The notes under the pieces were generated by a model, which searched no databases, had not been told where the DNA came from, and worked only from the letters and a program-made list of their open reading frames with translations. Source: Candidatus Krumholzibacteriia bacterium (lineage in GTDB: Bacteria > Krumholzibacteriota > Krumholzibacteriia > JAJRXK01). Taken from it: a stretch of 57,756 nt of DNA. A program made the translations under genes and the position numbers. Positions 1-57,756 of the stretch are shown here, one piece after another. The stretch spans positions 1 to 57,756 of the forward strand of contig JAOZPE010000012.1 in NCBI GenBank assembly GCA_029932915.1, written 5' to 3'. Position 1 is the stretch's first letter. Each line of letters opens with the position of its first letter.

Positions 1-1316
1 ACGAGCCACAGGGACCAGTTCTCCACGTAGTGCAGATCGTAGAGGGTGCGGTCCTCGATGGGGGTGTTGCCCCGCAGACCGTTCACCTGCGCCCAACCGG
101 TCAGACCACTGCGCACGCGATGCCGTTCCAGGTAACGCGGCACCTTCCGCTCGAACTCCTCGGCGAAATGCGCCCGCTCGGGACGTGGCCCCACCAGGCT
201 CATGTCCCCCCGCAGGACATTGATGAGCTGGGGCAGTTCATCGAGGCTGAATCGTCTCAGGAAACTCCCGATCCGCGTCCGGCGCGGATCGTTCTCCTTC
301 GTCCACACCGGTCCCGAATCGTCCTCGGCGTCGACCCGCATGGTGCGGAACTTCAACATCTGGAAACGGCGGTTGTCCCGCCCCAGTCTCTCCTGCCGGT
401 ACAGGATGGGGCCCGGTGAACCCAGCTTCACCAGGATTGCCAACACGAGCAGGAGTGGAGAGAGGAGGATCAGGGCCACGGCCGACAGCACGATGTCGAA
501 GCCGCGCTTGATGATGCGGTCCATCCCCGACAGGCCCACGTCCCGTACGCTGATGAAGGGGATGCCCGCGATCTCCTTCATCCTCATGCGGCTCACGTGC
601 AGGCGATACATGTCCGGCACGAAGAGCACGTCGAGGTGGTGCGAACCGAGCCGTTCGGCGATCTCCGCCACTTCCCTCAGATGTTCGAAGGACAGGGCCA
701 GGACCACGAGCTCAGCGCCGGTCCGCAACACTTCCTCCTCGACCTGCCGCGGATCGGTGCTCTTCAACACCGAGACCACGCGGTAGCCCAGGCCGGGAAG
801 ACGCGCATAGGTCTCGACGACCTTCTTGCCCATGGGGCTGTCCCCCACCACCAGCACCCTGCGCACTCCGATTCCGCGATGGAAGAGACGGCGCAGGACG
901 AGGCGTACCACCGCGCGCTCGAGCACGAGGAAGATGAAGCTCATCCAGAAGAAGATGCCGAAGAAACTGCGCGAGTAGCTGAGCTGGCGCACGAAGAAGG
1001 CCAGGGCCAGGACGGTGAGACTGCCAAGCACCACACCGCGGAAGAGACCGGCCAGGTCGTCCTCCAGGGAGCTGCGGCGAGTCGGGTCGTACAGGCCGTT
1101 GGCGTGGAAGATGCCCACCCAGATGACCAGGAGGATGAAACTGGTCCACAGATAGGGGCCGAAGGGGGGAACGCCGAGCGGGACGAGGAACCAGCCCGAG
1201 AGGAAGCGGACGTAATAGCTGAGCAGGAAGGCCGATTCGAGAGCGAGGAGATCGCCGATCAGGAACAGCGTGGGCCGCAACAGATCATGCCGCCTGTGAT
1301 CCTTCACCTCGACCAT
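1..1316 (-). CDS. Polyprenyl-phosphate sugar phosphotransferase, exopolysaccharide type (partial, C-terminus off window)
   Basis: Should transfer a sugar-1-phosphate to undecaprenyl phosphate, the first step of exopolysaccharide or O-antigen repeat assembly, at the inner membrane. The frame opens with ATG at 1316 (MVEVKDHRRHD) and runs off the left edge without a stop. The N-terminal part has several hydrophobic segments, then a Rossmann-like CoA-binding domain (VRRVLVVGDSPMGKK), then the catalytic bacterial sugar transferase domain: a membrane hairpin after KRGFDIVLSA, then YRQERLGRDNRRFQMLKFRT, FSLDELPQLINVLRGDMSLV and GPRPE. This layout is that of WbaP/CpsE/ExoY proteins. It lies 4 bases downstream of the GT4 gene and is probably cotranscribed with it. 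The sugar cannot be read from sequence. Confidence 0.93.
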   Translation of the reverse strand, partial: MVEVKDHRRHDLLRPTLFLIGDLLALESAFLLSYYVRFLSGWFLVPLGVPPFGPYLWTSFILLVIWVGIFHANGLYDPTRRSSLEDDLAGLFRGVVLGSLTVLALAFFVRQLSYSRSFFGIFFWMSFIFLVLERAVVRLVLRRLFHRGIGVRRVLVVGDSPMGKKVVETYARLPGLGYRVVSVLKSTDPRQVEEEVLRTGAELVVLALSFEHLREVAEIAERLGSHHLDVLFVPDMYRLHVSRMRMKEIAGIPFISVRDVGLSGMDRIIKRGFDIVLSAVALILLSPLLLVLAILVKLGSPGPILYRQERLGRDNRRFQMLKFRTMRVDAEDDSGPVWTKENDPRRTRIGSFLRRFSLDELPQLINVLRGDMSLVGPRPERAHFAEEFERKVPRYLERHRVRSGLTGWAQVNGLRGNTPIEDRTLYDLHYVENWSLWL

Positions 1317-1320
1317 GATC

Positions 1321-2475
1321 TCACCTCGAAGCACGGCGCAGGGCTCCGGCCAGGGCCTCCTCGAGCCGGCGGCGGAAGAGCGAGCGGGAGAAACCCTCCG
1401 CATGCTTCCGCATGGCCTCTGCATCCCAGCTGCGGTCGTCGGCCTCGAATGCATCCAGCGCGTGGATCAGACCCTCGACCCCCGGCTCGGTGTACAGGCG
1501 GCCGGTCACCCCGTCCACCACCGTATCCAGGGCCCCGCCCTCACCGTAGGCCACCACCGGCAGACCGCTGGCCGCCGCCTCCAGTGGAGTGATACCGAAA
1601 TCCTCCACTTGAGGGAAGAGAAAGGCCCGATGGCGGGCCATCAACAAGGAAAGCTCCCCATCGGGGACGAAGCCCCGCAGTTCGATGCGGTCGTCGGCAC
1701 CCAGCTCGTGCACGAGCTGCCGCAGACGGGGCAGTTCCGGACCACTGCCCGCCACGGTGAGCCGCCGGCCGCTGCGCGCGCAGGCCTCCACCGCCACATC
1801 CACCCGCTTGTAGGGGACCAGGGCCGACACGACGAGGTAGCGGTCCTCCCGCTCGACGGATCCGTCGACGGGAGGAAAGACATCGAGATCGACGGGAGGA
1901 AAGAGAACCTCCACCCGTTCGGGATCGACCTGCCAGTAGCGAAGGATCCGCTGGCGGACAAAGTGACTATTGGACATGAAGTAATCAACCCGGCGTGCGC
2001 TTCGACGATCCCACGCTCTCAGCCGCCGGGCCTCCCACTCGATGAAGCGTCGCTTCAACCCCCGCCAATTTCCGAAGTAATCCTCGAAACGATCCCAGAC
2101 GTAACGCATGGGAGTGTGACAATAACAGATGTGCACCGCCCCCTCGCGCGCGCGCGCCCCCTTGGCCACGCAGTGGCTGGTGCTCACCACCAGGTCGAAA
2201 CGCCGCAGGTCGAGGTGGTCGACCCAGGCGGGGAAGAAGGGAAGCAGGTAGCGGTAGCGGCTGCGGACGCCGGGCAGGCGGTTCATCCACGAGGTGTGGA
2301 TGGGACGGTCCTCGATCTCCGGGTGACTCGAACCCTTCACGTGGAAGAGGGTGAAGAGTTCGGCCTGGGGAAAGATCCGGCAGAGTTCGTGGAGGACCTT
2401 CTCACCGCCGCGGTAGCCGTTGAGCCAGTCGTGGACGAGCGCCACGCGCAGATCCCCGGAGAAGGAGCCTTCCAT
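1321..2475 (-). CDS. GT4-family glycosyltransferase
   Basis: A 384-residue GT-B retaining glycosyltransferase, probably adding a sugar to a lipid-linked polysaccharide precursor. The N-terminal domain starts LRVALVHDWLNGYRGGEKVL and carries the conserved CHTPMRYVWD stretch. The C-terminal nucleotide-sugar domain shows LVVSALVPYKRVDVAVEA, a VAGSGPEL turn and the GT4 signature EDFGITPLEAAASGLPVV. ATG at 2475 was chosen because family homology begins just after it; the frame stays open upstream but overlaps recX. It sits 5 bases after recX and 4 bases before the sugar transferase, so a polysaccharide gene pair appears attached to the recA-recX transcript. Acceptor and donor are unknown. Confidence 0.9.
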   Translation of the reverse strand: MEGSFSGDLRVALVHDWLNGYRGGEKVLHELCRIFPQAELFTLFHVKGSSHPEIEDRPIHTSWMNRLPGVRSRYRYLLPFFPAWVDHLDLRRFDLVVSTSHCVAKGARAREGAVHICYCHTPMRYVWDRFEDYFGNWRGLKRRFIEWEARRLRAWDRRSARRVDYFMSNSHFVRQRILRYWQVDPERVEVLFPPVDLDVFPPVDGSVEREDRYLVVSALVPYKRVDVAVEACARSGRRLTVAGSGPELPRLRQLVHELGADDRIELRGFVPDGELSLLMARHRAFLFPQVEDFGITPLEAAASGLPVVAYGEGGALDTVVDGVTGRLYTEPGVEGLIHALDAFEADDRSWDAEAMRKHAEGFSRSLFRRRLEEALAGALRRASR

Positions 2476-2480
2476 TCCGT

Positions 2481-3137
2481 TCACTCGGCCTTCTCCGCCC
2501 GGCGCAGGCGATCGGCCTCGTCGAAGACCACGCGCCGGGACAGCGCGGGTGGGAATCCCCGGCTGGCCAGGAAGCGCAGGGCCCGCGCCCGGTCCCGGTC
2601 CTCGTGCAGCGGATAGTGCCGGGAGGCGAGGGCCTTGCGGCAGGCCTCCTCCTCCCGCTCCGGCGGCAGGAGTTCGGCCAGGGCCTCGTCGATCGCTCCG
2701 TCGTCCACACCCTGGTCGCGCAGACCGCTGCGCAGCCAGCGCGCGCCGACCGGCCGGCGCGCGAGCTGGTCGCGGCACCAGGCGGCGGCGAAACGGCGGT
2801 CGTCGAGCAGACCCTGCGCGGCGAGTTCGTCGAGCACCGCCTCGACCGCCGCTTCGGGATGATCCTTCTGGAGCAGACGCAGGCGCAGACGGCGGCGCGA
2901 GTAGAAACGGCGGCCGAGCAGACGCATCGCATCCCTCGCCACCGCCTTGCGGGAGGCCGCCGCATCCAGGGCCCGCCGCACTGCATCGTCCACGGGCGAG
3001 CCCAATCCGAGTTCGCCCACCTCAGGCGCGGACGGGGCCACCTCCCAGGTGGTCCCGTCACTGGCTCGAATCGTGAGGCGGCCGCGCTCGGGATCCTCCT
3101 CCCACGCGACCACCTCGATCCTCGGGAAGTCTTCCAT
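2481..3137 (-). CDS. recX: Regulatory protein RecX
   Basis: A 218-residue RecX, which binds RecA filaments and limits their extension. The body shows the three-helix repeat pattern of the family: AMRLLGRRFYSRRRLRLRLL, then VLDELAAQGLLDDRRFAAAW, then WLRSGLRDQGVDDGAIDEAL, and a final repeat containing RALRFLASRGFPPAL. The first 45 or so residues ([19 protein letters not shown]...) match the small N-terminal beta region seen in many RecX proteins. Its ATG at 3137 overlaps the recA stop by one base (TGATG), the usual recA-recX coupling. The assignment rests on both the repeats and the position. Confidence 0.92.
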   Translation of the reverse strand: MEDFPRIEVVAWEEDPERGRLTIRASDGTTWEVAPSAPEVGELGLGSPVDDAVRRALDAAASRKAVARDAMRLLGRRFYSRRRLRLRLLQKDHPEAAVEAVLDELAAQGLLDDRRFAAAWCRDQLARRPVGARWLRSGLRDQGVDDGAIDEALAELLPPEREEEACRKALASRHYPLHEDRDRARALRFLASRGFPPALSRRVVFDEADRLRRAEKAE

Positions 3138-4243
3138 CACGCCGCCGAACTCTTCGCCTTGCGGCCCCGACCCCGCCCACTCTCCGAAGTGGGCTTGGGC
3201 TGGCTCGTCGGCGCTTCGTCCTTCTTGCGCGGGGAGGGAGGTTGGATCTCGTAGTGCTCGAAGACCTCGTTCTGGATGCGGTCGCGCAGGTCGGCGTTCT
3301 CCTTCAGGAAGACACGCACGTTCTCGCGGCCCTGACCCAGACGCTCCTCGCCATAGGAGAACCACGCTCCGCTCTTCTGGATCACCCCCGCCTCCACACC
3401 GAGGTCGATGAGATCGCCTTCGCGGGAGATGCCCTCGCCGTAGAGGATGTCGAACTCACACTTCTTGAACGGAGGCGAGACCTTGTTCTTGACCACCTTC
3501 ACCCGCACCCGGCTGCCGGTGACCTTCTCGCCCTCGGTGATGCCGCCGATGCGGCGGATGTCCAGACGCACCGAAGCGTAGAACTTCAGGGCGTTGCCGC
3601 CCGAAGTGGTCTCCGGATTGCCGAACATCACCCCGATCTTCATGCGGATCTGGTTGGTGAAGAGCACGAGGGTGTTGGTCTTCTTGATCGCCCCGGTGAG
3701 CTTGCGCAGGGCCTGGCTCATCAGCCGCGCCTGCAGTCCGACGTGCTGGTCGCCCATCTCGCCCTCGATCTCCGCGCGGGGGACGAGTGCAGCCACCGAG
3801 TCGATGACGATGACATCGAGAGCACCGCTGCGCACCAGCATCTCGGCGATCTCCAGCGCCTGCTCGCCGGTGTCCGGCTGGCTCACCAGGAGGTTGTCGA
3901 CGTCCACGCCGAGCTTGCGCGCGTAGGTCGGATCCATGGCGTGTTCGGCGTCGATGAACGCGGCCATGCCGCCTTCCTTCTGCGCGTTGGCGATGACGCT
4001 CAGGCAGACGGTGGTCTTGCCGCTGCCCTCGGGTCCGTAGATCTCGGCCACGCGGCCGCGGGGAAGGCCGCCGATGCCCAGGGCGATGTCCAGGGCCAGG
4101 CTGCCGGTGGAGATGGGAATGACGTCCTCGACCGCGCCCTCATCGCCGAGTCGCATGAGAGCGCCCTTGCCGTATTGTTTCTCGATCTGCGCCCGGGTGA
4201 GTTCCAGGGCCTGGAGGCGCTCGTCTCTGGGATCCTTGGCCAT
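3137..4243 (-). CDS. recA: Recombinase RecA
   Basis: RecA, 368 residues, the ATP-dependent strand-exchange protein that also triggers LexA self-cleavage. Visible motifs: the Walker [26 protein letters not shown], Walker [21 protein letters not shown], loop L1/L2 region [20 protein letters not shown] and [11 protein letters not shown], and [17 protein letters not shown]. The C-terminal tail here is basic and serine-rich ([13 protein letters not shown]) rather than acidic. The start [15 protein letters not shown] at 4243 follows GGAAGGGAGATC, a good ribosome site. Coupled to recX. LexA is encoded 42 kb away in the same window, but I could not recognise a classical LexA box upstream. Confidence 0.99.
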
Positions 4244-4340
4244 GATCTCCCTTCCTGGTGGAAGCGTTGATGAAATGTCCGGGAGGTTGGTTTCGGGGGG
4301 ACAGGTCCGTGGGGCGGGGAGACCTGACACCGCGCGCCGC

Positions 4341-4369
4341 ACTCTACCACGGCCGCCGGTGCGGCGCAA
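4341..4369 (-). promoter_or_regulatory. Putative sigma70-type promoter of recA
   Basis: Read on the minus strand, TTGCGC (4364-4369) is followed after 17 bases by TAGAGT (4341-4346), in the 145-base space between thpR and recA and about 100 bases before the recA start. Spacing is ideal and both hexamers are near consensus, but no experimental support exists and RecA could also be read through from cinA-thpR. Confidence 0.45.
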
Positions 4370-4388
4370 GACAGCCGCCAATGCGCCC

Positions 4389-4937
4389 TCAACCCTCCAG
4401 AGGGTGACGGGACAGGAGCCGGTAGCGCGCACCGTCCGGGTGCAGACGGCTCTCGAAGAATTCGATCGCCTCGATCCGGCTGCTCCAGGACAGAGGGGCC
4501 AGCTCGGCGGCCAGACGCCGCAGATCCTCCTGGCGGGGCGGGCGGCGGAAGCGGGCCACCGTCAGGTGGGCGCGGAAGGGACGCCGCCGGGGCCGCAGAT
4601 CCGCCGGCAGGGCCGCGATGAGCTCCCGGGCCAGGGCAGCGAGGCGCTCCTCCCCCTCCTGCACGCCCAGGTAGGCCACGCGCGCCGCGCGCCACGACGG
4701 GAACACGCCCAATCCTCCCCACTCCACCGCGAAGGCCGGACGGTGGGCCGCCGCATCGGCCGCCGCCTCGATCGCCTCCCTTCGCCCCTCCTCCAGTTCG
4801 CCGAGGAAGGCCAGGGTCAGGTGCAGGTTCTCCGGGGACGGCCATCGTCCCCCCAGCTCCTCCGTCCACTGCGGCAGCAGCACGCCGAGTTCGCGGCGCA
4901 GGTTCTCCGGGGGGGTGACGGCGAGGAAGAGGCGCAT
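4389..4937 (-). CDS. thpR: RNA 2',3'-cyclic phosphodiesterase (ThpR/LigT)
   Basis: A 182-residue 2H phosphoesterase. Family members hydrolyse 2',3'-cyclic phosphates at RNA ends and can ligate tRNA halves in vitro. Both catalytic HxT motifs are present: HLTLAFLG near residue 39 and [10 protein letters not shown] near residue 125. The N-terminus [18 protein letters not shown] is typical of the family. The ATG at 4937 lies 4 bases after the cinA stop, and pairing with cinA just upstream of recA is a common bacterial arrangement, which supports the call and suggests translational coupling. Confidence 0.93.
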
Positions 4938-4941
4938 CGTC

Positions 4942-6180
4942 CTAGGTGGGAAGGCTTCCCGCCACCGGCGCCTTCATCTCCCGGCGCAAGAGGTCCAGGG
5001 CCGCGGCGACGCTCCACCGGCGGTTCTGCTCGCGGTCGCCCGGCAGCTGGAGGAGCCGGGTCCGGGTGGAGCCCTCGCCGGCCAGGCCCAGGTGGACCGT
5101 GCCCACCGGTTTCTCCGGAGTGCCCCCACCGGGTCCGGCCACGCCGGTCACCGCCACCGCCCAGCTCGAGCCCAGACGCCGGCGCGCGCCCTCGGCCATC
5201 GCGGCCGCACATTCGGCGCTGACGGCGCCGTGCTGCACGAGGAGCGACTCGGGAACCTCGAGTTCGCGCATCTTCACCTCGTTGGCGTAGGCGACGATGC
5301 CACCCACGAAGGCCTGGCTGCTTCCGGCCACCGCGGTGAACGCGCCCCCCAAAAGGCCGCCGGTGCACGACTCGGCCACCGCCACCGTCTCACCGCGTCG
5401 GATCAGTTCGTCCAGGACCACCTCGTCCAGACCCGTCTCCCCGATGGCGTAGAGATCGGATCCGAGGGCGTCGATCAAGATCCGCGCGCCCTCGGTGGGA
5501 TCGACCTCCTCGTGCCGCCCCTGCACCAGGATGTCCACCCCGAAGGGGGTCACGCAGAAACCCACCTCCAGCTCGGACGATTCGATTCCGCTGCCGGCGA
5601 CCCGATCGGCCGCCCGCGACTCGGGCAGACCGGCGGTGCGCAGACGCACGAGCGCGGGCGCGCTGCCTTCGACCAGGGGAAGCACGACCGCCTCGGCCGT
5701 CGTCTCCCACATCGCCCGCAACTCGGCGGGGACGCCGGGCAGCAGGATCAAGGGAACCCCCTCGTGCAGATGCAGCAGTCCGGGAGCGGTGCCCCGGGGA
5801 TTGGCGATGGGACGTCCACTGGGAGTGCGGAGGGCCTGGCGCAGGTTGCTGTGGGCCATCGAGCGGCCGCGTTCGCGGTAGCGGCGCCGGAGCTGATCGA
5901 CCAGCTCCTCGTCCTCCACCAGCTCCTCCCCGACCACCCGGGCGAGGGCCTGCCGGGTGATGTCGTCGGCGGTGGGTCCGAGCCCGCCGCTGACGACCAC
6001 CGCCACCGACTCGCGCCAGGCGGCCTCGATCGCCCGGGCGATGGCCTCCAGACGGTCCGGGACGATGCGGATCGATCCCACCCGGGCCCGCTTCCGCCGC
6101 AGCCGTTCGATGATGTAGCGCGAGTTGCTCTCGGGGGTGCGGCCATCGAGCAGCTCGTCGCCGACCATGACCAATGCCAC
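4942..6180 (-). CDS. cinA: CinA-family protein (competence/damage-inducible; NMN deamidase domain)
   Basis: A 412-residue CinA. The N-terminal COG1058 molybdopterin-binding-like domain begins VALVMVGDELLDGRTPESN and carries SGGLGPTADD; the C-terminal domain, which in characterised homologues deamidates nicotinamide mononucleotide, has AVAESCTGGLLG, GGIVAYANEVKMRELEV, HGAVSAECAAAMAEGAR and AVTGVAGPGGGTPEKPVG. I chose GTG at 6180 because AGGAG lies 10 bases upstream and homologues begin at this point; a longer frame runs into pgpA and shows no homology. It precedes thpR-recA-recX, a classical DNA-uptake/recombination grouping. Confidence 0.94.
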   Translation of the reverse strand: MALVMVGDELLDGRTPESNSRYIIERLRRKRARVGSIRIVPDRLEAIARAIEAAWRESVAVVVSGGLGPTADDITRQALARVVGEELVEDEELVDQLRRRYRERGRSMAHSNLRQALRTPSGRPIANPRGTAPGLLHLHEGVPLILLPGVPAELRAMWETTAEAVVLPLVEGSAPALVRLRTAGLPESRAADRVAGSGIESSELEVGFCVTPFGVDILVQGRHEEVDPTEGARILIDALGSDLYAIGETGLDEVVLDELIRRGETVAVAESCTGGLLGGAFTAVAGSSQAFVGGIVAYANEVKMRELEVPESLLVQHGAVSAECAAAMAEGARRRLGSSWAVAVTGVAGPGGGTPEKPVGTVHLGLAGEGSTRTRLLQLPGDREQNRRWSVAAALDLLRREMKAPVAGSLPT

Positions 6181-6194
6181 CTGACGGGATCTCC

Positions 6195-6650
6195 TCAGAT
6201 CAGCCACAGCCAGACCACCATGAGCAGACGGGTGTAGACGCCGGCCATGAGATCGTCGGCCATGATCCCCCACCCGCCGGGAAGACCCTCGGCCCTGCGG
6301 GCCGGAGGCGGTTTGACCACGTCGAGCAGACGGAACAGGAGGAAGGCGACCAGCACGTTCACCGGGGTCAAGGGGACGGCCAGCAGGGAGACGGCCATGC
6401 CCGCCGCCTCGTCCATGGTGGCCTGCGCGGGATCCTCCCCGAACTCGCGCTCGAGGAAACCGCAGGCCGGCACGCCCACCACCACCGTGAAGACGAGAAA
6501 GGCGAGTTGGACGCCGAGCCCCTCGATGGGGATCACCAGGAAGAGGACGGCGACGACCAGACTGGTCCAGGTGGCCGGCACGATGGGAATGAAACCCACC
6601 CCGAAGAAGGTTCCGAAGATCCGTCCGAACCAGCGTTGCATGGACACCAC
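6195..6650 (-). CDS. pgpA: Phosphatidylglycerophosphatase A
   Basis: A 151-residue integral membrane phosphatase that removes the phosphate from phosphatidylglycerol-phosphate to give phosphatidylglycerol. It shows the family pattern FGTFFGVGFIPIVPATWTS near the N-terminus, the E/D-rich ATMDEAAGMAV segment, and FLLFRLLDVVKPPPARRAEG followed by GGWGIMADDLMAGVYT, which holds the conserved aspartates. At least four hydrophobic segments are visible. A second possible start (MQRWFGR) lies three codons in. It ends 14 bases before the cinA start, so it may lead the cinA-thpR-recA transcript. Confidence 0.93.
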   Translation of the reverse strand: MVSMQRWFGRIFGTFFGVGFIPIVPATWTSLVVAVLFLVIPIEGLGVQLAFLVFTVVVGVPACGFLEREFGEDPAQATMDEAAGMAVSLLAVPLTPVNVLVAFLLFRLLDVVKPPPARRAEGLPGGWGIMADDLMAGVYTRLLMVVWLWLI

Positions 6651-6842
6651 CTTGGAGAAGCCGGATCGCCGCCGGGGCGGGAATCCACCCCGTCTTCGTC
6701 GACCCGCACGCCACCCATGCCACCCTAGGGAAGCCCGGAGGAGGGGTCAAGACACAGAGACTTCCCTTGTCCCCTGCCGCGTTCATCCGCTACACATGGA
6801 CAATGGGTCCGCGCGTGGGCCCGGAGTGAAGGGAAGAAGGGT
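6651..6842. other. Intergenic region between divergent pgpA and membrane-protein gene
   Basis: This 192-base space separates two divergently transcribed genes and must hold promoters for both. A ribosome site (GGGAAGAAGG) lies just before the TTG start at 6843. I could not pick out convincing promoter hexamers. Confidence 0.4.
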
Positions 6843-8936
6843 TTGAAACGCCTTGCGCTCATTCCGGGACTGTGCACCGTCGCCGTCCTCCTCTATGCCG
6901 CCTGGACCGTGCTCTGCAACCTGGTGGTGTGGTGGCGTCTGTCCCTGGACACCTTGATCGTCGCCTATGCCCTCCTCCTGCTCGGACTGATCCTCGTCGA
7001 GGGGCGACGCCGCCTCGGGGGAAGGCCCTCGCTGCTGCGGCAGTGGATTGGTGAGGAGGAGGAAGGCGAAGGGGGCTCGAGCGGAAGAGGGACATCGGAC
7101 CCGGCCGCAGAGCCCGCCCCGGCGATCGACCGCTCCGGCGGGCTGCAGCCGATGCTTCCCAAGATGGGCGTGGCCGCCGTCGGCGCCCTTCTGGCGGTGG
7201 GGGTCTACGCCCAGACCCAAGAGCCGGGTTCCTTCGCCGCCGCCGCGATCACCTTCCTCACCGCCGCTCTCATCTACACCTACGCATGGAAGCGGCGCGG
7301 CGACGGAACGGAGGTGGATCGCATCGCCCCGCCGCCGCGACGACGCGACCTCGCCCTTCTCACGGCGATCGCCCTGGCGCTGGTGGTGCTCACGCTGGCC
7401 GCCCATCACGCCGACACCGACGACTGCTTCTACGGAAACGTGGTCGCCCGCGCCGCCGGTTCTCCCGGCGAACCCTTCCTCCAGCACGACGGGATCTTCG
7501 GCATCGAAGGGGCGCCGTTGATGCTGCCCGCCTACAAGACCCATTCCTTCGAGGCGGCCGCGGCGGCCTTCAGCCGGATCACCGGCCTGGCTCCCCTGCT
7601 CTCGCTGCACTGGGCGCTGGCGGCGATGGCCGCCTTCCTCGCCCCCTTCGCCTGGGCCCTCCTGCTGCGCCGCCTGCTGCCCGAACACTGGCTCGTGGCC
7701 ACCGTGATCACCCTGGCCCTCCTGCTGAGTCTGGGGGACGGGCACGCCGCCTACGGGAACTTCGCCTTCGTCCGCCTGCACCAGGGAAAGGGCGTGCTGT
7801 TGACGGTGGGCATGCCCCTGGTGGCGGCGATGGCCCTGCGCTACGCCGCCGCCCCCTCGCCGGCGCGGGCCTTGGCCCTGTGGGCCGCACAGACCACGGC
7901 GATGGGCCTGAGTTTCAGCGGACTGGCGGTGGTCCCCGTCGCATGGATCATCCTCGTCGGGGCATGGAGGGGACGGTGGAACCGCTGGTTCCTCGTGGGC
8001 CTGCTCTGTTCCGTCCACCCGCTGCTGCTGGCCGGGATCATGGCCGCTCCCATGCAGCACAGCGCGGAGGCGCTGGCCCGCTTCAAGAACGCGAGTGATC
8101 CGGGACACACGCCCTTCGAGGTGCTCGACCATGCGATGAAGATGGTCCTGGGCCAGGACCGCATGCGGCTGCTCGCCCTCTTCCTCGCGCTCTTCGCGTG
8201 GAGCGTGCCGCGGGACCGAAGGGTGGCGAGAATCCTCATCCTGCTGCCACTGGCCTTCTTCGTGGCCTTCAATCCGGCCGCGGTGCGGCGTTTCGCCACC
8301 ACCCCGTCGAGCCGCGAGCTGTGGTTCCGCGCCTTCTGGATCCTTCCCCTGCCGGCGATCATGGCGGTCGGATTGAGCGCGCCGGCGATGCTCGCCTCTC
8401 GATGGCGATGGAGGAAGGGTTCGTGGATCCTGGCCGTGCTGGCGGCCGCCGTGCTCATCCCCCAGTCGAGGACCACCTCCCCCCTGTCCTCCCGAAACGA
8501 CACCTGGTGGCACTGGCCGCCCCAGGTGAAGGCCCCGCCCGAGGACTACGCCGCCGCGCGCTGTCTGGTGGAGAACGTCGACGAGGACTCCCGTGTCGTC
8601 GCCCCCGAGGCGGTGGCGGCGTGGGTACCCACCTTCGAGAAGCGCGTCTATCCACTCTTCACCCGCTTCTACGACGAACGCTTCCTGCTGTTGAACCTGC
8701 CGGCCGACGAGGTCTACAAGCGCCGGACCCTCACCGGCTTCGTCAGCGAGGCCGGGCACCACCTGGATTTCCCCGAGGTCATCTGCTTCAACTCCCGCCG
8801 CTTCGACATCGACGGCTGGTGTCTGCGGGACTTCGGGGCGCAGACCGACAAGGCGCTCTCGGAGGCGGCGCAGTGCGGTTTCCAACGGGTGGGCGTGAAC
8901 GAGCGCTACCGGGTGTACACCCGGCACGGCGAGTAG
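6843..8936 (+). CDS. Large polytopic membrane protein of unknown function
   Basis: A 697-residue protein starting at TTG (MKRLALIPGL), which is preceded by AAGAAGG. It has two or three N-terminal hydrophobic segments, a charged soluble stretch around residues 62-100, then roughly ten more membrane segments to about residue 550, and a soluble C-terminal domain of about 140 residues. A luminal loop holds HHADTDDCFYGNVVARAAG followed by conserved-looking FLQHDG. This recalls the acidic first loop of GT-C glycosyltransferases and of DUF6077-like proteins, but I do not recognise a defined family. It stands alone between pgpA (divergent) and mglA (convergent). A role in sugar or lipid transfer is only a guess. 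Confidence 0.8.
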   Translation: MKRLALIPGLCTVAVLLYAAWTVLCNLVVWWRLSLDTLIVAYALLLLGLILVEGRRRLGGRPSLLRQWIGEEEEGEGGSSGRGTSDPAAEPAPAIDRSGGLQPMLPKMGVAAVGALLAVGVYAQTQEPGSFAAAAITFLTAALIYTYAWKRRGDGTEVDRIAPPPRRRDLALLTAIALALVVLTLAAHHADTDDCFYGNVVARAAGSPGEPFLQHDGIFGIEGAPLMLPAYKTHSFEAAAAAFSRITGLAPLLSLHWALAAMAAFLAPFAWALLLRRLLPEHWLVATVITLALLLSLGDGHAAYGNFAFVRLHQGKGVLLTVGMPLVAAMALRYAAAPSPARALALWAAQTTAMGLSFSGLAVVPVAWIILVGAWRGRWNRWFLVGLLCSVHPLLLAGIMAAPMQHSAEALARFKNASDPGHTPFEVLDHAMKMVLGQDRMRLLALFLALFAWSVPRDRRVARILILLPLAFFVAFNPAAVRRFATTPSSRELWFRAFWILPLPAIMAVGLSAPAMLASRWRWRKGSWILAVLAAAVLIPQSRTTSPLSSRNDTWWHWPPQVKAPPEDYAAARCLVENVDEDSRVVAPEAVAAWVPTFEKRVYPLFTRFYDERFLLLNLPADEVYKRRTLTGFVSEAGHHLDFPEVICFNSRRFDIDGWCLRDFGAQTDKALSEAAQCGFQRVGVNERYRVYTRHGE

Positions 8937-8955
8937 ACGGAGAAGTGGAAGCGCG

Positions 8956-9043
8956 GCTTCGGCGAGTGGGGAAAGAGATGGGCGCCCCTCGACCCGGGGC
9001 CGGTGTGAGGACCGGCGGTGGGGAGGGGCGCCTCGCCCGAAGC
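8956..9043. terminator. Long inverted repeat between convergent genes, likely bidirectional terminator
   Basis: Inner arms GGCGCCCCTC (8981-8990) and GAGGGGCGCC (9023-9032) pair perfectly. Outer arms GCTTCGGCGA (8956-8965) and TCGCCCGAAGC (9033-9043) pair with one bulged base, and a small CCGGT/ACCGG hairpin sits in the loop. It starts 20 bases past the stop of the membrane-protein gene and ends 34 bases before the stop of mglA, the position expected of a shared terminator. There is no T run on either strand. Confidence 0.55.
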
Positions 9044-9077
9044 TGGATGGTGCATCCGCCCGGCCGGATCGACCGGT

Positions 9078-9656
9078 CTAGTTGAGTTTGTGGAGCACCA
9101 TCTTCGAAACCTGTTTGAGCGTCTCGAAGACACCCTGACCCTTCACCGCCACCGCTTCGACCGTCTCGTACTTCTGGGGATTGAGTTCTTCCTCGAGTTC
9201 GGGGACCGGCAGCGCGTTGGGCAGATCGCGCTTGTTCCATTGCATGACGAAGGGAAGCTCCTCGAGCTTCAGGTTGTGCTCGGCCAGGTTCTCGTGGAGG
9301 TTGTACAGGCTCTCGATGTTCGCGTCGATGCGGTTCTCATCGCTGTCGGCCACGAACACGATGCCGTCAACCCCACGCAGGATCAACTTGCGCGAAGCGT
9401 TGTAGTAGACCTGACCGGGAACCGTGTAGAGATGGAAACGGGTCTTGAAGCCCTTGACCGTCCCCAGCTCCAGCGGCAGGAAGTCGAAGAACAGTGTACG
9501 GTCCATCTCCGTGGCCAGGGTCACCAGCTTGCCCTTGGTCTCCGGAGAGACCTTGTCGTAGACGTACTGGATGTTGGTGGTCTTCCCACCCAGACCAGGA
9601 CCGTAGTAGACGATCTTGCAGTTGATTTCGCGCGAGCTGTAGTTGATCAGCGACAC
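9078..9656 (-). CDS. mglA: MglA-like small Ras-family GTPase
   Basis: A 192-residue cytoplasmic GTPase of the MglA type, a switch that sets cell polarity and motility direction in Myxococcus; its role in other phyla is less clear. Visible motifs: P-loop [12 protein letters not shown] near residue 19, the MglA-type switch region [18 protein letters not shown] (in place of the DxxG of Ras), FVADSDENR, and the base-specificity motif WNKRDLP. The start [19 protein letters not shown] matches the conserved family N-terminus. The gene follows mglB by 19 bases, so GTPase and partner are cotranscribed. No other motility gene is visible in the window. Confidence 0.95.
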
Positions 9657-9675
9657 GGATACTTCCCCCGGGTGG

Positions 9676-10179
9676 CTAGTCTGCGAAGAGGCTGTCGATC
9701 TCGGCTTCGACTTCCTTGGTGAAATCGTCGTCGACGAGCGGTGCGTCGTATTCCTCGTTCCGGTACTCGAGCTTCTCGAAGAGGTTCTGGACGATGGTCA
9801 CCAGTTCGTCGACCGCCCGTTTCACCCTCAGCCGCACCAATCCCAGCGTCGTGCTCTTGTCGAACAGGACGACCAGGATCACATCGTTGACGATCTTGCT
9901 CAGGTACATGCTCTCCTCGGTGCCCTGGTGGTAGAGCGTCGAGAAGTCCTTCTCTCCGATGAGCTGGGCGAGCTGGTTGTTCGCCTCGAAGTCGGCGGCG
10001 CAGAGGCTGGCGAAGGACGTCACATCGAACTCCGGAGCGGTGCCGATGTTGCTGATCAACTGCCCCGTCCGATCGATGAGCAGCGTCGAGCGTGAATTGC
10101 TGCTCTTGAGCAGATCGGAAAGAACACTGTTGATCGCCCAGTAGTCCTCTTCGAAAATCGACCAGTCGGCCTTGACCAT
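9676..10179 (-). CDS. mglB: MglB-like roadblock/LC7 protein
   Basis: A 167-residue roadblock-domain protein, expected to act as GTPase-activating partner of MglA. The domain covers residues 10-130 with [30 protein letters not shown], and [20 protein letters not shown], then [21 protein letters not shown] charged C-terminal tail ([19 protein letters not shown]...) is longer than in Myxococcus MglB. I chose ATG at 10179 ([12 protein letters not shown]) because the region upstream has no homology and holds a palindrome (10205-10233) that looks regulatory. Confidence 0.93.
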
Positions 10180-10204
10180 TGCCGCCTCACTCTGCTGAGG
10201 TCCA

Positions 10205-10233
10205 CGCAAACCATTACGATACAATGGTTTGCG
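10205..10233. promoter_or_regulatory. Perfect 11-bp palindrome upstream of mglBA, probable operator
   Basis: CGCAAACCATT (10205-10215) and AATGGTTTGCG (10223-10233) are exact reverse complements separated by 7 bases. The element is A/T-rich against a very GC-rich background and lies 26-54 bases upstream of the mglB start, where a dimeric transcription factor would act. It could also form a hairpin in the mRNA leader. No binding protein can be named. Confidence 0.5.
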
Positions 10234-10361
10234 CAGATTCATGATTCCCCGGACACGCAGAGACGGCATTCCCGAAGGCGCTGCCCTTGCGCTCCGCCAC
10301 GAAGTCCTCCCCCCGTGGACCACCCGGCGACACGCAAGAAGTATGCACAGAGAAGGTCGAA

Positions 10362-10392
10362 GCCTCCTGGGAAGGGGGAATCCCCCCGGAGG
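10362..10392. terminator. Hairpin downstream of recR
   Basis: CCTCC pairs with GGAGG and GGGGG with CCCCC around an AAT loop, with a small internal loop. It lies 26 bases beyond the recR stop on the minus strand, consistent with an end of the dnaX-ybaB-recR transcript. There is no clear T run. Confidence 0.35.
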
Positions 10393-10417
10393 ACAGCAGG
10401 AGCGGGATGGGGCGGAA

Positions 10418-11032
10418 TCAGCCCTGCAGGGGCCTGCGGCCGGAAAACGCCCGTTCCAGGGTGACGTCATCGACGAAGTCCAGATGGCCGCCGACGGGGA
10501 TTCCCGTGGCCAGCCGGCTCACCTGGACCCCGCTGTCCTCCAGCAGACGGGCCACGTACAGGGCAGTGGCCTCGCCCTCGACGCTGCCCGGCAGGGCCAG
10601 CACCACCTCCTCGACCTCCTCCTCGCGGACCCGGTGTTGCAGGGCCTCCAGCCTCAGATCGCCGGGTTCGACCCCGTCCAGAGGCGAGAGCAGGCCACCG
10701 AGGACGTGATAGAGGCCGTGGAAGACGGCCGCCCGCTCCAGGGAGAAGATGTCCGTCGGCTGTTCGACCACGCAGAGCTGGGCCGGCTGGCGGCGCGGAT
10801 CGAGGCAGAGATCACAGAGCGGGCCCTCGCAAATCGCCCCGCAGCGTTCGCAGTTCCGCACGTGGGCGGCCATGTCCAGCAGGGCCTCGGAGAGATCCCG
10901 CGGGAACTCCTCACCGGAGGCCAACAGGTGCAGGGCCATCCGCGTGGCGGATTTTCGGCCGATTCCGGGAAAGCGCGCGAAGAGCTTGACCACACGTTCC
11001 AGCCGCGGGGAGCCCAGGGACAGGTGATCCAT
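10418..11032 (-). CDS. recR: Recombination protein RecR
   Basis: A 204-residue RecR, partner of RecF/RecO in loading RecA at gaps. It shows the N-terminal helix-hairpin-helix LFARFPGIGRKSATRMALHLL, the zinc finger CERCGAICEGPLCDLC near residues 57-72, and the Toprim domain beginning LCVVEQPTDIFSLERA with EGEATALYVARLLE. It follows ybaB by 10 bases, in the widely conserved dnaX-ybaB-recR order. Confidence 0.97.
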   Translation of the reverse strand: MDHLSLGSPRLERVVKLFARFPGIGRKSATRMALHLLASGEEFPRDLSEALLDMAAHVRNCERCGAICEGPLCDLCLDPRRQPAQLCVVEQPTDIFSLERAAVFHGLYHVLGGLLSPLDGVEPGDLRLEALQHRVREEEVEEVVLALPGSVEGEATALYVARLLEDSGVQVSRLATGIPVGGHLDFVDDVTLERAFSGRRPLQG

Positions 11033-11042
11033 CGAAGCCTCC

Positions 11043-11351
11043 TCAGAAGAGGCCGGAGAGATCGAGGCCTCCGGTCATCCGTCCCATCGATTCCTCGGTC
11101 ATCCGGGCGACCTTCTTCTGCCCCTCCTGGATCGCGGCAAGGATGAGATCCTCCAGGAAATCGACCTCCTCGGGGTCGACCGCCTGCGGATCGATGTGGA
11201 TGGCGATGAGCTCCTGCTTGCCGTTGAGCGTCACCTGGACCATTCCCCCGCCGCTCTCGGCCTGCACCGTCTGACGGGCCAGTTCCTCCTGCGCCTTGCG
11301 CATCTGCTCCTGCATCTGCTGGGCTTGCTTCATCAGTTGATTCATGTCCAT
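11043..11351 (-). CDS. ybaB: YbaB/EbfC nucleoid-associated protein
   Basis: A 102-residue DNA-binding protein of the YbaB/EbfC family, which forms tweezer-shaped dimers. The start MDMNQLMKQAQQMQEQMRKA is the typical coiled N-terminal helix; the core has VQAESGGGMVQVTLNGKQEL and the C-terminal helix LEDLILAAIQEGQKKV. An alternative start two codons in (MNQLMKQ) is equally plausible. It lies between dnaX and recR, 42 bases after the former. Confidence 0.96.
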   Translation of the reverse strand: MDMNQLMKQAQQMQEQMRKAQEELARQTVQAESGGGMVQVTLNGKQELIAIHIDPQAVDPEEVDFLEDLILAAIQEGQKKVARMTEESMGRMTGGLDLSGLF

Positions 11352-11393
11352 GTCGTCGTCCTCATCGGGGGTAGGTAGGGTGGGGAATCGCGC

Positions 11394-13211
11394 TCAGCTC
11401 CCATCGACCAGACGACCGCCGAGCTTCTCGAGAAGATGGCGCAGGCCGGGGTTCTCCCGGGCCAGGCGTTCCAGTTCCTGGCCGGCGGTGGGCGCGACGT
11501 CCCTCTGGACGTGGGCCCGCAGACTCTCCTCCTCCGCCTGCAGCGAATCGGCGATGACCTCGATCTCCAGTCGGCGGCCGAAACAGGAGGGCGTCAGGCC
11601 CGAGAGCCAGGAGAGGATGCGCCGATCCTGGAGCTGACTGCGGGAGAACTCGTCGTCCAGGGCGAAGGTCAACGACAGGCGCTCGCCCTCCAGGCGTGGA
11701 GCCGCCCGCACCAGGAGACTCGCCACCGCCGGATTCTCCCGATGCGCCGCCTCCGCCAGACGGCGGAAGGCCTGGGCCAGCCCGCCGCCGGCCGCAGCCT
11801 GGGCGCCACCGGCCGGAGTCTGGACATCGGCGGCCGGAACGGGGACCCCGCTGCCGCCGGCGACCATCGACCCCCCCTCCTCCACCCGTGCGGCCGGCCG
11901 TGCCGGACGCTGCCTCGGCACAGACGACATGGGAGCGATGCCCTCCGCACGCGCGCCATCCTCCACATCGGCCGCCGCGCGCGCGCCTCCGCGACCGCTC
12001 CCTCCGGACACCTTGCCCCCCTGGAGGGAGCCCTGTTCCTGGACCGGCGGCGGAACCGTTCCCTCCGGACCACCGTCCCCGCCCGCCGCGAGCCGTCCCA
12101 GGATCTCGCTCAGCAGGACGCGGCTCTCCAGGCGGGTGTACTCGACCACCTGGGCGTCGAGCAGCCAGCGGGGATGCGGCGCCCGTTCCAGGCGCCCGTA
12201 GTTGTCCGCGGCGCGCTGGGTGAGATAGAGCAGATCCTCGGTCGGGAAACGGCGGGCCTGTTCCCGCATGCGCTGCTTGACCGCTTCGGGTTTCTCCACC
12301 CGCGCCGCCAGTTCCTCGTCGAGGTTCATGAGCAACAGATCGCGGAACCACCCGACCAGACCCCGGGCGAAATCAACCAGATCGAAACCGGCGTGGTTGA
12401 GTTCCTCGGTGAGATCCAGCGCGGCCCGGCTGTCCTTCTCCACGATGGCGTCGATCAGCCGCAGGTAGCTCTCCGGTCCGACCAGACCGAAGAGCTGCAT
12501 CACCGCTTCCTTCTCCAGCTTGCCCTCCACCGAGGAGAGTCCCTGGTCGAGCAGGCTCAGAGCGTCGCGCATGCTGCCCTCGGCCATCGCGGCGAGCAGT
12601 TCGAGCGCCTCGTCGTCGACCTCGCGCTTCTCGGCGTCGACGATGGTGCGCAGACGGCTCTTCAACTCATCCAGGGTGAACAGGCGGAAGTCGAATCGCT
12701 GGCAACGCGAGAGGATGGTGCGCGGAATGCGCGAGGGTTCGGTGGTGGCGAAGATGAAGTGGACGTGCTCGGGCGGCTCTTCGAGGGTCTTCAACAACGC
12801 GTTGAACGCGCCCTTGCTGAGCATGTGCACTTCGTCGATGATGAAGATGCGCTTCTTGCCCGCGCTCGGCTGGTACTGGGCGTTCTCCCGCAGCTCGCGG
12901 ATGTTGTCCACGCCGGTGTGCGAGGCGGCGTCGATCTCGAGCACATCGAGGAAGTTGCCCTCGGCGATGCCCACGCAGGAAGGACACTTCCCGCAGGGAG
13001 TGGGCGTCGGCCCCTCGTCGCAGTTGAGGGCCTTGGCCAGCAGGCGGGCCATGGTGGTCTTGCCACAGCCGCGGGGACCGCAGAAGAGATAGGCGTGGGC
13101 GACCCGGCCCTTGGCCAGGGCGTTGGCCAGGGTCGTGGTCACGTGCTCCTGGCCGACGATGTCATCGAAGGTCTGGGGGCGCCACTTGCGTGCAAGGACC
13201 TGGTAGGACAT
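11394..13211 (-). CDS. dnaX: DNA polymerase III gamma/tau subunit
   Basis: A 605-residue clamp-loader ATPase. From the ATG at 13211 it reads MSYQVLARKWRPQTFDDIVG, then Walker A FCGPRGCGKTTMARLLA, a zinc-binding cluster (CDEGPTPTPCGKCPSC), Walker B FIIDEVHMLSKGAFNALLKT, sensor 1 FIFATTEPSRIPRTILSRCQ, and domain III to about residue 365. A low-complexity Gly/Ala/Pro linker (about 385-470) leads to a C-terminal domain like that of tau. No A-rich slippery site for a programmed frameshift is obvious. The frame upstream of 13211 has no homology. Neighbours ybaB, recR and SRP RNA are the conserved context. Confidence 0.96.
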   Translation of the reverse strand: MSYQVLARKWRPQTFDDIVGQEHVTTTLANALAKGRVAHAYLFCGPRGCGKTTMARLLAKALNCDEGPTPTPCGKCPSCVGIAEGNFLDVLEIDAASHTGVDNIRELRENAQYQPSAGKKRIFIIDEVHMLSKGAFNALLKTLEEPPEHVHFIFATTEPSRIPRTILSRCQRFDFRLFTLDELKSRLRTIVDAEKREVDDEALELLAAMAEGSMRDALSLLDQGLSSVEGKLEKEAVMQLFGLVGPESYLRLIDAIVEKDSRAALDLTEELNHAGFDLVDFARGLVGWFRDLLLMNLDEELAARVEKPEAVKQRMREQARRFPTEDLLYLTQRAADNYGRLERAPHPRWLLDAQVVEYTRLESRVLLSEILGRLAAGGDGGPEGTVPPPVQEQGSLQGGKVSGGSGRGGARAAADVEDGARAEGIAPMSSVPRQRPARPAARVEEGGSMVAGGSGVPVPAADVQTPAGGAQAAAGGGLAQAFRRLAEAAHRENPAVASLLVRAAPRLEGERLSLTFALDDEFSRSQLQDRRILSWLSGLTPSCFGRRLEIEVIADSLQAEEESLRAHVQRDVAPTAGQELERLARENPGLRHLLEKLGGRLVDGS

Positions 13212-13253
13212 GACCGCCACGGGATGGGGGCAGGTTGCCCACGGGAAAGAGAT

Positions 13254-13351
13254 GGGCCAGGCGGACTGCGGCACACGCCATCACTCGCATACGGCTGCTA
13301 CCTTCCAGTCCTGACCGGGTTAGCAAGCTGACGTTGCGCAGGGCCTGGCCC
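13254..13351 (-). ncRNA. ffs: Small signal recognition particle RNA (4.5S type)
   Basis: On the minus strand 13293-13315 contains the SRP domain IV signature: GTCAGG, then an ACTGGAAGG tetraloop region, then TAGCAGCC. The flanks close the long hairpin: GGGCCAGGC at the 5' end (13343-13351) pairs with GCCTGGCCC at the 3' end (13254-13262), with further pairing between. About 98 nt, the size of a bacterial 4.5S RNA without an Alu domain. It lies 42 bases upstream of dnaX, the same position as scr in Bacillus. Exact ends are inferred from pairing. Confidence 0.93.
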
Positions 13352-13395
13352 AAGATGTCGTCCTCCGCCGTCGAAATCCCCGGTGGGGACGGCAG

Positions 13396-13415
13396 ACCCC
13401 GGCCGCGGCCGGGGT
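13396..13415. repeat. 20-base perfect palindrome between tRNA-Ala and SRP RNA
   Basis: ACCCCGGCC and GGCCGGGGT flank GC, giving an exact self-complementary 20-mer between two RNA genes on the same strand. It may end tRNA-Ala transcription or be a processing hairpin; there is no T run. Confidence 0.35.
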
Positions 13416-13437
13416 GGCGGAAGCAGTCGACGATAGA

Positions 13438-13513
13438 TGGTGGAGATGAGCGGGCTCGAACCGCCGACCTCCTCGTTGCGAACGAGGTGCTCTCCCAGCT
13501 GAGCTACATCCCC
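13438..13513 (-). tRNA. tRNA-Ala (CGC)
   Basis: Cloverleaf on the minus strand: acceptor GGGGATG / CATCTCC, D arm GCTCAGCTGGGAGAGC, anticodon loop TTCGCAA giving anticodon CGC, T loop TTCGAGC, and an encoded CCA (13438-13440). 76 nt. Confidence 0.96.
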
Positions 13514-13591
13514 ATGCCCGCTATGAAGTAGCATGGGAGATGGTCGATGTCAATTTCCCGGGCCCTGCAGGCCCCAGCCGGAGAGGATGCC

Positions 13592-14047
13592 ATGGCCAGG
13601 CGCCGGCGGAGGAAGAGCCGCACCCACGAGGACACCCCGGTGCACGAGACCATCCTCGAGCACCTGGACGAGCACCCCCCTCCCCGGTCCAAGGAAGCCG
13701 AGGAGGCCGACCGCTCGTCCCGGACCCACCGCTCCCACCCCCGGCGGCATGCTGCGGCCGATCCGCCGCCCCCACCCCGCCGTCCGCACCTCATGCTGCG
13801 GAAGATGCCCCTGGAACAGGCGCTGGAGACCCTCGGCCGTTTCCTCCAGGCCCGGCGCCGTCTCGGCGACGAGGAGCTGATCGTGGTGGTGGGCAAGGGC
13901 CACCACTCGCCCGGCGGGCGGCCGATCCTCGCTCCGGCGGTCCGCGACTGGCTCGACGCCCATCCCGAGCTCGTGGCCGGATACGAGGAGGCGCCGGCCC
14001 ACGAAGGAGGAGCCGGCGCCCTGCTGGTCCGTCTGCAGCCGCTCTAG
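13592..14047 (+). CDS. Smr (small MutS-related) domain protein
   Basis: A 151-residue protein on the opposite strand to all its neighbours. Residues 1-70 are a charged, low-complexity arginine- and proline-rich region; residues about 70-151 form a Smr domain: LMLRKMPLEQALETLGRFLQ, ELIVVVGKGHHSPGGRPIL, PAVRDWLDAHPELV and a C-terminal GGAGALLVRL. The usual LDLHG motif is changed to LMLRK, so the histidine linked to nuclease activity is missing, while GKG is kept. I chose ATG at 13592, which follows GGAGAGGATGCC; the frame is open 15 codons further upstream. Role in RNA or DNA metabolism unknown. Confidence 0.8.
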   Translation: MARRRRRKSRTHEDTPVHETILEHLDEHPPPRSKEAEEADRSSRTHRSHPRRHAAADPPPPPRRPHLMLRKMPLEQALETLGRFLQARRRLGDEELIVVVGKGHHSPGGRPILAPAVRDWLDAHPELVAGYEEAPAHEGGAGALLVRLQPL

Positions 14048-14064
14048 GCGCAGACGCGATGGAA

Positions 14065-14154
14065 TGGCGGAGAGGCAGGGATTCGAACCCTGGGACCCCT
14101 TTCGGGATCAACGGTTTTCGAGACCGTCCCGTTCAACCGCTCCGGCACCTCTCC
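14065..14154 (-). tRNA. tRNA-Ser (CGA)
   Basis: Minus-strand class II tRNA: acceptor GGAGAGG / CCTCTCC, anticodon loop CTCGAAA (anticodon CGA), long variable arm with a GATCCC / GGGGTC stem, T loop TTCGAAT, discriminator G and encoded CCA. 90 nt. Confidence 0.96.
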
Positions 14155-14201
14155 GCGAGACGCTCCGGCCCGGGGAGCGATTTCCGGGCCATCGAGGAAA
14201 A

Positions 14202-14289
14202 TGGCGGAGAGAGTGGGATTCGAACCCACGGTACCTTTCGGTACACACGATTTCCAGTCGTGCCGATTCAGCCGCTCTCGCATCTCTCC
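14202..14289 (-). tRNA. tRNA-Ser (GGA)
   Basis: Minus-strand class II tRNA: acceptor GGAGAGA / TCTCTCC, anticodon loop CTGGAAA (anticodon GGA), variable arm GTACC-GAAA-GGTAC, T loop TTCGAAT, discriminator G and encoded CCA. 88 nt. It lies between tadA and tRNA-Ser(CGA). Confidence 0.96.
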
Positions 14290-14350
14290 ACAAGAAGGGG
14301 GCCGAATCGTCTTCGGCCGGACCTAGATGATACTGTCTTGCGCGCGGGGA

Positions 14351-14839
14351 TCAAGGCGCCGGTGGCAATTCCCTTCGCAGACGCCGATAGAAGCCCTGCA
14401 ACAGGGCCCGGCTCTCCTCCTCCAGACACCCGTCCCGCACCTGGACATCGTGGGCGTAGGGATTGGCCTGCAGGACGTCCAGGCGCGAGCCGCAGGCGCC
14501 GGCCCGTTCGTCCCTGAGCCCGTAGACCAGCCGGTCCAGACGGGCCAGGAGCAGGCTTCCCGCACACATGATACAGGGTTCCAGGTTCACATAGAGGGTA
14601 CAGCCGCTCAGCCGCCAGTCACCGAGGGTCTCGGCCGCCGCCCCCAGGGCCAGGATCTCCGCGTGGGCGGTGGGATCGCCCAGGGCCTCCACCCGGTTGT
14701 GCCCCCGGCCGACGATGCGGCCCTCGTGGACGACGACCGCGCCGACGGGGGTCTCCCCCTCCTGGAAGGCCTGCTCGGCCTCGGCCAGGGCCTGCCGCAT
14801 GAAGCGCTCGTCCTCGGCCCACTGGACGTCCCGATCCAT
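14351..14839 (-). CDS. tadA: tRNA-specific adenosine deaminase TadA
   Basis: A zinc deaminase of 162 residues that converts A34 to inosine in tRNA-Arg(ACG), a substrate encoded 5 kb away at 19820. Zinc motifs are clear: TAHAEILAL (HAE) near residue 58 and EPCIMCAGSLL (PCxxC) near residue 89; substrate-side residues GRGHNR and YVNLEP also fit. ATG at 14839 was preferred, with GGGAGG about 11 bases upstream; a GTG at 14860 would overlap the upstream stop. It follows the beta-propeller gene closely and precedes two tRNA-Ser genes. Confidence 0.94.
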   Translation of the reverse strand: MDRDVQWAEDERFMRQALAEAEQAFQEGETPVGAVVVHEGRIVGRGHNRVEALGDPTAHAEILALGAAAETLGDWRLSGCTLYVNLEPCIMCAGSLLLARLDRLVYGLRDERAGACGSRLDVLQANPYAHDVQVRDGCLEEESRALLQGFYRRLRRELPPAP

Positions 14840-14856
14840 GGCTCCGGACACCTCCC

Positions 14857-16920
14857 TCACGGTCCGACGAGTTCACGCACCGTCACGTTTCCCGCCGCGT
14901 CGACCACCCGCAACCACACCCGTCCGGACGCCTTCGGTGGGAGGGTGAGATGGAAGCTCTCCTTCGGTCCCTCGAGCACCTGATCGTCCGGCTCCACCGG
15001 CCGCCACTCGCCCTCACCCTCGCGGATCGACAGGGAGACCAGGGGGGAACCCTCGTCGCTGACCTCGCCCCGCAGGGTACCCTTCCCACGGTCCACCCAC
15101 TCGAAGCGGCGCACCCGGGGCGGCGTGTTGTCCACCAGGATCACTCCGCTGATCTCCTCACTGCTGCGCTCGGCGCCGATGGGATTGTCCAGACCGTCGT
15201 CGGCCCGCACCCGCACCCGATAGGGTCCATCGGGGAAGGAGCGCGTGTCCCATGCGAAGACCTCGGCTTCGAGTTCCTCACCCAGGGTGTACCAGCCGTC
15301 CCCATCCAGTGCGCGCACCTGCACCCGGTAGCGGAGACGATCGCCGTTGGGATCGTCGGCCGACCAGCGCAGGGTCCGCAGACCCCGCGCCCAGGCGCTG
15401 CGTTCGGGCTCGGCCTTGTGCGGTGGAGGATAGATGGAATACTCGACCGTCAGTCCGTCCTCGAAGCGCTGGCTCACCGGGGACGGGGGATTGCCATTGG
15501 CCCCTCCCGCATAGAGTGCGGCCTCGGGGCCTTCCACCCGGATCTCCTGGATCCTCGGGGCCAGGTTGCGCTCGCGCCAACTCACCCGCACCGCATGGAC
15601 CCGGGCCGGATCGTCCCCGCCCTCGAGCAGGAGCCGATACTGCAGATAGGGCGCGAGCGGACAGTCCAGCGCCTCCGTCGGCGCGGCCGACGGTGTCCAC
15701 GCGCTCCAGCTCGAGTCGGCCTCCGCGCGCACGCCGCTGCGGGCCTGGACCCGGACCTTTCCTCCCTCCGATTCGATCTGCAGCCGTCCCCAGGCCACCA
15801 CACCCTTGGTTTCGACCACCGGCGAGGTGTACTCGCCCCGGTGACGCGCGGCCCGGTGCAAGAGGAACACGCTGCCCGGATTGGCCGCACCGACCACCAC
15901 CGTTCCCTCCTCGTCGACCGCCAGCACCAGGGGATCGGCTCCCTCCAGGTCACCCCACACGACCCCCTTGCCCCGGGCGGGATCGATGTGGTGCAGGCGT
16001 CCGGTCTGGCTCTCTCCGGCCAGCAGCGATCCGTCACGGAACCGCACCAGACTCAGCAGGGGACTCGAGCTCTGGTAGACCACCTCACGTCCGCCCTCGC
16101 CTGGGAACCACAGGATGCGGCTGCGCGGCGTGTCCGATTCCCCCTGACCGTCCGCGTTGCCGGCATCGGCGGCGGTGAGGGTGAGCAGATAGACCCCGCC
16201 GGCCCCATCGGAGACCACGCGCCGGATCTCCTCGTCGGGAGCCTCGAAGACCAGGCGTGGTGTCCCGTGCACCTCACCCTCGATGCGGTACAGGAGCCCC
16301 GGACCCTGGGTGGCGATCCACACGCTCTGCCCGTCCGTCATCAGGTCCATCAGGTTCGCGGCGGGAAACTCGGCCACCTTCTCCACCTTGCCCCCGTGGC
16401 CGGCGTAGAGACGGGCCTGCGGACCGGTTCCCGCCAGCCAGCCGCCGCTGGCGGCGGAGGCGAGACTCCAGATGGTCTGTTCGGGAAGATCGGCCTCGAG
16501 GGTGACCTTCCCCTTGGGATCGATGCGATGGATCCGGCCCTCCATTCCCGTGCCGGCGAGCAGATCCTTCCCGTCGATCAGCATCGACAGCACCTCGAGC
16601 GATCCGGTGGACGCCCATTCCTCGAGCTCGTCCCCCTTCTGTCGGTAGATCACCCCGGAGTCACCGCTGCCGGCGTACCAGCGGCCCTTGCTGTCGCGGG
16701 CCAGACACCAGATGTAGGCGGCCGGGGTCTTCCACTGACGGCTGCGCCACAGGGCGGGCGAGAGCCTTCCCTCGGCATCGAGGGCCAGACCCTTCATCTC
16801 CCCCTGGAGGAAATCGTCGCCCCGGTGGATCACGCTCACCGTGCCCGCCGCCGCGGCCGTCCCGGCCCAGGCCAGCGCGAGCGTCATCAGCAACCAGATT
16901 CTCAGTCGAGCACGCGGCAT
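14857..16920 (-). CDS. Secreted beta-propeller protein with C-terminal Ig/Fn3-like domains
   Basis: A 687-residue exported protein. The start MPRARLRIWLLMTLALAWAG gives a signal peptide ending near TAAAA. Residues about 40-370 are repeated propeller-like blades (WCLARDSKGRWYAGSGDSG, LAGTGMEGRIHRIDPKG, LLAGESQTGRLHHIDPARG), each with a G-rich turn as in two-component-sensor-type propellers. Two or three beta-sandwich segments follow, with LRWSADDPNGDRLRYRVQVR, PYRVRVRADDGLDNP and a final VWLRVVDAAGNVTVRELVGP. No catalytic motif seen. It sits between the S55 gene and tadA, so it probably belongs to the S55-cyclophilin envelope unit. Function unknown; ligand binding or a structural role is likely. 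Confidence 0.85.
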   Translation of the reverse strand: MPRARLRIWLLMTLALAWAGTAAAAGTVSVIHRGDDFLQGEMKGLALDAEGRLSPALWRSRQWKTPAAYIWCLARDSKGRWYAGSGDSGVIYRQKGDELEEWASTGSLEVLSMLIDGKDLLAGTGMEGRIHRIDPKGKVTLEADLPEQTIWSLASAASGGWLAGTGPQARLYAGHGGKVEKVAEFPAANLMDLMTDGQSVWIATQGPGLLYRIEGEVHGTPRLVFEAPDEEIRRVVSDGAGGVYLLTLTAADAGNADGQGESDTPRSRILWFPGEGGREVVYQSSSPLLSLVRFRDGSLLAGESQTGRLHHIDPARGKGVVWGDLEGADPLVLAVDEEGTVVVGAANPGSVFLLHRAARHRGEYTSPVVETKGVVAWGRLQIESEGGKVRVQARSGVRAEADSSWSAWTPSAAPTEALDCPLAPYLQYRLLLEGGDDPARVHAVRVSWRERNLAPRIQEIRVEGPEAALYAGGANGNPPSPVSQRFEDGLTVEYSIYPPPHKAEPERSAWARGLRTLRWSADDPNGDRLRYRVQVRALDGDGWYTLGEELEAEVFAWDTRSFPDGPYRVRVRADDGLDNPIGAERSSEEISGVILVDNTPPRVRRFEWVDRGKGTLRGEVSDEGSPLVSLSIREGEGEWRPVEPDDQVLEGPKESFHLTLPPKASGRVWLRVVDAAGNVTVRELVGP

Positions 16921-17002
16921 CGATCGTCTCCCGGTCTGAAGCTTCCGTCCGGCCGCCACTCCCGTTCACGGCCGCCTTCGATCCTGTCTCCCTCGGCCCG
17001 GC

Positions 17003-19009
17003 TCACTGCCGACCGGACGAGGGGCTCTCGCCCTCGTCCCTCTTGCCCCCCACCTCCAGGGTCAACACCTGCTCCCCGTCGAGCACCCAGGAGGTGGCGG
17101 TCTCGGCCCGGGCGCAGACCTCCGCCTCGACGGAGGCCGCCGCCGCGCCACCGCGACCTCGGCCGACGATCCCCCGGACGCTGGGAGGAAGACGTCGCCA
17201 CTCGCTTCCCCGCACCACCGCCGCGGCCGAACGACCGTAGAGCACCGCGCTGAGGGTCTCGGCGGAGCGGCGCTGGGCGAAGGCCTCGCGGATCTGCCGC
17301 AGGCCGGGATAGGCCCAGCGGGCCTGGGCGCGCTCGAGTTCGGTGGCGAAGGCCCGCCCGCCGTCGCTCAGGTGCAGGATGTACGGACCATCGGGCAGAT
17401 CCTCGGGCAAGGGCAGCGACAACTCCACCCACCGGGGTGCGTCGCGAAAGGGAAGGATCTCCACTCCGACCTGCAGCGTATCGCCGGCGCGGGGGGCGGC
17501 CGGCCTCACCCGCACCCGCCCCAGTTGGGCGCTCTGGATCTCCCCGCGCAGATCGAGTTCGACCTTCACCGCCTCCACCCGCACCGCCTCGCCGGGGTTG
17601 AAGGCAAGCAGGTTCAACGGAAGCATGATCTCCTGGGCCAGGGGTCCACCGACCTGCAGTCCGGTCAACGCCACGCGCGTCCGCAGCGGCGGGCCGTCGG
17701 CCAGCGTCAATTCGATGTCCGCCCGCGCGGTGGCGACCGAGCCGAGATCCTGTCCGATCATCAGTGAGTTCTGCACGCACCAGTACACCAGCGGCGGACT
17801 CAAGACCGGATGGCGCGCCACCTCGAAGTGGAAACTGTGGGATGCGCCCTCGCCCTGGACTTGGACCTCGACGGGAAGGGTGTCCGCCCGGACCCCGAGC
17901 CGGCCCGCGATGCCGACGGGGCTGTCGACGAGCATGGCTCCCACCTCCTCCGTCGCGGTGGCGAACTTGAAGGAGACCTGACGGCTCGGCATCACACCGA
18001 TGATCTCGGCCCGGTACAGGGGAAGACTCACCGGCCCGGCGGCGAGAAGGGGATGGCCGAAGGCCAGCACGGTACCTTCCTCGTCCACCTCGGTCACCGT
18101 GCCGGTGGCTGCAAGCTGTGCATCGCCCCGGATGAGGACCACCGCCACCGCATCGCCCTCGCGCAGACCCGCGGCATCGAGCTCCTTCCCCTGGGAATCC
18201 CTTCCCCCGCGGTCCTTCCCACCGGATGCCTTCGCCGCAACCCCGGCGGGGTGAGCCGAGGACGGGCCGGCCATCCCGGGAACCAGGGGGGATCCGATCC
18301 GCTGCTGCAGCGCCTGCAGGACCTCCCCGTCCATCCCCGCCGCGCTGAACACCAGACCGCGGCCGAGTCCCTCGGGCCAGAGTCGGAGCCGGGAAGCCCC
18401 CACACCGGCAGGGAAGATCGCGTCGAGACCCTTCGACCCTTCGGTGGCGGTCCGGTCACCCATCCCCTCCACCGTCTCCGCCGGATCCCATCCCAGCGTC
18501 AGCGCCCAAGGCAGGGCGAGCGACTGCGGAGCCGGGGCCAGGGTGGCTCCCGGCGCCCAGGTGGGATGTCCACCATCGCGCAGATAACGGCCCAGACGCT
18601 TCATCTCGGCGATGGGACGGATCACCGCCACCGCCTCGACGGCGAAGGGCCAGGTGGCGGCCACCGCCCCCACCAGCTCGCCGTCCACCCACACCGGGCT
18701 GCCGCTCATTCCCTGCAGGACACCGGTCTCGTCCAGGGGGGATCCGGACAGACGGGCGAGGATGAGATCACCGGTGGAGCCGGCCTTCTCGAGCCGACCG
18801 AGGATCTCCACTTCGAAACGATCGAGATGGCTGCCGTGGTAGACGGTGAGACCCCAACCCCGGCTGCCCTGCGCCGGCACGGCCGGGGCCGTTGCGCCGT
18901 CCTTCCCGAACGCGGTCGACACCGTCGGCGCCGGCGGGAACAGTACGATGAGCAGGAGAACGCCGGCCGCCGTCCGAAGCCGCCACAGTCGATGGAAACG
19001 CCGCACCAC
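17003..19009 (-). CDS. Secreted SpoIVB (S55)-like serine peptidase family protein
   Basis: A 668-residue exported protein starting at GTG 19009, with a signal-type segment TAAGVLLLIVLFPPAPTV. Residues about 50-130 hold the S55 hallmark: LTVYHGSHLDRFEVEILG, a VLQGMSGSPVWVDGELVGAV stretch with the predicted nucleophile serine, and later EVDEEGTVLAFGHPLLAAGP, which carries the conserved GH. In Bacillus, SpoIVB is a signalling protease; similar large proteins in non-sporulating Gram-negatives are uncharacterised. The C-terminal half, with LPLNLLAFNPGEAVRVEAVK, looks like beta-sandwich repeats. The gene sits between a cyclophilin and the propeller protein, all exported, suggesting an envelope role. 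Whether it is catalytically active is not known. Confidence 0.85.
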   Translation of the reverse strand: MVRRFHRLWRLRTAAGVLLLIVLFPPAPTVSTAFGKDGATAPAVPAQGSRGWGLTVYHGSHLDRFEVEILGRLEKAGSTGDLILARLSGSPLDETGVLQGMSGSPVWVDGELVGAVAATWPFAVEAVAVIRPIAEMKRLGRYLRDGGHPTWAPGATLAPAPQSLALPWALTLGWDPAETVEGMGDRTATEGSKGLDAIFPAGVGASRLRLWPEGLGRGLVFSAAGMDGEVLQALQQRIGSPLVPGMAGPSSAHPAGVAAKASGGKDRGGRDSQGKELDAAGLREGDAVAVVLIRGDAQLAATGTVTEVDEEGTVLAFGHPLLAAGPVSLPLYRAEIIGVMPSRQVSFKFATATEEVGAMLVDSPVGIAGRLGVRADTLPVEVQVQGEGASHSFHFEVARHPVLSPPLVYWCVQNSLMIGQDLGSVATARADIELTLADGPPLRTRVALTGLQVGGPLAQEIMLPLNLLAFNPGEAVRVEAVKVELDLRGEIQSAQLGRVRVRPAAPRAGDTLQVGVEILPFRDAPRWVELSLPLPEDLPDGPYILHLSDGGRAFATELERAQARWAYPGLRQIREAFAQRRSAETLSAVLYGRSAAAVVRGSEWRRLPPSVRGIVGRGRGGAAAASVEAEVCARAETATSWVLDGEQVLTLEVGGKRDEGESPSSGRQ

Positions 19010-19128
19010 GAGCCCTTCCTTTCCCGGCCCTGCACGGGCGCTTCAGCGGGGGAAGGCGGCTGCGCTGGAGCCGGCGCAGGGGAAGCCTTCGCCGTCACGC
19101 CGCAAGCAGCGCACGCCGAACGCTTCCG

Positions 19129-19749
19129 CTACTGGCCGTCCGCGCTGGAGAGGATATCCACCTTGGTGATCACGACATCCTCGACCGGCTTGTCCTTGGG
19201 GCCGACCTCCACCGCCTCCACCTGGCCGACGACATCCATTCCGTCGATGACCTCGCCGAAGATGGTGTGGCGTCCGTCGAGCCAGGGCGTGGGCGCGAAG
19301 GTGATGAAGAACTGGCTTCCGTTCGTTCCCGGTCCGGCGTTGGCCATGGCCAACAGCCCCGGGCGGTCGAAGTGCAGACTGTCGACGATCTCGTCCTCGA
19401 AGGGCTCGCCCCACAGGCTCTTCCCTCCGTATCCGGTGCCGGTGGGATCGCCGCCCTGCATCATGAAGCCCTTGATGACCCGGTGGAAGATGACCCCGTC
19501 GTAGTATCCCTTGCGGGCCAGGCCCAGGAAGTTCTCGACGGTCTTGGGGGTGAGTTCGTCGTACAGGCGAAGGGTGATCGAACCGAGATTGGTCTCGATC
19601 ACGACCCGGGTGCCGGATGAGTCGGACACGGTGGGCTCCTCTGGATGGGTGATCGTGGAGTCCTGTGCGAAGGCCGCCACTGACGCGGTCATCGCCAACA
19701 CGAGCAGGAGAACCGGAAGGATCCGGCTCCGGACTCTCGACGCAAGCAT
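19129..19749 (-). CDS. Exported cyclophilin-type peptidyl-prolyl isomerase
   Basis: A 206-residue protein with an N-terminal signal ([20 protein letters not shown], cleaved near FAQ) and a cyclophilin domain: [40 protein letters not shown] with the catalytic FHRVI arginine, [38 protein letters not shown] and [18 protein letters not shown]. It would catalyse proline isomerisation during protein folding in the periplasm. ATG at 19749 places the signal peptide at the start; the longer open frame runs into tRNA-Arg. It is followed by the S55 gene after about 120 bases. Confidence 0.95.
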
Positions 19750-19819
19750 GATGGTGGCATCCTCCGGTGGATGGGGTGCGGGAAGGGCCGGACAGTCTCC
19801 ATCCGGCCCTTCCCCTCGA

Positions 19820-19896
19820 TGGTGCGCCCAGGAGGACTCGAACCCCCAACCTTCTGGTCCGTAGCCAAACGCTCTATCCAGTTGAGCTATGGGCGC
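19820..19896 (-). tRNA. tRNA-Arg (ACG)
   Basis: Minus-strand cloverleaf: acceptor GCGCCCA / TGGGCGC, D arm with CTCAACTGGATAGAG, anticodon loop CTACGGA (anticodon ACG, the substrate of TadA), T loop TTCGAGT, encoded CCA. 77 nt. Confidence 0.96.
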
Positions 19897-19923
19897 ATTT
19901 CTTCTGGGGCCATGGCCCCGTTC

Positions 19924-20011
<88 letters not shown>

Positions 20012-20073
20012 CGATCCTCTGCTTCCATCTGCCTTCGTCGGGGTTCACCCGGACACCCCGCTCCCACGGGAGT

Positions 20074-20160
20074 TGGCGGAGGGCGGGGGACTCGAACCCC
20101 CAAGGGCGCAAGCCCGGCGGTTTTCAAGACCGCTGCCTTACCAGTTAGGTCTAGCCCTCC
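20074..20160 (-). tRNA. tRNA-Ser (TGA)
   Basis: Minus-strand class II tRNA: acceptor GGAGGGC / GCCCTCC, anticodon loop CTTGAAA (anticodon TGA), variable arm GGGC-TTGC-GCCC, T loop TTCGAGT, discriminator G and encoded CCA. 87 nt. Confidence 0.96.
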
Positions 20161-20331
20161 CGGATGCGCAAGGGCCCTTCCCAGGAAAACTCCCCAGCGC
20201 CGTAACTCGTTATCGTGTGCATGCTTGCAACACACGTACAGGGATCCGGCAGCGAGGAGCCAATCTAGCACCGCCCCCCGGGGGTGTCAAGACGGCCCAC
20301 TCGCAGCTTTCGTCCGCCACCGCGGTGGCGA

Positions 20332-22833
20332 TCAACCTCCACCCTTCTTGCCCAGACCCTTCAGCAGTCCCCGCAGCTTGTCGGTCACCGACCGGGTGGC
20401 CTCCCCCTGGGCCCGGCTGCGGGCGCTGTCCAGCTCCAGGGAGATCGAGGGCTTGCTTCCGTCGCCTTCGACGTGGACGGGGATGGTGATGCGCCCGTCC
20501 TCGGTGCGCAGGAATTCCACCAGGGGGGTGAGCGAACCCAGGTCGAGTTTCTCCTGGGCCGGCAGCTTCACCTCCAGGTGATAGTCCACCCGGCCGTCGA
20601 GGCCCACCCAGCCGTTGGCCTGCAGACGGGTCGGCCCCTTCAGGACCGTCTCGTCGAAGTGCACGCGACCCTGATCGAGTTGCAGATGGGTCAGGAATTC
20701 GTGGAATGGGATCTCGTTCAACTTCGCCGCCGCTCCGGCCGGCAGGGAAGCCAGGCCCTTCCCCAGCAACTGGGCGGTGATCAGCTTGCCCGCGCCCCCC
20801 TTCAGGGTCGCCTCTCCGCTGAGGGCCGAGAGGATCTGCCGTCCATCCTCGCCCATGGCACCCGCCAGCTCCAGCCGGCCGGCGAGCACGGTGCTCAGGG
20901 CCGAAGCCAATCGCGGCGCCAGGGGAGCCAGGATCTCCTGCGAGGGCAAGGCCTCCACCCGGGTCTGCAGGGTCCATCGCGGTTGCGGGGCCTTCCAGTC
21001 GATCCGTGCCTGTCCGCTCAGGTGCCCGTCGCCGAGCCGGGCCGTGAGATCGTCGAGCTCCATCACCTGGTCCTGCAGATCCAGCTCGCCCCGGAGATCC
21101 TCGAAGGCATAGCCCCGGGTCAGCAGGCGGTCGCAGCGCAGCCGCAGCCGGGCCGAGAGATCCTCCGGCGGAGCGGGCATCGTCGTCTCCGCCCCGGCGG
21201 CCCGGGCCTCCGGAACCTTCCACCACCGCGGCGAGAGGGAGGCGTGGGATTCCTCCGTCGGCCGACTCATCAGCCGATCGAGGTCGATGCGGGTGAAGGC
21301 AGCCTCCCCCACGAAGTTCCGCCCGGAGGAGTCGCTCAGCAGACGGCCCCCGATCCGTCCCTCCATGGCCGGGCCCGACAACTGCAGATCCTCGATCTCG
21401 AGTTCCTTGCCCTCCAGCCGAAGCCGGCCGGCGGTGAGGATCAGGCTGTCCGGCAGCGAGGGCATCCGAAGCGCCACGCGGTGGATGGTCCACGTCGAAC
21501 GCACTGCGTCGGCGGGCATCGGGGACGGCGGTGGCCAGGGCATGGAGATCTCGATCCTTCCATCCACCCTTCCCGCCGCCTCGGGCCATCGTTCCGGGGG
21601 CGAGGCCTTCGTTCGCAGACTCTCGGGAAGCTCGGGCCAGATCGAACGCAGCAGTTCCTCGGCCGCCTGCGCATCCACCACCGCGTCGAAACGCCCGCTG
21701 GCACTGCCCTCCCCCATCACCGGCATCTCGATGCTCCCGCGCATCGAGCAGCCGGGCACCGACAGATCACCGGTGTGCAGGGTCAGGGTGTTCCCCTGCT
21801 GCACGAAGTCCAGGTTTCCGCGCAGTAGATCGTCGCGCCCGTAGGCGCCGACGCGAAGATCCTCGACCGCACCGCGCACGGAGACGAGGGCCAGCCACTG
21901 CCGCGGCGTCGCGCCCGGCGGGGGCAGGAATCCCTCGCCACGCACCGTGCCTCCGGCACTGTGGTAGTCCCACTGCAGGTCCGAGGGAAGGGAGCTCGCG
22001 TCCAGCGCCGCGAAGTTCCGGCGCAGGGCCTCGACCCCGGCCGTCCACTGCAACTCGCCGTGCAGGTGCACGCGGCCGCCGGTGTCCTCCAGTTCGACCG
22101 GACCCTCCCACTGCACGCCCCCGATGCTGCCCTCGGTGAAGCGGAGGTGGAGCTGCAGGGGCTGCAGGCGGCCGGTGGCTTCCATCCGCAGAGCGAGATC
22201 GGAGAGTTCCAGCGGGGGAAGATCCTGACGGTAGTGGGCCAGGCCGCCCTCCAGCCGTGCCGTGAAGGTGCCGTCGGGCAGCAGACGGGCGTGCGCGCGC
22301 TGGTCGAGGCCTTCGAGCCGGAAAGTGCGTCCTCCCTCGGCATGCACGGTGATCCGCCCGTCCTCGATCGACAGCAGGGCCAGGGCCATGGCGCCGGGCG
22401 CGATGGAGTTTGCGGTGGAATCCCCAACCGCTCCGGGCCCGGGCGTCCCGCCCTTCTTCGCCGGCGATGCGTCCATCCACAGCTCCAGCCGTGGGCTCTC
22501 GAGACGGATCTCCTGCACCTGGGGCCTCTTCCTCAGCAGCGACCACAGATCGGCGGTGGCGGTGAGTTCCTCGATCTCCCCCTCCACCCTGGGCATCCCG
22601 GGACGACTGGTGTCTCCCCCCGAGATGGTCAGGCCCTTCAGGCGCAGTCCCACCGGCCAGGGGAAGCGGATGCTCGCTTCCTCGGCGGTGGCCCGCAGGC
22701 CGGTGCGCGCCTCCAGTTGGGCGAAGAGGAAATCCTTCACCGCGTCCGCGGGAACCAGGCTTCGCACCGCGACCACCGCGAGCAGGAGCACCACCGCGAT
22801 CACCACGACGATTCGAACTGCCTTCTTCTTCAT
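20332..22833 (-). CDS. AsmA-family envelope protein
   Basis: An 833-residue protein anchored by one N-terminal membrane helix (AVRIVVVIAVVLLLAVVAV, residues 5-24) with a long periplasmic part. The N-terminal AsmA signature is visible: LVPADAVKDFLFAQLEARTG followed by RFPWPVGLRLKGLTI, then many beta-rich repeats. The AsmA C-terminal domain (about residues 650-810) includes LSGEATLKGGAGKLITAQLL, FHEFLTHLQLDQGRVHFDE and WVGLDGRVDYHLEVKLP. Family members form bridge-like grooves moving phospholipids between membranes. Its ATG overlaps the mnmA stop by 4 bases (22830-22833). It closes the envelope operon, ahead of the tRNA cluster. Confidence 0.9.
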   Translation of the reverse strand: MKKKAVRIVVVIAVVLLLAVVAVRSLVPADAVKDFLFAQLEARTGLRATAEEASIRFPWPVGLRLKGLTISGGDTSRPGMPRVEGEIEELTATADLWSLLRKRPQVQEIRLESPRLELWMDASPAKKGGTPGPGAVGDSTANSIAPGAMALALLSIEDGRITVHAEGGRTFRLEGLDQRAHARLLPDGTFTARLEGGLAHYRQDLPPLELSDLALRMEATGRLQPLQLHLRFTEGSIGGVQWEGPVELEDTGGRVHLHGELQWTAGVEALRRNFAALDASSLPSDLQWDYHSAGGTVRGEGFLPPPGATPRQWLALVSVRGAVEDLRVGAYGRDDLLRGNLDFVQQGNTLTLHTGDLSVPGCSMRGSIEMPVMGEGSASGRFDAVVDAQAAEELLRSIWPELPESLRTKASPPERWPEAAGRVDGRIEISMPWPPPSPMPADAVRSTWTIHRVALRMPSLPDSLILTAGRLRLEGKELEIEDLQLSGPAMEGRIGGRLLSDSSGRNFVGEAAFTRIDLDRLMSRPTEESHASLSPRWWKVPEARAAGAETTMPAPPEDLSARLRLRCDRLLTRGYAFEDLRGELDLQDQVMELDDLTARLGDGHLSGQARIDWKAPQPRWTLQTRVEALPSQEILAPLAPRLASALSTVLAGRLELAGAMGEDGRQILSALSGEATLKGGAGKLITAQLLGKGLASLPAGAAAKLNEIPFHEFLTHLQLDQGRVHFDETVLKGPTRLQANGWVGLDGRVDYHLEVKLPAQEKLDLGSLTPLVEFLRTEDGRITIPVHVEGDGSKPSISLELDSARSRAQGEATRSVTDKLRGLLKGLGKKGGG

Positions 22834-23933
22834 TCTGTCTCCTCGAGACGGCCGCCTCCGACGACGACCCCCTCCCGGTACAGGACCACCGATTGTCCCG
22901 GAGCCGGTGCACGGTCCGGTTCGGCCAACTCCACCGACAACTTCGCTCCATCCCGCTGGAGGCGCCGTACCGGCCGCCCCGTATGGCGGGAACGGGTGCG
23001 CGCCACCAGACCGGGGCCACCGTCGAGGGGATCGCGCAACCAGGCATCGTCACAGTGCAGACGATGACGGAGAAGCTCGGCTTCCCCCCCCACCTGCACC
23101 CGGTTCGAGCGGGGATCGAGGGCGGTCACGAACCACGGACCGCCGCGGTCCACCCCCAGGCCCCTTCTCTGCCCCACCGTATAGAAGGGCAGACCGCGGT
23201 GGTGTCCGATCACCCGTCCCGTCGACTCGACGATCTCGCCGGGGCCCCGTCCCCGGCCGGTCAGGGGGATGCGGTCGCCTCCGGGCACGAAACAGATCTC
23301 CTGGCTGTCGGGAGTCTCCGCTGCGGGCAGACCCCGCCGGCGCGCCTCCTCCCGCACCCGCTCCTTCGTCCACCCACCGAGGGGGAAGGTGCAACGCTGC
23401 AGGAGCGCCGGCGTAAGCGCATGCAGGTAATAGGATTGATCCTTGGACCCATCGGCGGCGCGGGCCAGGTGCAGACCACCGCGTTCGTGCCGCACCAGAC
23501 GCACGTAGTGGCCGCTCGCCACGAAGGCGGCCCCCATCCGCTCGGCATGCTCCAGGAACGAGGGAAAGCGGACCCGGCGGTTGCAACGCACACAGGGATT
23601 GGGGGTACGGCCCCGCCGGTACTCCTGCACGAAGTCGTCGATCACTTCCGAAGCGAAGAGCGGGACGACATCGAGCACCTGGTGGGCGATGCCCAGATCG
23701 GCGGCCAACGCGCGCGCCGCGTCGATCGCGGCCTCCGAGCAACAGGCGCCCTCGTCGAGCCGATCGCCGCCGGGGAGTTCGGCCGGCCGGAAGTTGCGCG
23801 TCGTCACCCCGAGGAGTTCGCAACCCCGTTCCTTCAGCCGGAGGGCGGCGACCGCGCTGTCCACCCCTCCGGAGAGACCGATCACCACGCGGGTACCGGC
23901 TCCGGGAAGTTCCACTTCAGACCACGCGGACAT
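22830..23933 (-). CDS. mnmA: tRNA-specific 2-thiouridylase MnmA
   Basis: A 367-residue enzyme that thiolates U34 of tRNA-Glu, -Gln and -Lys; a tRNA-Glu(TTC) target is encoded at 45820. Motifs: PP-loop VVIGLSGGVDSAVAALRL, GACCSEAAIDAARALA, the catalytic cysteine in RGRTPNPCVRCNRRVRF, SGHYVRL, DQSYYLHAL and the second cysteine in ETPDSQEICFVPGG, then the C-terminal barrel with FYTVGQRRGLGV. ATG at 23933 gives the best match to family length; a GTG at 23969 overlaps the TPR gene stop. A tRNA-modification gene within an envelope operon is probably incidental cotranscription. Confidence 0.95.
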   Translation of the reverse strand: MSAWSEVELPGAGTRVVIGLSGGVDSAVAALRLKERGCELLGVTTRNFRPAELPGGDRLDEGACCSEAAIDAARALAADLGIAHQVLDVVPLFASEVIDDFVQEYRRGRTPNPCVRCNRRVRFPSFLEHAERMGAAFVASGHYVRLVRHERGGLHLARAADGSKDQSYYLHALTPALLQRCTFPLGGWTKERVREEARRRGLPAAETPDSQEICFVPGGDRIPLTGRGRGPGEIVESTGRVIGHHRGLPFYTVGQRRGLGVDRGGPWFVTALDPRSNRVQVGGEAELLRHRLHCDDAWLRDPLDGGPGLVARTRSRHTGRPVRRLQRDGAKLSVELAEPDRAPAPGQSVVLYREGVVVGGGRLEETE

Positions 23934-23965
23934 CGTCTCGGCGGCGCCGGGACCGTGGCGGGGAA

Positions 23966-24667
23966 TCACCGGCCCGAGGCGTCCTTCTCCTTCGGATCGG
24001 GAAGCTGGGGAGCCTCGGTCTTCATCAGATCCTCGATGATCTTGATGTTGGCCGCACTGCGCTCACCCAGATCGCTGTGGGGATCGACCTCGACGACCTT
24101 CTCCCATTCGCGGCGCGCCTCGCGATAGACCTGCGCGTCGGCGAAGAGGATCGCCATGTTGTAGTGCGCCAGTTGGGAATCGGGATGGTGCTCGATGGCG
24201 GTCTGGAAGGCGTCCAGGGCCCGACCGATCTCGCGCTTCTTGAAGTAGACCCCTCCGAGATTGCAAAGGGCCTTCTCGTCGGTGGGCGCCAGCTTCAGGG
24301 CCTGCGAGTAGCTCTTCAGGGCCTGGTCGAGCTGCCCCAGGTCGTCCTGGGCGTTGCCCAGGTTCACCCATCCTCCCAGGAAATCGGGATCGAGCTTCGT
24401 CGTCGCCTCGAACTCGTCGGCCGCCGCCTGCGACTTGTTCTCGTCCAGATACAGATTCCCCAATGCGAAGTGCAGGGCCGCATCGTCGGGTGACTTCTTC
24501 AACTCCTCCTGCAGCAGCTCGATCCGGGTCGCATTGTCCGGAAGGGAGTCGAGCTTCTGCTGCAGATCCTCGGGCAGCCGGGAGGTGTCCGCCAGCAACG
24601 GCGTCGCAACGAGCATCACGGTGATGATCAGGATCACGGACGAGACAAGCGCTCCAACAGACTTCAT
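23966..24667 (-). CDS. Exported TPR-repeat protein
   Basis: A 233-residue protein with an N-terminal signal segment (VSSVILIITVMLVATPLLA) and about five TPR units: PDDAALHFALGNLYLDENKS, FLGGWVNLGNAQDDLGQLDQ, EKALCNLGGVYFKKREIGRA, SQLAHYNMAILFADAQVYRE, and a degenerate last one. The helical repeats should bind a protein partner in the periplasm. It is in the operon downstream of the outer-membrane barrel and just before mnmA, so it may help that barrel or the Exb/TonB-like complex. The precise partner is unknown. Confidence 0.88.
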   Translation of the reverse strand: MKSVGALVSSVILIITVMLVATPLLADTSRLPEDLQQKLDSLPDNATRIELLQEELKKSPDDAALHFALGNLYLDENKSQAAADEFEATTKLDPDFLGGWVNLGNAQDDLGQLDQALKSYSQALKLAPTDEKALCNLGGVYFKKREIGRALDAFQTAIEHHPDSQLAHYNMAILFADAQVYREARREWEKVVEVDPHSDLGERSAANIKIIEDLMKTEAPQLPDPKEKDASGR

Positions 24668-24713
24668 CGCATTCCTCCCTCGGCCTTCGTCGAGACCGAA
24701 GCCAACAGCTTCA

Positions 24714-25925
24714 TCAATACCACTTCTCGCCGCCGGTGATCGACACCACCAACCGCAAGAACGAATCCTGCACGCCGTTGCGCGCGAGTGAACCCGTCCG
24801 TCCGTACTGGATCGCCAGATCGGCCCGGCTGTACGGCCCGAGCAACTGGATACCGGTCCCCACGCTGACCCCCCACTCGGTGATCACCTCACCCTGCAGG
24901 GAATAGTTCCAGCTCCGGTACCAGGCTCCCACACGATAGGGCGCCTTCCTGCGTTTACCGCGCCCTCGTTCCTCGAGTTCCAGTCCGGCGTGCAGGGACC
25001 ACTCGTCCTGCATCGTGCCGGTGAAGGCCTCACGCCCCTCGTAGGTGCTCCAGCCCTCCCAACGGTAATCGGTGCCGAAGCTCCAACGCCCCGGAAGGTC
25101 CAGTCTCAGACCGGCGCCCAGACGGGCGGGGAAGGTGTCCTCCCGCTCGGCGTCGCTGCGAGAATCCTTCGACACACCCCGCACGGTGATGGCTACATCG
25201 GCGCGATGCTCGGGAACATAGTAACCGGCCACGCTGAACGGACCCAGGTCCTGCAAGCCCAGCGCGAACTTCACCGCACGCCCCTTGAAGACCTCCTCCC
25301 GCACGTCGCCCGGGTTCGCCACCGCATCCTGCAGGGCGGCCGAATACCGCTGGCGAAGTGTACCACGAACCACCAGGAAACCGGCCCCCACCCTCAAGTG
25401 GGGAAACAGCTCCACCCCCAGCTCGAAGGGGAAGTCGAAGAGCGTGCCCTCGCGTTCGAGGGTCTCCTGCACCGGATCGGCCGGATCGGGACTGGCCGCC
25501 GCGTCCCGTTGGATCTCCCACTGCATCGACCGGCGCGCGGCGAATCCCAGGCCCAGGGTCATCCTCGACCCGATGGGGAAGCCCACGCGCAGGGTGGGAT
25601 TGACGATGGCGAATCTCTTGACCTGTCCGAGGGAGTCCTCCGACGACACGCTCCCCCACGAACTGATCAGGGTGAAGGTGACGCGCCGCAGATCGACGAG
25701 CTGGGTCGGCGTGCCGGCATTGGCGTTGAGCGAATCGGTGTAGCCGAGCATCGCTCCTCCACGCCCTTCCGCCCGCGCATCGGTCATCGCGGTCGCACTT
25801 CCGAAGTAGGACTGGCCGAAGATCGATTCGGCGCGGGACGGCACGGCCCACTGCAGCAGGATCGCCGCTGCGAACAGGCAGACCATCGACAGGCCGGAAC
25901 CCTTGCGGAGGAGATTCATCATCAC
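24714..25925 (-). CDS. Outer-membrane beta-barrel protein (PorV/OmpP1-like)
   Basis: A 403-residue protein with a signal peptide (MVCLFAAAILLQWAVPSRAE) and alternating hydrophobic/polar strands throughout, many ending in aromatic residues, with a final strand LRLVVSITGGEKWY. The early part, GSATAMTDARAEGRGGAMLG followed by NANAGTPTQL, recalls the start of FadL/OmpP1/PorV-like barrels in FCB bacteria, where a small N-terminal hatch precedes the barrel. Its start overlaps the stop of the lipoprotein gene by 4 bases. It is encoded with ExbB/ExbD/TonB-like genes, so it may be the outer-membrane part of that system. Substrate unknown. Confidence 0.8.
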   Translation of the reverse strand: MMMNLLRKGSGLSMVCLFAAAILLQWAVPSRAESIFGQSYFGSATAMTDARAEGRGGAMLGYTDSLNANAGTPTQLVDLRRVTFTLISSWGSVSSEDSLGQVKRFAIVNPTLRVGFPIGSRMTLGLGFAARRSMQWEIQRDAAASPDPADPVQETLEREGTLFDFPFELGVELFPHLRVGAGFLVVRGTLRQRYSAALQDAVANPGDVREEVFKGRAVKFALGLQDLGPFSVAGYYVPEHRADVAITVRGVSKDSRSDAEREDTFPARLGAGLRLDLPGRWSFGTDYRWEGWSTYEGREAFTGTMQDEWSLHAGLELEERGRGKRRKAPYRVGAWYRSWNYSLQGEVITEWGVSVGTGIQLLGPYSRADLAIQYGRTGSLARNGVQDSFLRLVVSITGGEKWY

Positions 25926-27394
25926 GGCGTGAAATCGGCTGGAGGCGTATAGCGGATCTCGATGCGGGGTCTCAGACTGTCCGCGGCCGAGGAGGTGAAG
26001 AAACCGGATTCGATGAATTGCAATTCCTCCTGGGTGAAACGCGCCAGAAGGCCCGGCGGCTCATCACCGAAGATGCCGTTGACCACCCGCTGGGCGAAGT
26101 CGGCGATGTTGATGCTGAGAACGTCGTCTCCCTCCTGCGTACCGCTCACCACGACATCGGGACGGAAGATGGTCAAGGCATCGGAGACCTGCGGCAGACC
26201 GGTGGTGTCCATCGCCAAGGCCTCATCGCGCGTGGCCTCGTACACCACGACGGTCACTTCGATGGGCGAGAGCGTGCTGCCCTGGAAGGTGCGGTCACCG
26301 GTGGAACGATCGATGAGATCATCGTCGGTCTCGCCCGGCTCCAGAGGAACCTCGACCCCCGGGAAACCGGTGACGGCGAAACGCGAACGATCGAAGTGCA
26401 GCAACAACGAAGCCGAGTTGATGGTGGCCGCCCGCGGGATGCTCGACAGATCGAAGTCGAACCAGCAGCGGCGGATGATGTGCCCGCCCAGGGACAGTTC
26501 GGTGGGCGTGGGAGGAACATTCCTCTCGAAGACGGTCAGGTCGCTCTCCGAAGAGAAGGTCACCCCCAGCTCGTCCAGGCCCAGCCGGTAGTTGACGGTC
26601 AGTTTGGGGAAGATGAACACCTGCCCGATCGAGACGTTCTGCGCGGCCAGCAGATGCTCGTGCGCCCCCTCGTCGAAATCCGCCGAGGCCAGGGCCAGCA
26701 ACGAGCTGTCGGCGCCGGTCTCCACCAGGGCGATCCCGTTGTGCTGGCCGGCGAGCATCCAGTCGACCACCCTTTGCTTGATCGTGTAGGCCTCGGCCTC
26801 GTCCTTGCCCTCGAGCAGATCGAAGTCGAGGGTCTGCCCGCGGAAGCCCTCGTAGTCGCCGATCCAGTCGCCCAGATGATCGGAAGCCGGTCCCTGTGCC
26901 ATCGACGGATCCAGGGGCGCATTCAGCTCATAGATGGAGACCCGGACCTTGTCGGCGGCTTGCTTGGCGTCCTCGCGTCCCATGCGGAAGGAGATGGGGA
27001 TGCTGCGGATGATCCCCGGATCGGCCGCCAGCGAATCGATCGCCACCGTGTCCCCGAAGGCGAGCGAGTAGCGCAGGAACGGCGTCGCCTTCCAGTCGGT
27101 CGCCTCGATGGCACCCAGGTAGAGGAACTCGCGCTGATCGAAGGATTCGCCCTGGGGAGGATCGATCAGGGGCATGTCCATCGCCATCTCGTCGCGCGTT
27201 CCCACGATCTGGAGGGGAACGGCCAGACTGTCCTGGCTGACGTCACTGGGAAGGCTCGAACCGGTGGGGCCGAAGGCATCGCTGCTGCAGCCGGCGACAC
27301 CCGCCACGGCCAGCGAGACCACGAGCCACGCCATCACCCGGAACGCCGCGGCGTTGGTACGGGCTCGACCGGGGCGACGCAACGCTCCACTCAT
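25922..27394 (-). CDS. Lipoprotein of unknown function in Exb-type operon
   Basis: A 490-residue lipoprotein. A signal segment MAWLVVSLAVAGVAGC places the lipobox VAGC with the modified cysteine at residue 36. The mature protein is beta-rich; around residues 300-370 RRCWFDFDLSSIPRAATINS followed by LLLHFDRSR resembles the DNRLRE-type carbohydrate-binding sandwich, and the end SLRPRIEIRYTPPAD fits that fold. No catalytic motif seen. The start overlaps the exbD stop (27391-27394) and its stop overlaps the barrel start (25922-25925), so translation of exbD, lipoprotein and barrel is coupled. A surface partner of the barrel is the simplest guess. Confidence 0.78.
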   Translation of the reverse strand: MSGALRRPGRARTNAAAFRVMAWLVVSLAVAGVAGCSSDAFGPTGSSLPSDVSQDSLAVPLQIVGTRDEMAMDMPLIDPPQGESFDQREFLYLGAIEATDWKATPFLRYSLAFGDTVAIDSLAADPGIIRSIPISFRMGREDAKQAADKVRVSIYELNAPLDPSMAQGPASDHLGDWIGDYEGFRGQTLDFDLLEGKDEAEAYTIKQRVVDWMLAGQHNGIALVETGADSSLLALASADFDEGAHEHLLAAQNVSIGQVFIFPKLTVNYRLGLDELGVTFSSESDLTVFERNVPPTPTELSLGGHIIRRCWFDFDLSSIPRAATINSASLLLHFDRSRFAVTGFPGVEVPLEPGETDDDLIDRSTGDRTFQGSTLSPIEVTVVVYEATRDEALAMDTTGLPQVSDALTIFRPDVVVSGTQEGDDVLSINIADFAQRVVNGIFGDEPPGLLARFTQEELQFIESGFFTSSAADSLRPRIEIRYTPPADFTP

Positions 27395-27834
27395 GGGGTC
27401 GGGTCCTTGAAGGTCTTGATGTGGGTACCGAAGGCCACCCCGGAGAAGCCGGCCTCGCGCACGAAGTCGAGCAGCCGCACCACATCTCCGTGGCGCGCTC
27501 CGGCCTCGGCGTCGAGCAGCACGGTGGACTCCTCGTCGGCCTCGTGCAGACGGCGCAGACGATCGAGCACCTCGCCGGAGGCCACCTTCTCCTGGTTGAG
27601 GAGGATCTCCCCGTTCTCGAGCAGGACCAGTTCGATCTGGTGGCTCTGGACACCGGCCTGGGCCGGCGCGGCCGTCGACGACTCGGGCAACTGGAGCTTC
27701 ATCTCCCCGGCGCGCTTGAAGGTTCCGGTGATCATGAAGAAGATCAGCAACAGGAAGAGGACGTCGATCAACGAGGTGATGTTCAGAACGACCTTCGACC
27801 GTCCCCTGCGCTCGCGGAAGATCATCTCGCTCAC
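27391..27834 (-). CDS. exbD: ExbD/TolR-family protein
   Basis: A 147-residue inner-membrane protein that works with ExbB to use the proton gradient. The N-terminal cytoplasmic part FRERRGRSKVVLNITSLIDV leads into the single membrane helix VLFLLLIFFMITGTF, with the conserved aspartate in SLIDV. The periplasmic domain has IELVLLENGEILLNQEKV and ESTVLLDAEAGARHGDVVRL. I chose GTG at 27834 because GGAGGA lies 7 bases upstream and it overlaps the exbB stop (GTGA); an ATG three codons later is possible. ExbD and TolR cannot be told apart from sequence alone. Confidence 0.92.
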   Translation of the reverse strand: MSEMIFRERRGRSKVVLNITSLIDVLFLLLIFFMITGTFKRAGEMKLQLPESSTAAPAQAGVQSHQIELVLLENGEILLNQEKVASGEVLDRLRRLHEADEESTVLLDAEAGARHGDVVRLLDFVREAGFSGVAFGTHIKTFKDPTP

Positions 27835-28493
27835 GAGAGTTCCTCCCGATGGAAGGCGATCTTCACGTCTTCGTCCACCGGATCGGTCGAACCCTGGCGA
27901 CGGAGCCGGTTCACCAGTCGGGAGGCATAGGCCTCGATCTCGATGATCAGACCGTTCGCGCGCGCCGCCACGAGATTGTAGGCGATGAGCGTGGGGATCC
28001 CGATGGCCAGACCCACCGCGGTGGTGATCATCGCCTCGCTGATGCCCTCGCTGAGGGCCTGAGGATCGCCCAGACCGGCCACGCTGATCGCGGCGAAGAC
28101 CTTGATCATCCCCAACACCGTTCCCAGGAGCCCGAGCAGGGGAGCCACCTGGGCGATGGTCTCCAACCACACGAGATTGCGCTCGAGGGACGGGGTCTCC
28201 TGGCGCCCGGCGTCGATCACCGCGTCGCGCATCTCCTGCCACGGTTCACTGGCCCGTTGCAGACCCACGCGCATGATGTGGCTGAAGACGCCGGGATTGC
28301 GCCGGCAGATCTCGATGGCCACCGAGAGGTCCTTGCCCGGCCGCACCGACTCGACGACCTCGACGATCTCCTTGGGCAATACCCGTGAACGCCGCAGGGC
28401 CAGGACCCGTTCGATGGTGATGGTGCCCGCCAGGAGACTGCACAGAGCCAGAGGGATCATCACCGGGCCGGCATGGACGAGGGTCTCGAACAT
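27831..28493 (-). CDS. exbB: ExbB/TolQ-family proton channel protein
   Basis: A 220-residue MotA/TolQ/ExbB-domain protein. The first helix is in PVMIPLALCSLLAGTITIER; the cytoplasmic loop follows; two more helices are WLETIAQVAPLLGLLGTVLG and ISEAMITTAVGLAIGIPTLI, with the conserved GLLGTVLGMI and TAVGL stretches lining the channel. The start MFETLVHAGPV at 28493 has GGAAG upstream. It is followed with overlap by exbD and preceded, after 101 bases, by the TonB-like gene, giving a complete energy-transducing set. Confidence 0.94.
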   Translation of the reverse strand: MFETLVHAGPVMIPLALCSLLAGTITIERVLALRRSRVLPKEIVEVVESVRPGKDLSVAIEICRRNPGVFSHIMRVGLQRASEPWQEMRDAVIDAGRQETPSLERNLVWLETIAQVAPLLGLLGTVLGMIKVFAAISVAGLGDPQALSEGISEAMITTAVGLAIGIPTLIAYNLVAARANGLIIEIEAYASRLVNRLRRQGSTDPVDEDVKIAFHREELS

Positions 28494-28594
28494 TCTTCCG
28501 CTCTCTCCCTGGGAATTCCTCATGCAGATCGGCCCCCACCATAGGGGCAAGCCCGGCGGCTGGCAAGACGACGTCATGCGCCCGCAGAGGGTCT

Positions 28595-29668
28595 TCACCG
28601 CCGCCGCAGAGGAGGATAGATGAGCTTGATCCTCAGGATCAGGGTCGCTTCGGGAAAGTCCTTGGGCAAGGGACGGAACGGTGCGGTGGCCTTGAACGAG
28701 GCGATGCTCTGTTGGCTCAGCGACTCGTGCCCCTGCTGGTCCAGCAGATCCAGCCGCAACAGGCGGCCGTCCTTGGCGATCTCCAGTTCCACCAGGGTCC
28801 AGCCGTTGATCAGACCCAGGTAGTACGCGTAGGGCGCCACCCAGTTCCTCACGAAATCACGGCGGAAGCGCTGGAGCCACGGAGCGTAGGCCCATTCCAG
28901 GGTGTTGAGGCTGACATCGCCGAAGAGGGCCGCGTTGCCGCCGGGATTGTGCATCTCCTCCTGGAAGATGTCCTGCATCCCGTGCTGGGGCCTCACGAGC
29001 TGGGGAACGGCGAGCCCCTGGTTGCGCACGAGCTCGTCCTGGGGCGAGGTGTTCGCCTCACGGCGCGGGAAGTCCCCCCCATCCTCGGCGCCGGCCTGAA
29101 GGCGGGTCTCCGTATCCGTTCCCGGCTGGAGATCGTCGGTCGGCCGAAGGGGATCCTCCCCTCCCTGTGCGGAGGCATGGGATGTTCGGCTGTCCTCGGC
29201 CTGGGGATCGCCCCGGGCCGCCGGTTCGGAGGCCGCCATCGCCTCTCCCGCGTCGGCCTCCCGCATGGCCACGTGCGGCGCCTCCGACTCACCCTGCAGG
29301 CGGGGCATCGAGTTCTCGTTCCCTCCCTCCACGCGGTCGCGGGCACGGCTGTCCACATTGCTCAGCAGATCGGCTTTCTCCGGTGCGACGTCCACCCGGT
29401 CCGGAGGCAGTTCACTGAAGTTCTTCGGCAGGGAGGATTCGGAGTCATCGGAGGCCGGCGGCTGCGGTTTCGCGAAGACCATCCGGATGGGCTCGGGCTC
29501 CTGGGCCCGGACCGGATTCGCCTGGAAGGGCCGGGTCCACACGAGCAGGGTGATGACCACCGCGTGCAGCAGGAGGGTGAGAAGGAAGGCCACCAGCCAG
29601 ACCCGTCCGCTCTGCTGCCGTCCCGTGACGGCGGCCTCGGAATCGACCGGCTCCGGTATCGTTGACAA
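28595..29668 (-). CDS. TonB-like periplasm-spanning energy transducer
   Basis: A 357-residue protein starting at TTG 29668. One membrane helix (VWLVAFLLTLLLHAVVITLL, residues 23-42) is followed by a long acidic, proline-containing, low-complexity linker (about 55-240) and a C-terminal domain resembling TonB_C: NGWTLVELEIAKDGRLLRLD, SQQSIASFKATAPFRPLPKD and LILRIKLIYPPLRRR. A TolA assignment is possible. Being the first gene before exbB-exbD-lipoprotein-barrel suggests a dedicated system. The start is weak but the helix begins right after it. Divergent from murB. Confidence 0.82.
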   Translation of the reverse strand: MSTIPEPVDSEAAVTGRQQSGRVWLVAFLLTLLLHAVVITLLVWTRPFQANPVRAQEPEPIRMVFAKPQPPASDDSESSLPKNFSELPPDRVDVAPEKADLLSNVDSRARDRVEGGNENSMPRLQGESEAPHVAMREADAGEAMAASEPAARGDPQAEDSRTSHASAQGGEDPLRPTDDLQPGTDTETRLQAGAEDGGDFPRREANTSPQDELVRNQGLAVPQLVRPQHGMQDIFQEEMHNPGGNAALFGDVSLNTLEWAYAPWLQRFRRDFVRNWVAPYAYYLGLINGWTLVELEIAKDGRLLRLDLLDQQGHESLSQQSIASFKATAPFRPLPKDFPEATLILRIKLIYPPLRRR

Positions 29669-29824
29669 GCTCTTCCCCCCTACCTAAGCTGCGACGAGCG
29701 AGCATCACCTCGGGTTACCGTTGTGGCGTCGATCCTCGATCCCGGGTCGAAACGGCGTCCTCACGGGCTTGGCCCACCCCCCTCACAGTGACGCCGGGCG
29801 GCCCCACCCGCAAGCGTTCCCTTC

Positions 29825-30775
29825 ATGGCCAGCACCTCTCATCCCTACACCGAACTCGACCGGAGATTCCCCGGTCTCCTACAAGAAAACATCCCCCTGT
29901 CCCGATACACCACCTTCGGCATCGGCGGCCCGGCCGATCGCTTCGCCGAGGTGGGGGACCCGATCCGGTTGGCCGAGCTGTTGGCCGCGGCGCGGGAGAG
30001 CGCGGTCCCGGTCTTCCTGCTGGGCGAGGGCAGCAACCTCCTGATCGACGACGCCGGCCTGCGGGCCCTGGTCATCCGCAACCGCATGGACCGGATCCAT
30101 TACGAAGGCCAGCAGGTGCGGGTCGAGAGCGGAGCGGGTTTCCATCCGCTCATCCTGGACACCGTGGACCATGGGCTCGCCGGTCTCGAATTCGCCGCCG
30201 GCATCCCGGGAACGGTGGGTGGAGCGGTATGGGGAAACGCGGGGTGCTATGGACGCGCCATCGGCGACTTCCTCCTCCGCGCGCGCTGGATCGAGCCGGA
30301 TGGGCGGATCCGCGAGCCCGAACGCGGCGACTTCGATTTCGCCTACCGGGACAGCGTGCTGAAGCGCAACGGTTGCGTCCTGCTGGAGACCGTGCTCGAA
30401 CTCTCGCCGGGCAATCGGCAGGAGAGCCGGCGGATCATCGAGGAGAAGCTGGCCCTGCGCCGGCAGAAGCATCCCCAGGAGCAAGCCTGCGCGGGAAGCT
30501 ACTTCAAGAACATCGACCCCGAGGAGCCCGGTCAGCAGCGCATCCCGGCGGGCCGTCTGCTGGACGAGGTCGGAGCAAAGGGTCTGAGGGTCGGCGACGC
30601 GGCGGTCTTCGCGAAACACGCGAACATCATCGTCAATCTCGGGGCGGCCACCGCCCGCGAGGTCCTCGAGTTGGCGGCGGAGATGAAGCGGCGGGTGCGC
30701 GAGGAATTCGGGATCGAGTTGCACGAGGAGGTCCGCTACGTACCGGCCGAGCTGCCCCCGTCGAGGGGGGGCTGA
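29825..30775 (+). CDS. murB: UDP-N-acetylenolpyruvoylglucosamine reductase
   Basis: A 316-residue FAD enzyme of cytoplasmic peptidoglycan precursor synthesis, reducing UDP-GlcNAc-enolpyruvate with NADPH to UDP-MurNAc. Motifs: RYTTFGIGGPADRFAEV, VFLLGEGSNLLIDD, LEFAAGIPGTVGGAVWGNAG, FDFAYRDSVLKRNG, then the type II-like C-terminus with QACAGSYFKNIDP (the catalytic serine in GSYFKN) and the terminal glutamate in GIELHEEVRYVP. It stands away from other mur genes, divergent from the TonB-like gene. Confidence 0.97.
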   Translation: MASTSHPYTELDRRFPGLLQENIPLSRYTTFGIGGPADRFAEVGDPIRLAELLAAARESAVPVFLLGEGSNLLIDDAGLRALVIRNRMDRIHYEGQQVRVESGAGFHPLILDTVDHGLAGLEFAAGIPGTVGGAVWGNAGCYGRAIGDFLLRARWIEPDGRIREPERGDFDFAYRDSVLKRNGCVLLETVLELSPGNRQESRRIIEEKLALRRQKHPQEQACAGSYFKNIDPEEPGQQRIPAGRLLDEVGAKGLRVGDAAVFAKHANIIVNLGAATAREVLELAAEMKRRVREEFGIELHEEVRYVPAELPPSRGG

Positions 30776-31167
30776 CGAAGCCCCGCAGGCAGGGGCGCGC
30801 ACGGGAAGAGCCCCCTCCGCTCGGCAGAGCCCCTGGCCGGGACCGCCGGATCGGCGCCCGATGGGGCCCGCCTGCCCCCACACCGGCCGGTCCACGGGAC
30901 GGGAGAGGCCCGGGTGGCGAGGGGATGCATCCGGGCCGGAGCCGGCGAGGGAGGGGCAATGGAGCCTTGTGCAATCGCTTGCATTGACAATCCTTGAGGC
31001 GTTGGGGTACTTATGTAGGCCGCTGGAGACGGGGCGCGCCCCCTCCACGTCGGCGGTTCTGGCATGCATCCCCATCCTGTGGGCCAGTTCCCCCATCTTC
31101 CGGCACATGGGCTGCCGGGCAACTAGGGTCTTGGAGATTCGCTCTTTAGCTGAGGAGAGCCTTGCCG
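30776..31167 (+). promoter_or_regulatory. Intergenic region with a likely promoter for the barrel gene
   Basis: About 390 bases without a gene. The first 200 bases are very GC-rich with small inverted repeats and may hold the murB terminator. At 30984-30989 TTGACA is followed after 18 bases by TACTTAT (31008-31014), a good housekeeping-type promoter about 150 bases upstream of the barrel gene. A long leader (about 31020-31167) and a ribosome site, GAGGAG near 31153, follow. I see no known riboswitch. Confidence 0.5.
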
Positions 31168-32049
31168 ATGCGCCGAACCGCCTTCGCCAAGGGATGGCTG
31201 CTGCTCCCGTTCCTGCTGCTGGTCCTGCCGGGTTCCGTCCGGGCCCAGGGTATCGATGAACTCGAGGATCTGGAGAGCCTCGACGAGGAAGTGGTCACCG
31301 AGAAGGTCTTCCAGGCCGGAATCGACGTCGACAAGTGGGAGCTCACGGTCCAGATCGGTTTCATGCAGGTGCCCAAGCCGATCTTCCGGGCCGAGCAGAT
31401 CCTCGTGAAGTGGAACAGCAAGGGAAAGCTCTTCGCCGACATGCAGATCGACGGGAACTCGTCCTTCAGTCCGCAGGTGCGCATCGGACGGAACTGGGGA
31501 CACCTGGGATGGCAGGCCACCCTGGGCATGACCATGGGCGACTTCCGGCAGAACATCGATGCGGCGAGTGTCGTCGAACACTCCTTCTCGGGCAAGCCGG
31601 GCGAGGTCGTCCTCGAGGAGAACGACCCGGAGATCGGCTCGCTGGTCACCTGGTACCACGAGCAGGCACTGGTCTACAACATCCTGGTCCGAGGCCACCT
31701 CATTCCCTACGTCCTGGGCGGCATCGGAGCCCAGTACTGGGTCATCGACAGCGCCTACCTCAAGAGTTCCGATCCGGCGCTCACCTTCAGCTTCGGTGGC
31801 GGGTTGCGGGTCGTGGCCGACGATCTCTTCTCGGTCGTCTTCGAGGTGCGGGACTACATGTCGAAGGTCCAGCACAACAGCAGTTCGACCTTCCTGACCG
31901 ACCAGGTCGATCCCGACGACGACACACGGCTCATCGACATCCCGTTGACCCAGCTCGACAGCGAGGACACCGAGATCCCCTTCGGCGGCTTCGCCGAGGA
32001 GAGCTACCACGCCATCTGGTTCTCCATCGGTCTGATCGCCAGCTTCTGA
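31168..32049 (+). CDS. Putative outer-membrane beta-barrel protein
   Basis: A 293-residue exported protein. The signal is AFAKGWLLLPFLLLVLPGSV, cleaved after RAQ. An acidic stretch IDELEDLESLDEEVVTEKVF follows, then alternating strands: ELTVQIGFMQVPKPIF, PQVRIGRNWGHLGWQATLG, YVLGGIGAQYWVIDS, FSFGGGLRVVADDLFSVVFE, ending HAIWFSIGLIASF with a terminal phenylalanine typical of barrel assembly signals. ATG at 31168 was preferred over TTG at 31162. It has its own promoter and stands alone. Function unknown; a small OmpA/OmpW-sized barrel is the best description. Confidence 0.78.
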   Translation: MRRTAFAKGWLLLPFLLLVLPGSVRAQGIDELEDLESLDEEVVTEKVFQAGIDVDKWELTVQIGFMQVPKPIFRAEQILVKWNSKGKLFADMQIDGNSSFSPQVRIGRNWGHLGWQATLGMTMGDFRQNIDAASVVEHSFSGKPGEVVLEENDPEIGSLVTWYHEQALVYNILVRGHLIPYVLGGIGAQYWVIDSAYLKSSDPALTFSFGGGLRVVADDLFSVVFEVRDYMSKVQHNSSSTFLTDQVDPDDDTRLIDIPLTQLDSEDTEIPFGGFAEESYHAIWFSIGLIASF

Positions 32050-32118
32050 CCCACCGGGTTCCCTCCGGCCTCCTCTCTTCATCCGCTCCGTTCGGCCAGC
32101 GGGTCTGCGCCGTCGTGT

Positions 32119-33636
32119 TCACGAAGCGGGAGGGCGAAGGGCCAGGGCTTCGGCCAGATCCTCGATCGTCACCTCCCGGCGACCCGCCAGGTCGGCCGCG
32201 GTCCGTGCCACCCGCATCGTCGCGGCCAGGCGCCGCAGGCTCAGGTTCCGTTCGTCCGCCCAGCGCGACAACCACTGCTGCGCGCCGCGGTCGAGACGGC
32301 AGGCCTCGTGGAGAGCCGCGCCGTCGAGATCCGCATTCAGGGTGCCGCGCTCCCGCGCGCGCTGCCGGGCCGCCACCACCCGCTCCCGCAGGCGTCGGGC
32401 CTCGTCCCGGCCTTCGGGACGCCACCAGTGCTCGGCCGGCTCACGATCGAGCGTCACCCACAATTCGATGCGATCGCGCAGGGGCCCGGACAGACGCCGC
32501 ATGTAGTGCCGCAGTTCATGCGGCCGACAGGTACACGCGCGCACGCGGCTGCCGTACCAGCCGCAGGGACAGGGATTGGTGGCCGCCACGAGCTGGAAGT
32601 CGGCGGGGAAGACCACCGTGCGGCCCAGGCGGGTCAGACGCACCTGGCCGCTCTCGAGGGGTTCGCGGAGACGATCGAGCGTGGCGCGGTCGAACTCGGC
32701 CGCCTCGTCCAGGAAGAGGACGCCCCGGTGGGCCAGGGTGATCTCCCCGGGACGGGGCGGACGTCCCCCTCCCACCAGACCCGCACTGCTCACGCTGTGA
32801 TGGGGTGAGCGGAAGGGCGGGCGGAAGGCCTGTGTCAGGTCCAGGGGAAGGCCCGCGCACGACTCCACCCGCAGGCGCTGTGCGCGTTCCTCTGCGGTCA
32901 AGGGCGGCAGAAGGCCGGCCAGGCGGCGCGCGAGCATCGTCTTCCCGCAACCCGGAGGGCCCACCATCAGCAGGTGATGGCCCCCGGCAGCGGCCAGGGT
33001 CAGCGCCCGCTTGGCCTCCTCCTGTCCCTTCACCTCCGCCAGCCGCAGATCCAGCTCGCCGGGATCGTCGAGCTCTTCTCGAGCCAGGGGGGCTTCGATC
33101 GCGCCAAGCCGCTGCACCGCCTCTCCCAGCGAGGCCAGGTGGTCCAGGGGAAGACGCCGGATGCGGGTCACCGCATCCACCTCCTCCTGTTGCACGGCGG
33201 GAAGGACGAGGCGATCGACACCGAGGTTCTCCGCGTCCAGGGCCAGCGCGAGCAGACCGCGGACGGCGCGCAGCGAACCGTCCAGCGCCAGTTCGCCCAC
33301 TACCAGCGTGCGCTGGAGCAGGGCGGCCGGAGGCCGCCGAATCTGGCCGCTGGCCAACAGGATACCCAGCGCGATGGCCAGATCCATGCCCGCCCCCTCC
33401 TTGGGCAGGTCGGCCGGAGCGAGGTTCACGGTGATCCGGCGATCGGGCCATCGGTAGCCGGAGTGGCGCAGGGCCGAGCCCACCCGCTCCTTGCTCTCGC
33501 GGGTGGCGGTCGAGGGAAGGCCGACCAGGTGGAAACCGGGCAGACCGCGGGCCAGGTCGACCTCGACCTGCACGCGCAGCCCGGTGAGGCCGTCGAGGGT
33601 ACCCGCGACGACACGGGCGATCTTGGAATCGGACAC
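32119..33636 (-). CDS. comM: YifB/ComM-family Mg chelatase-like AAA ATPase
   Basis: A 505-residue protein; in naturally transformable bacteria ComM is a helicase that promotes branch migration of incoming DNA. The N-terminal Lon-S5-like domain has GLPGFHLVGLPSTATRESKE and RITVNLAPADLPKEGAGMDL; the AAA core has Walker A MVGPPGCGKTMLARRL, PFRSPHHSVSSAGLVGGG, Walker B RGVLFLDEAAEF and AATNPCPCGWYG with a cysteine cluster (CRPHELRHYMRR). GTG at 33636 was chosen with AGGAG 10 bases upstream. It is convergent with the barrel gene. With recA, cinA and the rest it hints at DNA uptake, but no pilus genes are present here. Confidence 0.94.
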   Translation of the reverse strand: MSDSKIARVVAGTLDGLTGLRVQVEVDLARGLPGFHLVGLPSTATRESKERVGSALRHSGYRWPDRRITVNLAPADLPKEGAGMDLAIALGILLASGQIRRPPAALLQRTLVVGELALDGSLRAVRGLLALALDAENLGVDRLVLPAVQQEEVDAVTRIRRLPLDHLASLGEAVQRLGAIEAPLAREELDDPGELDLRLAEVKGQEEAKRALTLAAAGGHHLLMVGPPGCGKTMLARRLAGLLPPLTAEERAQRLRVESCAGLPLDLTQAFRPPFRSPHHSVSSAGLVGGGRPPRPGEITLAHRGVLFLDEAAEFDRATLDRLREPLESGQVRLTRLGRTVVFPADFQLVAATNPCPCGWYGSRVRACTCRPHELRHYMRRLSGPLRDRIELWVTLDREPAEHWWRPEGRDEARRLRERVVAARQRARERGTLNADLDGAALHEACRLDRGAQQWLSRWADERNLSLRRLAATMRVARTAADLAGRREVTIEDLAEALALRPPAS

Positions 33637-33829
33637 GGAATCAGCACTCCTGGGAGGCGGGAGGGTTCCCGCCGGGAGGCCGCTGCCCAGTCTACGCCCT
33701 CGACGACCCGCTGTCAGCCCCTGGCCGCGGCGATTCGTCCCTTGCCCGCAGGAGCGCGATGGCGTAGGCAGGAAGGAAGCTCCGGCCAGGCACCGTCCCA
33801 CCGGCATCGGCGTCCGTGAAGGAGGAAGC

Positions 33830-34849
33830 GTGCAGATCCACGCCCACCCGCTCGATCTCCACCTGCAACGACCCTTCACCATCTCCCGGGGCAGCCGCAC
33901 GGTGGCCCACAACGTCCTCGTCGAAGTGGAGCACGACGGGATCCGGGGTCGCGGTGAGGGCGCGCCCAACTCCCGCTACGGCCAGAGTCAGGAGAGCGCC
34001 CTGTCGGCGCTGGACGCCTTCCGGCCCTCCAGCGGGTGGACGCCCTATCACCTTCCCGAACTGGTGGATGCATTCTCCACCCTGGCCCCGGATCAGGAGG
34101 CCGCTCGTTGCGCCCTGGAAAGTGCGCTGTGGGATTGGATCGGACAGGCGCGCCGCCGCCCGCTGTGCCGCCTGCTGGCCATCGACCCCCACCGGCTGCC
34201 ACCGTCCTCCTTCACCATCTCCATCGACGAGCCGGCACAACTGGCCGAACGGGTCCGGGAGGCGGCCGACTGGCCCATCCTCAAGCTCAAACTGGCGGGC
34301 GGTGAAGGGGACTGGGCGGCCGTCGAGGAGTTGCGCCGGTGGACCGACCAACCCTTCCGGGTGGACGCCAACGAGGCCTGGAGCGAGGAGGAAGCAGCCG
34401 AGAAGATCCCCTGGCTGGCCGCCCAGGGGTGCGAACTGATCGAACAACCCCTGCCGGCCGGTCAGCTCGACGCCACCGCCCGCCTGCAGGAGCGATCCCC
34501 CCTGCCCCTGGTGGCCGACGAGGATGCCCACGGCCGCGAGACCATCGCCGATCTCGCGACGGCCTACGATGCGGTCAACGTGAAGCTGAGCAAGGTGGGC
34601 GGCGTGCGGGAGGCGGTGGCCATGATCCACGCCGCCGGCGAACACGGCCTGGACGTGATGATCGGATGTTTCGTCGAGAGTTCGTTGGGGATCGCCGCCG
34701 CCGCCCACTTGACTCCCCTGGCGCGTTGGGCCGACCTGGACGGCGCCGCCCTGCTGCGCGACGATCCCTTCTCTCCGGCGGTGGTCACCCCCGAGGGCAT
34801 CCACCTGCCGCATGAGCCGGGTCTGGGCGTACGGCCGCGCTCGATCTGA
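33830..34849 (+). CDS. Enolase-superfamily dipeptide epimerase
   Basis: A 339-residue protein of the muconate lactonizing / Ala-Glu epimerase group, which epimerises dipeptides, often from cell-wall muropeptides. The capping domain starts VQIHAHPLDLHLQRPFTISR; the barrel shows the lysine pair ILKLKLAGG, metal ligands in FRVDANEAWS, CELIEQPLP and PLVADEDAHG, the second lysine in AVNVKLSKVGGV, and VMIGCFVESSLGIAAAAHL. GTG at 33830 follows GGAGGAAGC. Substrate specificity is not readable. It may act with the peptidases in this window. The last 34 bases are imperfectly repeated just past the stop. Confidence 0.88.
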   Translation: MQIHAHPLDLHLQRPFTISRGSRTVAHNVLVEVEHDGIRGRGEGAPNSRYGQSQESALSALDAFRPSSGWTPYHLPELVDAFSTLAPDQEAARCALESALWDWIGQARRRPLCRLLAIDPHRLPPSSFTISIDEPAQLAERVREAADWPILKLKLAGGEGDWAAVEELRRWTDQPFRVDANEAWSEEEAAEKIPWLAAQGCELIEQPLPAGQLDATARLQERSPLPLVADEDAHGRETIADLATAYDAVNVKLSKVGGVREAVAMIHAAGEHGLDVMIGCFVESSLGIAAAAHLTPLARWADLDGAALLRDDPFSPAVVTPEGIHLPHEPGLGVRPRSI

Positions 34850-34881
34850 ACCGGGTCTGGCCGTAGAGCCGCGCTCGATCG
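34814..34881 (+). repeat. Imperfect 34-base tandem repeat across the epimerase stop codon
   Basis: 34814-34847 and 34848-34881 match at 29 of 34 bases. The TGA stop (34847-34849) is formed at the junction, so the second copy lies outside the gene. It looks like a small slippage duplication. Confidence 0.7.
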
Positions 34882-34891
34882 AGGAAATAGA

Positions 34892-34918
34892 GAAGCCCCC
34901 GGGCACACCGGGGGCTTC
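34892..34918. terminator. Strong hairpin, probable bidirectional terminator
   Basis: GAAGCCCCCGG (34892-34902) pairs perfectly with CCGGGGGCTTC (34908-34918) around a 5-base loop. It lies 40 bases past the epimerase stop and about 60 bases past the end of the convergent histone gene. T content after the stem is modest on both strands. Confidence 0.7.
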
Positions 34919-34980
34919 ATCGTTGCCTGCAGACGGATGGGATCGCCGCGCCGAGCGAGGGTCCAGCAGTCTTCTGGAAT

Positions 34981-35151
34981 CTAGAGGTCGTAGGGACGAA
35001 TCGTCTTGCGGCCGTTCGCCATGGCACGCTTCTCGGCATCGGCGATGAGCTCGCGCACCTTGGCGTCCAGAGCATCGTAGAAATCACTGGAGACATTGCA
35101 CTGCTTGGCGGCCGCCTTGGTCCGCGCCTTGGAGACGATCATCTCGGCCAT
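34981..35151 (-). CDS. Single-domain bacterial histone (HBb/Bd0055-like)
   Basis: A 56-residue basic protein, MAEMIVSKARTKAAAKQCNV..., that reads as one histone fold: a short first helix, the central helix with SSDFYDALDAKVRELIADAE, and an ending RAMANGRKTIRPYDL. The RKT loop followed by a short helix is the usual end of the fold, as in archaeal histones and in the small bacterial histone of Bdellovibrio (Bd0055). Such proteins dimerise and coat or bend DNA. ATG at 35151 has a perfect AGGAGG 9 bases upstream, suggesting strong translation. It stands alone with its own probable promoter. Family assignment is from memory of the motif. Confidence 0.82.
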   Translation of the reverse strand: MAEMIVSKARTKAAAKQCNVSSDFYDALDAKVRELIADAEKRAMANGRKTIRPYDL

Positions 35152-35204
35152 GGTGTCAGCCCTCCTGATAAGGGATTCGGGGAAAAAACTCCACGTGGTG
35201 CCGG

Positions 35205-35234
35205 TATCTTCTTGACCACCCCCACGGGTGTCAA
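35205..35234 (-). promoter_or_regulatory. Putative promoter of the histone gene
   Basis: On the minus strand TTGACA (35229-35234) is followed after 18 bases by AAGATA (35205-35210), about 54 bases before the start codon. The -35 is perfect, the -10 weak. A hairpin CCGGGG-GTTAT-CCCCGG (about 35252-35268) sits between this site and the divergent BtpA gene. Confidence 0.35.
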
Positions 35235-35297
35235 ACAAAACTTGTGGGCATCCGGGGGTTATCCCCGGAAAGCGGCACTTCATCCGGGAGATCCCCC

Positions 35298-36116
35298 ATG
35301 CCCTCCAAGCCCACCTCACTGCTCCCTTTGCGCCACACCCCGGCCCTGGTGGGGATGGTCCACCTGTTGCCCACCCCCGGCAGTCCCCGGCACACGAGCA
35401 TGGAGAAGAGCCTGAAATGGGCGCTCCGGGACGCGCAAGTCCTTCTCCAGGCAGGATTTGACGCCATCCTCCTGGAGAACATGCACGACTTCCCCCCCCT
35501 GCGGGAGAAGGACATGGGCCCGGAGATCCCCGCCTATCTCAGCGTGATCGCCCGCGAAGTGAGGGCTCTGGCCCCCCCGGAGGTTCCCGTCGGCATCCAG
35601 GTGCTCTTCGCCGCCCATCGGGTGGCGGTCGCGGTGGCCCATGCCGCCACACTCGACTTCATCCGGGCCGAGGCGTGGACCTACGGCCATCTCTCGGACA
35701 AGGGCTGGGTGGAGGCATCCGCTGCCTCGACCGTGCGCTACGCCCAGGCGATCGGAGCCCGGATGCCCGAGGTCTGGGCCGACGTGAAGAAGAAACACGC
35801 CGCGCACGCTGCGACCGCCGACCTGTCCATCGAGGAGATCGCGGCCACGCTCGAGCTGCATGGGGCCTCGGCGGTGGTGATCACCGGCCGCTCCACCGGA
35901 CTGCCCCCCGATCCCCGGGATTTCCAGCGGGTACGCCCGGCCACCTCGCTTCCTCTGGTGCTCGGCAGCGGACTGACGGTGCAAAATGCGCCGCACCTGG
36001 CCGGCCTGGCCGATGCGTACATCGTGGGAAGCTCGCTCAAGAAAGATTCCAAGTGGTGGAATCCCATAGAGTTCGACAGGGCCAAGGCGATCGTCGACGC
36101 CCTCCGGTCGAAGTAG
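35298..36116 (+). CDS. BtpA/SgcQ-family TIM-barrel protein
   Basis: A 272-residue protein of the BtpA family, named for a cyanobacterial protein needed for photosystem I biogenesis; members elsewhere are uncharacterised barrel enzymes. Typical stretches: ALVGMVHLLPTPGSPRH, LLQAGFDAILLENMHDFP, VPVGIQVLFAAHRVAVAVAH, FIRAEAWTYGHLSDKGWVE, VWADVKKKHAAH, AVVITGRSTGLPPD and PLVLGSGLTVQNAPHLAGLA. ATG at 35298 marks the family start; GGGAG lies upstream. It is followed by the kinase gene after 45 bases. Photosynthesis genes are absent, so a metabolic role is likely but unknown. Confidence 0.9.
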   Translation: MPSKPTSLLPLRHTPALVGMVHLLPTPGSPRHTSMEKSLKWALRDAQVLLQAGFDAILLENMHDFPPLREKDMGPEIPAYLSVIAREVRALAPPEVPVGIQVLFAAHRVAVAVAHAATLDFIRAEAWTYGHLSDKGWVEASAASTVRYAQAIGARMPEVWADVKKKHAAHAATADLSIEEIAATLELHGASAVVITGRSTGLPPDPRDFQRVRPATSLPLVLGSGLTVQNAPHLAGLADAYIVGSSLKKDSKWWNPIEFDRAKAIVDALRSK

Positions 36117-36161
36117 GAAGCCGCATCCGCTCCTGGCACGGGGGTTGATGTCCCTTCGGGC

Positions 36162-37715
36162 ATGATCGGCTCGCGCTATCGCCATTTCGAGATCGAACGC
36201 CTCCTGGGCACGGGAGGCATGGGCGAGGTCTACCTGGCGATCGACATGAATCTCGAGCGCCGGGTGGCCCTCAAGTTCCTCCCCCGTTCCCTGACCAGTG
36301 ATCCGGTGGCCCAGGGGCGGCTGCTGGACGAGGCGCGCTCGTGTGCGCGGCTGCAGCATCCGAACATCGCGGTGATCCATTCGGTCGAGGAGGACGGCGG
36401 GGTCTATGCCATCTGCATGGAGTACGTCGAAGGCGCCAACCTGCGCGAGATCCTCGCCAACCGCCGCCTGGACGTCCGGCGGATCGTGGAGATCGCGCTG
36501 GGCATGGCCCGCGGCATCGCCGCCGCCCATGACCACGGCATCATCCACCGCGACATCAAGCCGGCCAACGTGGTCATCACCGGCCGGGGCGAGGTGAAGG
36601 TCATGGACTTCGGTCTGGCCCTGCGTCCCCGCCGCTCGGTGGAGACCACCGGACCGGAGAGCTACGGAACCGTGGCCTACATGTCTCCGGAACAGGCGCG
36701 GGGTCAGGAGCTCACGCCGGCGACGGACATCTTCTCCTTCGGCTCGGTGCTCTACCAGATGGTGACCGGGAGGCTGCCCTTCAAGGGGGAGAACGATCTG
36801 GCCACCCTGTACGCGATCATCTCCGACGAGCCGCCCTCGGTCCGCGAACTGCGTCGCGACGTCCCTCCGGGACTGGAGCGTCTCATCACCGCCTGTCTGC
36901 AGAAGGATCCCGAGCGGCGCCCCGAATCGATGGACGAGATCGTCGTCGTGCTCCAGAGGCTGTCCGGTTCGGTCAAGCGTGGACCGCACGATCTCATCTC
37001 CGAGCTGACCACCGGACTGGAGACCGAGTCGTTGCGGCGCCGGCACAGCCGGCGGGTCCACCCCCTCGCTCCCCGGGCCATGGGCACCGATGCGCCGGGT
37101 GGCTCCGATCGCTCCGGCTCGTCCCCTCCACCCTTCTCCGAACTCGAGTTGCGTGATCCATCCCCCTCCCCCGGGGAAGAGCTCTCCAGCAGCGCCGTCC
37201 TCTCGGGGAACGCTCCGGCCACTCCCTCCGGCGGCCAGGTGAAGCCCACCTCCTCCTCCACGCGGCCGGCGCCGGGACGGGACGCCTCGACCGCCATGGA
37301 AACGGTGGCTCGCACAATGGCTCCGGCAGAGGAGCCGTTCCCGCTGATCAAGGCCCGGCTGAGCACCGCGCGACGAAACGCACCGGTGAGCCGTCCCTCG
37401 GAGAAGAAACCCTCGCCCCAGGTCGACCCCATCGAGGCGAGCCTTCCCCGCAACGTCAAACCCTGGTGGAAGACCGTGCTCTTCGCCTTGCTCGCCCTGG
37501 CCATCGCCGCCGGCGCGGTCCTGGCCCTGCAGTTCCTCGTCATCCAGACGCCACCGGAGACGCCGGCGCCCCCCGTCGCACCGACGAGCAGCCGCAGCGG
37601 GATGTCTCCCAGGCATCATCCACCGGTGCGGCACGTCCCGAACACTCCGGTCGCCACCGGCTTCGTCGAGCCCCTGCCCGAGATGATCGAACTCGAGCTG
37701 CCCCCGCTGGGCTGA
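36162..37715 (+). CDS. Membrane-anchored Ser/Thr protein kinase (PknB type)
   Basis: A 517-residue Hanks-type kinase. Catalytic domain residues 1-270: glycine loop LLGTGGMGEVYLA (16-28), ATP lysine in VALKFL (K38), catalytic HRDIKPANV (D131), metal-binding DFGLA (D149), substrate loop GTVAYMSPEQARG and TDIFSFGSVLYQMVTGRLPF. A 160-residue low-complexity Ser/Pro/Glu linker follows, then one membrane helix (TVLFALLALAIAAGAVLALQ, about 437-456) and a short proline-rich extracytoplasmic tail with no PASTA or other sensor domain. All catalytic residues are present, so it should be active. What signal it senses, if any, is not visible. It follows the BtpA-family gene. Confidence 0.95.
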   Translation: MIGSRYRHFEIERLLGTGGMGEVYLAIDMNLERRVALKFLPRSLTSDPVAQGRLLDEARSCARLQHPNIAVIHSVEEDGGVYAICMEYVEGANLREILANRRLDVRRIVEIALGMARGIAAAHDHGIIHRDIKPANVVITGRGEVKVMDFGLALRPRRSVETTGPESYGTVAYMSPEQARGQELTPATDIFSFGSVLYQMVTGRLPFKGENDLATLYAIISDEPPSVRELRRDVPPGLERLITACLQKDPERRPESMDEIVVVLQRLSGSVKRGPHDLISELTTGLETESLRRRHSRRVHPLAPRAMGTDAPGGSDRSGSSPPPFSELELRDPSPSPGEELSSSAVLSGNAPATPSGGQVKPTSSSTRPAPGRDASTAMETVARTMAPAEEPFPLIKARLSTARRNAPVSRPSEKKPSPQVDPIEASLPRNVKPWWKTVLFALLALAIAAGAVLALQFLVIQTPPETPAPPVAPTSSRSGMSPRHHPPVRHVPNTPVATGFVEPLPEMIELELPPLG

Positions 37716-37784
37716 GGCGCTTCCCGCGCATCCTTCGTTCCAGGACGTGACAAGCGGTTCGAAGGGGATCATCTTCGCTCAGGG

Positions 37785-40292
37785 ATGATGGACCGTATCG
37801 AAATCCTGATGGCACGTCTGCGCCATCTCGTGAGCCGCAATCGCTGGAGCGCGCGGCTGTTGGGCTACCACATCGACAAACCCGGTGGTCACGAGCCGGG
37901 GCTGGTGCTCATCCAGATCGACGGTCTGGGCCACGAGATCCTTCTGCAGGCCATGGCCGAGGGCCGCATGCCCTTCCTGAAGCATCTGCTGGAAGCGGAG
38001 GACCGGCAGCTCCACCGCCTCTACACGGGCATGCCATCGTCCACCCCCGGCGTCCAGGCCGAACTCTTCTACGGAGTCAAGAGCGCCGTCCCCGCCTTCG
38101 GTTACTTCGATCACGAGCTGGGCCGCGTGGTGAGCATGAACGATCCGGTGGCCGCGGCGGCGGTGGAGGAACGGCTCCGGCGCAATGCAGTGGGTCTGCT
38201 CCGCGGCGGCTCGTCGTGGTCGAACATCTTCACCGGCGGCGCCGATGAACCCCATCTGTGTGCGGCCACCGCCGGTCTGGACATGCTCTGGCAGGCGCTG
38301 AATCCCCTGCGGATGGTGGCACTCATCCTGTGGTACGGCTGGAGCATCGTGAGGATCCTCACCTACCTGCTGGTGGAGACCGGCCTGGCCCTGTACGACT
38401 TCTTCCGCGGTGCCCTGCGGGGCTTGAGCGTATGGGCCGAGCTGCGTTTCGTCCCCACCCGGGTGATCGTCGGTTCGGTGATGCGGGAGATGGTGACCGC
38501 CGGAGCGGCGATCGATTGCGAGCGGGGTCTTCCCGTCATCCACCTGAACTTCCTGGGCTACGACGAACACGCCCACCGGCGCGGGCCCGATTCGCGTTTC
38601 GCGAGGTGGACCCTGAGGGGGATCGACCGCGCGGTGCGCCGCGTGTGGCTGGCCGCCCTGCGATCGAAGAGGCGCGACTACCAGGTGTGGATCTACTCGG
38701 ACCACGGACAGGAGCGTACCCTGCCCTATCCCCGCATGCGACCCGAGGATCTGAGTACTGCGGTGGAAAGGGTGGTCCGGCGTTTCGAGATGCTCGAGGC
38801 TCCGGCCTACCGCGCCCGGCGACGACGGCATCTCCAGTACAACCGGGCCATGGACCGTTCGCACTGGTTGCGACGCGAGCTGCCGCAGTGGATGCGCCGC
38901 GGGGAGAACCGGCGGGCAGGAACGCCCGAGGGTCCGGGGCCGACGAAGCAGGATCCGCCGGAGGCCCTCACCGTCGTGCACCAGGGCCCCACCGGATGCG
39001 TCTATCCCGCCCGCTCGATGGAACACGACGAACTGCTGCGTCTGGCCGAACTCATCGCCCGTGACGCCTTCGTTCCCATGGTCATGGTGGCCGAGGGCGA
39101 AGGGGCCGTGGTCTTCCACAGCGACGGCCGGCGCCATCGCCTGCCCGAGGACGCTGTGGAGGTCTTCGGCCGGGACCATCCCTTCCTGGCCGAGGTCACC
39201 GCCGACACGATCTCCCTGCTCCAGCATCCCGACGCCGGTCCCATCGCCCTCTTCGGTTTCCAGCCGGGTGAACCCTGGTCCCTCCAACTGGAGAACGGCG
39301 CGCACGGGGGCCCCGGACCGCGCGAATCGTCCGCCTTCGTCCTGCTCCCCCGTGAGGCGGTCCTCGGCCAGCCCATGGACAGCGTCCTGCGCCCCCTCCA
39401 TCTGAGGGAGATGGCCCGGCGCACCCTGGCCGGAGCGATGCTTGCCCCGAGCCTGGTCATTCCCCGCATCTCCCCCACCGAGTACTTCCCGCAGGCCGAC
39501 ACCGGACCACGTGTCCACTTCCGTCTGGTCAGCTACAACGTCCACGGCTGCCGCGGCATGGATGGCACCTATTCGCCCCAGCGCATCGCCCGCGTACTCT
39601 CCCGCCTGCAACCGGACGTGGTCTGTCTGCAGGAACTCGACTACGAGAGGAAACGCTCGGGCGGCGTGCGGCAGGTCGAAGCCATCTCGCGCAGTCTGCA
39701 GGCCGACTTCCACTTCCACGTGGTCAACGAATTCGCCGACGGACGTTTCGGCAACGCCGTTCTCAGCCACCATCCGCTGCGGATGCTCGCCCACTGGCCC
39801 CTGCCGTCGCTGCGGGGCTTCCCCGGCCTGGAGGAACGGGGCGTCCTGCGGGTGGAGGTGGACATCGCCGGAACGCCCATCCAGATCATCAACACCCACC
39901 TGAGCGTCCTCGAACGCGAACGACGCCTGCAGGTGAAGGCCCTGCTGGAGGATGGCAACTGTCTGGGAGAGGAGAACCGGCGCCGACCATTGATCCTGTG
40001 CGGCGATTTCAACGCCGGGCCCGACAGTTGGACCTGCCGCCAGCTCGACAAGATCCTCCGCAACGTCGACGAGGGCACGGCCCGAGGGTCGCTGAAGCGA
40101 ACGTGGAGCGGGCGCATCCCCCTGCGGCGGATCGATCACGTCTATACGAGCGATTTCCTCACCAGCGAGAGGGTGCTGGTGCCGCGCACCCACCTCACCC
40201 GGATGGCCAGCGATCATCTGCCACTGGTGGTCGACCTCAGTTTCCCCGCCCCGGAGAAGGAGGATGCTCCTCGGCCTCATGCAGCAGAGTGA
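37785..40292 (+). CDS. Fusion protein: AlkP-superfamily phosphodiesterase domain + endonuclease/exonuclease/phosphatase domain
   Basis: An 835-residue protein with two phosphoesterase domains. Residues about 35-330 look like a type I phosphodiesterase/nucleotide pyrophosphatase of the alkaline phosphatase superfamily: LVLIQIDGLGHEILLQA (metal-binding D46), YTGMPSSTPGVQAELFYG with the likely Ser/Thr nucleophile, IHLNFLGYDEHAHRRGP and VWIYSDHGQE. Hydrophobic stretches near 180-210 may contact membrane. Residues about 575-820 form an EEP (DNase I-like) domain: FRLVSYNVHGCRG, VVCLQELDYERK (E617), IQIINTHLSV, LILCGDFNAGPDS (D741), RIDHVYTSD and MASDHLPLVVDL (D810, H811). All core residues of both are present. 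Together they suggest action on a phosphodiester lipid or nucleotide. Its 3' end overlaps the NUDIX gene by 56 bases on the other strand. Confidence 0.9.
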   Translation: MMDRIEILMARLRHLVSRNRWSARLLGYHIDKPGGHEPGLVLIQIDGLGHEILLQAMAEGRMPFLKHLLEAEDRQLHRLYTGMPSSTPGVQAELFYGVKSAVPAFGYFDHELGRVVSMNDPVAAAAVEERLRRNAVGLLRGGSSWSNIFTGGADEPHLCAATAGLDMLWQALNPLRMVALILWYGWSIVRILTYLLVETGLALYDFFRGALRGLSVWAELRFVPTRVIVGSVMREMVTAGAAIDCERGLPVIHLNFLGYDEHAHRRGPDSRFARWTLRGIDRAVRRVWLAALRSKRRDYQVWIYSDHGQERTLPYPRMRPEDLSTAVERVVRRFEMLEAPAYRARRRRHLQYNRAMDRSHWLRRELPQWMRRGENRRAGTPEGPGPTKQDPPEALTVVHQGPTGCVYPARSMEHDELLRLAELIARDAFVPMVMVAEGEGAVVFHSDGRRHRLPEDAVEVFGRDHPFLAEVTADTISLLQHPDAGPIALFGFQPGEPWSLQLENGAHGGPGPRESSAFVLLPREAVLGQPMDSVLRPLHLREMARRTLAGAMLAPSLVIPRISPTEYFPQADTGPRVHFRLVSYNVHGCRGMDGTYSPQRIARVLSRLQPDVVCLQELDYERKRSGGVRQVEAISRSLQADFHFHVVNEFADGRFGNAVLSHHPLRMLAHWPLPSLRGFPGLEERGVLRVEVDIAGTPIQIINTHLSVLERERRLQVKALLEDGNCLGEENRRRPLILCGDFNAGPDSWTCRQLDKILRNVDEGTARGSLKRTWSGRIPLRRIDHVYTSDFLTSERVLVPRTHLTRMASDHLPLVVDLSFPAPEKEDAPRPHAAE

Positions 40293-40905
40293 GCAGCTCG
40301 GAGAGGATCATCGCGGTGGCGCCCCACAGGAGACCGTCCTGGAGGCGCCAGGCCGGGATGTGGTGGACCGTTCCGTTCCACTCGCGCGGGAAACGGATGC
40401 GGCGCGAGGGATCCTCCAGCTCCTCCAGCGAACAGACGATCACCCGATCGACCTCCCGCGGATCGAGGCGATAGCGGGGAGGCTCTTCGGCCCAGGCCAC
40501 CACCGGCCGGACCTTGGCGTGGCTGACGGAGATCCAGATGCGGCTCAGACGGCCCAGCAGATGGACCCGTTCGGGGCTGATGCCCAGCTCCTCGCGCGCC
40601 TCCCGCAGGGCGGTCGCCTCCACCGTCTCCTCCCCCTCGCGATGCCCTCCGGGCAGGGAGATCTCCCCGCCGTGGGGATCGCCCTCCACGCGTCGCCTCA
40701 CCTGGAGCGGGAAACAAACCCGGCCGTCGCACTCGTACAGCAGGACCAGGACGGCGGCCAGACGCGCATCGGGCGGCGGAGGAAGGAAACGGGATGAGGA
40801 CAACTCCTCGGGCCACATCATCCGCTGCGCACGCTCGCCGGGGAGGGGGCCCTTCAGGGCCCGGGCCAGGGCCTGGATACGGGGGTTGTCGACCGAAGGA
40901 TGCAT
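40237..40905 (-). CDS. NUDIX hydrolase, CoA pyrophosphatase-like (NudL)
   Basis: A 222-residue protein. The Nudix box is GGHREGEETVEATALREAREELG, reading GX5EX7REUXEEXGU, preceded by GDPHGGEISLPGG; in CoA pyrophosphatases an extra motif lies just before the box, and DPHGGEISLPGG resembles it. DARLAAVLVLLYECDGRVCF is the usual preceding strand. The substrate is probably CoA or a related dinucleotide. ATG at 40905 gives MHPSVDNPRIQALARALK, a family-like start. The 3' end overlaps the convergent phosphodiesterase fusion by 56 bases. Divergent from the AIM24 gene. Confidence 0.88.
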   Translation of the reverse strand: MHPSVDNPRIQALARALKGPLPGERAQRMMWPEELSSSRFLPPPPDARLAAVLVLLYECDGRVCFPLQVRRRVEGDPHGGEISLPGGHREGEETVEATALREAREELGISPERVHLLGRLSRIWISVSHAKVRPVVAWAEEPPRYRLDPREVDRVIVCSLEELEDPSRRIRFPREWNGTVHHIPAWRLQDGLLWGATAMILSELLTLLHEAEEHPPSPGRGN

Positions 40906-40997
40906 GATGACAATCACCACGGAAGAATTCAGACTGACCAGGGAATGGTGCCCCACGACCCATCGCATGGAAGACCCACGGCCCAGGAGGATTCCAC

Positions 40998-41786
40998 ATG
41001 CAGTGTCATGAAGTCGACTACAAGATCATCGGTGACGATCTGCAGATGGTCGAGATCGAACTCGATCCGGGCGAGACCATCATCGCCGAGGCCGGTGCCA
41101 TGAACTACATGGAGGACGGCATCGAGTTCGAGGCCCACATGGGAGACGGTTCGGCCGCCAACGAAGGCATGCTGAACAAGATCTTCAGCGCCGGCAAGCG
41201 GATGCTCAGCGGAGAATCCCTGTTCATCACCCACTTCACCAACCGCTCGGCCTCGGGCAAGAGCCATGTGACCTTCGCCGCCCCCTATCCGGGAAAGATC
41301 GTCCCCATCGACATGAAGAAGATCCGGGGCGAACTGCTGTGCCAGAAGGACGCCTTCCTGTGCGCGGCCCTGGGAACCCGCCTGGACATCGCCTTCAACC
41401 AGCGCCTGGGAGCGGGTCTGTTCGGCGGAGAGGGATTCATCCTCGAACGTCTGCAGGGCGATGGAATGGCCTTCCTCCACGCCGGAGGAACGGTCGTGGA
41501 ACGCGAACTCCACGGAGAGACCCTCCGCGTGGACACCGGCTGCCTGGTGGCCTTCACCCGGGGCATCAAGTACGACATCCAGCGGGCGGGCAACCTCAAG
41601 AGCATGGTCTTCGGAGGTGAGGGCCTGTTCCTGGCGACCCTGCACGGCTACGGCCGGGTCTGGCTGCAGAGCCTGCCCTTCTCCCGTCTGGCCGACCGGG
41701 TGATCGCCCATGCACCGAGGGTGGGGGGAAGCAGCAAGGGTGAGGGATCGATCCTGGGGGGAATTTCCCAAATCTTCGAGAAGTAG
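40998..41786 (+). CDS. AIM24-family (TIGR00266) protein
   Basis: A 262-residue all-beta protein of the AIM24/TIGR00266 family, whose biochemical role is unknown; the yeast member is needed for mitochondrial inner-membrane structure. Family stretches: [116 protein letters not shown] and [20 protein letters not shown]. The C-terminal tail is glycine-rich. It precedes the transporter gene by about 100 bases on the same strand; a link is not obvious. Confidence 0.93.
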
Positions 41787-41882
41787 GGGGATCGACAAGG
41801 CCAGGTCTTGACCTTTGCCCGATTTTTCCCCAATCTCCCCGCACACCTCCCTTCGGATCCTGCGCGAAAGGCTCAGCCACCC

Positions 41883-43667
41883 ATGTTCTTCAAGAGATTC
41901 CCGGGCACTTTCTGGCTCGCGAACACCATGGAGATCTTCGAGCGGATGGCGTGGTACGGCTTCTACGCCGTATCCTCGCTGTACATCACCGGTTCGGTCG
42001 AATCGGGCGGGCTCGGGCTCTCCAGTGAGAAACGAGGCATCATCCAGGGGATCATCCCCTTCCTCCTGTATCTCTTCCCGGTGGTCACCGGCGCGCTGGC
42101 CGACAAATTCGGTTACAAGCGCACCTTCTTCACCGCCTACGCCATCATGACCCCCGCCTACTACCTGATGGGGCAACCCGATGGCTTCTGGGGATTCTTC
42201 TTCACCTTCCTGCTCGTCGCCCTCGGCGCGGCGACCTTCAAACCGGTCGTGGTGGGAACGGTGAGCCATGTGATCGCCGACAAGGACAAGTCGCTGGGCT
42301 TCGGTATCTTCTACATGATGGTGAACATCGGCGGCTTCGCCGGTCCCATCGTGGCCGGCATCGTCCGCAACAACCTGGGCTGGCCCTGGGTCTTCCGGAT
42401 GAGCTCCATCTGGATCGCCTTCAACTTCATCTGGCTGATCTTCTACAAGGAACCGAAGACCCGCTCGTCGAGCCTGGCCCGTGAGCTGGAGGAGGCCAAG
42501 GAGAGGCTGAAGGACGAGGTCGAGGTGGTCGTGGAGGCTTCCTCGCAACTGCGTTCGGCCCTGTCCCAGATCGGCGCCATCCTGGTGCGCCTGGCCCCGA
42601 CCTTCGTGGCCGCCGGTTTCCTCCTGGGCTGGGTTCCGACCCTCATCGCCATGGGCGGCATCGTGGTGGTGGGTCTGCTCATCAAGATCCTCCACTGGGT
42701 GGTTCCCGGCGAGGTCAAGCTGCTGCTGCGGAAGTCCGGAGAGGACATCGTCGAGGTGCTGGGCAACGGCGCCTTCTTCGTGTCGACCATGGGAACGATC
42801 TTCCTGCTCATGCTCGCCGGCGGTGACTGGATCAGTTGGCGGAACATGGGCATCCTCATCGCGGTGCTGATCGTCGGCAACGTCATCGTCGACATCGTCC
42901 TGCGCAAGCAGGACAAGCAGGGGGAGGGTCTCTGGCAGCCGGCCCGGGTGGGTGACTGGCGTTTCGCGCTCTACCTGCTGGTGCTCTCGGGATTCTGGAC
43001 CGAATTCAACCAGCTCTTCATCACCCTGCCCGAGTACATCCGCGACTACACCGACACCAGCGACATCCTCGGCGGGATGCAGAGCCTGTTCAACACCCTG
43101 GGGATGAGCGGATCGTGGCAGGGCTTCCTCCACAACCTCACCCGCGACGTCGGAGTGAACGCCCACTTCAACATCAACCCCGAGTTCCTCATCAATATCG
43201 ACGCCGGAGCCATCGTGCTCTTCCAGGTGGCGATCTCGGCCATCTTCGCCAAGCGCAAGCCCTTCACCACCATGATCGTCGGCACCATCCTCACCGGCGT
43301 GGGCATGGCGATGAACGTCTATGGTGGCATGGGGTGGATCGTGGTGGCCGCGATCTTCGTCTTCGCCATCGGAGAGATGATGGCCAGCCCCAAGAGCCAG
43401 GAATACGTCTCGCTCATCGCGCCGAAGAGCAAGACCGCCATGTACATGGGCTACTACTTCGTCAGCGTGGCCCTCGGCAATCTCTTCGGCGGCATCCTCT
43501 CCGGCCAGATGTACGGCCACTTCGGACCGGCCGAGAGAGGCGGCATCGATCAACCGGGCACGATGTGGCTGATCTTCGGATTCATCGGGATCGCGACCGC
43601 TTTGATCCTCTTCCTCTACGACCGCATCGTCGTCCAGAAGCACCCGGCCGACGAAGCCACAGCCTGA
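41883..43667 (+). CDS. Proton-dependent oligopeptide transporter-like MFS protein
   Basis: A 594-residue polytopic inner-membrane protein resembling POT/PTR2 peptide:proton symporters. Near the N-terminus ANTMEIFERMAWYGFYAVSS parallels the POT motif ExxERxxYY; VVTGALADKFGYKRTFFTAY is the MFS loop 2-3 motif; GAATFKPVVVGTVSHVIADK and IFYMMVNIGGFAGPIVAGIV follow. A charged central loop with a helix (SSSLARELEEAKERLKDEVE) separates the halves, and an additional pair of hydrophobic segments is present, more than in standard 12-helix MFS. ATG at 41883 gives the MFFKRFPGTFWLANTME start. It precedes pepT, supporting peptide uptake. Confidence 0.87.
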   Translation: MFFKRFPGTFWLANTMEIFERMAWYGFYAVSSLYITGSVESGGLGLSSEKRGIIQGIIPFLLYLFPVVTGALADKFGYKRTFFTAYAIMTPAYYLMGQPDGFWGFFFTFLLVALGAATFKPVVVGTVSHVIADKDKSLGFGIFYMMVNIGGFAGPIVAGIVRNNLGWPWVFRMSSIWIAFNFIWLIFYKEPKTRSSSLARELEEAKERLKDEVEVVVEASSQLRSALSQIGAILVRLAPTFVAAGFLLGWVPTLIAMGGIVVVGLLIKILHWVVPGEVKLLLRKSGEDIVEVLGNGAFFVSTMGTIFLLMLAGGDWISWRNMGILIAVLIVGNVIVDIVLRKQDKQGEGLWQPARVGDWRFALYLLVLSGFWTEFNQLFITLPEYIRDYTDTSDILGGMQSLFNTLGMSGSWQGFLHNLTRDVGVNAHFNINPEFLINIDAGAIVLFQVAISAIFAKRKPFTTMIVGTILTGVGMAMNVYGGMGWIVVAAIFVFAIGEMMASPKSQEYVSLIAPKSKTAMYMGYYFVSVALGNLFGGILSGQMYGHFGPAERGGIDQPGTMWLIFGFIGIATALILFLYDRIVVQKHPADEATA

Positions 43668-43682
43668 GTTTCCCTGTTCCCG

Positions 43683-43713
43683 GGCCCGCCGCATCCGCGG
43701 CGGGCCTTTTCCT
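43683..43713 (+). terminator. Rho-independent terminator after the transporter gene
   Basis: GGCCCGCCGC (43683-43692) pairs with GCGGCGGGCC (43697-43706) around ATCC and is followed by TTTTCCTT. It lies 15 bases past the stop and is the clearest intrinsic terminator of the window. pepT begins 33 bases later with its own ribosome site. Confidence 0.85.
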
Positions 43714-43745
43714 TCGAAGAACAATCCACCGCGAGGAGATCACTC

Positions 43746-44990
43746 ATGCGTGCATGGCAGGATCCCGCCGAGATCCTCGACAAGACCACCGTCATCGATC
43801 GCTTCCTGCGCTACGTCCGCATCGACACCCAATCGGATGAGAACAGCGAGAGCTGCCCGTCGACCGCCAAGCAATTCGACCTGGCCAAGGTGCTCGTCGA
43901 TGAACTGAAGGAGCTGGGCCTGGACGGAGTCGAGGTCGATGCGAACGGATACGTGCTGGCCACCCTGCCCGGCACCGGCGACGGCGTCCTGGGGCTCATC
44001 GCCCACATGGACACCGCTCCGGCCTATTCCGGGGCGAACGTCCAGCCGCAACTCCATCCCGACTACGACGGATCCGCGATCGAGCTGAAGGACGGCGTGG
44101 TCATCTCACCCGAGGACAACCCCGAACTGCTGGAGTCCAAGGGCGACACCATCATCACCTCCGACGGCACCACCCTGCTGGGCGCCGACGACAAGGCCGG
44201 CATCGCCGAGATCATGGCCATGCTCGAGATGCTGCGCGAGCACCCCGAGCTGAAGCACCCGACCCTGAAGATCTGCTTCAACCCCGACGAGGAGATCGGC
44301 CGCGGTCCGCACAAGTTCCCCCTGAAGAAGTTCGGCGCGCCGGTGTGCTACACCGTCGACGGCGGTTTCACCGGGGAGATGAACACGGAGACCTTCTCCG
44401 CCGACGGGGCCACCGTGACCTTCACCGGTGTCTCGGTGCATCCGGGAACCGCCCGGGGCAAGATGGTGAACGCGCTGACCTGGATGGGGAAGCTGCTCGA
44501 CCGCCTGCCCATGGCCGAGAGCCCCGAGTGCACGCACGAGCGCGAGGGTTTCTATCATCCCACCGGAGTGAAGGGCGATGCCGCCCAGTGCCAGTTGGAT
44601 CTCATCCTGCGCGACTTCGATACCGAGGTCCTGCTCGAACGGGGACGGCGTCTGAAGACGATGGCCGAGGCACTCATGGCCGAGGAGCCCAAGCTGAAGG
44701 TCGAGGTGAAGATCGTCCAGCAGTACCGGAACATGGCCGAGGAGCTCTCCCACCACCCCGAAGTCGCCGACAACCTGCGCCGGGCCATCGAGATGGCCGG
44801 CATCACCCCCCGCCTGGAGGCCATCCGCGGCGGGACCGACGGCTCCCAGCTCACCGCGATGGGCATGCCCACCCCGAACATCTTCGCCGGTGGCGTGAAC
44901 TTCCACGGCCCGCGTGAATGGGTGAGCGATCGGGCGATGGCCCTGGCCGTGTGCACCCTGTTGAACCTGGTGCAGATCGCTGCCGAATAG
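43746..44990 (+). CDS. pepT: Peptidase T (tripeptide aminopeptidase)
   Basis: A 414-residue M20B zinc peptidase that releases N-terminal residues from tripeptides in the cytoplasm. Motifs: VLGLIAHMDTAPAYSG (metal histidine and aspartate), TTLLGADDKAGIAEIMAML, ICFNPDEEIGRGPHKF (catalytic Glu pair), a C-terminal metal aspartate in AVCYTVDGGF-like CYTVDGGFTGEMN, and the final GGTDGSQLTAMGMPTPNIFA followed by NFHGPREW. The lid domain has VTFTGVSVHPGTARGKMVNA. It follows the peptide transporter, giving an import-and-hydrolysis pair. Confidence 0.96.
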   Translation: MRAWQDPAEILDKTTVIDRFLRYVRIDTQSDENSESCPSTAKQFDLAKVLVDELKELGLDGVEVDANGYVLATLPGTGDGVLGLIAHMDTAPAYSGANVQPQLHPDYDGSAIELKDGVVISPEDNPELLESKGDTIITSDGTTLLGADDKAGIAEIMAMLEMLREHPELKHPTLKICFNPDEEIGRGPHKFPLKKFGAPVCYTVDGGFTGEMNTETFSADGATVTFTGVSVHPGTARGKMVNALTWMGKLLDRLPMAESPECTHEREGFYHPTGVKGDAAQCQLDLILRDFDTEVLLERGRRLKTMAEALMAEEPKLKVEVKIVQQYRNMAEELSHHPEVADNLRRAIEMAGITPRLEAIRGGTDGSQLTAMGMPTPNIFAGGVNFHGPREWVSDRAMALAVCTLLNLVQIAAE

Positions 44991-45005
44991 GCGGCCCTTC
45001 CAGGA

Positions 45006-45035
45006 TGGCCGCGGCGGATGGTTCCGCCGCGGCCA
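45006..45035. terminator. Perfect 13-bp hairpin between convergent pepT and BMC gene
   Basis: TGGCCGCGGCGGA (45006-45018) pairs exactly with TCCGCCGCGGCCA (45023-45035) around TGGT, 15 bases past pepT and about 40 past the stop of the BMC gene. It has no T run but its place suggests a shared terminator. Confidence 0.65.
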
Positions 45036-45077
45036 CGAGAGCCGGGAAGATGAGACTGCAATCGGACAGGTGGAAGA

Positions 45078-45689
45078 TCAGCCCTGGGCCAGGGTCTTCA
45101 GGGCCTGCTCGGCCGCGGCGCGGGCCGCATCGATCTCCGCTTCACCACCGCACATGTAGAGCCGGCCGAAGGCGCCGATGGGGTTGGCGTCGATGAGGGT
45201 GACCGGAGCGGCCTTCTCCGCCTCGTTGGCGGCCAGGATGCAGTAGGCGGCCGGCTCGGTCTCCAGGATGAAGAGCGACTGGCCGGGAACGATCATCGAA
45301 CCGTAGCGGGTGCGGTTGATGAGCTGGGTGTGGTAGGGCTCCACCCCCCGGATCACCGTGGAGGAGACCACCTTCGGCGGGGTCCGCTCGTTCTCCTTCT
45401 TGCCGATGGCCCGCAGCACCGCCTCTCCCGCTTCGCGGACCTCACCCTGGTCGGGATGGTTCACCTCGAAGAGACCGTAGGCGCGTTCGGTGACGATGGT
45501 CGCCGGGCGGACCGAGGTGGCCTTCAGGGCGATGTCGAGCAGCTCGTGGATGCGGATGGCCGGCGCGATCTCCACCCACAGCGAGGCCACGCCGGGCACG
45601 GGAAGGAAACCCCGGCAGGTGGTCCCCACCGACGCGGCCAACTGCGGCTGCAGGGTGTCCAGGAAGGCGTATGTGCGAAGATCGACCAT
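45078..45689 (-). CDS. Tandem-domain bacterial microcompartment shell protein, CcmP-like (BMC-T)
   Basis: A 203-residue protein that I recognise as closest to CcmP of beta-carboxysomes, a shell protein with two fused BMC domains whose trimers form a large gated pore and can stack. First half: [60 protein letters not shown] and [20 protein letters not shown]. Second half: [40 protein letters not shown], then [20 protein letters not shown]. CcmP counterparts carry nearly the same blocks. No RuBisCO, aldehyde dehydrogenase, BMC-H or pentamer gene is nearby, so it is an orphan here. ATG at 45689 was chosen from family starts; the ribosome site is poor. An ATG 8 codons upstream is an alternative. 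Confidence 0.85.
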
Positions 45690-45819
45690 GCCGGTGAAGG
45701 TGCCAGGGCTCATCGGCGGTGTCAATGGAACAGTCGACGGTCCCGTCGATCGACACCTGCACGGGAAGGACATGGAGGGAAATACGGCCGTCCGGGAGTG
45801 TCCGGGCGGTCGTGTCGTC

Positions 45820-45896
45820 TGGCGGCCCCAACGGGATTCGAACCCGTGTACCCACCTTGAAAGGGTGGTGTCCTGACCTGACTAGACGATGGGGCC
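45820..45896 (-). tRNA. tRNA-Glu (TTC)
   Basis: Minus-strand cloverleaf: acceptor GGCCCCA / TGGGGCC, anticodon stem CCACC / GGTGG with loop CTTTCAA (anticodon TTC), T loop TTCGAAT, discriminator G and encoded CCA. 77 nt. In many organisms the non-discriminating GluRS pathway links this family to Gln-tRNA formation, relevant to GatDE at 49668. Confidence 0.96.
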
Positions 45897-45975
45897 GCCC
45901 AAGTCCAGGGAGGGGTCAGGCTAGGCAGAGAGCGGGGAAAACGCAAGCCCCACTCGTGTCCACCCTCCCAGGGCT

Positions 45976-46680
45976 TCAGTTGGTCTGCCGGATGACCGCA
46001 TACAACTTCCCGAGGATGCGCGACCGGCCCATCTCCGGGGTGAGAAGAATCGATGCCATCTGGCCGTTCTCCGGCATGAGTTCCACGTATCCCTCCCGCC
46101 GGTAGAAGCGCTTGAGGGTCACCGAGTCCTCGATGAGGACGACCACGATCTCTCCATTGCGCGCGGTGTGCTGGGGCCGGATGAGAATGAGATCGCCGTC
46201 GCAGATGTGGGCGTCGATCATCGACTCCCCCCTCACCCGCAGCAGGTAGCAGCGTGGATCGGGAACCATGGCCGCATCCAGGGTCAACTCGCCCTCGATC
46301 CTCTCGTCGGCGAGGATGGGGCTACCCGCCGCCACCTCCCCGATGATGGGAACCGTCACCGAGTCCGTGTCCGGCCCGTGGGGTACCAGGGGAATGCGCA
46401 AGCGCTTGGATCGATGCCCCTTGTACTCCCGCAGGATCTCGATGGCCCGTGACTGATCCCGGCGGCGGCGGATATACCCCTTCCTCTCGAGCATGCGCAG
46501 GTGATCGTGCACGCTGCGGGTGCTCTTCAGATGCAGCTCGTCACCGAGCTCGCGAATGCTCGGCGGGTAGCCATGCTCCTTGATCCAACGCACCAGGGTC
46601 CGCAGGACCTGGGCCTGGCGTTCGGTGAGTTCCCGTGAAATGACCACTCGATCGTCCTCCTCATCGGGGTTTGCGATCAT
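45976..46680 (-). CDS. lexA: LexA repressor
   Basis: A 234-residue SOS repressor/self-cleaving serine peptidase. The winged-helix domain (about 15-80) reads RELTERQAQVLRTLVRWIKE, GYPPSIRELGDELHLKSTRS and VHDHLRMLERKGYIRR. The cleavage site is A118-G119 in GEVAAGSP; catalytic S153 lies in VRGESMIDAHI and K190 in SVTLKRF. A linker of about 30 residues separates domains. ATG at 46680 overlaps the stop of the upstream DnaE-like gene (ATGA), so the two are translationally coupled. A GTG a few codons in is an alternative start. Transcription begins upstream of the DnaE-like gene and may be autoregulated. Confidence 0.96.
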   Translation of the reverse strand: MIANPDEEDDRVVISRELTERQAQVLRTLVRWIKEHGYPPSIRELGDELHLKSTRSVHDHLRMLERKGYIRRRRDQSRAIEILREYKGHRSKRLRIPLVPHGPDTDSVTVPIIGEVAAGSPILADERIEGELTLDAAMVPDPRCYLLRVRGESMIDAHICDGDLILIRPQHTARNGEIVVVLIEDSVTLKRFYRREGYVELMPENGQMASILLTPEMGRSRILGKLYAVIRQTN

Positions 46681-48059
46681 GCCAGCCGGCGGCGGTCCAG
46701 ATCCAACTCGAGCTGTTCCACCCCACCCGGAGTCCATTCCTCCAGCGGCCGGACATCCTCCACCCGTTCCGCTCGCGCCGCATCCCGCACCGGCGCAGCC
46801 ACCGGACCGCCGGGAGCCGAGGCCAGCAGTTCCAGCTCGATCCATCCCAGGGCACGACGGTCGGCGAGGGGAAGTCTCATGTGGGGCACGCCGTCGCGGT
46901 CGCGCACCAGCGGTCGGCGGGTCCACAGTCCCCGGCCGCTGAAGCAGAAGCGCCGTCCTGCCGCCCGTGGGACTTCGGAACAGGCGGCCAGGAGTCCCCC
47001 GTCCAGCCAGGTGCTCAGACGGCCTTGCAGAAGCGGCCAGGCCGCCGGCTCGAGCTCGGCCACGAGCCGGCGGTCCCAGCCCTCCAGGGCCTTCAGCAGG
47101 GCGGCCGAACTCGTTGCGGGATCGGGGGTACGCCCCCTGCGGGCGGGGCGGCGGTCACTGAGTCCCAGCAGCCAGGCGGAGATGCCCCCCACCGCAGGAA
47201 GCGGCGCGTGGACCCGCACCCCCCGTACCGGGAGCAGGGTCTGCACCAGGGCCGCCATCCGCCTCATCAATGGCGCCAGGTGCCATGCGTGGATCCGATG
47301 GAGTTCCTCGCCGACCGCGGCGCGCCATGCCGCCGGCAGGGTCTGGAAGCGGCGGCGCTCGCGCAGGAGGGCGCCCCGCCGCAACAATTCGTCCAGGGAG
47401 GGGATGAAGGCCTCGTCGGGAAGACGGTGTTCCCGATCGAGCTGGAAGCCGGTCCACAGGAGGGGCAGATGCGAGGCCCGCGGGCGCAGGCCTTCCGCAG
47501 CCGCGGGCGGGACCAGGTGGACCTGCGGGAGTCCCCACTGTCGCCCCAGTTCCGCCAACGGGTCCCCTCCGCCGGGCACCGTCGCCAGCAGCAGGCGGTC
47601 TGCGCCGAGGTAGCCGATCCACTTCTTCGCCCTCTGGACGACACCGTCCGGGCCGGAACCCTCCGGCCCCCGGACCACATCGCCCGCGACGCCGAGCAGA
47701 GCCACCGGTTCGACCGCCCTCGACGCACCGTCCAGTTCGTCGCCGGTGAGATGGAGATCGGTGAAGAGACTCGACAGGGCGCCGTCGTCACGGGCCAGCC
47801 ACAGCAGTCGTTCCGCACCGCCCAGACCGCCGTTGGCCCGGGGACGGGCGGGGGCCCATCGAGCGGGCAACAAGGGCCTTCCCAGGCGCTGGGCGGCCTC
47901 GAGCAGGGTGTACAGACCCGCCGGATCGCTTCCCCACTCCACGAGGATCCCATCGCCTCCGAGGGCCTCGAGCAAGCGGTAGCGATCCGCATCGCCGGGA
48001 GGAAGGAGCTCGTCCTGCCGGAGATGGACCAGGACGGCGGACGTGGGGCTCTCGATCAT
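46677..48059 (-). CDS. DNA polymerase III alpha-like protein, truncated with degenerate PHP domain; lexA operon partner
   Basis: A 460-residue protein I do not find matching a named family, but its line of residues follows DnaE. N-terminus: LVHLRQDELLPPG corresponds to VHLHVHSEYSLLDG, and DGILVEWGSDPAGLYTLLEA to ALTDHGNLYGAVEF, with the metal histidines replaced; RLLWLARDDGALSSLFTDLH fits the next PHP block. GRQWGLPQVHLVPP then SHLPLLWTGFQLDREHRLP fits LARELGLPLVATND..HDVLLCIQTGKTLDD. Near residue 290 HAPLPAVGGISAWLLGLSD stands where DnaE has GRGSAAGSLVAYLLGI. The polymerase aspartates are absent. The last 90 residues are different and end GGVEQLELDLDRRRLA, containing a QLELDL stretch like the QLxLF beta-clamp motif. 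ATG at 48059 has AAGGAG 5 bases upstream. It precedes lexA with a 4-base overlap. I infer a non-catalytic, clamp-binding, SOS-linked accessory protein. Confidence 0.6.
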   Translation of the reverse strand: MIESPTSAVLVHLRQDELLPPGDADRYRLLEALGGDGILVEWGSDPAGLYTLLEAAQRLGRPLLPARWAPARPRANGGLGGAERLLWLARDDGALSSLFTDLHLTGDELDGASRAVEPVALLGVAGDVVRGPEGSGPDGVVQRAKKWIGYLGADRLLLATVPGGGDPLAELGRQWGLPQVHLVPPAAAEGLRPRASHLPLLWTGFQLDREHRLPDEAFIPSLDELLRRGALLRERRRFQTLPAAWRAAVGEELHRIHAWHLAPLMRRMAALVQTLLPVRGVRVHAPLPAVGGISAWLLGLSDRRPARRGRTPDPATSSAALLKALEGWDRRLVAELEPAAWPLLQGRLSTWLDGGLLAACSEVPRAAGRRFCFSGRGLWTRRPLVRDRDGVPHMRLPLADRRALGWIELELLASAPGGPVAAPVRDAARAERVEDVRPLEEWTPGGVEQLELDLDRRRLA

Positions 48060-48310
48060 TCTCTCTCCTTCCTCCTCCGCCCGGGGGGGGAGGCGGAGGC
48101 ATCCCAAACCTCTGTTGCAGTAGAGACGTTAAGAAACAGTCGTTTGTGTGTCCAGTGGAAAATGCAAAAAGTGGCCGGCTCCCTCGAGTGCAAAGTGGCG
48201 AACTCGCCCCGGCCGTGGCATCTTGTGCGCATCGCGCCGCAGCGTGAACCACCATCCCATCCACCGACTCCGGATCTCGCCGTCCGGGGTCCGCTATCGG
48301 AGTATCCTCG
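48060..48310. promoter_or_regulatory. Divergent promoter region of the lexA operon and the hemerythrin gene
   Basis: On the minus strand TGGACA (48149-48154) is followed after 17 bases by TAACGT (48126-48131), a plausible promoter about 70 bases before the DnaE-like start. Overlapping its -10 is a dyad, CTGTT...AACAG (48112-48139) with an 18-base interior. Its half-sites echo the CTGT/ACAG of LexA boxes but the spacing is wrong for E. coli LexA. A purine/pyrimidine-rich stretch (48061-48100) with a G run precedes the start. The region 48120-48180 is noticeably less GC-rich than its surroundings. Confidence 0.4.
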
Positions 48311-49018
48311 ATGAACTCAGCCCAGATCGCGCATCGCTTCGATTTCTACACCGCAACCCACAAAGGACAACGTCGCCGGATCTTCGGCTTCGCCGGCATG
48401 GTCGGCACCACCGACTTCGCCGATCCCGACCAGGTCGACGCCGTCGGCGAGGAGTTGCGGAACATCAAGCGCATGGTGCTCACCCATGCCCAGCACGAGA
48501 CCGAGATCATCCACCCCTTCCTGCAGAAGAAGTTTCCCAAGGAAGCCGAGTTCCTCGATGGGGAGCACATCGACCTGCAGACCTCGTTCATCGAGCTCGA
48601 AGCCTACTTCGACGACATCACCTCCGATCCCTGCGACCTGATGCAATGCCGCCTCTTCGGGCGTGAGTTCTACCGGGCCCTGCAACGCTTCATCGCGCGC
48701 TACCTCGACCACATGGACGAGGAGGAGCGCACCATGATGCACCTGTGGCAGTCGTGTTCGATCGACGAACTCAAGGAAGTGGTTGCCGATCTCAGGGCGA
48801 GCATGAGCGCGGAAGAAGAGCAGGAGGAACTGCGGATCATGCTACCCGCGCTCACCCCCTTCGAACGGGTGAAGCTGTACCGGGTCCTCAAGCTCGGCGT
48901 CGACGACGACCGCTACCGCAGGGCGTGGGAGCTGGCCGAATCGCTGCTCGAGCCGGCCGAGTTTGCGCGCTTGAAGAGCGAGATGGCCAGTATCGAGGCG
49001 ACCGCCCCGGCGGAGTGA
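48311..49018 (+). CDS. Hemerythrin-like (HHE domain) protein
   Basis: A 235-residue cytoplasmic alpha-helical protein. Residues about 10-150 resemble a hemerythrin/HHE cation-binding domain: HRFDFYTATHKGQRRRIFGF, MVLTHAQHETEIIHPFLQKK, FLDGEHIDLQTSFIELEAYF and RFIARYLDHMDEEERTMMHL supply histidines and acids for a di-iron site. The last 80 residues are helical, with EEEQEELRIMLPALTPFERV as found in uncharacterised bacterial HHE proteins. A role in iron, oxygen or NO handling is inferred. It is divergent from the SOS operon, and the hotdog gene begins 4 bases after its stop, so the two are cotranscribed. Confidence 0.78.
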   Translation: MNSAQIAHRFDFYTATHKGQRRRIFGFAGMVGTTDFADPDQVDAVGEELRNIKRMVLTHAQHETEIIHPFLQKKFPKEAEFLDGEHIDLQTSFIELEAYFDDITSDPCDLMQCRLFGREFYRALQRFIARYLDHMDEEERTMMHLWQSCSIDELKEVVADLRASMSAEEEQEELRIMLPALTPFERVKLYRVLKLGVDDDRYRRAWELAESLLEPAEFARLKSEMASIEATAPAE

Positions 49019-49022
49019 TCCG

Positions 49023-49544
49023 GTGGTGCCCCCCCACCCTCCGCAGGAACCCTCCCCGTCCCGGCGTATCCCCCTCCCCTGGAGCCGTTCCTGTTTCGTC
49101 TGCGGTGAGGCCAACCCCCACGGCCTGCGCGCGCGCAGCTTCATGGTGGACGGACGGGTCGAACTGCCCTTCACCGCCGAGGAGCGTTTCGTGGGCTGGA
49201 ACGGGGTCATCCACGGTGGGTTCATCGCCACCGTGCTCGACGAGGTCATGACCTGGTCGGCCATCCTCGGCGCCGAGAAACCGTGTTTCGCGGCCGAATT
49301 CACGGTCCGCCTGCTCCATCCCCTCCCCTCTCAGACCCGCTGCACCGCCGTCTCCGAGCTCGTCGGCACCCGGCGAAAAAAGGTGCTGGATACCCGTGCC
49401 TGGGTCCAGGGCGAGGACGGAACGGTCTACGCCCGGGCGACGGGCCGGTACATGCCCGTCCCGCCCGGCCACGACCACCACCTGCGAGAGGACTTCGTCC
49501 GGGACGAGAGCTGCCTCGACGTGGGCGGAATCTTCGGATCCTGA
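49023..49544 (+). CDS. PaaI-like hotdog thioesterase
   Basis: A 173-residue hotdog-fold protein that probably hydrolyses an acyl-CoA thioester. After a proline-rich start it shows CFVCGEANPHGLRARSFMVD, a pattern of the PaaI/4HBT-like group that begins with Cys-x-x-Cys-Gly, then EERFVGWNGVIHGGFIATVL, DEVMTWSAI with a likely catalytic aspartate/glutamate, and AEFTVRLLHPLPSQTRCTAV. GTG at 49023 or 49026 is the start. It follows the hemerythrin-like gene closely. Substrate unknown. Confidence 0.88.
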   Translation: MVPPHPPQEPSPSRRIPLPWSRSCFVCGEANPHGLRARSFMVDGRVELPFTAEERFVGWNGVIHGGFIATVLDEVMTWSAILGAEKPCFAAEFTVRLLHPLPSQTRCTAVSELVGTRRKKVLDTRAWVQGEDGTVYARATGRYMPVPPGHDHHLREDFVRDESCLDVGGIFGS

Positions 49545-49667
49545 ATCGCGCGTGCGCGCTTTCCCCTCCGCCCACTCCTGCTATATTGAGCCCTTCACGC
49601 GCCGGCGGCCGCCCGCCACGCTGGCCCGGCGGCGCGGACCGTTGACCTTCTCCCGGGAGAACCACGG
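49545..49667 (+). promoter_or_regulatory. Upstream region of gatE
   Basis: A 123-base space between the thioesterase and gatE. TATATTG (around 49582-49588) preceded by a TCCGCC-rich stretch could be a -10 element; there is no good -35. GGGAGA lies about 10 bases before the gatE start. Confidence 0.3.
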
Positions 49668-51731
49668 ATGGCCTCCGCCTCCGATCTGAATCGGCCGCAC
49701 CTGCTGCCCCCCAGCGACATCAATCCCCGCACGGACGCTCCCCTGGACTTTCCCGACCGCGGCTTCGGTGCGTTGACGGCAGACGACTACCGGGTTCTCG
49801 GATTCATGTCCGGGCTGGAGGTCCATCAGCAACTGGCCACGGCCCGCAAGCTCTTCTGCCGCTGCCCGGCGGGTATCCGGGTCGACCACTTCGACACCGA
49901 GGTGCTCCGGCACATGCGCCCCACCCTCAGTGAACTGGGCGAGTACGACGGCTGTGCCCTGATGGAGTTCAAGACCCGCAAGGAGATCGTCTACCAGCTC
50001 GAACGGGGCACGGTCTGCACCTACGAGATCGATGACACCCCACCTTTCGAGATCAATCCCGAGGCGGTGGAGATCGCCATCGAGGTGGCCCAGCTCTTCC
50101 ATCTCAATCTGGTGCAGGAACTGCACGTGATGCGCAAGCAATACCTCGACGGTTCGATCCCCACCGGCTTCCAGAGGACTGCGATGGTCGGGCTGGACGG
50201 CGAGATCCCCTTCGTCGACAAGGAGCTGGGGATCGACCGCCCCCTGCGGATCCGGCAGCTCTCCCTGGAAGAGGACTCGTGCCGGGAGATCAGCGACATC
50301 GGCCACCGGATCGTCTTCCGCACCGACCGTCTGGGAACGCCTCTCACCGAGGTGGTGACCGAGCCGGAGATGCTGAGCCCCCTCGAACTGCAGGCGGCCG
50401 CGCGTCTGGTGGCCCGGACCACCCGCGCTTCCGGACGGGTGCGCCGGGGAGCAGGCGCGGCCCGGCAGGATGTCAATGTCTCGATCGCCGGTGGACGCCG
50501 CATCGAGATCAAGGGGGTCTCCCACCACAAGGGACTTCCCCTGCTCGTCCATAACGAGGCCTACCGTCAACTGAACCTGTTGAGGATCCGCGAGGAGCTG
50601 CGGCGGCGCGGGGTCCAGCCCCAGTGGTTCATCCTGCCGCCCGGCAATGGTGACGCCGAGGAGTCCGATGGCGTCCTCGATGCCACCGCGATCCTCTCCG
50701 GCTGCGATTTCGCTCCCCTGCGCGATTCGCTCGATGCGGGTGAGAGCGCCCTGGCGGTGCGCCTGCGCGGCTTCAAGGGTCTGCTCCTCCACCGCACCCA
50801 ACCCGGGGTGACCTTCGCCAACGAGTTCGCCGACCGCGTCCGGGTGATCGCATGCCTGACCGCCCGCCCCTTCCTCATCCACAGCGACATCGAAGGCTAT
50901 GGTCTGGAGCATGCGCTGTGGTCACAACTGCACAAGGCCCTGCAGTGCGAGGAGCAGGACGCGATGATCGTGGTCTGGGGTCCTCGCCGCGATCTGGATA
51001 CCGCTGTCCGCGAGATCTTCATCCGGGCGAAGGACGCGCTCATCGGGGTCCCCGCCGAGACGCGTCAGGCCTTCCCCGACGGCACCAACGGTTTCGAGCG
51101 GATCCTGCCCGGCGTCGACCGGATGTACCCGGACACCGACACCCCACCGGTTCCCATCGACGACGCCCTTGTCGAACGCATCCGCCTGGAACTTCCCGAA
51201 CGTCCTTGGGAGAAGACGAGGCGCTGTATCTCCCTTGGCCTTCCCCCCGACGCGATCGATCGGCTCCTGGACGCGCCGTGGTGCAAGCTCTTCGACCAGC
51301 TCCAGGCGGAGGGCGCGGTGGCGCAGCGCATCACCTACGCGCTGGAGAAGCGTCTTCCCCACTGGTGGCGCGAGTGGGGGCATCGGGAGCTGCCGAGTGC
51401 CGAACGCCTCCGGCCGTGGGCCAAGGCCCTCGCCGACGGCGAGGTCCATCCGCAGGCCTGCGAAGCGATCCTCGACCGCCTGCTGCGCGAGTCCGATCGA
51501 CCGGCCGAGGAGATCGTGGCCGCATACCGGAGCTCCGAAGGTGACGAGAAGGAACTCGCCGAGCTGCTCGAGTCCATCGAGCGCGATTGCGCGTTCCTGA
51601 GGGTGAAGGAGATCGAGCCCGCCCTGCGATGGGCGATGGGACGACTGATGGCCGCGTTCAAGGGCAAGCGGACACCCGAGGAACTGAGAGAGCGCGCGGT
51701 GAAGGCCCTCGCCTCCGGAGGTGTGCAGTGA
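49668..51731 (+). CDS. gatE: Archaeal-type glutamyl-tRNA(Gln) amidotransferase subunit E
   Basis: A 687-residue GatB/GatE-type protein that phosphorylates Glu on tRNA(Gln) and amidates it with ammonia from GatD. It is GatE, not GatB: LTADDYRVLGFMSGLEVHQQ and LATARKLFCRCPAG at the start, LSLEEDSCREISDIGHRIVF, EVVTEPEMLSPLELQAAARL and GRVRRGAGAARQDVNVSIAG. In the middle (about 275-420) a large insertion with RRIEIKGVSHHKGLPLLVHN and GVTFANEFADRVRVIA replaces the GatB pattern and matches the AspRS-like insertion of GatE. The C-terminal helical YqeY-like tail (EEIVAAYRSSEGDEKELAEL) contacts tRNA. GatE is a bit longer than the usual 620-630. The stop overlaps the gatD start by 4 bases. GatDE is normally archaeal. 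Confidence 0.92.
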   Translation: MASASDLNRPHLLPPSDINPRTDAPLDFPDRGFGALTADDYRVLGFMSGLEVHQQLATARKLFCRCPAGIRVDHFDTEVLRHMRPTLSELGEYDGCALMEFKTRKEIVYQLERGTVCTYEIDDTPPFEINPEAVEIAIEVAQLFHLNLVQELHVMRKQYLDGSIPTGFQRTAMVGLDGEIPFVDKELGIDRPLRIRQLSLEEDSCREISDIGHRIVFRTDRLGTPLTEVVTEPEMLSPLELQAAARLVARTTRASGRVRRGAGAARQDVNVSIAGGRRIEIKGVSHHKGLPLLVHNEAYRQLNLLRIREELRRRGVQPQWFILPPGNGDAEESDGVLDATAILSGCDFAPLRDSLDAGESALAVRLRGFKGLLLHRTQPGVTFANEFADRVRVIACLTARPFLIHSDIEGYGLEHALWSQLHKALQCEEQDAMIVVWGPRRDLDTAVREIFIRAKDALIGVPAETRQAFPDGTNGFERILPGVDRMYPDTDTPPVPIDDALVERIRLELPERPWEKTRRCISLGLPPDAIDRLLDAPWCKLFDQLQAEGAVAQRITYALEKRLPHWWREWGHRELPSAERLRPWAKALADGEVHPQACEAILDRLLRESDRPAEEIVAAYRSSEGDEKELAELLESIERDCAFLRVKEIEPALRWAMGRLMAAFKGKRTPEELRERAVKALASGGVQ

Positions 51732-53116
51732 ACGACGATCGCTACAAGGGATACCGCGAGCCCTGCCTCGGCCTGCTCCAGCGCTTCGACGTGGGGGTGT
51801 GGTACGAAGTGCGGGTGACCACCCGCGAGGGCTCCTTCGAGGGCCTGCTGCTGCCGCGCAGCGTGACCTCCGACGCGCATCACATCGTGCTCAAACTGAC
51901 CACCGGTTACAACGTCGGCCTTCGCTGTGACACGATCGTGGAGATGCAGCAGATCGGTTACCGCGAGGCGCACTACAAGATCCCCGAACAGGAATTCCCG
52001 GTGAGCCGCGACAAGCCCCGGGTGAAACTGTTGGGAACCGGCGGCACGATCGCCTCGCGCCTGGACTACCGCACCGGCGCGGTCATCCCCGCCTTCTCGC
52101 CGGGTGAACTCTACGGTTCGGTCCCCGAACTGGCGGAGATCTGCAATCTCGAGACCGACAAGCTCTTCGGGGTCTTCAGTGAGAACATGGGACCCGAGCA
52201 ATACCTGGTGCTGGCCGAGACCATCGGCCAGACCATCGAGGAGGGCTATGCGGGCATCGTGGTCGGACACGGCACCGACACCATGCACCACACCGCCGCC
52301 GCCCTGTCCTTCATGGTGCAGGATCCACCGGTGCCCATCGTGATGGTGGGAAGCCAGCGCTCCAGCGACCGGCCCTCGAGCGATGCGGCGCAGAACCTCA
52401 TCAATGCCACCTGGGCCGCGGCCACCGGCGACATCGCCGAGGTCATGGTGTGCATGTTCGGGCCGACCAGCGACCAGTACAACCTGCTGCACCGGGGAAC
52501 GCGGGTGCGGAAGATGCACAGCTCCTACCGCTCGACCTTCCGCACCCTCGGCGACATCCCTCTGGCCATGGTCGACGACGGGGTCATCACCCATCTCAAG
52601 GACGACTACCGTCCCCGCCGCGACGACCGCCGGGTGAAGGTGCAGCCCGCCTTCGAGGAGAAGGTGAGCCTGCTCTACTACTACCCCAACATGCAGGCGG
52701 ACATGGTCGACGCGCTCGTCGAGCGCGGCTACAAGGGCATCGTCCTGGCCGGCACAGGTCTGGGCCACGTCAACCGCACGCTCTATCCGGCCCTCCGCCG
52801 CGCCCACGAGGCCGGCGTGGTGGTCTTCATGACCCTGCAGACCCTGTGGGGCTTCGTGCAGATGCACGTGTACGAGACCGGCCGGGAGATCCTCGAACTC
52901 GGAGTGGTGCCGCTGGCGAACATGCTTCCCGAAGTGGCCTACATCAAGCTCGGCTGGGCGTTGGGGATGCACCCGGACGATCCCGCCCGCGTGGTCGAGC
53001 TGATGACCACCTCGATCGCGGGCGAGATGACCGAGCGCGAACCCCACGATGGCTACCTCGTCTTCCAGGGCGGCGTGCCGGAGATCCAGGACTTCCTCCA
53101 GCAGGTCTGGAAGTAG
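51728..53116 (+). CDS. gatD: Archaeal-type glutamyl-tRNA(Gln) amidotransferase subunit D (asparaginase-like)
   Basis: A 462-residue glutaminase subunit that supplies ammonia to GatE. GTG at 51728 overlaps the gatE stop (GTGA) and has GGAGGT 5 bases before it. The N-terminal 80 residues (RFDVGVWYEVRVTTREGSFE, then LPRSVTSDAHHIVLKLTTGY) form the Tudor-like domain found in GatD but not in L-asparaginases. The asparaginase domain has VKLLGTGGTIASRLDYRTGA (catalytic T107), IVVGHGTDTMHHTAAALSFM (T183, D184) and the GatD-type VGSQRSSDRPSSDAAQNLIN. Then GIVLAGTGLGHVN and GVVVFMTLQTLWGFVQMHVY. The order E then D, coupled, makes one enzyme. No GatCAB gene lies in the window. Confidence 0.93.
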   Translation: MNDDRYKGYREPCLGLLQRFDVGVWYEVRVTTREGSFEGLLLPRSVTSDAHHIVLKLTTGYNVGLRCDTIVEMQQIGYREAHYKIPEQEFPVSRDKPRVKLLGTGGTIASRLDYRTGAVIPAFSPGELYGSVPELAEICNLETDKLFGVFSENMGPEQYLVLAETIGQTIEEGYAGIVVGHGTDTMHHTAAALSFMVQDPPVPIVMVGSQRSSDRPSSDAAQNLINATWAAATGDIAEVMVCMFGPTSDQYNLLHRGTRVRKMHSSYRSTFRTLGDIPLAMVDDGVITHLKDDYRPRRDDRRVKVQPAFEEKVSLLYYYPNMQADMVDALVERGYKGIVLAGTGLGHVNRTLYPALRRAHEAGVVVFMTLQTLWGFVQMHVYETGREILELGVVPLANMLPEVAYIKLGWALGMHPDDPARVVELMTTSIAGEMTEREPHDGYLVFQGGVPEIQDFLQQVWK

Positions 53117-53180
53117 CGCCAAAGAGCTTCGCCCGCGCCGGCCGGCGGTCCCCATCACCACCCCGGCGTCTCGTCGCGCC

Positions 53181-53867
53181 TCAGGTGCCGGCGTTGCACA
53201 CGGAGGACACCATGCCGCCCTCACACCACGTGCACATCGCCACGGTGGAACAGGCGACATAGAGCAGGGGATTGCCGGACAGGGCACAGGCGATCAGTGA
53301 GGCGACGTAGGGAACCCACTGGCACACCATCCGCTCCTCTTTCCAGGAGAGTTCCAGACCCGCTGCAGTCCGGTCTCGCAGGCGCCTGGCCACCTCGACC
53401 AGCTCCCACGAATCGCACGGAGGAGAGCCCATCCGGTCGAGTTCATCGACCTCCTCGGCCAACTCCGGGTGCGTGGAGAGCAACGCCTCCGAGCGCCGGC
53501 GCAGATCGCTCATGATCTCCTCGACTCGCCGGCCGTCGAGACCCAGGAGCCGGGCGAAGGCATCGGTATCCCCCTGCTGCAAGACGGCCTCGAGCTGCTC
53601 GGGGTCGGGGGAGCGCTGGATGAAGAGGCGGGCGAAGATCCCGGAGCGCTGGATGAAATCCTGCAGTTGGGGATCGAGCGCGGGATCCACGAGCGGATCG
53701 ATCGTGGGATCGGACATGGGCTCGGCCACGGTGCCTCCGCCCGCTTCATCGGAAGAAGCCAGGGGATCGGGGGCATCCCCCCCGGCAGAGGAGACGGGTT
53801 CGTGGCTGCAGCCACCGATGAGAACGAAGATGGAGAGGACGGACAGAAGAGCGATGACTCGCGTCAC
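53181..53867 (-). CDS. Cysteine-rich lipoprotein of unknown function
   Basis: A 228-residue lipoprotein: MTRVIALLSVLSIFVLIGGC gives a lipobox (IGGC, cysteine at residue 20). Then comes an Asp/Pro-rich linker (DPTIDPLVDPALDPQLQDFI), a helical middle (QLEAVLQQGDTDAFARLLGL) and a C-terminal hydrophobic stretch with six cysteines (residues about 177-225): MVCQWVPYVASLIACALSGN, LYVACSTVAMCTWCEGGMVS and SVCNAGT. The spacing suggests disulfides or a metal site on the cell surface. GTG at 53867 has GGGAGGT 6 bases upstream. It is convergent with gatD and not obviously linked to its neighbours. Confidence 0.75.
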   Translation of the reverse strand: MTRVIALLSVLSIFVLIGGCSHEPVSSAGGDAPDPLASSDEAGGGTVAEPMSDPTIDPLVDPALDPQLQDFIQRSGIFARLFIQRSPDPEQLEAVLQQGDTDAFARLLGLDGRRVEEIMSDLRRRSEALLSTHPELAEEVDELDRMGSPPCDSWELVEVARRLRDRTAAGLELSWKEERMVCQWVPYVASLIACALSGNPLLYVACSTVAMCTWCEGGMVSSVCNAGT

Positions 53868-54186
53868 GGCGAGACCTCCCAGGGAGGGCAGGTCGTCGTG
53901 GAGTCTGCAGGAGTGGGGCCAGTCACCCCGGGGGGAGGCGGGAAAACCGCCGGCAGCGGCAAAGGGCGCAGGCGACGCCGTCCATCGCCTCCTTCTGCAC
54001 CTCACAGGCGAGATGGAGACCCCAAGCGGACGGAGCAGGGAAGTCCGGAGGATGTCTGGTGTTCCACGAGCAGGACACCCTCGACCCGGACACTTCGGTC
54101 CACCAGCTCGATCGCCCCGGCCCAGCCACAGCCTTCCCTCCCCATCCCCTTCGGACGAGGCATCCGGCCGCTCAGCCCCTCGCGTT
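53868..54186 (-). other. Intergenic region upstream of the lipoprotein and downstream of tryptophanase
   Basis: About 320 bases without a supported gene. It contains the lipoprotein ribosome site (GGGAGGT at its left end), a small CTCCC/GGGAG hairpin, and no clear promoter hexamers or tRNA. Open frames seen here on both strands have no recognisable homology. Confidence 0.4.
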
Positions 54187-55563
54187 TCAGTCGATCCACT
54201 CGAAGCGGGCGCTGAAGTGCCGCAGGAAGGGAGCCTCCTCGACGATGCGCATGCCCCGGATCGACTCCCGCCGCTGATGGAGGGCCTCGATCACCTCGAT
54301 GACGTAGTCGATGTGGCTCTGCGTGTAGACCCGGCGGGGAATGGCCAGGCGCACCAGTTCCATCGGCGCCGGCACCTCCTCGCCGGTCTCGGGATCCTTC
54401 GAGGCGAACATCACCGAACCGATCTCGACCCCGCGGATCCCCCCTTCCAGGTACAGCTCGCAGGTCAGGGCCTGCCCGGGATACTGCAGAGGGGGGATAT
54501 GGGGCAGCATCGCGGCCGCGTCGATGTAGATGGCGTGGCCGCCGGGCGGCTGCATGATCGGCACGCCGGCGGCGGCGATCCGTTCACCGAGGTACCGGGT
54601 ACTGGCCAGACGGTACTGGAGATAGTCCTCCTCGAGGATCTCCTTCAGACCCTGGGCCATCGCCTCCAGATCGCGCCCGGCCAGCCCTCCGTAGGTGGGG
54701 AACCCCTCGGTGAGGATCAAGAGCTCCTTCTCCTGGCGGGCCAGCACGTCGTCGTTGGTGCACAGGAAGCCCCCGATGTTGACCAGGGCGTCCTTCTTGG
54801 CGCTCATCGTGCACCCGTCGGCGTAGGAGAACATCTCGCGGGCGATCTCCTTCACCGATCTATCCGCGTAGCCTTCCTCGCGCAGCTTGATGAAGTAGGC
54901 GTTCTCGGCGAAACGGCAGGCATCGAAGTACAAGGGCAGGGAATACTCGTCGCAGACCGCACGCACCGCCTTGATGTTCTCCATGCTCACCGGCTGCCCG
55001 CCGCCGGAGTTGTTGGTGATGGTGATCATCACCAGGGGGATCCTCTGCGGACCGTATTCCTCGATCACCGCCCGCAACTTGTCCACGTCGACATTGCCCT
55101 TGAAGGGATGCAGGTTGCTGGGCACGTGCGCCTCGTCGATCACCACATCGACCGCCTTGGCCCCGCGGAACTCGATGTTGGCCCGGGTGGTGTCGAAGTG
55201 CGTGTTGTTGGGTACCACCGAGTTCTCGTCGCACATGATGGAGAACAGGATGCGCTCGGCGGCCCGGCCCTGGTGGGTCGGAATGACGTACTCGAAGCCC
55301 ATGATGTCCTTCACCGTCTCCTCGAAACGGTAGTACGAGCGGCTGCAGGCATAGGCCTCGTCACCCTGCATCACCCCGGCCCACTGCTGCGCGCTCATCG
55401 CTGAGGTCCCGCTGTCGGTCAGCAGGTCGATCAGGACGTCGTCGGCGTGGATGAGGAAGGGATTCAAGCCCGCCTTGGCCAGGATCCCCTCTCTCTGCTG
55501 CCGGGTGGTCATGCGGATGGGCTCGACCGACTTGATCTTGAAGGGTTCGATGATGGTCTTCAC
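54187..55563 (-). CDS. tnaA: Tryptophanase (tryptophan indole-lyase)
   Basis: A 458-residue PLP enzyme of the tryptophanase / tyrosine phenol-lyase group, splitting tryptophan to indole, pyruvate and ammonia. Motifs: PFKIKSVEPIRMTTRQQREG, LIDLLTDSGTSAMSAQQWAG, IPTHQGRAAERILF, NNSGGGQPVSMENIKAV, FDACRFAENAYFIK and the PLP lysine in SYADGCTMSAKKDALVNIGG. Two diagnostic positions favour tryptophanase over tyrosine phenol-lyase: THFDTTRANIEF has Asp where TPL has Thr, and IRGVEIGSVMF has Ile where TPL has the substrate-binding Arg. The GTG start at 55563 has GGAG 8 bases upstream. No tnaC leader or tnaB permease is adjacent. It lies downstream of the M1 peptidase. Confidence 0.9.
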   Translation of the reverse strand: MKTIIEPFKIKSVEPIRMTTRQQREGILAKAGLNPFLIHADDVLIDLLTDSGTSAMSAQQWAGVMQGDEAYACSRSYYRFEETVKDIMGFEYVIPTHQGRAAERILFSIMCDENSVVPNNTHFDTTRANIEFRGAKAVDVVIDEAHVPSNLHPFKGNVDVDKLRAVIEEYGPQRIPLVMITITNNSGGGQPVSMENIKAVRAVCDEYSLPLYFDACRFAENAYFIKLREEGYADRSVKEIAREMFSYADGCTMSAKKDALVNIGGFLCTNDDVLARQEKELLILTEGFPTYGGLAGRDLEAMAQGLKEILEEDYLQYRLASTRYLGERIAAAGVPIMQPPGGHAIYIDAAAMLPHIPPLQYPGQALTCELYLEGGIRGVEIGSVMFASKDPETGEEVPAPMELVRLAIPRRVYTQSHIDYVIEVIEALHQRRESIRGMRIVEEAPFLRHFSARFEWID

Positions 55564-55641
55564 GGAGGATCTCCAGGGCTCGGTGCGGGAAAAGGATCGC
55601 GAATTCCAGCGGAATCCGGCCGGGCTTTCAGGACAGGGCAC

Positions 55642-57414
55642 TCAAGAGAGTCCGAGGATCTGCCGCAGCCCCGCGGCCGCGATGGGATGGTACAGCTCCT
55701 CGTATTCGTGGAAGAGGGACAGGGCCAGTTCCCGGGTGTCGGGGTTCTCGTAGAGCGCCTTGTACAGGGGCTTGAGGAACTTCATCCGGCCGAAGGTGCC
55801 CAGGAACTCGCGGATCTTCGGGTAGCTCTTCTCGTAGGACGAGTTCGCGGCGATCACCAGCCACTTGCAGAGGATCTCGGCGTTGCCGCTCTCATTGAAG
55901 GCGAAGGTGTCTTCCAGCCAGTCGCAATCGGCGGTGGAGAGCTTCTGCGGCAGCGCGGAGAACCACACCAGCCACTCGTCCACCCTCCACTTCTTCGCCT
56001 CGGCCGGATCGGGGCGCAACCCCTCGGCGAACCCCTCCCCCAGTCTCTGCAGCTCATCGCGCCGGACGGAGGAGAAGACCGGCTCGTTCTCGGGAATGCC
56101 CGGCTCGTAGATCCACCGTCGAGCCTGCATCTTCTCGGGCACGCCCGGCAGCTCCTTCTCCAGGAAGGCGAGGAAGTCCTCGGTGGTGATGCTGGTGAAC
56201 TCGAAACGGTCCATATAGGCACGCAGGAATTCATCCATCCTCGCCCTTCCCACCGTCCGCTCGAGCAGGGCCACGAAGAGGAAGCCCTTCTCGTAGGGCA
56301 CCACACTGTACACCTCGTCGGGATCGATGCCCTCCAGGTCGGTCTTCAGGCGGGTCAGGGGCGAATCGGCGCCGAATTCCTCGATGGCCGCGGCCAGTTC
56401 GCTGCGCCCGATGGCTGCAGCCAGAGCGGCCGCCTCCTCCCCTTCCAGGCTCTCCAGGATCCGACGCTCGGCCCACACCGTGAAACCCTCGTTGAGCCAG
56501 AAATCGTTCATGGTGGCATTGGTCACCAGGTTGCCGGTCCACGAGTGCGCCAGCTCGTGGGCCAGCACGTTCACCAGACTGCGATCGCCGGCCAGCAGCG
56601 AGGGAGTGAGGAAGGTCAGACGGGGGTTCTCCATGCCGCCGTAGGGGAAGGCCGGGGGCATCACCAGGAAGTCGTAGCGTTCCCAGCGGTACGGACCGAA
56701 CAGTTCCTCGGCCTTGCGCAGCATCGAATCGACCGACTCGAACTCCCACGCCGCCGCCTCGAGCATCTCCGGCTCGGTGTAGACCCGGCTGCGGGGCCCG
56801 AGATCGACGTTGGCGAGATTCCCCACCGCCAGGGCCAGGAGATAGCCCGGAATGGCCTGCGGCATCTCGAAGTCGTAACGGAACCGACCGTCCGCGGTCA
56901 CGCTCCTCTCCCCCGGAGCGGCCGACATCACCGCCACCAGGGGCTTGGGCACGTCGACGGTCGCGTGGTAGCGGAAGCGCACGCTGGCGCTGTCCTGCAG
57001 AGGCAGCATGCTGCGGGCATGATGGGGCTGGCATTGGCTGAAGAGATAGGGGTGCCGGCGGCCGGCGGTATTGGCCGGCTTCAACCACTGCAGCGCGCTC
57101 GCCTGCGGTGAGGTCTCGTACTCGATGGTCACCGAAGGCGATCCCTCGGGCAGTTCGATCCTCAGGCGACGGCCGAGGATCGCGTCGTTCTCGGAGAGTT
57201 CCCAGGCCAGCTCGCTTCCGTTGATATCGGTGATCCGCCCGATCACCAGATCACGGGTGTCCAGATCGAGGACGCCGGTGCGGGTGCCTTCGAGACTCAG
57301 GATCACCTGGCCGCGCAAACGCCGGGAGTCGAAGTCGACCAACCAATGGATGTCGATCGAACGGACACGGCCCTGCTTGGGATCGGTATGCGAGTGCGGA
57401 TCGATGCGGGACAC
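55642..57414 (-). CDS. LTA4H-like M1 family aminopeptidase
   Basis: A 590-residue zinc aminopeptidase related to leukotriene A4 hydrolase. The N-terminal domain starts SRIDPHSHTDPKQGRVRSID; catalytic domain: PYGGMENPRLTFLTPSLL (exopeptidase GGMEN), the HEXXH-E zinc site VLAHELAHSWTGNLVTN with NDFWLNEGFTVWAER, and the tyrosine region EVYSVVPYEKGFLFVALLER. The C-terminal helical domain ends AAAGLRQILGLS, as in LTA4H. I chose GTG at 57414, with a perfect AGGAGG 6 bases upstream, which makes it cytoplasmic; a longer frame from 57513 would add a weak hydrophobic signal-like segment. It precedes tnaA by 78 bases. Confidence 0.92.
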   Translation of the reverse strand: MSRIDPHSHTDPKQGRVRSIDIHWLVDFDSRRLRGQVILSLEGTRTGVLDLDTRDLVIGRITDINGSELAWELSENDAILGRRLRIELPEGSPSVTIEYETSPQASALQWLKPANTAGRRHPYLFSQCQPHHARSMLPLQDSASVRFRYHATVDVPKPLVAVMSAAPGERSVTADGRFRYDFEMPQAIPGYLLALAVGNLANVDLGPRSRVYTEPEMLEAAAWEFESVDSMLRKAEELFGPYRWERYDFLVMPPAFPYGGMENPRLTFLTPSLLAGDRSLVNVLAHELAHSWTGNLVTNATMNDFWLNEGFTVWAERRILESLEGEEAAALAAAIGRSELAAAIEEFGADSPLTRLKTDLEGIDPDEVYSVVPYEKGFLFVALLERTVGRARMDEFLRAYMDRFEFTSITTEDFLAFLEKELPGVPEKMQARRWIYEPGIPENEPVFSSVRRDELQRLGEGFAEGLRPDPAEAKKWRVDEWLVWFSALPQKLSTADCDWLEDTFAFNESGNAEILCKWLVIAANSSYEKSYPKIREFLGTFGRMKFLKPLYKALYENPDTRELALSLFHEYEELYHPIAAAGLRQILGLS

Positions 57415-57756
57415 GGCCGGCCTCCTGGACACGAGAAGAGGAGAATCAACGCGCAAGCCCGCCGGCCCGGCCCCGGCCACGGAAACCATGGCGGCAACGA
57501 GCCCGCAGAACACGCACGAACGCGGGAAGTGTTGGTCTTGAGGACGACGGGGTCAAGTGCCAGAAGCTGGGCGGAGAGAGGAAGGGGAAAGGGCGGGGGC
57601 CGTGGATCGGACACGTCATTCCGCCGGTAACGGCTTGGGCGTCCCGGAAGCGGCGCTTCCGGCGAGGAAGGCCCTCTTCCAGGAGAACAGCGAACTCCCC
57701 GGGAGAGCCCCACGCGCAGCACGGGTGGTACGTGGGCTCGATCGACCAGCGGGAGC
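57415..57756. other. Right-edge region without an identified gene
   Basis: About 340 bases upstream of the M1 peptidase. It must contain that gene's promoter. A hairpin CCGGAAGC-GGC-GCTTCCGG lies at 57644-57662. A GTG at 57602 opens a frame on the plus strand that stays open to the edge (about 51 codons), but its residues show no recognisable motif and I do not call it. Confidence 0.35.

Follow-up and report, generated by a model that had tools for sequence, protein, structure and literature searches.

BamG and BamH were described in 2025 as essential outer subunits of the Bacteroidota BAM (PMC12611786, PMC12578637), where they lie behind BamA and form a roof above the folding site. The roles proposed there for BamGH are the assembly of SusCD, of large surface-exposed proteins such as SprA, or of surface lipoproteins, and in the solved complexes the lateral opening of BamG is plugged by its own tail. 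BAM is generally regarded as energy-independent, according to a 2026 review (PMC13067283).

Two sets of complexes were used for comparison with an eight-gene block of an uncultured member of the phylum Krumholzibacteriota. With the Flavobacterium johnsoniae BAM (BamADGHMP; PMC12611786; PDB 9n2d) the block shares BamG by profile and BamH by predicted fold, and BamA and BamD are likewise encoded in the genome. Fjoh_0823 and Fjoh_1412 lie far apart by locus number, whereas the BamH and BamG genes overlap here; a TonB-ExbBD set, which is not reported alongside the F. johnsoniae complex, is present in the operon. With the Bacteroides thetaiotaomicron and Porphyromonas gingivalis BAM (BamADGHIJK; PMC12578637; PDB 9hiv, 9his, 9hjm) the block shares a BamG profile match to 9hiv_F and 9hjm_F and a BamH fold match to 9his_G and 9hjm_G; in contrast to these species, the operon includes motor genes, and SusD was not detected in Krumholzibacteriota. 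A literature search covering freely available journal papers returned no report joining BamG or BamH to a TonB-ExbBD set.

Locus structure: The window is the whole stretch of DNA analysed (57,756 nucleotides). The earlier note had described eight co-directional genes with 4-base overlaps at four junctions, and both statements agree with the sequence: each of the eight minus-strand frames is open (20332-29668; Table 1), and overlaps were read at exbB/exbD (GTGA, 27834-27831), exbD/lipoprotein gene (ATGA, 27394-27391), lipoprotein/barrel gene (GTGA, 25925-25922, with an alternative barrel start ATG at 25922) and mnmA/asmA (ATGA, 22833-22830). The TPR gene and mnmA also overlap by GTGA, provided that the first start is used, and the barrel and TPR genes are separated by 46 bases. 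The exbB frame opens at 28598; relatives in the alignment begin at the ATG at 28493, a start that leaves approximately 100 bases between the TonB-like gene and exbB. The single promoter-like site in the stretch between these two genes lies at 28566-28538, and terminator-like sites were not found across 20100-29900. The gene order is beyond chance, because it recurs across Krumholzibacteriota. MnmA (PRK00143, 341.6 bits against a threshold of 284; Pfam cut-off also passed) is encoded by a housekeeping gene riding in the envelope operon.

Table 1. Features of the eight-gene block (positions in the window).
Feature	Position	Strand	Start	Basis
TonB/TolA-like energy transducer	28595..29668	-		Modelled C-terminal domain, fold matches, alignments
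ExbB/TolQ-type proton channel subunit	27831..28598	-	likely 28493	PF01618, alignment
ExbD/TolR-type subunit	27391..27837	-	GTG at 27834	PF02472, motif, sequence
Lipoprotein, BamH homologue by predicted fold	25922..27394	-		Fold matches, invariant Cys36
FadL-type barrel, BamG homologue by sequence	24714..25925	-		NCBIfam BamG, PDB BamG chains
TPR protein	23966..24667	-		TPR models, place downstream of BamG
mnmA, tRNA 2-thiouridine(34) synthase	22830..23969	-		PRK00143
AsmA-family protein	20332..22833	-		PF05170

Barrel: The barrel matched the NCBIfam BamG model NF053685 (E 7.1e-36, 124.1 bits) below its equivalog cut-off of 250 bits, which was reached by none of the 58 relatives. Its profile matched PDB BamG chains over the full length (9hiv_F, 2.7e-41; 9n2d_B, 2.9e-34; 9hjm_F, 2.1e-26), and the best chain that is not BamG was found at E 5.7e-06. 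The FadL, TodX and PorV barrels belong to the same barrel class, but FadL and TodX chains rank many orders of magnitude under the BamG chains, and the Pfam FadL model gave 19.7 bits, under its cut-off. The N-terminal stretch of BamG is present: matches to the BamG chains begin at profile position 10-11 (32 for 9hjm_F), those to TodX and CymD at 45-49. By sequence, the barrel is a BamG homologue and not a BamG equivalog as defined by NF053685.

Lipoprotein: Cys36 follows a lipobox, read from the sequence as VAGC, and does not vary in either of two alignments (20 and 23 sequences). The predicted fold is beta-rich with two domains (model mean pLDDT 66), and the matching chains come from the BAM complexes of F. 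johnsoniae, P. gingivalis and B. thetaiotaomicron, respectively: 9n2d_C at the top (Z 13.9, 341 residues), 9hjm_G (Z 13.4, 340 residues) and 9his_G (Z 11.2, 345 residues), with an rmsd of 6.4-7.0, so that the domain angles may differ. As the search output carries no subunit names, 9n2d_C and 9hjm_G are presumed to be BamH. A Pfam family was not found for the lipoprotein, including in a search with 20 members, and PDB profile searches with two alignments (A2 and A6) gave no match at E up to 10; it is the predicted fold, and not sequence likeness, that supports a BamH homologue. Taken together, the case for the subunit identity of the BamG and BamH homologues is strong.

TPR protein: The TPR protein has a signal peptide and lacks a lipobox Cys; in 51 of 57 loci its gene follows that of BamG on the downstream side, which makes it the third constant partner beside BamH and BamG. 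BamA (POTRA and Omp85) and BamD are both encoded outside the operon; identification of the TPR protein as BamD was rejected, since the match of the BamD model above its cut-off lies elsewhere (G000:C50:41790-42467). The TPR protein is a candidate for a new BAM subunit.

Motor genes: The TonB-like protein has one transmembrane helix (aa 20-45), followed by a disordered linker, in which the alignments show a conserved motif near aa 102-122, and a C-terminal domain (aa about 245-357) modelled at pLDDT >90. Fold matches of this domain were 6sly (Z 10.4) and TolA 1tol (Z 9.9), a tie between TonB and TolA, and Pfam TonB_C gave 19.7 bits, under the cut-off of 24.6. ExbB (PF01618, 106.8 bits) and ExbD (PF02472, 96.3 bits) both pass the Pfam cut-offs; the transmembrane Asp motif of ExbD is SLIDVLFLLLIFFM, and the narrow pattern was found in 20 of 26 listed frames, the operon ExbD among them. 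The operon motor shares the three-part build and the TonB/TolA-type C-terminal fold of TonB-ExbB-ExbD and TolA-TolQ-TolR, but it is tied to BamH-BamG, whereas those motors are tied to receptors, TolB or Pal. Because a complete Tol-Pal locus (with TolB and Pal, L104) and an ordinary ExbB-ExbD-ExbD-TonB locus (TonB PF03544, 66.8 bits) are present elsewhere in the genome, the operon TonB-ExbB-ExbD is a separate third set, and the earlier note is supported in this respect. Neither TolB nor Pal was found in the operon, and its assignment as Tol-Pal was rejected in view of the complete set at the other locus.

Conservation in relatives: Alignments A1, A2, A3 and A4 comprised 18, 20, 16 and 17 of the fetched loci, and A6 and A7 comprised 22 and 17 of 26 loci, after partial or ambiguous starts had been dropped. 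These 26 loci came from a single contig scan (13 in records named Krumholzibacteriota or Krumholzibacteriia); the survey of motor and BamH covers Krumholzibacteriota. For five genomes (G019, G022, G030, G047 and G055), the locus retrieved first proved to be either a paralogue or on a contig that had been cut. The tree was midpoint-rooted, and rows with >60% gaps were left out. BamH was detected in 73 of 80 genomes; it neighbours BamG in the 48 loci scored, with a 4-base stop/start overlap in 30 of them, and BamH-BamG-TPR is a phylum-wide core. Barrel, lipoprotein and TPR partner thus remain together in relatives, as expected of one coupled envelope operon, but the condition that the earlier note named as refuting it, scattered genes in relatives, has a mixed outcome, since the motor set lies apart from BamH in 18 of the 63 genomes holding both. 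TonB adjoins BamH in the other 45, which belong to families f1, f2, f5 and f6; these families straddle the midpoint root of the tree. The triad is unlinked to BamH in f3 (0/12) and f4 (0/4). BamH is present in 63 of the 64 genomes with an operon-type TonB, and 10 genomes, f7 and f8 included, have BamH without such a TonB, so BamGH does not require the motor. Flanking genes are conserved likewise in f1 and f5 (114/114 genus pairs), which makes the conserved order there weaker as proof of function. Families f2 and f6 also retain the TonB-BamH link, and all five flanking families looked for were undetected there; in f2 the neighbour of BamH is TonB alone, without ExbBD.

Proposed mechanism: The earlier note had suggested a dedicated export or import machine. 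The coupled operon with its own motor set is supported. Given the homology of the barrel to BamG and of the lipoprotein to BamH, however, its machine most likely serves outer-membrane protein assembly rather than import, export or lipid traffic. We tentatively favour, at somewhat under an even chance, a BAM operon of the FCB type in which a dedicated proton-driven motor works for outer-membrane assembly. By homology, the barrel and the lipoprotein would form the outer section of such a BAM, with BamA and BamD supplied from elsewhere in the genome. The third motor set, apart from Tol-Pal and the ordinary TonB locus, would draw on the proton motive force through ExbB-ExbD, and the TonB-like protein, spanning the periplasm by its long linker, might pull on BamG, BamA, the TPR protein or a stalled client. 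Such pulling could aid the folding or release of large surface-exposed proteins, and the TPR protein may be a periplasmic adaptor. Weighing against this reading are the triads unlinked to BamH in f3 and f4, the 10 genomes with BamH but no such TonB, the conserved flanks of f1 and f5, the ExbBD genes that do not adjoin BamH in f2, the four Plug-domain receptors of the genome, which leave room for a role with TonB-dependent receptors, and the general view of BAM as energy-independent (PMC13067283). The coupling of motor and BAM is what we infer from these observations.

Alternatively, the third TonB/TolA-ExbBD set could be an independent second Tol-like tether or constriction motor, merely co-expressed and without contact to BAM. 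TolQ, TolR and TolA models outscore the ExbB and ExbD models for the operon ExbB, ExbD and TonB-like protein, the transducer fold is indistinguishable from TolA, and in f3 and f4 the triad is found by itself; the lack of TolB and Pal in the operon, the complete Tol-Pal elsewhere and the retention of TonB alone beside BamH in f2 argue the other way, and we regard this explanation as doubtful. A redundant TonB system serving TonB-dependent receptors, with a historical link to BamH-BamG, would suit the Plug-domain receptors found in 58 of 58 genomes (four in the genome studied). It appears quite improbable, given the ordinary TonB with ExbB-ExbD-ExbD at its own locus, the sub-threshold TonB_C score of the operon protein and a block without a receptor gene.

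It is improbable that the motor drives SprA, the channel of type 9 secretion, whose motor protein in Bacteroidota, GldL, is undetectable here. SprA_N was found in 67 of 80 genomes and GldL above its cut-off in none of the 80, but the short GldL could be too diverged for the model, f7 and f8 carry SprA without an operon-type TonB, and the block contains no T9SS gene. Lipid or glycolipid traffic through AsmA (PF05170, 62.9 bits, over the Pfam cut-off), with the barrel as a lipid pore, had also been suggested in the earlier note. AsmA is linked to the block in f1 and f5 only, where the flanks are conserved too, and the lateral opening of BamG is tail-filled in the solved complexes, with the matching N-terminal stretch present here; this lipid-bridge explanation was set aside as very improbable.

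The operon also bears on the purpose of BamGH. BamG and BamH were expected to travel with SusD; this was not borne out, as SusD was found in 0 of 80 Krumholzibacteriota genomes with one SusD model. The presence of BamH (73/80) and SprA (67/80) with SusD in 0/80 makes SusCD assembly improbable as the only reason to keep BamGH, and a BamGH serving mainly SusCD is unlikely in Krumholzibacteriota. A more far-reaching proposal, which we consider rather unlikely as a whole, is that the proton motive force energises BAM in Krumholzibacteriota, and perhaps in further FCB phyla; the operon TonB-ExbB-ExbD would pull on BamG, BamA or a stalled client, and the TPR protein would act in the periplasm as a novel subunit of BAM. 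A BamG-BamH operon with a motor, kept in distant families, provides a concrete system for testing an energised BAM.

The block on the minus strand was filled by eight open reading frames in the order TonB-like protein, ExbB, ExbD, lipoprotein, barrel, TPR protein, MnmA and AsmA; the gene overlaps claimed in the earlier note were present when the frames were read from the sequence. Pfam and NCBIfam searches assigned a weak TonB/TolA C-terminal domain, ExbB, ExbD, the barrel, the TPR protein, MnmA and AsmA, and no Pfam family to the lipoprotein. No terminator-like sites were found inside the block, and one promoter-like site was located in the gap ahead of the likely exbB start. The window was assigned to the phylum Krumholzibacteriota. 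A cyclophilin-type PPIase (PF00160) lies near BamG, TPR and MnmA also in several loci of family f3 and one of f7 (f1 to f8 being families of Krumholzibacteriota); PPI-fold subunits are also part of the Bacteroidota BAM.

Features of the block and other loci (positions in the window unless a locus is named)
Feature	Positions	Strand	Remarks
Eight-gene block	20332-29668	-	
TonB-like gene	28595-29668	-	conserved motif in otherwise disordered linker, residues about 102-122
OmpW-like small protein	31162-32049	+	no Pfam family; conserved beside block in f1, f5
SpoIVB peptidase S55, weak match (PF05580)	17003-19009	-	conserved near block in several f1/f5 loci
tRNA-Arg, two tRNA-Ser genes	19820-20160	-	directly 3' of AsmA
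TTGACA-17-TAGATT site	20290-20262		beside the tRNA genes
Secreted cyclophilin-type PPIase (PF00160)	19129-19968	-	just past the tRNA genes downstream of AsmA
Locus L105 (contig C70 of the window's genome, G000)	3899-13515		large Asp-rich-repeat protein, PorV-like barrel, ExbB-ExbD-ExbD-TonB and TolC-like gene in one row

The NCBIfam BamG model matched residues 42-403 of the barrel (E 7.1e-36, 124 bits; equivalog cut-off of 250 not reached), and gave matches in 57 of 58 relatives' genomes, none over the cut-off. A profile built from 18 relatives matched three solved BamG chains (2.7e-41, 2.9e-34 and 2.1e-26); the best non-BamG barrel was TbuX (5.7e-06). The two best BamG matches begin at profile position 10-11 and so take in the N-terminal stretch; the third begins at 32, and those to TodX and CymD only at positions 45-49. 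The N-terminal tail of BamG is described as plugging the lateral opening of the barrel in solved BAM complexes. Because of the profile matches and the N-terminal stretch the barrel is assigned by sequence as a BamG homologue, yet one outside the equivalog cut-off.

For the lipoprotein, Pfam gave no family better than E 0.06 on 20 members, and a PDB sequence search with lipoprotein profiles gave no match at E up to 10. A structure was modelled from 23 sequences (mean pLDDT 66, pTM 0.59), for which the top Foldseek match among 350 542 chains was chain C of the F. johnsoniae BAM complex (E 8.8e-08). VIA-align gave Z 13.9 over 341 residues with this chain (9n2d_C), 13.4 over 340 with P. gingivalis 9hjm_G and 11.2 over 345 with B. 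thetaiotaomicron 9his_G (entry title BamHIJK). The search outputs carry no subunit name for 9n2d_C and 9hjm_G; both were taken to be BamH from entry, size and the chondroitin-sulfate-binding domain. A chondroitin-sulfate-binding module also matches the model (Z 11.2), and this fold is reported to form one end of BamH (PMC12611786). A single-domain match is not specific, since BMP prodomains match one domain with Z 12.0; what distinguishes the BAM chains in the modelled comparison is that they align over about 340 residues. Both lipoprotein alignments show an invariant Cys36. By its predicted fold, the lipoprotein is a BamH homologue.

BamH, BamG and the TPR gene form the core of the block. BamH and BamG lie on the same strand in 48 loci, with a 4-base stop/start overlap in 30, a 1-base overlap in 4 and other spacing in 10, the remaining 4 being excluded by the distance filter (frame opening far upstream). 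In 51 of 57 loci, BamG is followed by the TPR gene. Of the six exceptions, G015 carries BamH-BamG but no TPR gene, and the others are cut loci or paralogues. MnmA is closely downstream of the TPR gene in f1, f2, f5 and f8; in most f3 and f7 loci of sufficient length the two genes are about 2-3.8 kb apart. BamA is also encoded away from the block. BamD was ruled out as the identity of the TPR protein, the sole over-cut-off match to the BamD model being at another locus.

Three MotA/ExbB genes were found in the window's genome: one in a complete TolQ-TolR-TolA-TolB-Pal-CpoB locus, another in an ExbB-ExbD-ExbD-TonB row that adjoins genes for a TolC-like protein and a PorV-like barrel (the names Pal, CpoB and TolC come from inspection of the translations by eye). 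The operon's TonB-ExbB-ExbD is the third set. In the model of its TonB-like protein, a TM helix is followed by a disordered linker and then by a C-terminal domain whose pLDDT exceeds 90; this domain tied between H. pylori TonB (Z 10.4) and E. coli TolA (Z 9.9). In the linker motif, A109, D111 and P122 are invariant and S107 nearly so in the alignment of relatives (A4); the motif may be a partner-binding site. As at locus L105, a barrel matching the BamG HMM together with ExbB-ExbD-ExbD was seen in G004, G008 and G013.

Relatives of the TonB-like gene were found in 26 contigs (13 records named Krumholzibacteriota or Krumholzibacteriia). Among 80 Krumholzibacteriota genomes, 64 carry operon-type TonB, 73 BamH and 63 both, at most 3 kb apart in 45 of these 63; ten have BamH without operon-type TonB. 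Linkage within 3 kb was found in f1 (4/4), f2 (2/2), f5 (36/37) and f6 (3/4), and in none of f3 (0/12) or f4 (0/4), where most TonB-ExbB-ExbD sets are free-standing. The flanks (MurB, OmpW-like protein, YifB, S55-type peptidase) are also conserved in f1 and f5, with shared flank genes in 114/114 different-genus pairs, so gene order there argues only weakly for a joint function. In f2, TonB alone of the motor genes precedes BamH, and f6 keeps TonB-ExbB-ExbD-BamH together; both arrangements persist with none of the five flanking families found (20 kb for G008, G012 and G022; shorter stretches for G004 and G019). Since the midpoint root of the BamG and MnmA tree separates f6 from f1, f2 and f5, the link either dates back to the ancestor of the phylum, with losses in f3, f4 and f7, or has two separate origins. 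Either history favours a joint role, though it is no proof of contact.

Homologues of BamG and BamH, BamA, BamD, a spare motor and close linkage are demonstrated, and we infer that the operon motor acts on BAM. According to PMC12611786, BamA in Bacteroidota becomes blocked once BamH is lost, stalled clients being the probable cause; pulling from the inner-membrane side could free BAM of them. The motor could instead be a second Tol-like tether, or a spare TonB system for receptors; Plug-domain receptors occur in 58/58 genomes of the class, four of them in the window's genome. It could also drive SprA of the T9SS: SprA (SprA_N) occurs in 67/80 genomes, and the T9SS motor membrane protein GldL is over cut-off in none of the 80. 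However, SprA is present in f7 and f8 without operon-type TonB, a weakness shared with motor action on BAM. Lipid traffic is a further, improbable rival; the earlier note, which suggested a dedicated export or import machine, had considered such traffic possible.

PMC12611786 describes BamG and BamH also in six of the seven FCB phyla other than Bacteroidota, of which Krumholzibacteriota may be one. In the literature searched, no report was found of a motor linked to BamG/BamH, a TPR partner of BamH-BamG, or BamGH in a phylum where SusD is not detected. As one SusD model (PF07980) matched none of the 80 genomes, while SprA_N and BamH are found in 67 and 73, BamGH is unlikely to depend on SusCD in Krumholzibacteriota.

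Follow-up and report, generated by a model that had tools for sequence, protein, structure and literature searches.

Two overlapping genes in the window (the whole stretch of 57,756 nucleotides that was analyzed) are a complete gatE and gatD pair. They belong to a bacterial branch of GatDE that is conserved, usually occurs alongside GlnRS and, as judged from sequence, is apparently working. The finding is real and broader than the preliminary description, which had reported an archaeal-type GatDE in a plainly bacterial genome. Its view of the pair as a functional enzyme holds to the extent that GatDE is complete and conserved in this bacterial setting. The pair is no one-off, being widespread in bacteria, mostly together with GlnRS. 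It thus looks as though the organism of the window, like many unrelated bacteria, has genes for two routes to Gln-tRNA(Gln).

Both genes pass the curated cut-offs of their own families. GatE scores 502.5 bits (cut-off 456) and 443.9 bits (cut-off 319.55) against the NCBIfam GatE equivalogs, with nearly the whole model aligned, and GatD reaches 489.9 bits (cut-off 310) and 488.7 bits (cut-off 324) against the GatD equivalogs. Pfam detects GatB_N in GatE and GatD_N in GatD, the latter with 45.6 bits against a cut-off of 25.7. Bacterial GatB models applied to GatE stay far under their cut-offs, the best giving 132 versus 338 bits. The pair is not a bacterial GatB plus a plain L-asparaginase, a grouping that the preliminary description had regarded as a possible refutation.

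The nearest solved chains for both subunits are those of P. abyssi (1zq1) and M. thermautotrophicus (2d6f). An AlphaFold2 model of GatE (mean pLDDT 83) has its top fold matches in 2d6f and 1zq1 (target TM 0.77-0.79), followed by GatB and then, weakly, by AspRS. The weak AspRS matches agree with the AspRS-like insertion in this GatB-like protein, which spans 206 residues between its flanking motifs; the same stretch measures 185 residues in the GatE of M. thermautotrophicus and 57 in the GatB of S. aureus. The insertion, the asparaginase fold of GatD and its N-terminal Tudor-like domain were all found as initially described. A 509-aa ORF starting at TTG and ending at 53116 is too long for GatD; the conserved protein begins at GTG 51728. 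The overlap of the two genes likely couples their translation.

Table 1. Positions of gatE, gatD and their parts, counted from the first letter of the window
Feature	Position	Strand	Remarks
gatE, Glu-tRNA(Gln) amidotransferase subunit E	49668..51731	+	687 aa; ATG at 49668, TGA ending 51731; NCBIfam NF003107 and TIGR00134 above curated cut-offs; best PDB matches 1zq1_C/2d6f_C; fold match
GatE active-site residues E51, H53, E202, E228	49818..50351	+	Invariant across the 59 aligned GatE/GatB sequences
AspRS-like insertion domain of GatE	50520..51119	+	About residues 285-484; 206 versus 57 residues in GatB; weak AspRS fold matches
GatE C-terminal helical and tail region	51210..51728	+	About residues 515-687; poorly conserved relative to archaea
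4-base GTGA overlap of gatD start codon and gatE stop codon	51728..51731	+	Read from sequence
gatD, Glu-tRNA(Gln) amidotransferase subunit D	51728..53116	+	462 aa; GTG at 51728, TGA ending 53116; NCBIfam NF003217 and TIGR02153 above curated cut-offs; best PDB matches 1zq1_A/2d6f_A; Pfam GatD_N, Asparaginase, Asparaginase_C
GatD N-terminal Tudor-like domain	51806..51943	+	Pfam PF18195 GatD_N, residues 27-72
GatD catalytic residues T107, T183, D184, K262	52046..52513	+	Alignment to M. thermautotrophicus GatD

The catalytic motifs are complete, as had been claimed, and all checked residues of GatD and GatE are kept. By alignment, T107, T183, D184 and K262 of GatD are the equivalents of T101, T177, D178 and K254 in the M. 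thermautotrophicus protein; T183, D184 and K262 are identical in 52 of 52 GatD and asparaginase sequences, and T107 in 51, with one gap. Residues E51, H53, E202 and E228 of GatE align with E10, H12, E125 and E150 of S. aureus GatB. We take the catalytic roles of these residues to be established knowledge of the enzymes. Close pairs within family f5, most members of which also carry GlnRS, give dN/dS values of 0.06-0.32 for GatE and 0.04-0.18 for GatD; GatDE is under purifying selection even in GlnRS-bearing lineages. Identity of GatE to its M. thermautotrophicus counterpart is 40% in the body and 19% in the tail. Over the catalytic body, identity to the M. thermautotrophicus enzyme is 34-41%; over the tail, identity to archaeal GatE is about 14-31%.

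Assignment to Krumholzibacteriota is based on 3 kb of sequence in the same-family genome G002 that is identical to a public record under the name Candidatus Krumholzibacteriota, and on a match of the same-class genome G005 to another such record. Within Krumholzibacteriota, GatE lies above cut-off in 61 of 80 genomes (66 of 80 with strong partial matches) and GatD in 57 of 78, the presence of GatD tracking that of GatE. The order of Labilibaculum, Bacteroidales, has GatE above cut-off in 63 of 149 genomes. Scanning GTDB genomes gave at least 580 pattern matches, the best 80 of which are all bacterial, with records from Bacteroidota, Ignavibacteria, Planctomycetota, Aminicenantes, Fermentibacteria, Cloacimonetes, Zixibacteria, WOR-3 and Myxococcota, and include the isolates Perlabentimonas gracilis and Labilibaculum sp.; this best-80 set is biased toward kin because the matches were ordered by how closely they resemble the GatE of the window. 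NCBI family models will already label such bacterial gatE and gatD genes in databases.

In most related loci showing both genes, gatD directly follows gatE on one strand, adjacent or overlapping, and this pairing is conserved across phyla. Other genomes of the phylum have the two genes next to each other as well, which rules out a chimeric assembly of the contig, a possibility raised at the outset. No conserved neighborhood beyond gatE-gatD was seen in the related loci; glnS is adjacent in one of them alone (L026), directly upstream of gatE. GatDE is missing from some relatives, such as G001, indicating that it is dispensable where GlnRS exists.

The preliminary description had expected gatCAB and glnS to be missing from the genome (98% complete, 4% contamination), and this proved wrong. 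A gatC-gatA-gatB cluster lies on contig C23, with GatB at 591 bits over a cut-off of 338 and GatA (471.8 versus 481.1) and GatC (44 versus 47.1) both just under theirs. GlnRS is represented by two contig-end fragments, one scoring 551 bits over a cut-off of 426, which overlap at 78% amino acid identity over 97 residues. Since the fragments differ and sit at contig ends, one of them could belong to a second gene copy or to a stray contig. Contamination as the source of GlnRS was rejected, full-length GlnRS being present in all three same-family relatives. Inspected by eye, the fragment on contig C20 keeps the motifs that hold what are presumably Cys229 and Gln255 in E. coli GlnRS numbering. Of the AsnRS and non-discriminating GluRS also considered initially, AsnRS is present (467 bits over a cut-off of 343). 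The sole GluRS found is bacterial and of the Arg358 type; Arg358 of the Thermus enzyme is a known determinant for rejecting tRNA-Gln, and the GluRS is predicted to be discriminating.

Coexistence with GlnRS is the common state. GatDE and GlnRS occur together in 49 of the 80 sampled Krumholzibacteriota genomes; a further 17 have GatDE alone and 9 GlnRS alone, and the remaining 5, with neither, are all less than 90% complete. The 46 good-quality genomes divide into 36 with both, 6 with GatDE only, 4 with GlnRS only and none with neither; neither a pattern of "at least one route" nor a tendency of GlnRS and GatDE to exclude each other is significant in these 46 (Fisher p = 1). GlnRS is above cut-off in 45 of 48 GatDE-bearing genomes of other groups, and GatDE coexists with GlnRS often in genomes that lack GatCAB. 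In a few bacteria, GatDE is the sole route found to Gln-tRNA(Gln): neither GlnRS nor GatB was found in the GatDE-bearing genomes of the relative G028 (95% complete) and the Bacteroidales member G111 (1.4 Mb, completeness not given).

The GluRS complement varies between families. Families f3, f6 and f7 mostly have two GluRS, one of the Arg type and one GluRS2-like, the latter usually with Asn, Gln, Gly or Lys at the Arg358 position; the second GluRS of G012 has Arg there. The window's own family, f1, and f5 have Arg-type GluRS only. The second GluRS of G028 is GluRS2-like, with Gln at this position. Arg is also found in the GluRS of G111, where no GlnRS was found, so that Arg358 is a weak marker of GluRS specificity and its standing as proof of a discriminating enzyme is weakened.

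In f1, f2, f3, f6 and f7, the gene immediately preceding tRNA-Gln(CUG) is an Arg-type gltX, and tRNA-Glu(CUC) usually comes after the tRNA-Gln gene. The U1-A72 pair is present in 20 of 20 aligned tRNA-Gln(CUG) genes and in both tRNA-Gln genes of the window's genome and of G028, tRNA-Gln(UUG) among them, and the archaeal A1-U72 is absent from all tRNA-Gln genes read. Archaeal GatDE is described as reading the D-loop and A1:U72 of tRNA-Gln (PMC9499178), hence bacterial GatDE must tolerate or prefer U1-A72. A division of tRNA-Gln isoacceptors between GlnRS and GatDE by discriminator base was considered and dropped, since A73/G73 did not track GlnRS presence.

These observations are probably best explained by a working Glu-tRNA(Gln) amidotransferase that would be the sole route in some bacteria and a second or repair route here. 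GatD would release ammonia from Gln or Asn through its asparaginase-fold Thr/Thr/Asp/Lys site. GatE would use ATP and Mg2+ to activate Glu-tRNA(Gln) at its gamma-carboxylate and would amidate the activated species to Gln-tRNA(Gln). GatDE would then represent an old, widespread bacterial branch. In bacteria such as G028, with neither GlnRS nor GatB and with a GluRS2-like GluRS, it may be the only route, as no other was found; in the window's organism it might act beside GlnRS as a second route or, alternatively, in repair, amidating Glu-tRNA(Gln) that arises when GluRS mischarges tRNA-Gln.

In favor of this reading are curated family membership, fold, kept catalytic residues, conserved pairing, the tracking of GatE by GatD and purifying selection. 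Also in its favor are G028 and G111, the GluRS2-like enzyme of G028, GlnRS or GatDE occurring in 46 of 46 good genomes, gltX next to tRNA-Gln(CUG) in five families and glnS upstream of gatE in L026. Counting against this reading are the organism's own GluRS, with Arg at the Arg358 position and predicted, by that weak marker, to reject tRNA-Gln; U1-A72 in tRNA-Gln as opposed to archaeal A1-U72; the diverged GatE tail; the absence of GatDE from some relatives; and the lack of statistical significance of the "at least one route" pattern.

The presence of GlnRS in 54 of 80 Krumholzibacteriota genomes, and its retention in some relatives without GatDE (G001, G049, G070 and G077), would also fit a GatDE that is a remnant on its way out, GlnRS having taken over. 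We consider this unlikely, as the motifs are intact, dN/dS is well below 1 in GlnRS-bearing lineages, and coexistence with GlnRS recurs across many phyla, which would be long-lived for a remnant. Bacterial GatDE might instead have moved to another job, for instance the amidation of a different misacylated tRNA, which would account for its coexistence with GlnRS, often without GatCAB, for the diverged tail and for a tRNA-Gln identity unlike that of archaea. Such a shift seems quite improbable, given that G028 and G111 would be left with no route to Gln-tRNA(Gln) and that the catalytic body still matches the M. thermautotrophicus enzyme at the identity given above.

The origin of the bacterial branch was approached with FastTree phylogenies (50 bootstraps), with GatB as outgroup for GatE. 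Archaeal sequences comprised three GatE (Pyrococcus, Methanothermobacter and Natrinema, the last with an incomplete frame) and two GatD, all from Euryarchaeota. All 50 bootstraps recover bacterial GatE as one clade, and 48 of the 50 unite the three archaeal GatE; bacterial GatD is likewise monophyletic in 50 of 50, with the two archaeal GatD unresolved. The preliminary description would have counted GatDE nested among archaea as support, whereas the bacterial clade stands beside the three available archaea. Its view of a recent lateral transfer from an archaeon, replacing missing GlnRS and GatCAB, could draw on the archaeal origin of the nearest solved homologues and on the archaeal labels of the curated family models. 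Recent transfer into the window's lineage is largely refuted and now very improbable, as GatDE occurs in most of its own phylum and in many others, bacterial GatE forms a clade apart from the sampled archaea (48-50 of 50 bootstraps), and the window's genome has both GlnRS and GatCAB.

We lean toward an ancient single transfer from archaea to bacteria, perhaps to an ancestor of Bacteroidota/Gemmatimonadota-type phyla, followed by vertical descent and transfer between bacteria. Bacterial GatE and GatD each forming one clade agrees with such a transfer, as does a distribution centered, in the best 80 of at least 580 matches, on Bacteroidota, Krumholzibacteriota, Cloacimonadota, Fermentibacterota and Zixibacteria. 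Within the GatE tree, moreover, the Krumholzibacteriota families come out in different places, suggesting that the genes have moved between bacteria. The monophyly of the sampled archaeal GatE, as far as three GatE and two GatD from Euryarchaeota can tell, speaks against it. Alternatively, GatDE may predate the split of bacteria and archaea and have been kept in a minority of bacteria; the GatB-rooted tree places bacterial GatE as sister to the sampled archaeal GatE, and Sheppard and Soll, as cited in PMC9499178, argued that GatDE was present in LUCA. We regard this older origin as doubtful, considering the patchy bacterial distribution, the fragility of outgroup rooting over such a distance and the thin archaeal sampling.

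GatDE is stated to be restricted to archaea in reviews of 2021 (PMC8007984) and 2022 (PMC9499178), the latter building arguments about LUCA, the absence of GlnRS in archaea and GatDE-tRNA co-evolution on this restriction. A 2014 survey of 547 bacterial genera, in which GatD and GatE were not among the genes sought, knew of no bacterium with both Gln routes (PMC4206432). We found no report of bacterial GatDE in the open-access literature searched; one may exist elsewhere. We are evenly divided on the wider proposition that many bacteria run GlnRS together with an ancient bacterial GatDE that reads U1-A72, as a repair or glutamine-sparing route, and that the "archaea-only" statement is wrong. 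A functional GatDE in bacteria would mean that amide-tRNA synthesis does not divide between bacteria and archaea as drawn and that GatDE is not tied to A1-U72 tRNA-Gln; the cultivated Bacteroidales Labilibaculum and Perlabentimonas would then offer a means of testing the purpose of a second route.

Among known systems, archaeal GatDE (2d6f, 1zq1) has in common with the bacterial enzyme both subunits, domain order, the AspRS-like insertion, the Tudor-like domain, catalytic residues and fold; the bacterial enzyme differs in its host, which is a matter of the distribution known so far rather than a trait of the protein, in its usual company of GlnRS and U1-A72 tRNA-Gln, and in forming a separate clade. 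Bacterial GatCAB shares with GatE, through GatB, the ATP-dependent amidation domain and tail region, but GatB is without the insertion domain, ammonia comes from GatA rather than GatD, and tRNA-Asn is also served. Type I L-asparaginase has the fold and Thr/Thr/Asp/Lys site of GatD, but neither its N-terminal domain nor a partner gatE. The closest parallel in genome content is offered by Bdellovibrio, Deinococcus and Thermus, which with AsnRS and GatCAB likewise hold a direct and an indirect route to one amide amino acid (PMC4206432); there the doubled product is Asn-tRNA(Asn), whereas here it would be Gln-tRNA(Gln).

The tRNA-Gln(CUG) gene is situated directly 3' of gltX, the gene for GluRS, in families f1 (that of the window), f2, f3, f6 and f7 of the phylum, and tRNA-Glu(CUC) usually follows as the next gene. 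The genome of the window displays gltX followed by tRNA-Gln(CUG), with tRNA-Glu(CUC) located on a separate contig. MnmA, which carries out the 2-thiolation of U34 in tRNA-Gln, tRNA-Glu and tRNA-Lys, is encoded in the same window as gatE-gatD. A BMC-domain (bacterial microcompartment shell-like) protein gene adjoins tRNA-Glu(TTC) and lexA, and a beta-eliminating lyase of the tryptophanase/tyrosine phenol-lyase family is encoded downstream of gatD on the opposite strand.

The genome of the window harbors two differing GlnRS fragments, both at contig ends and sharing 78% identity over 97 aa, one of which may represent either a second copy or a stray contig. An archaeal GatE without annotation is present on the Natrinema thermotolerans megaplasmid CP031304.1 (L162). 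Its match is split in two pieces, and this GatE may be broken, as the longest open frame spans only 481 aa. At a single locus out of 80 (L026), gatE-gatD is immediately preceded by glnS, here fused with a YqeY-like domain.

Coordinates of the discussed features (L, locus; C, contig of the window's genome)
Feature	Location	Strand
MnmA	window 22830-23969	-
BMC-domain protein	window 45078-45773	-
Beta-eliminating lyase	window 54187-55641	-
gltX-tRNA-Gln(CUG), window's genome	L151:4036-4109	
gltX-tRNA-Gln(CUG), examples	L183, L184, L168, L163, L200 and others	
GlnRS fragments	L149 (C20:1-3000) and L150 (C82:1-6000)	
glnS upstream of gatE-gatD	L026:1578-3965 and 4001-5998
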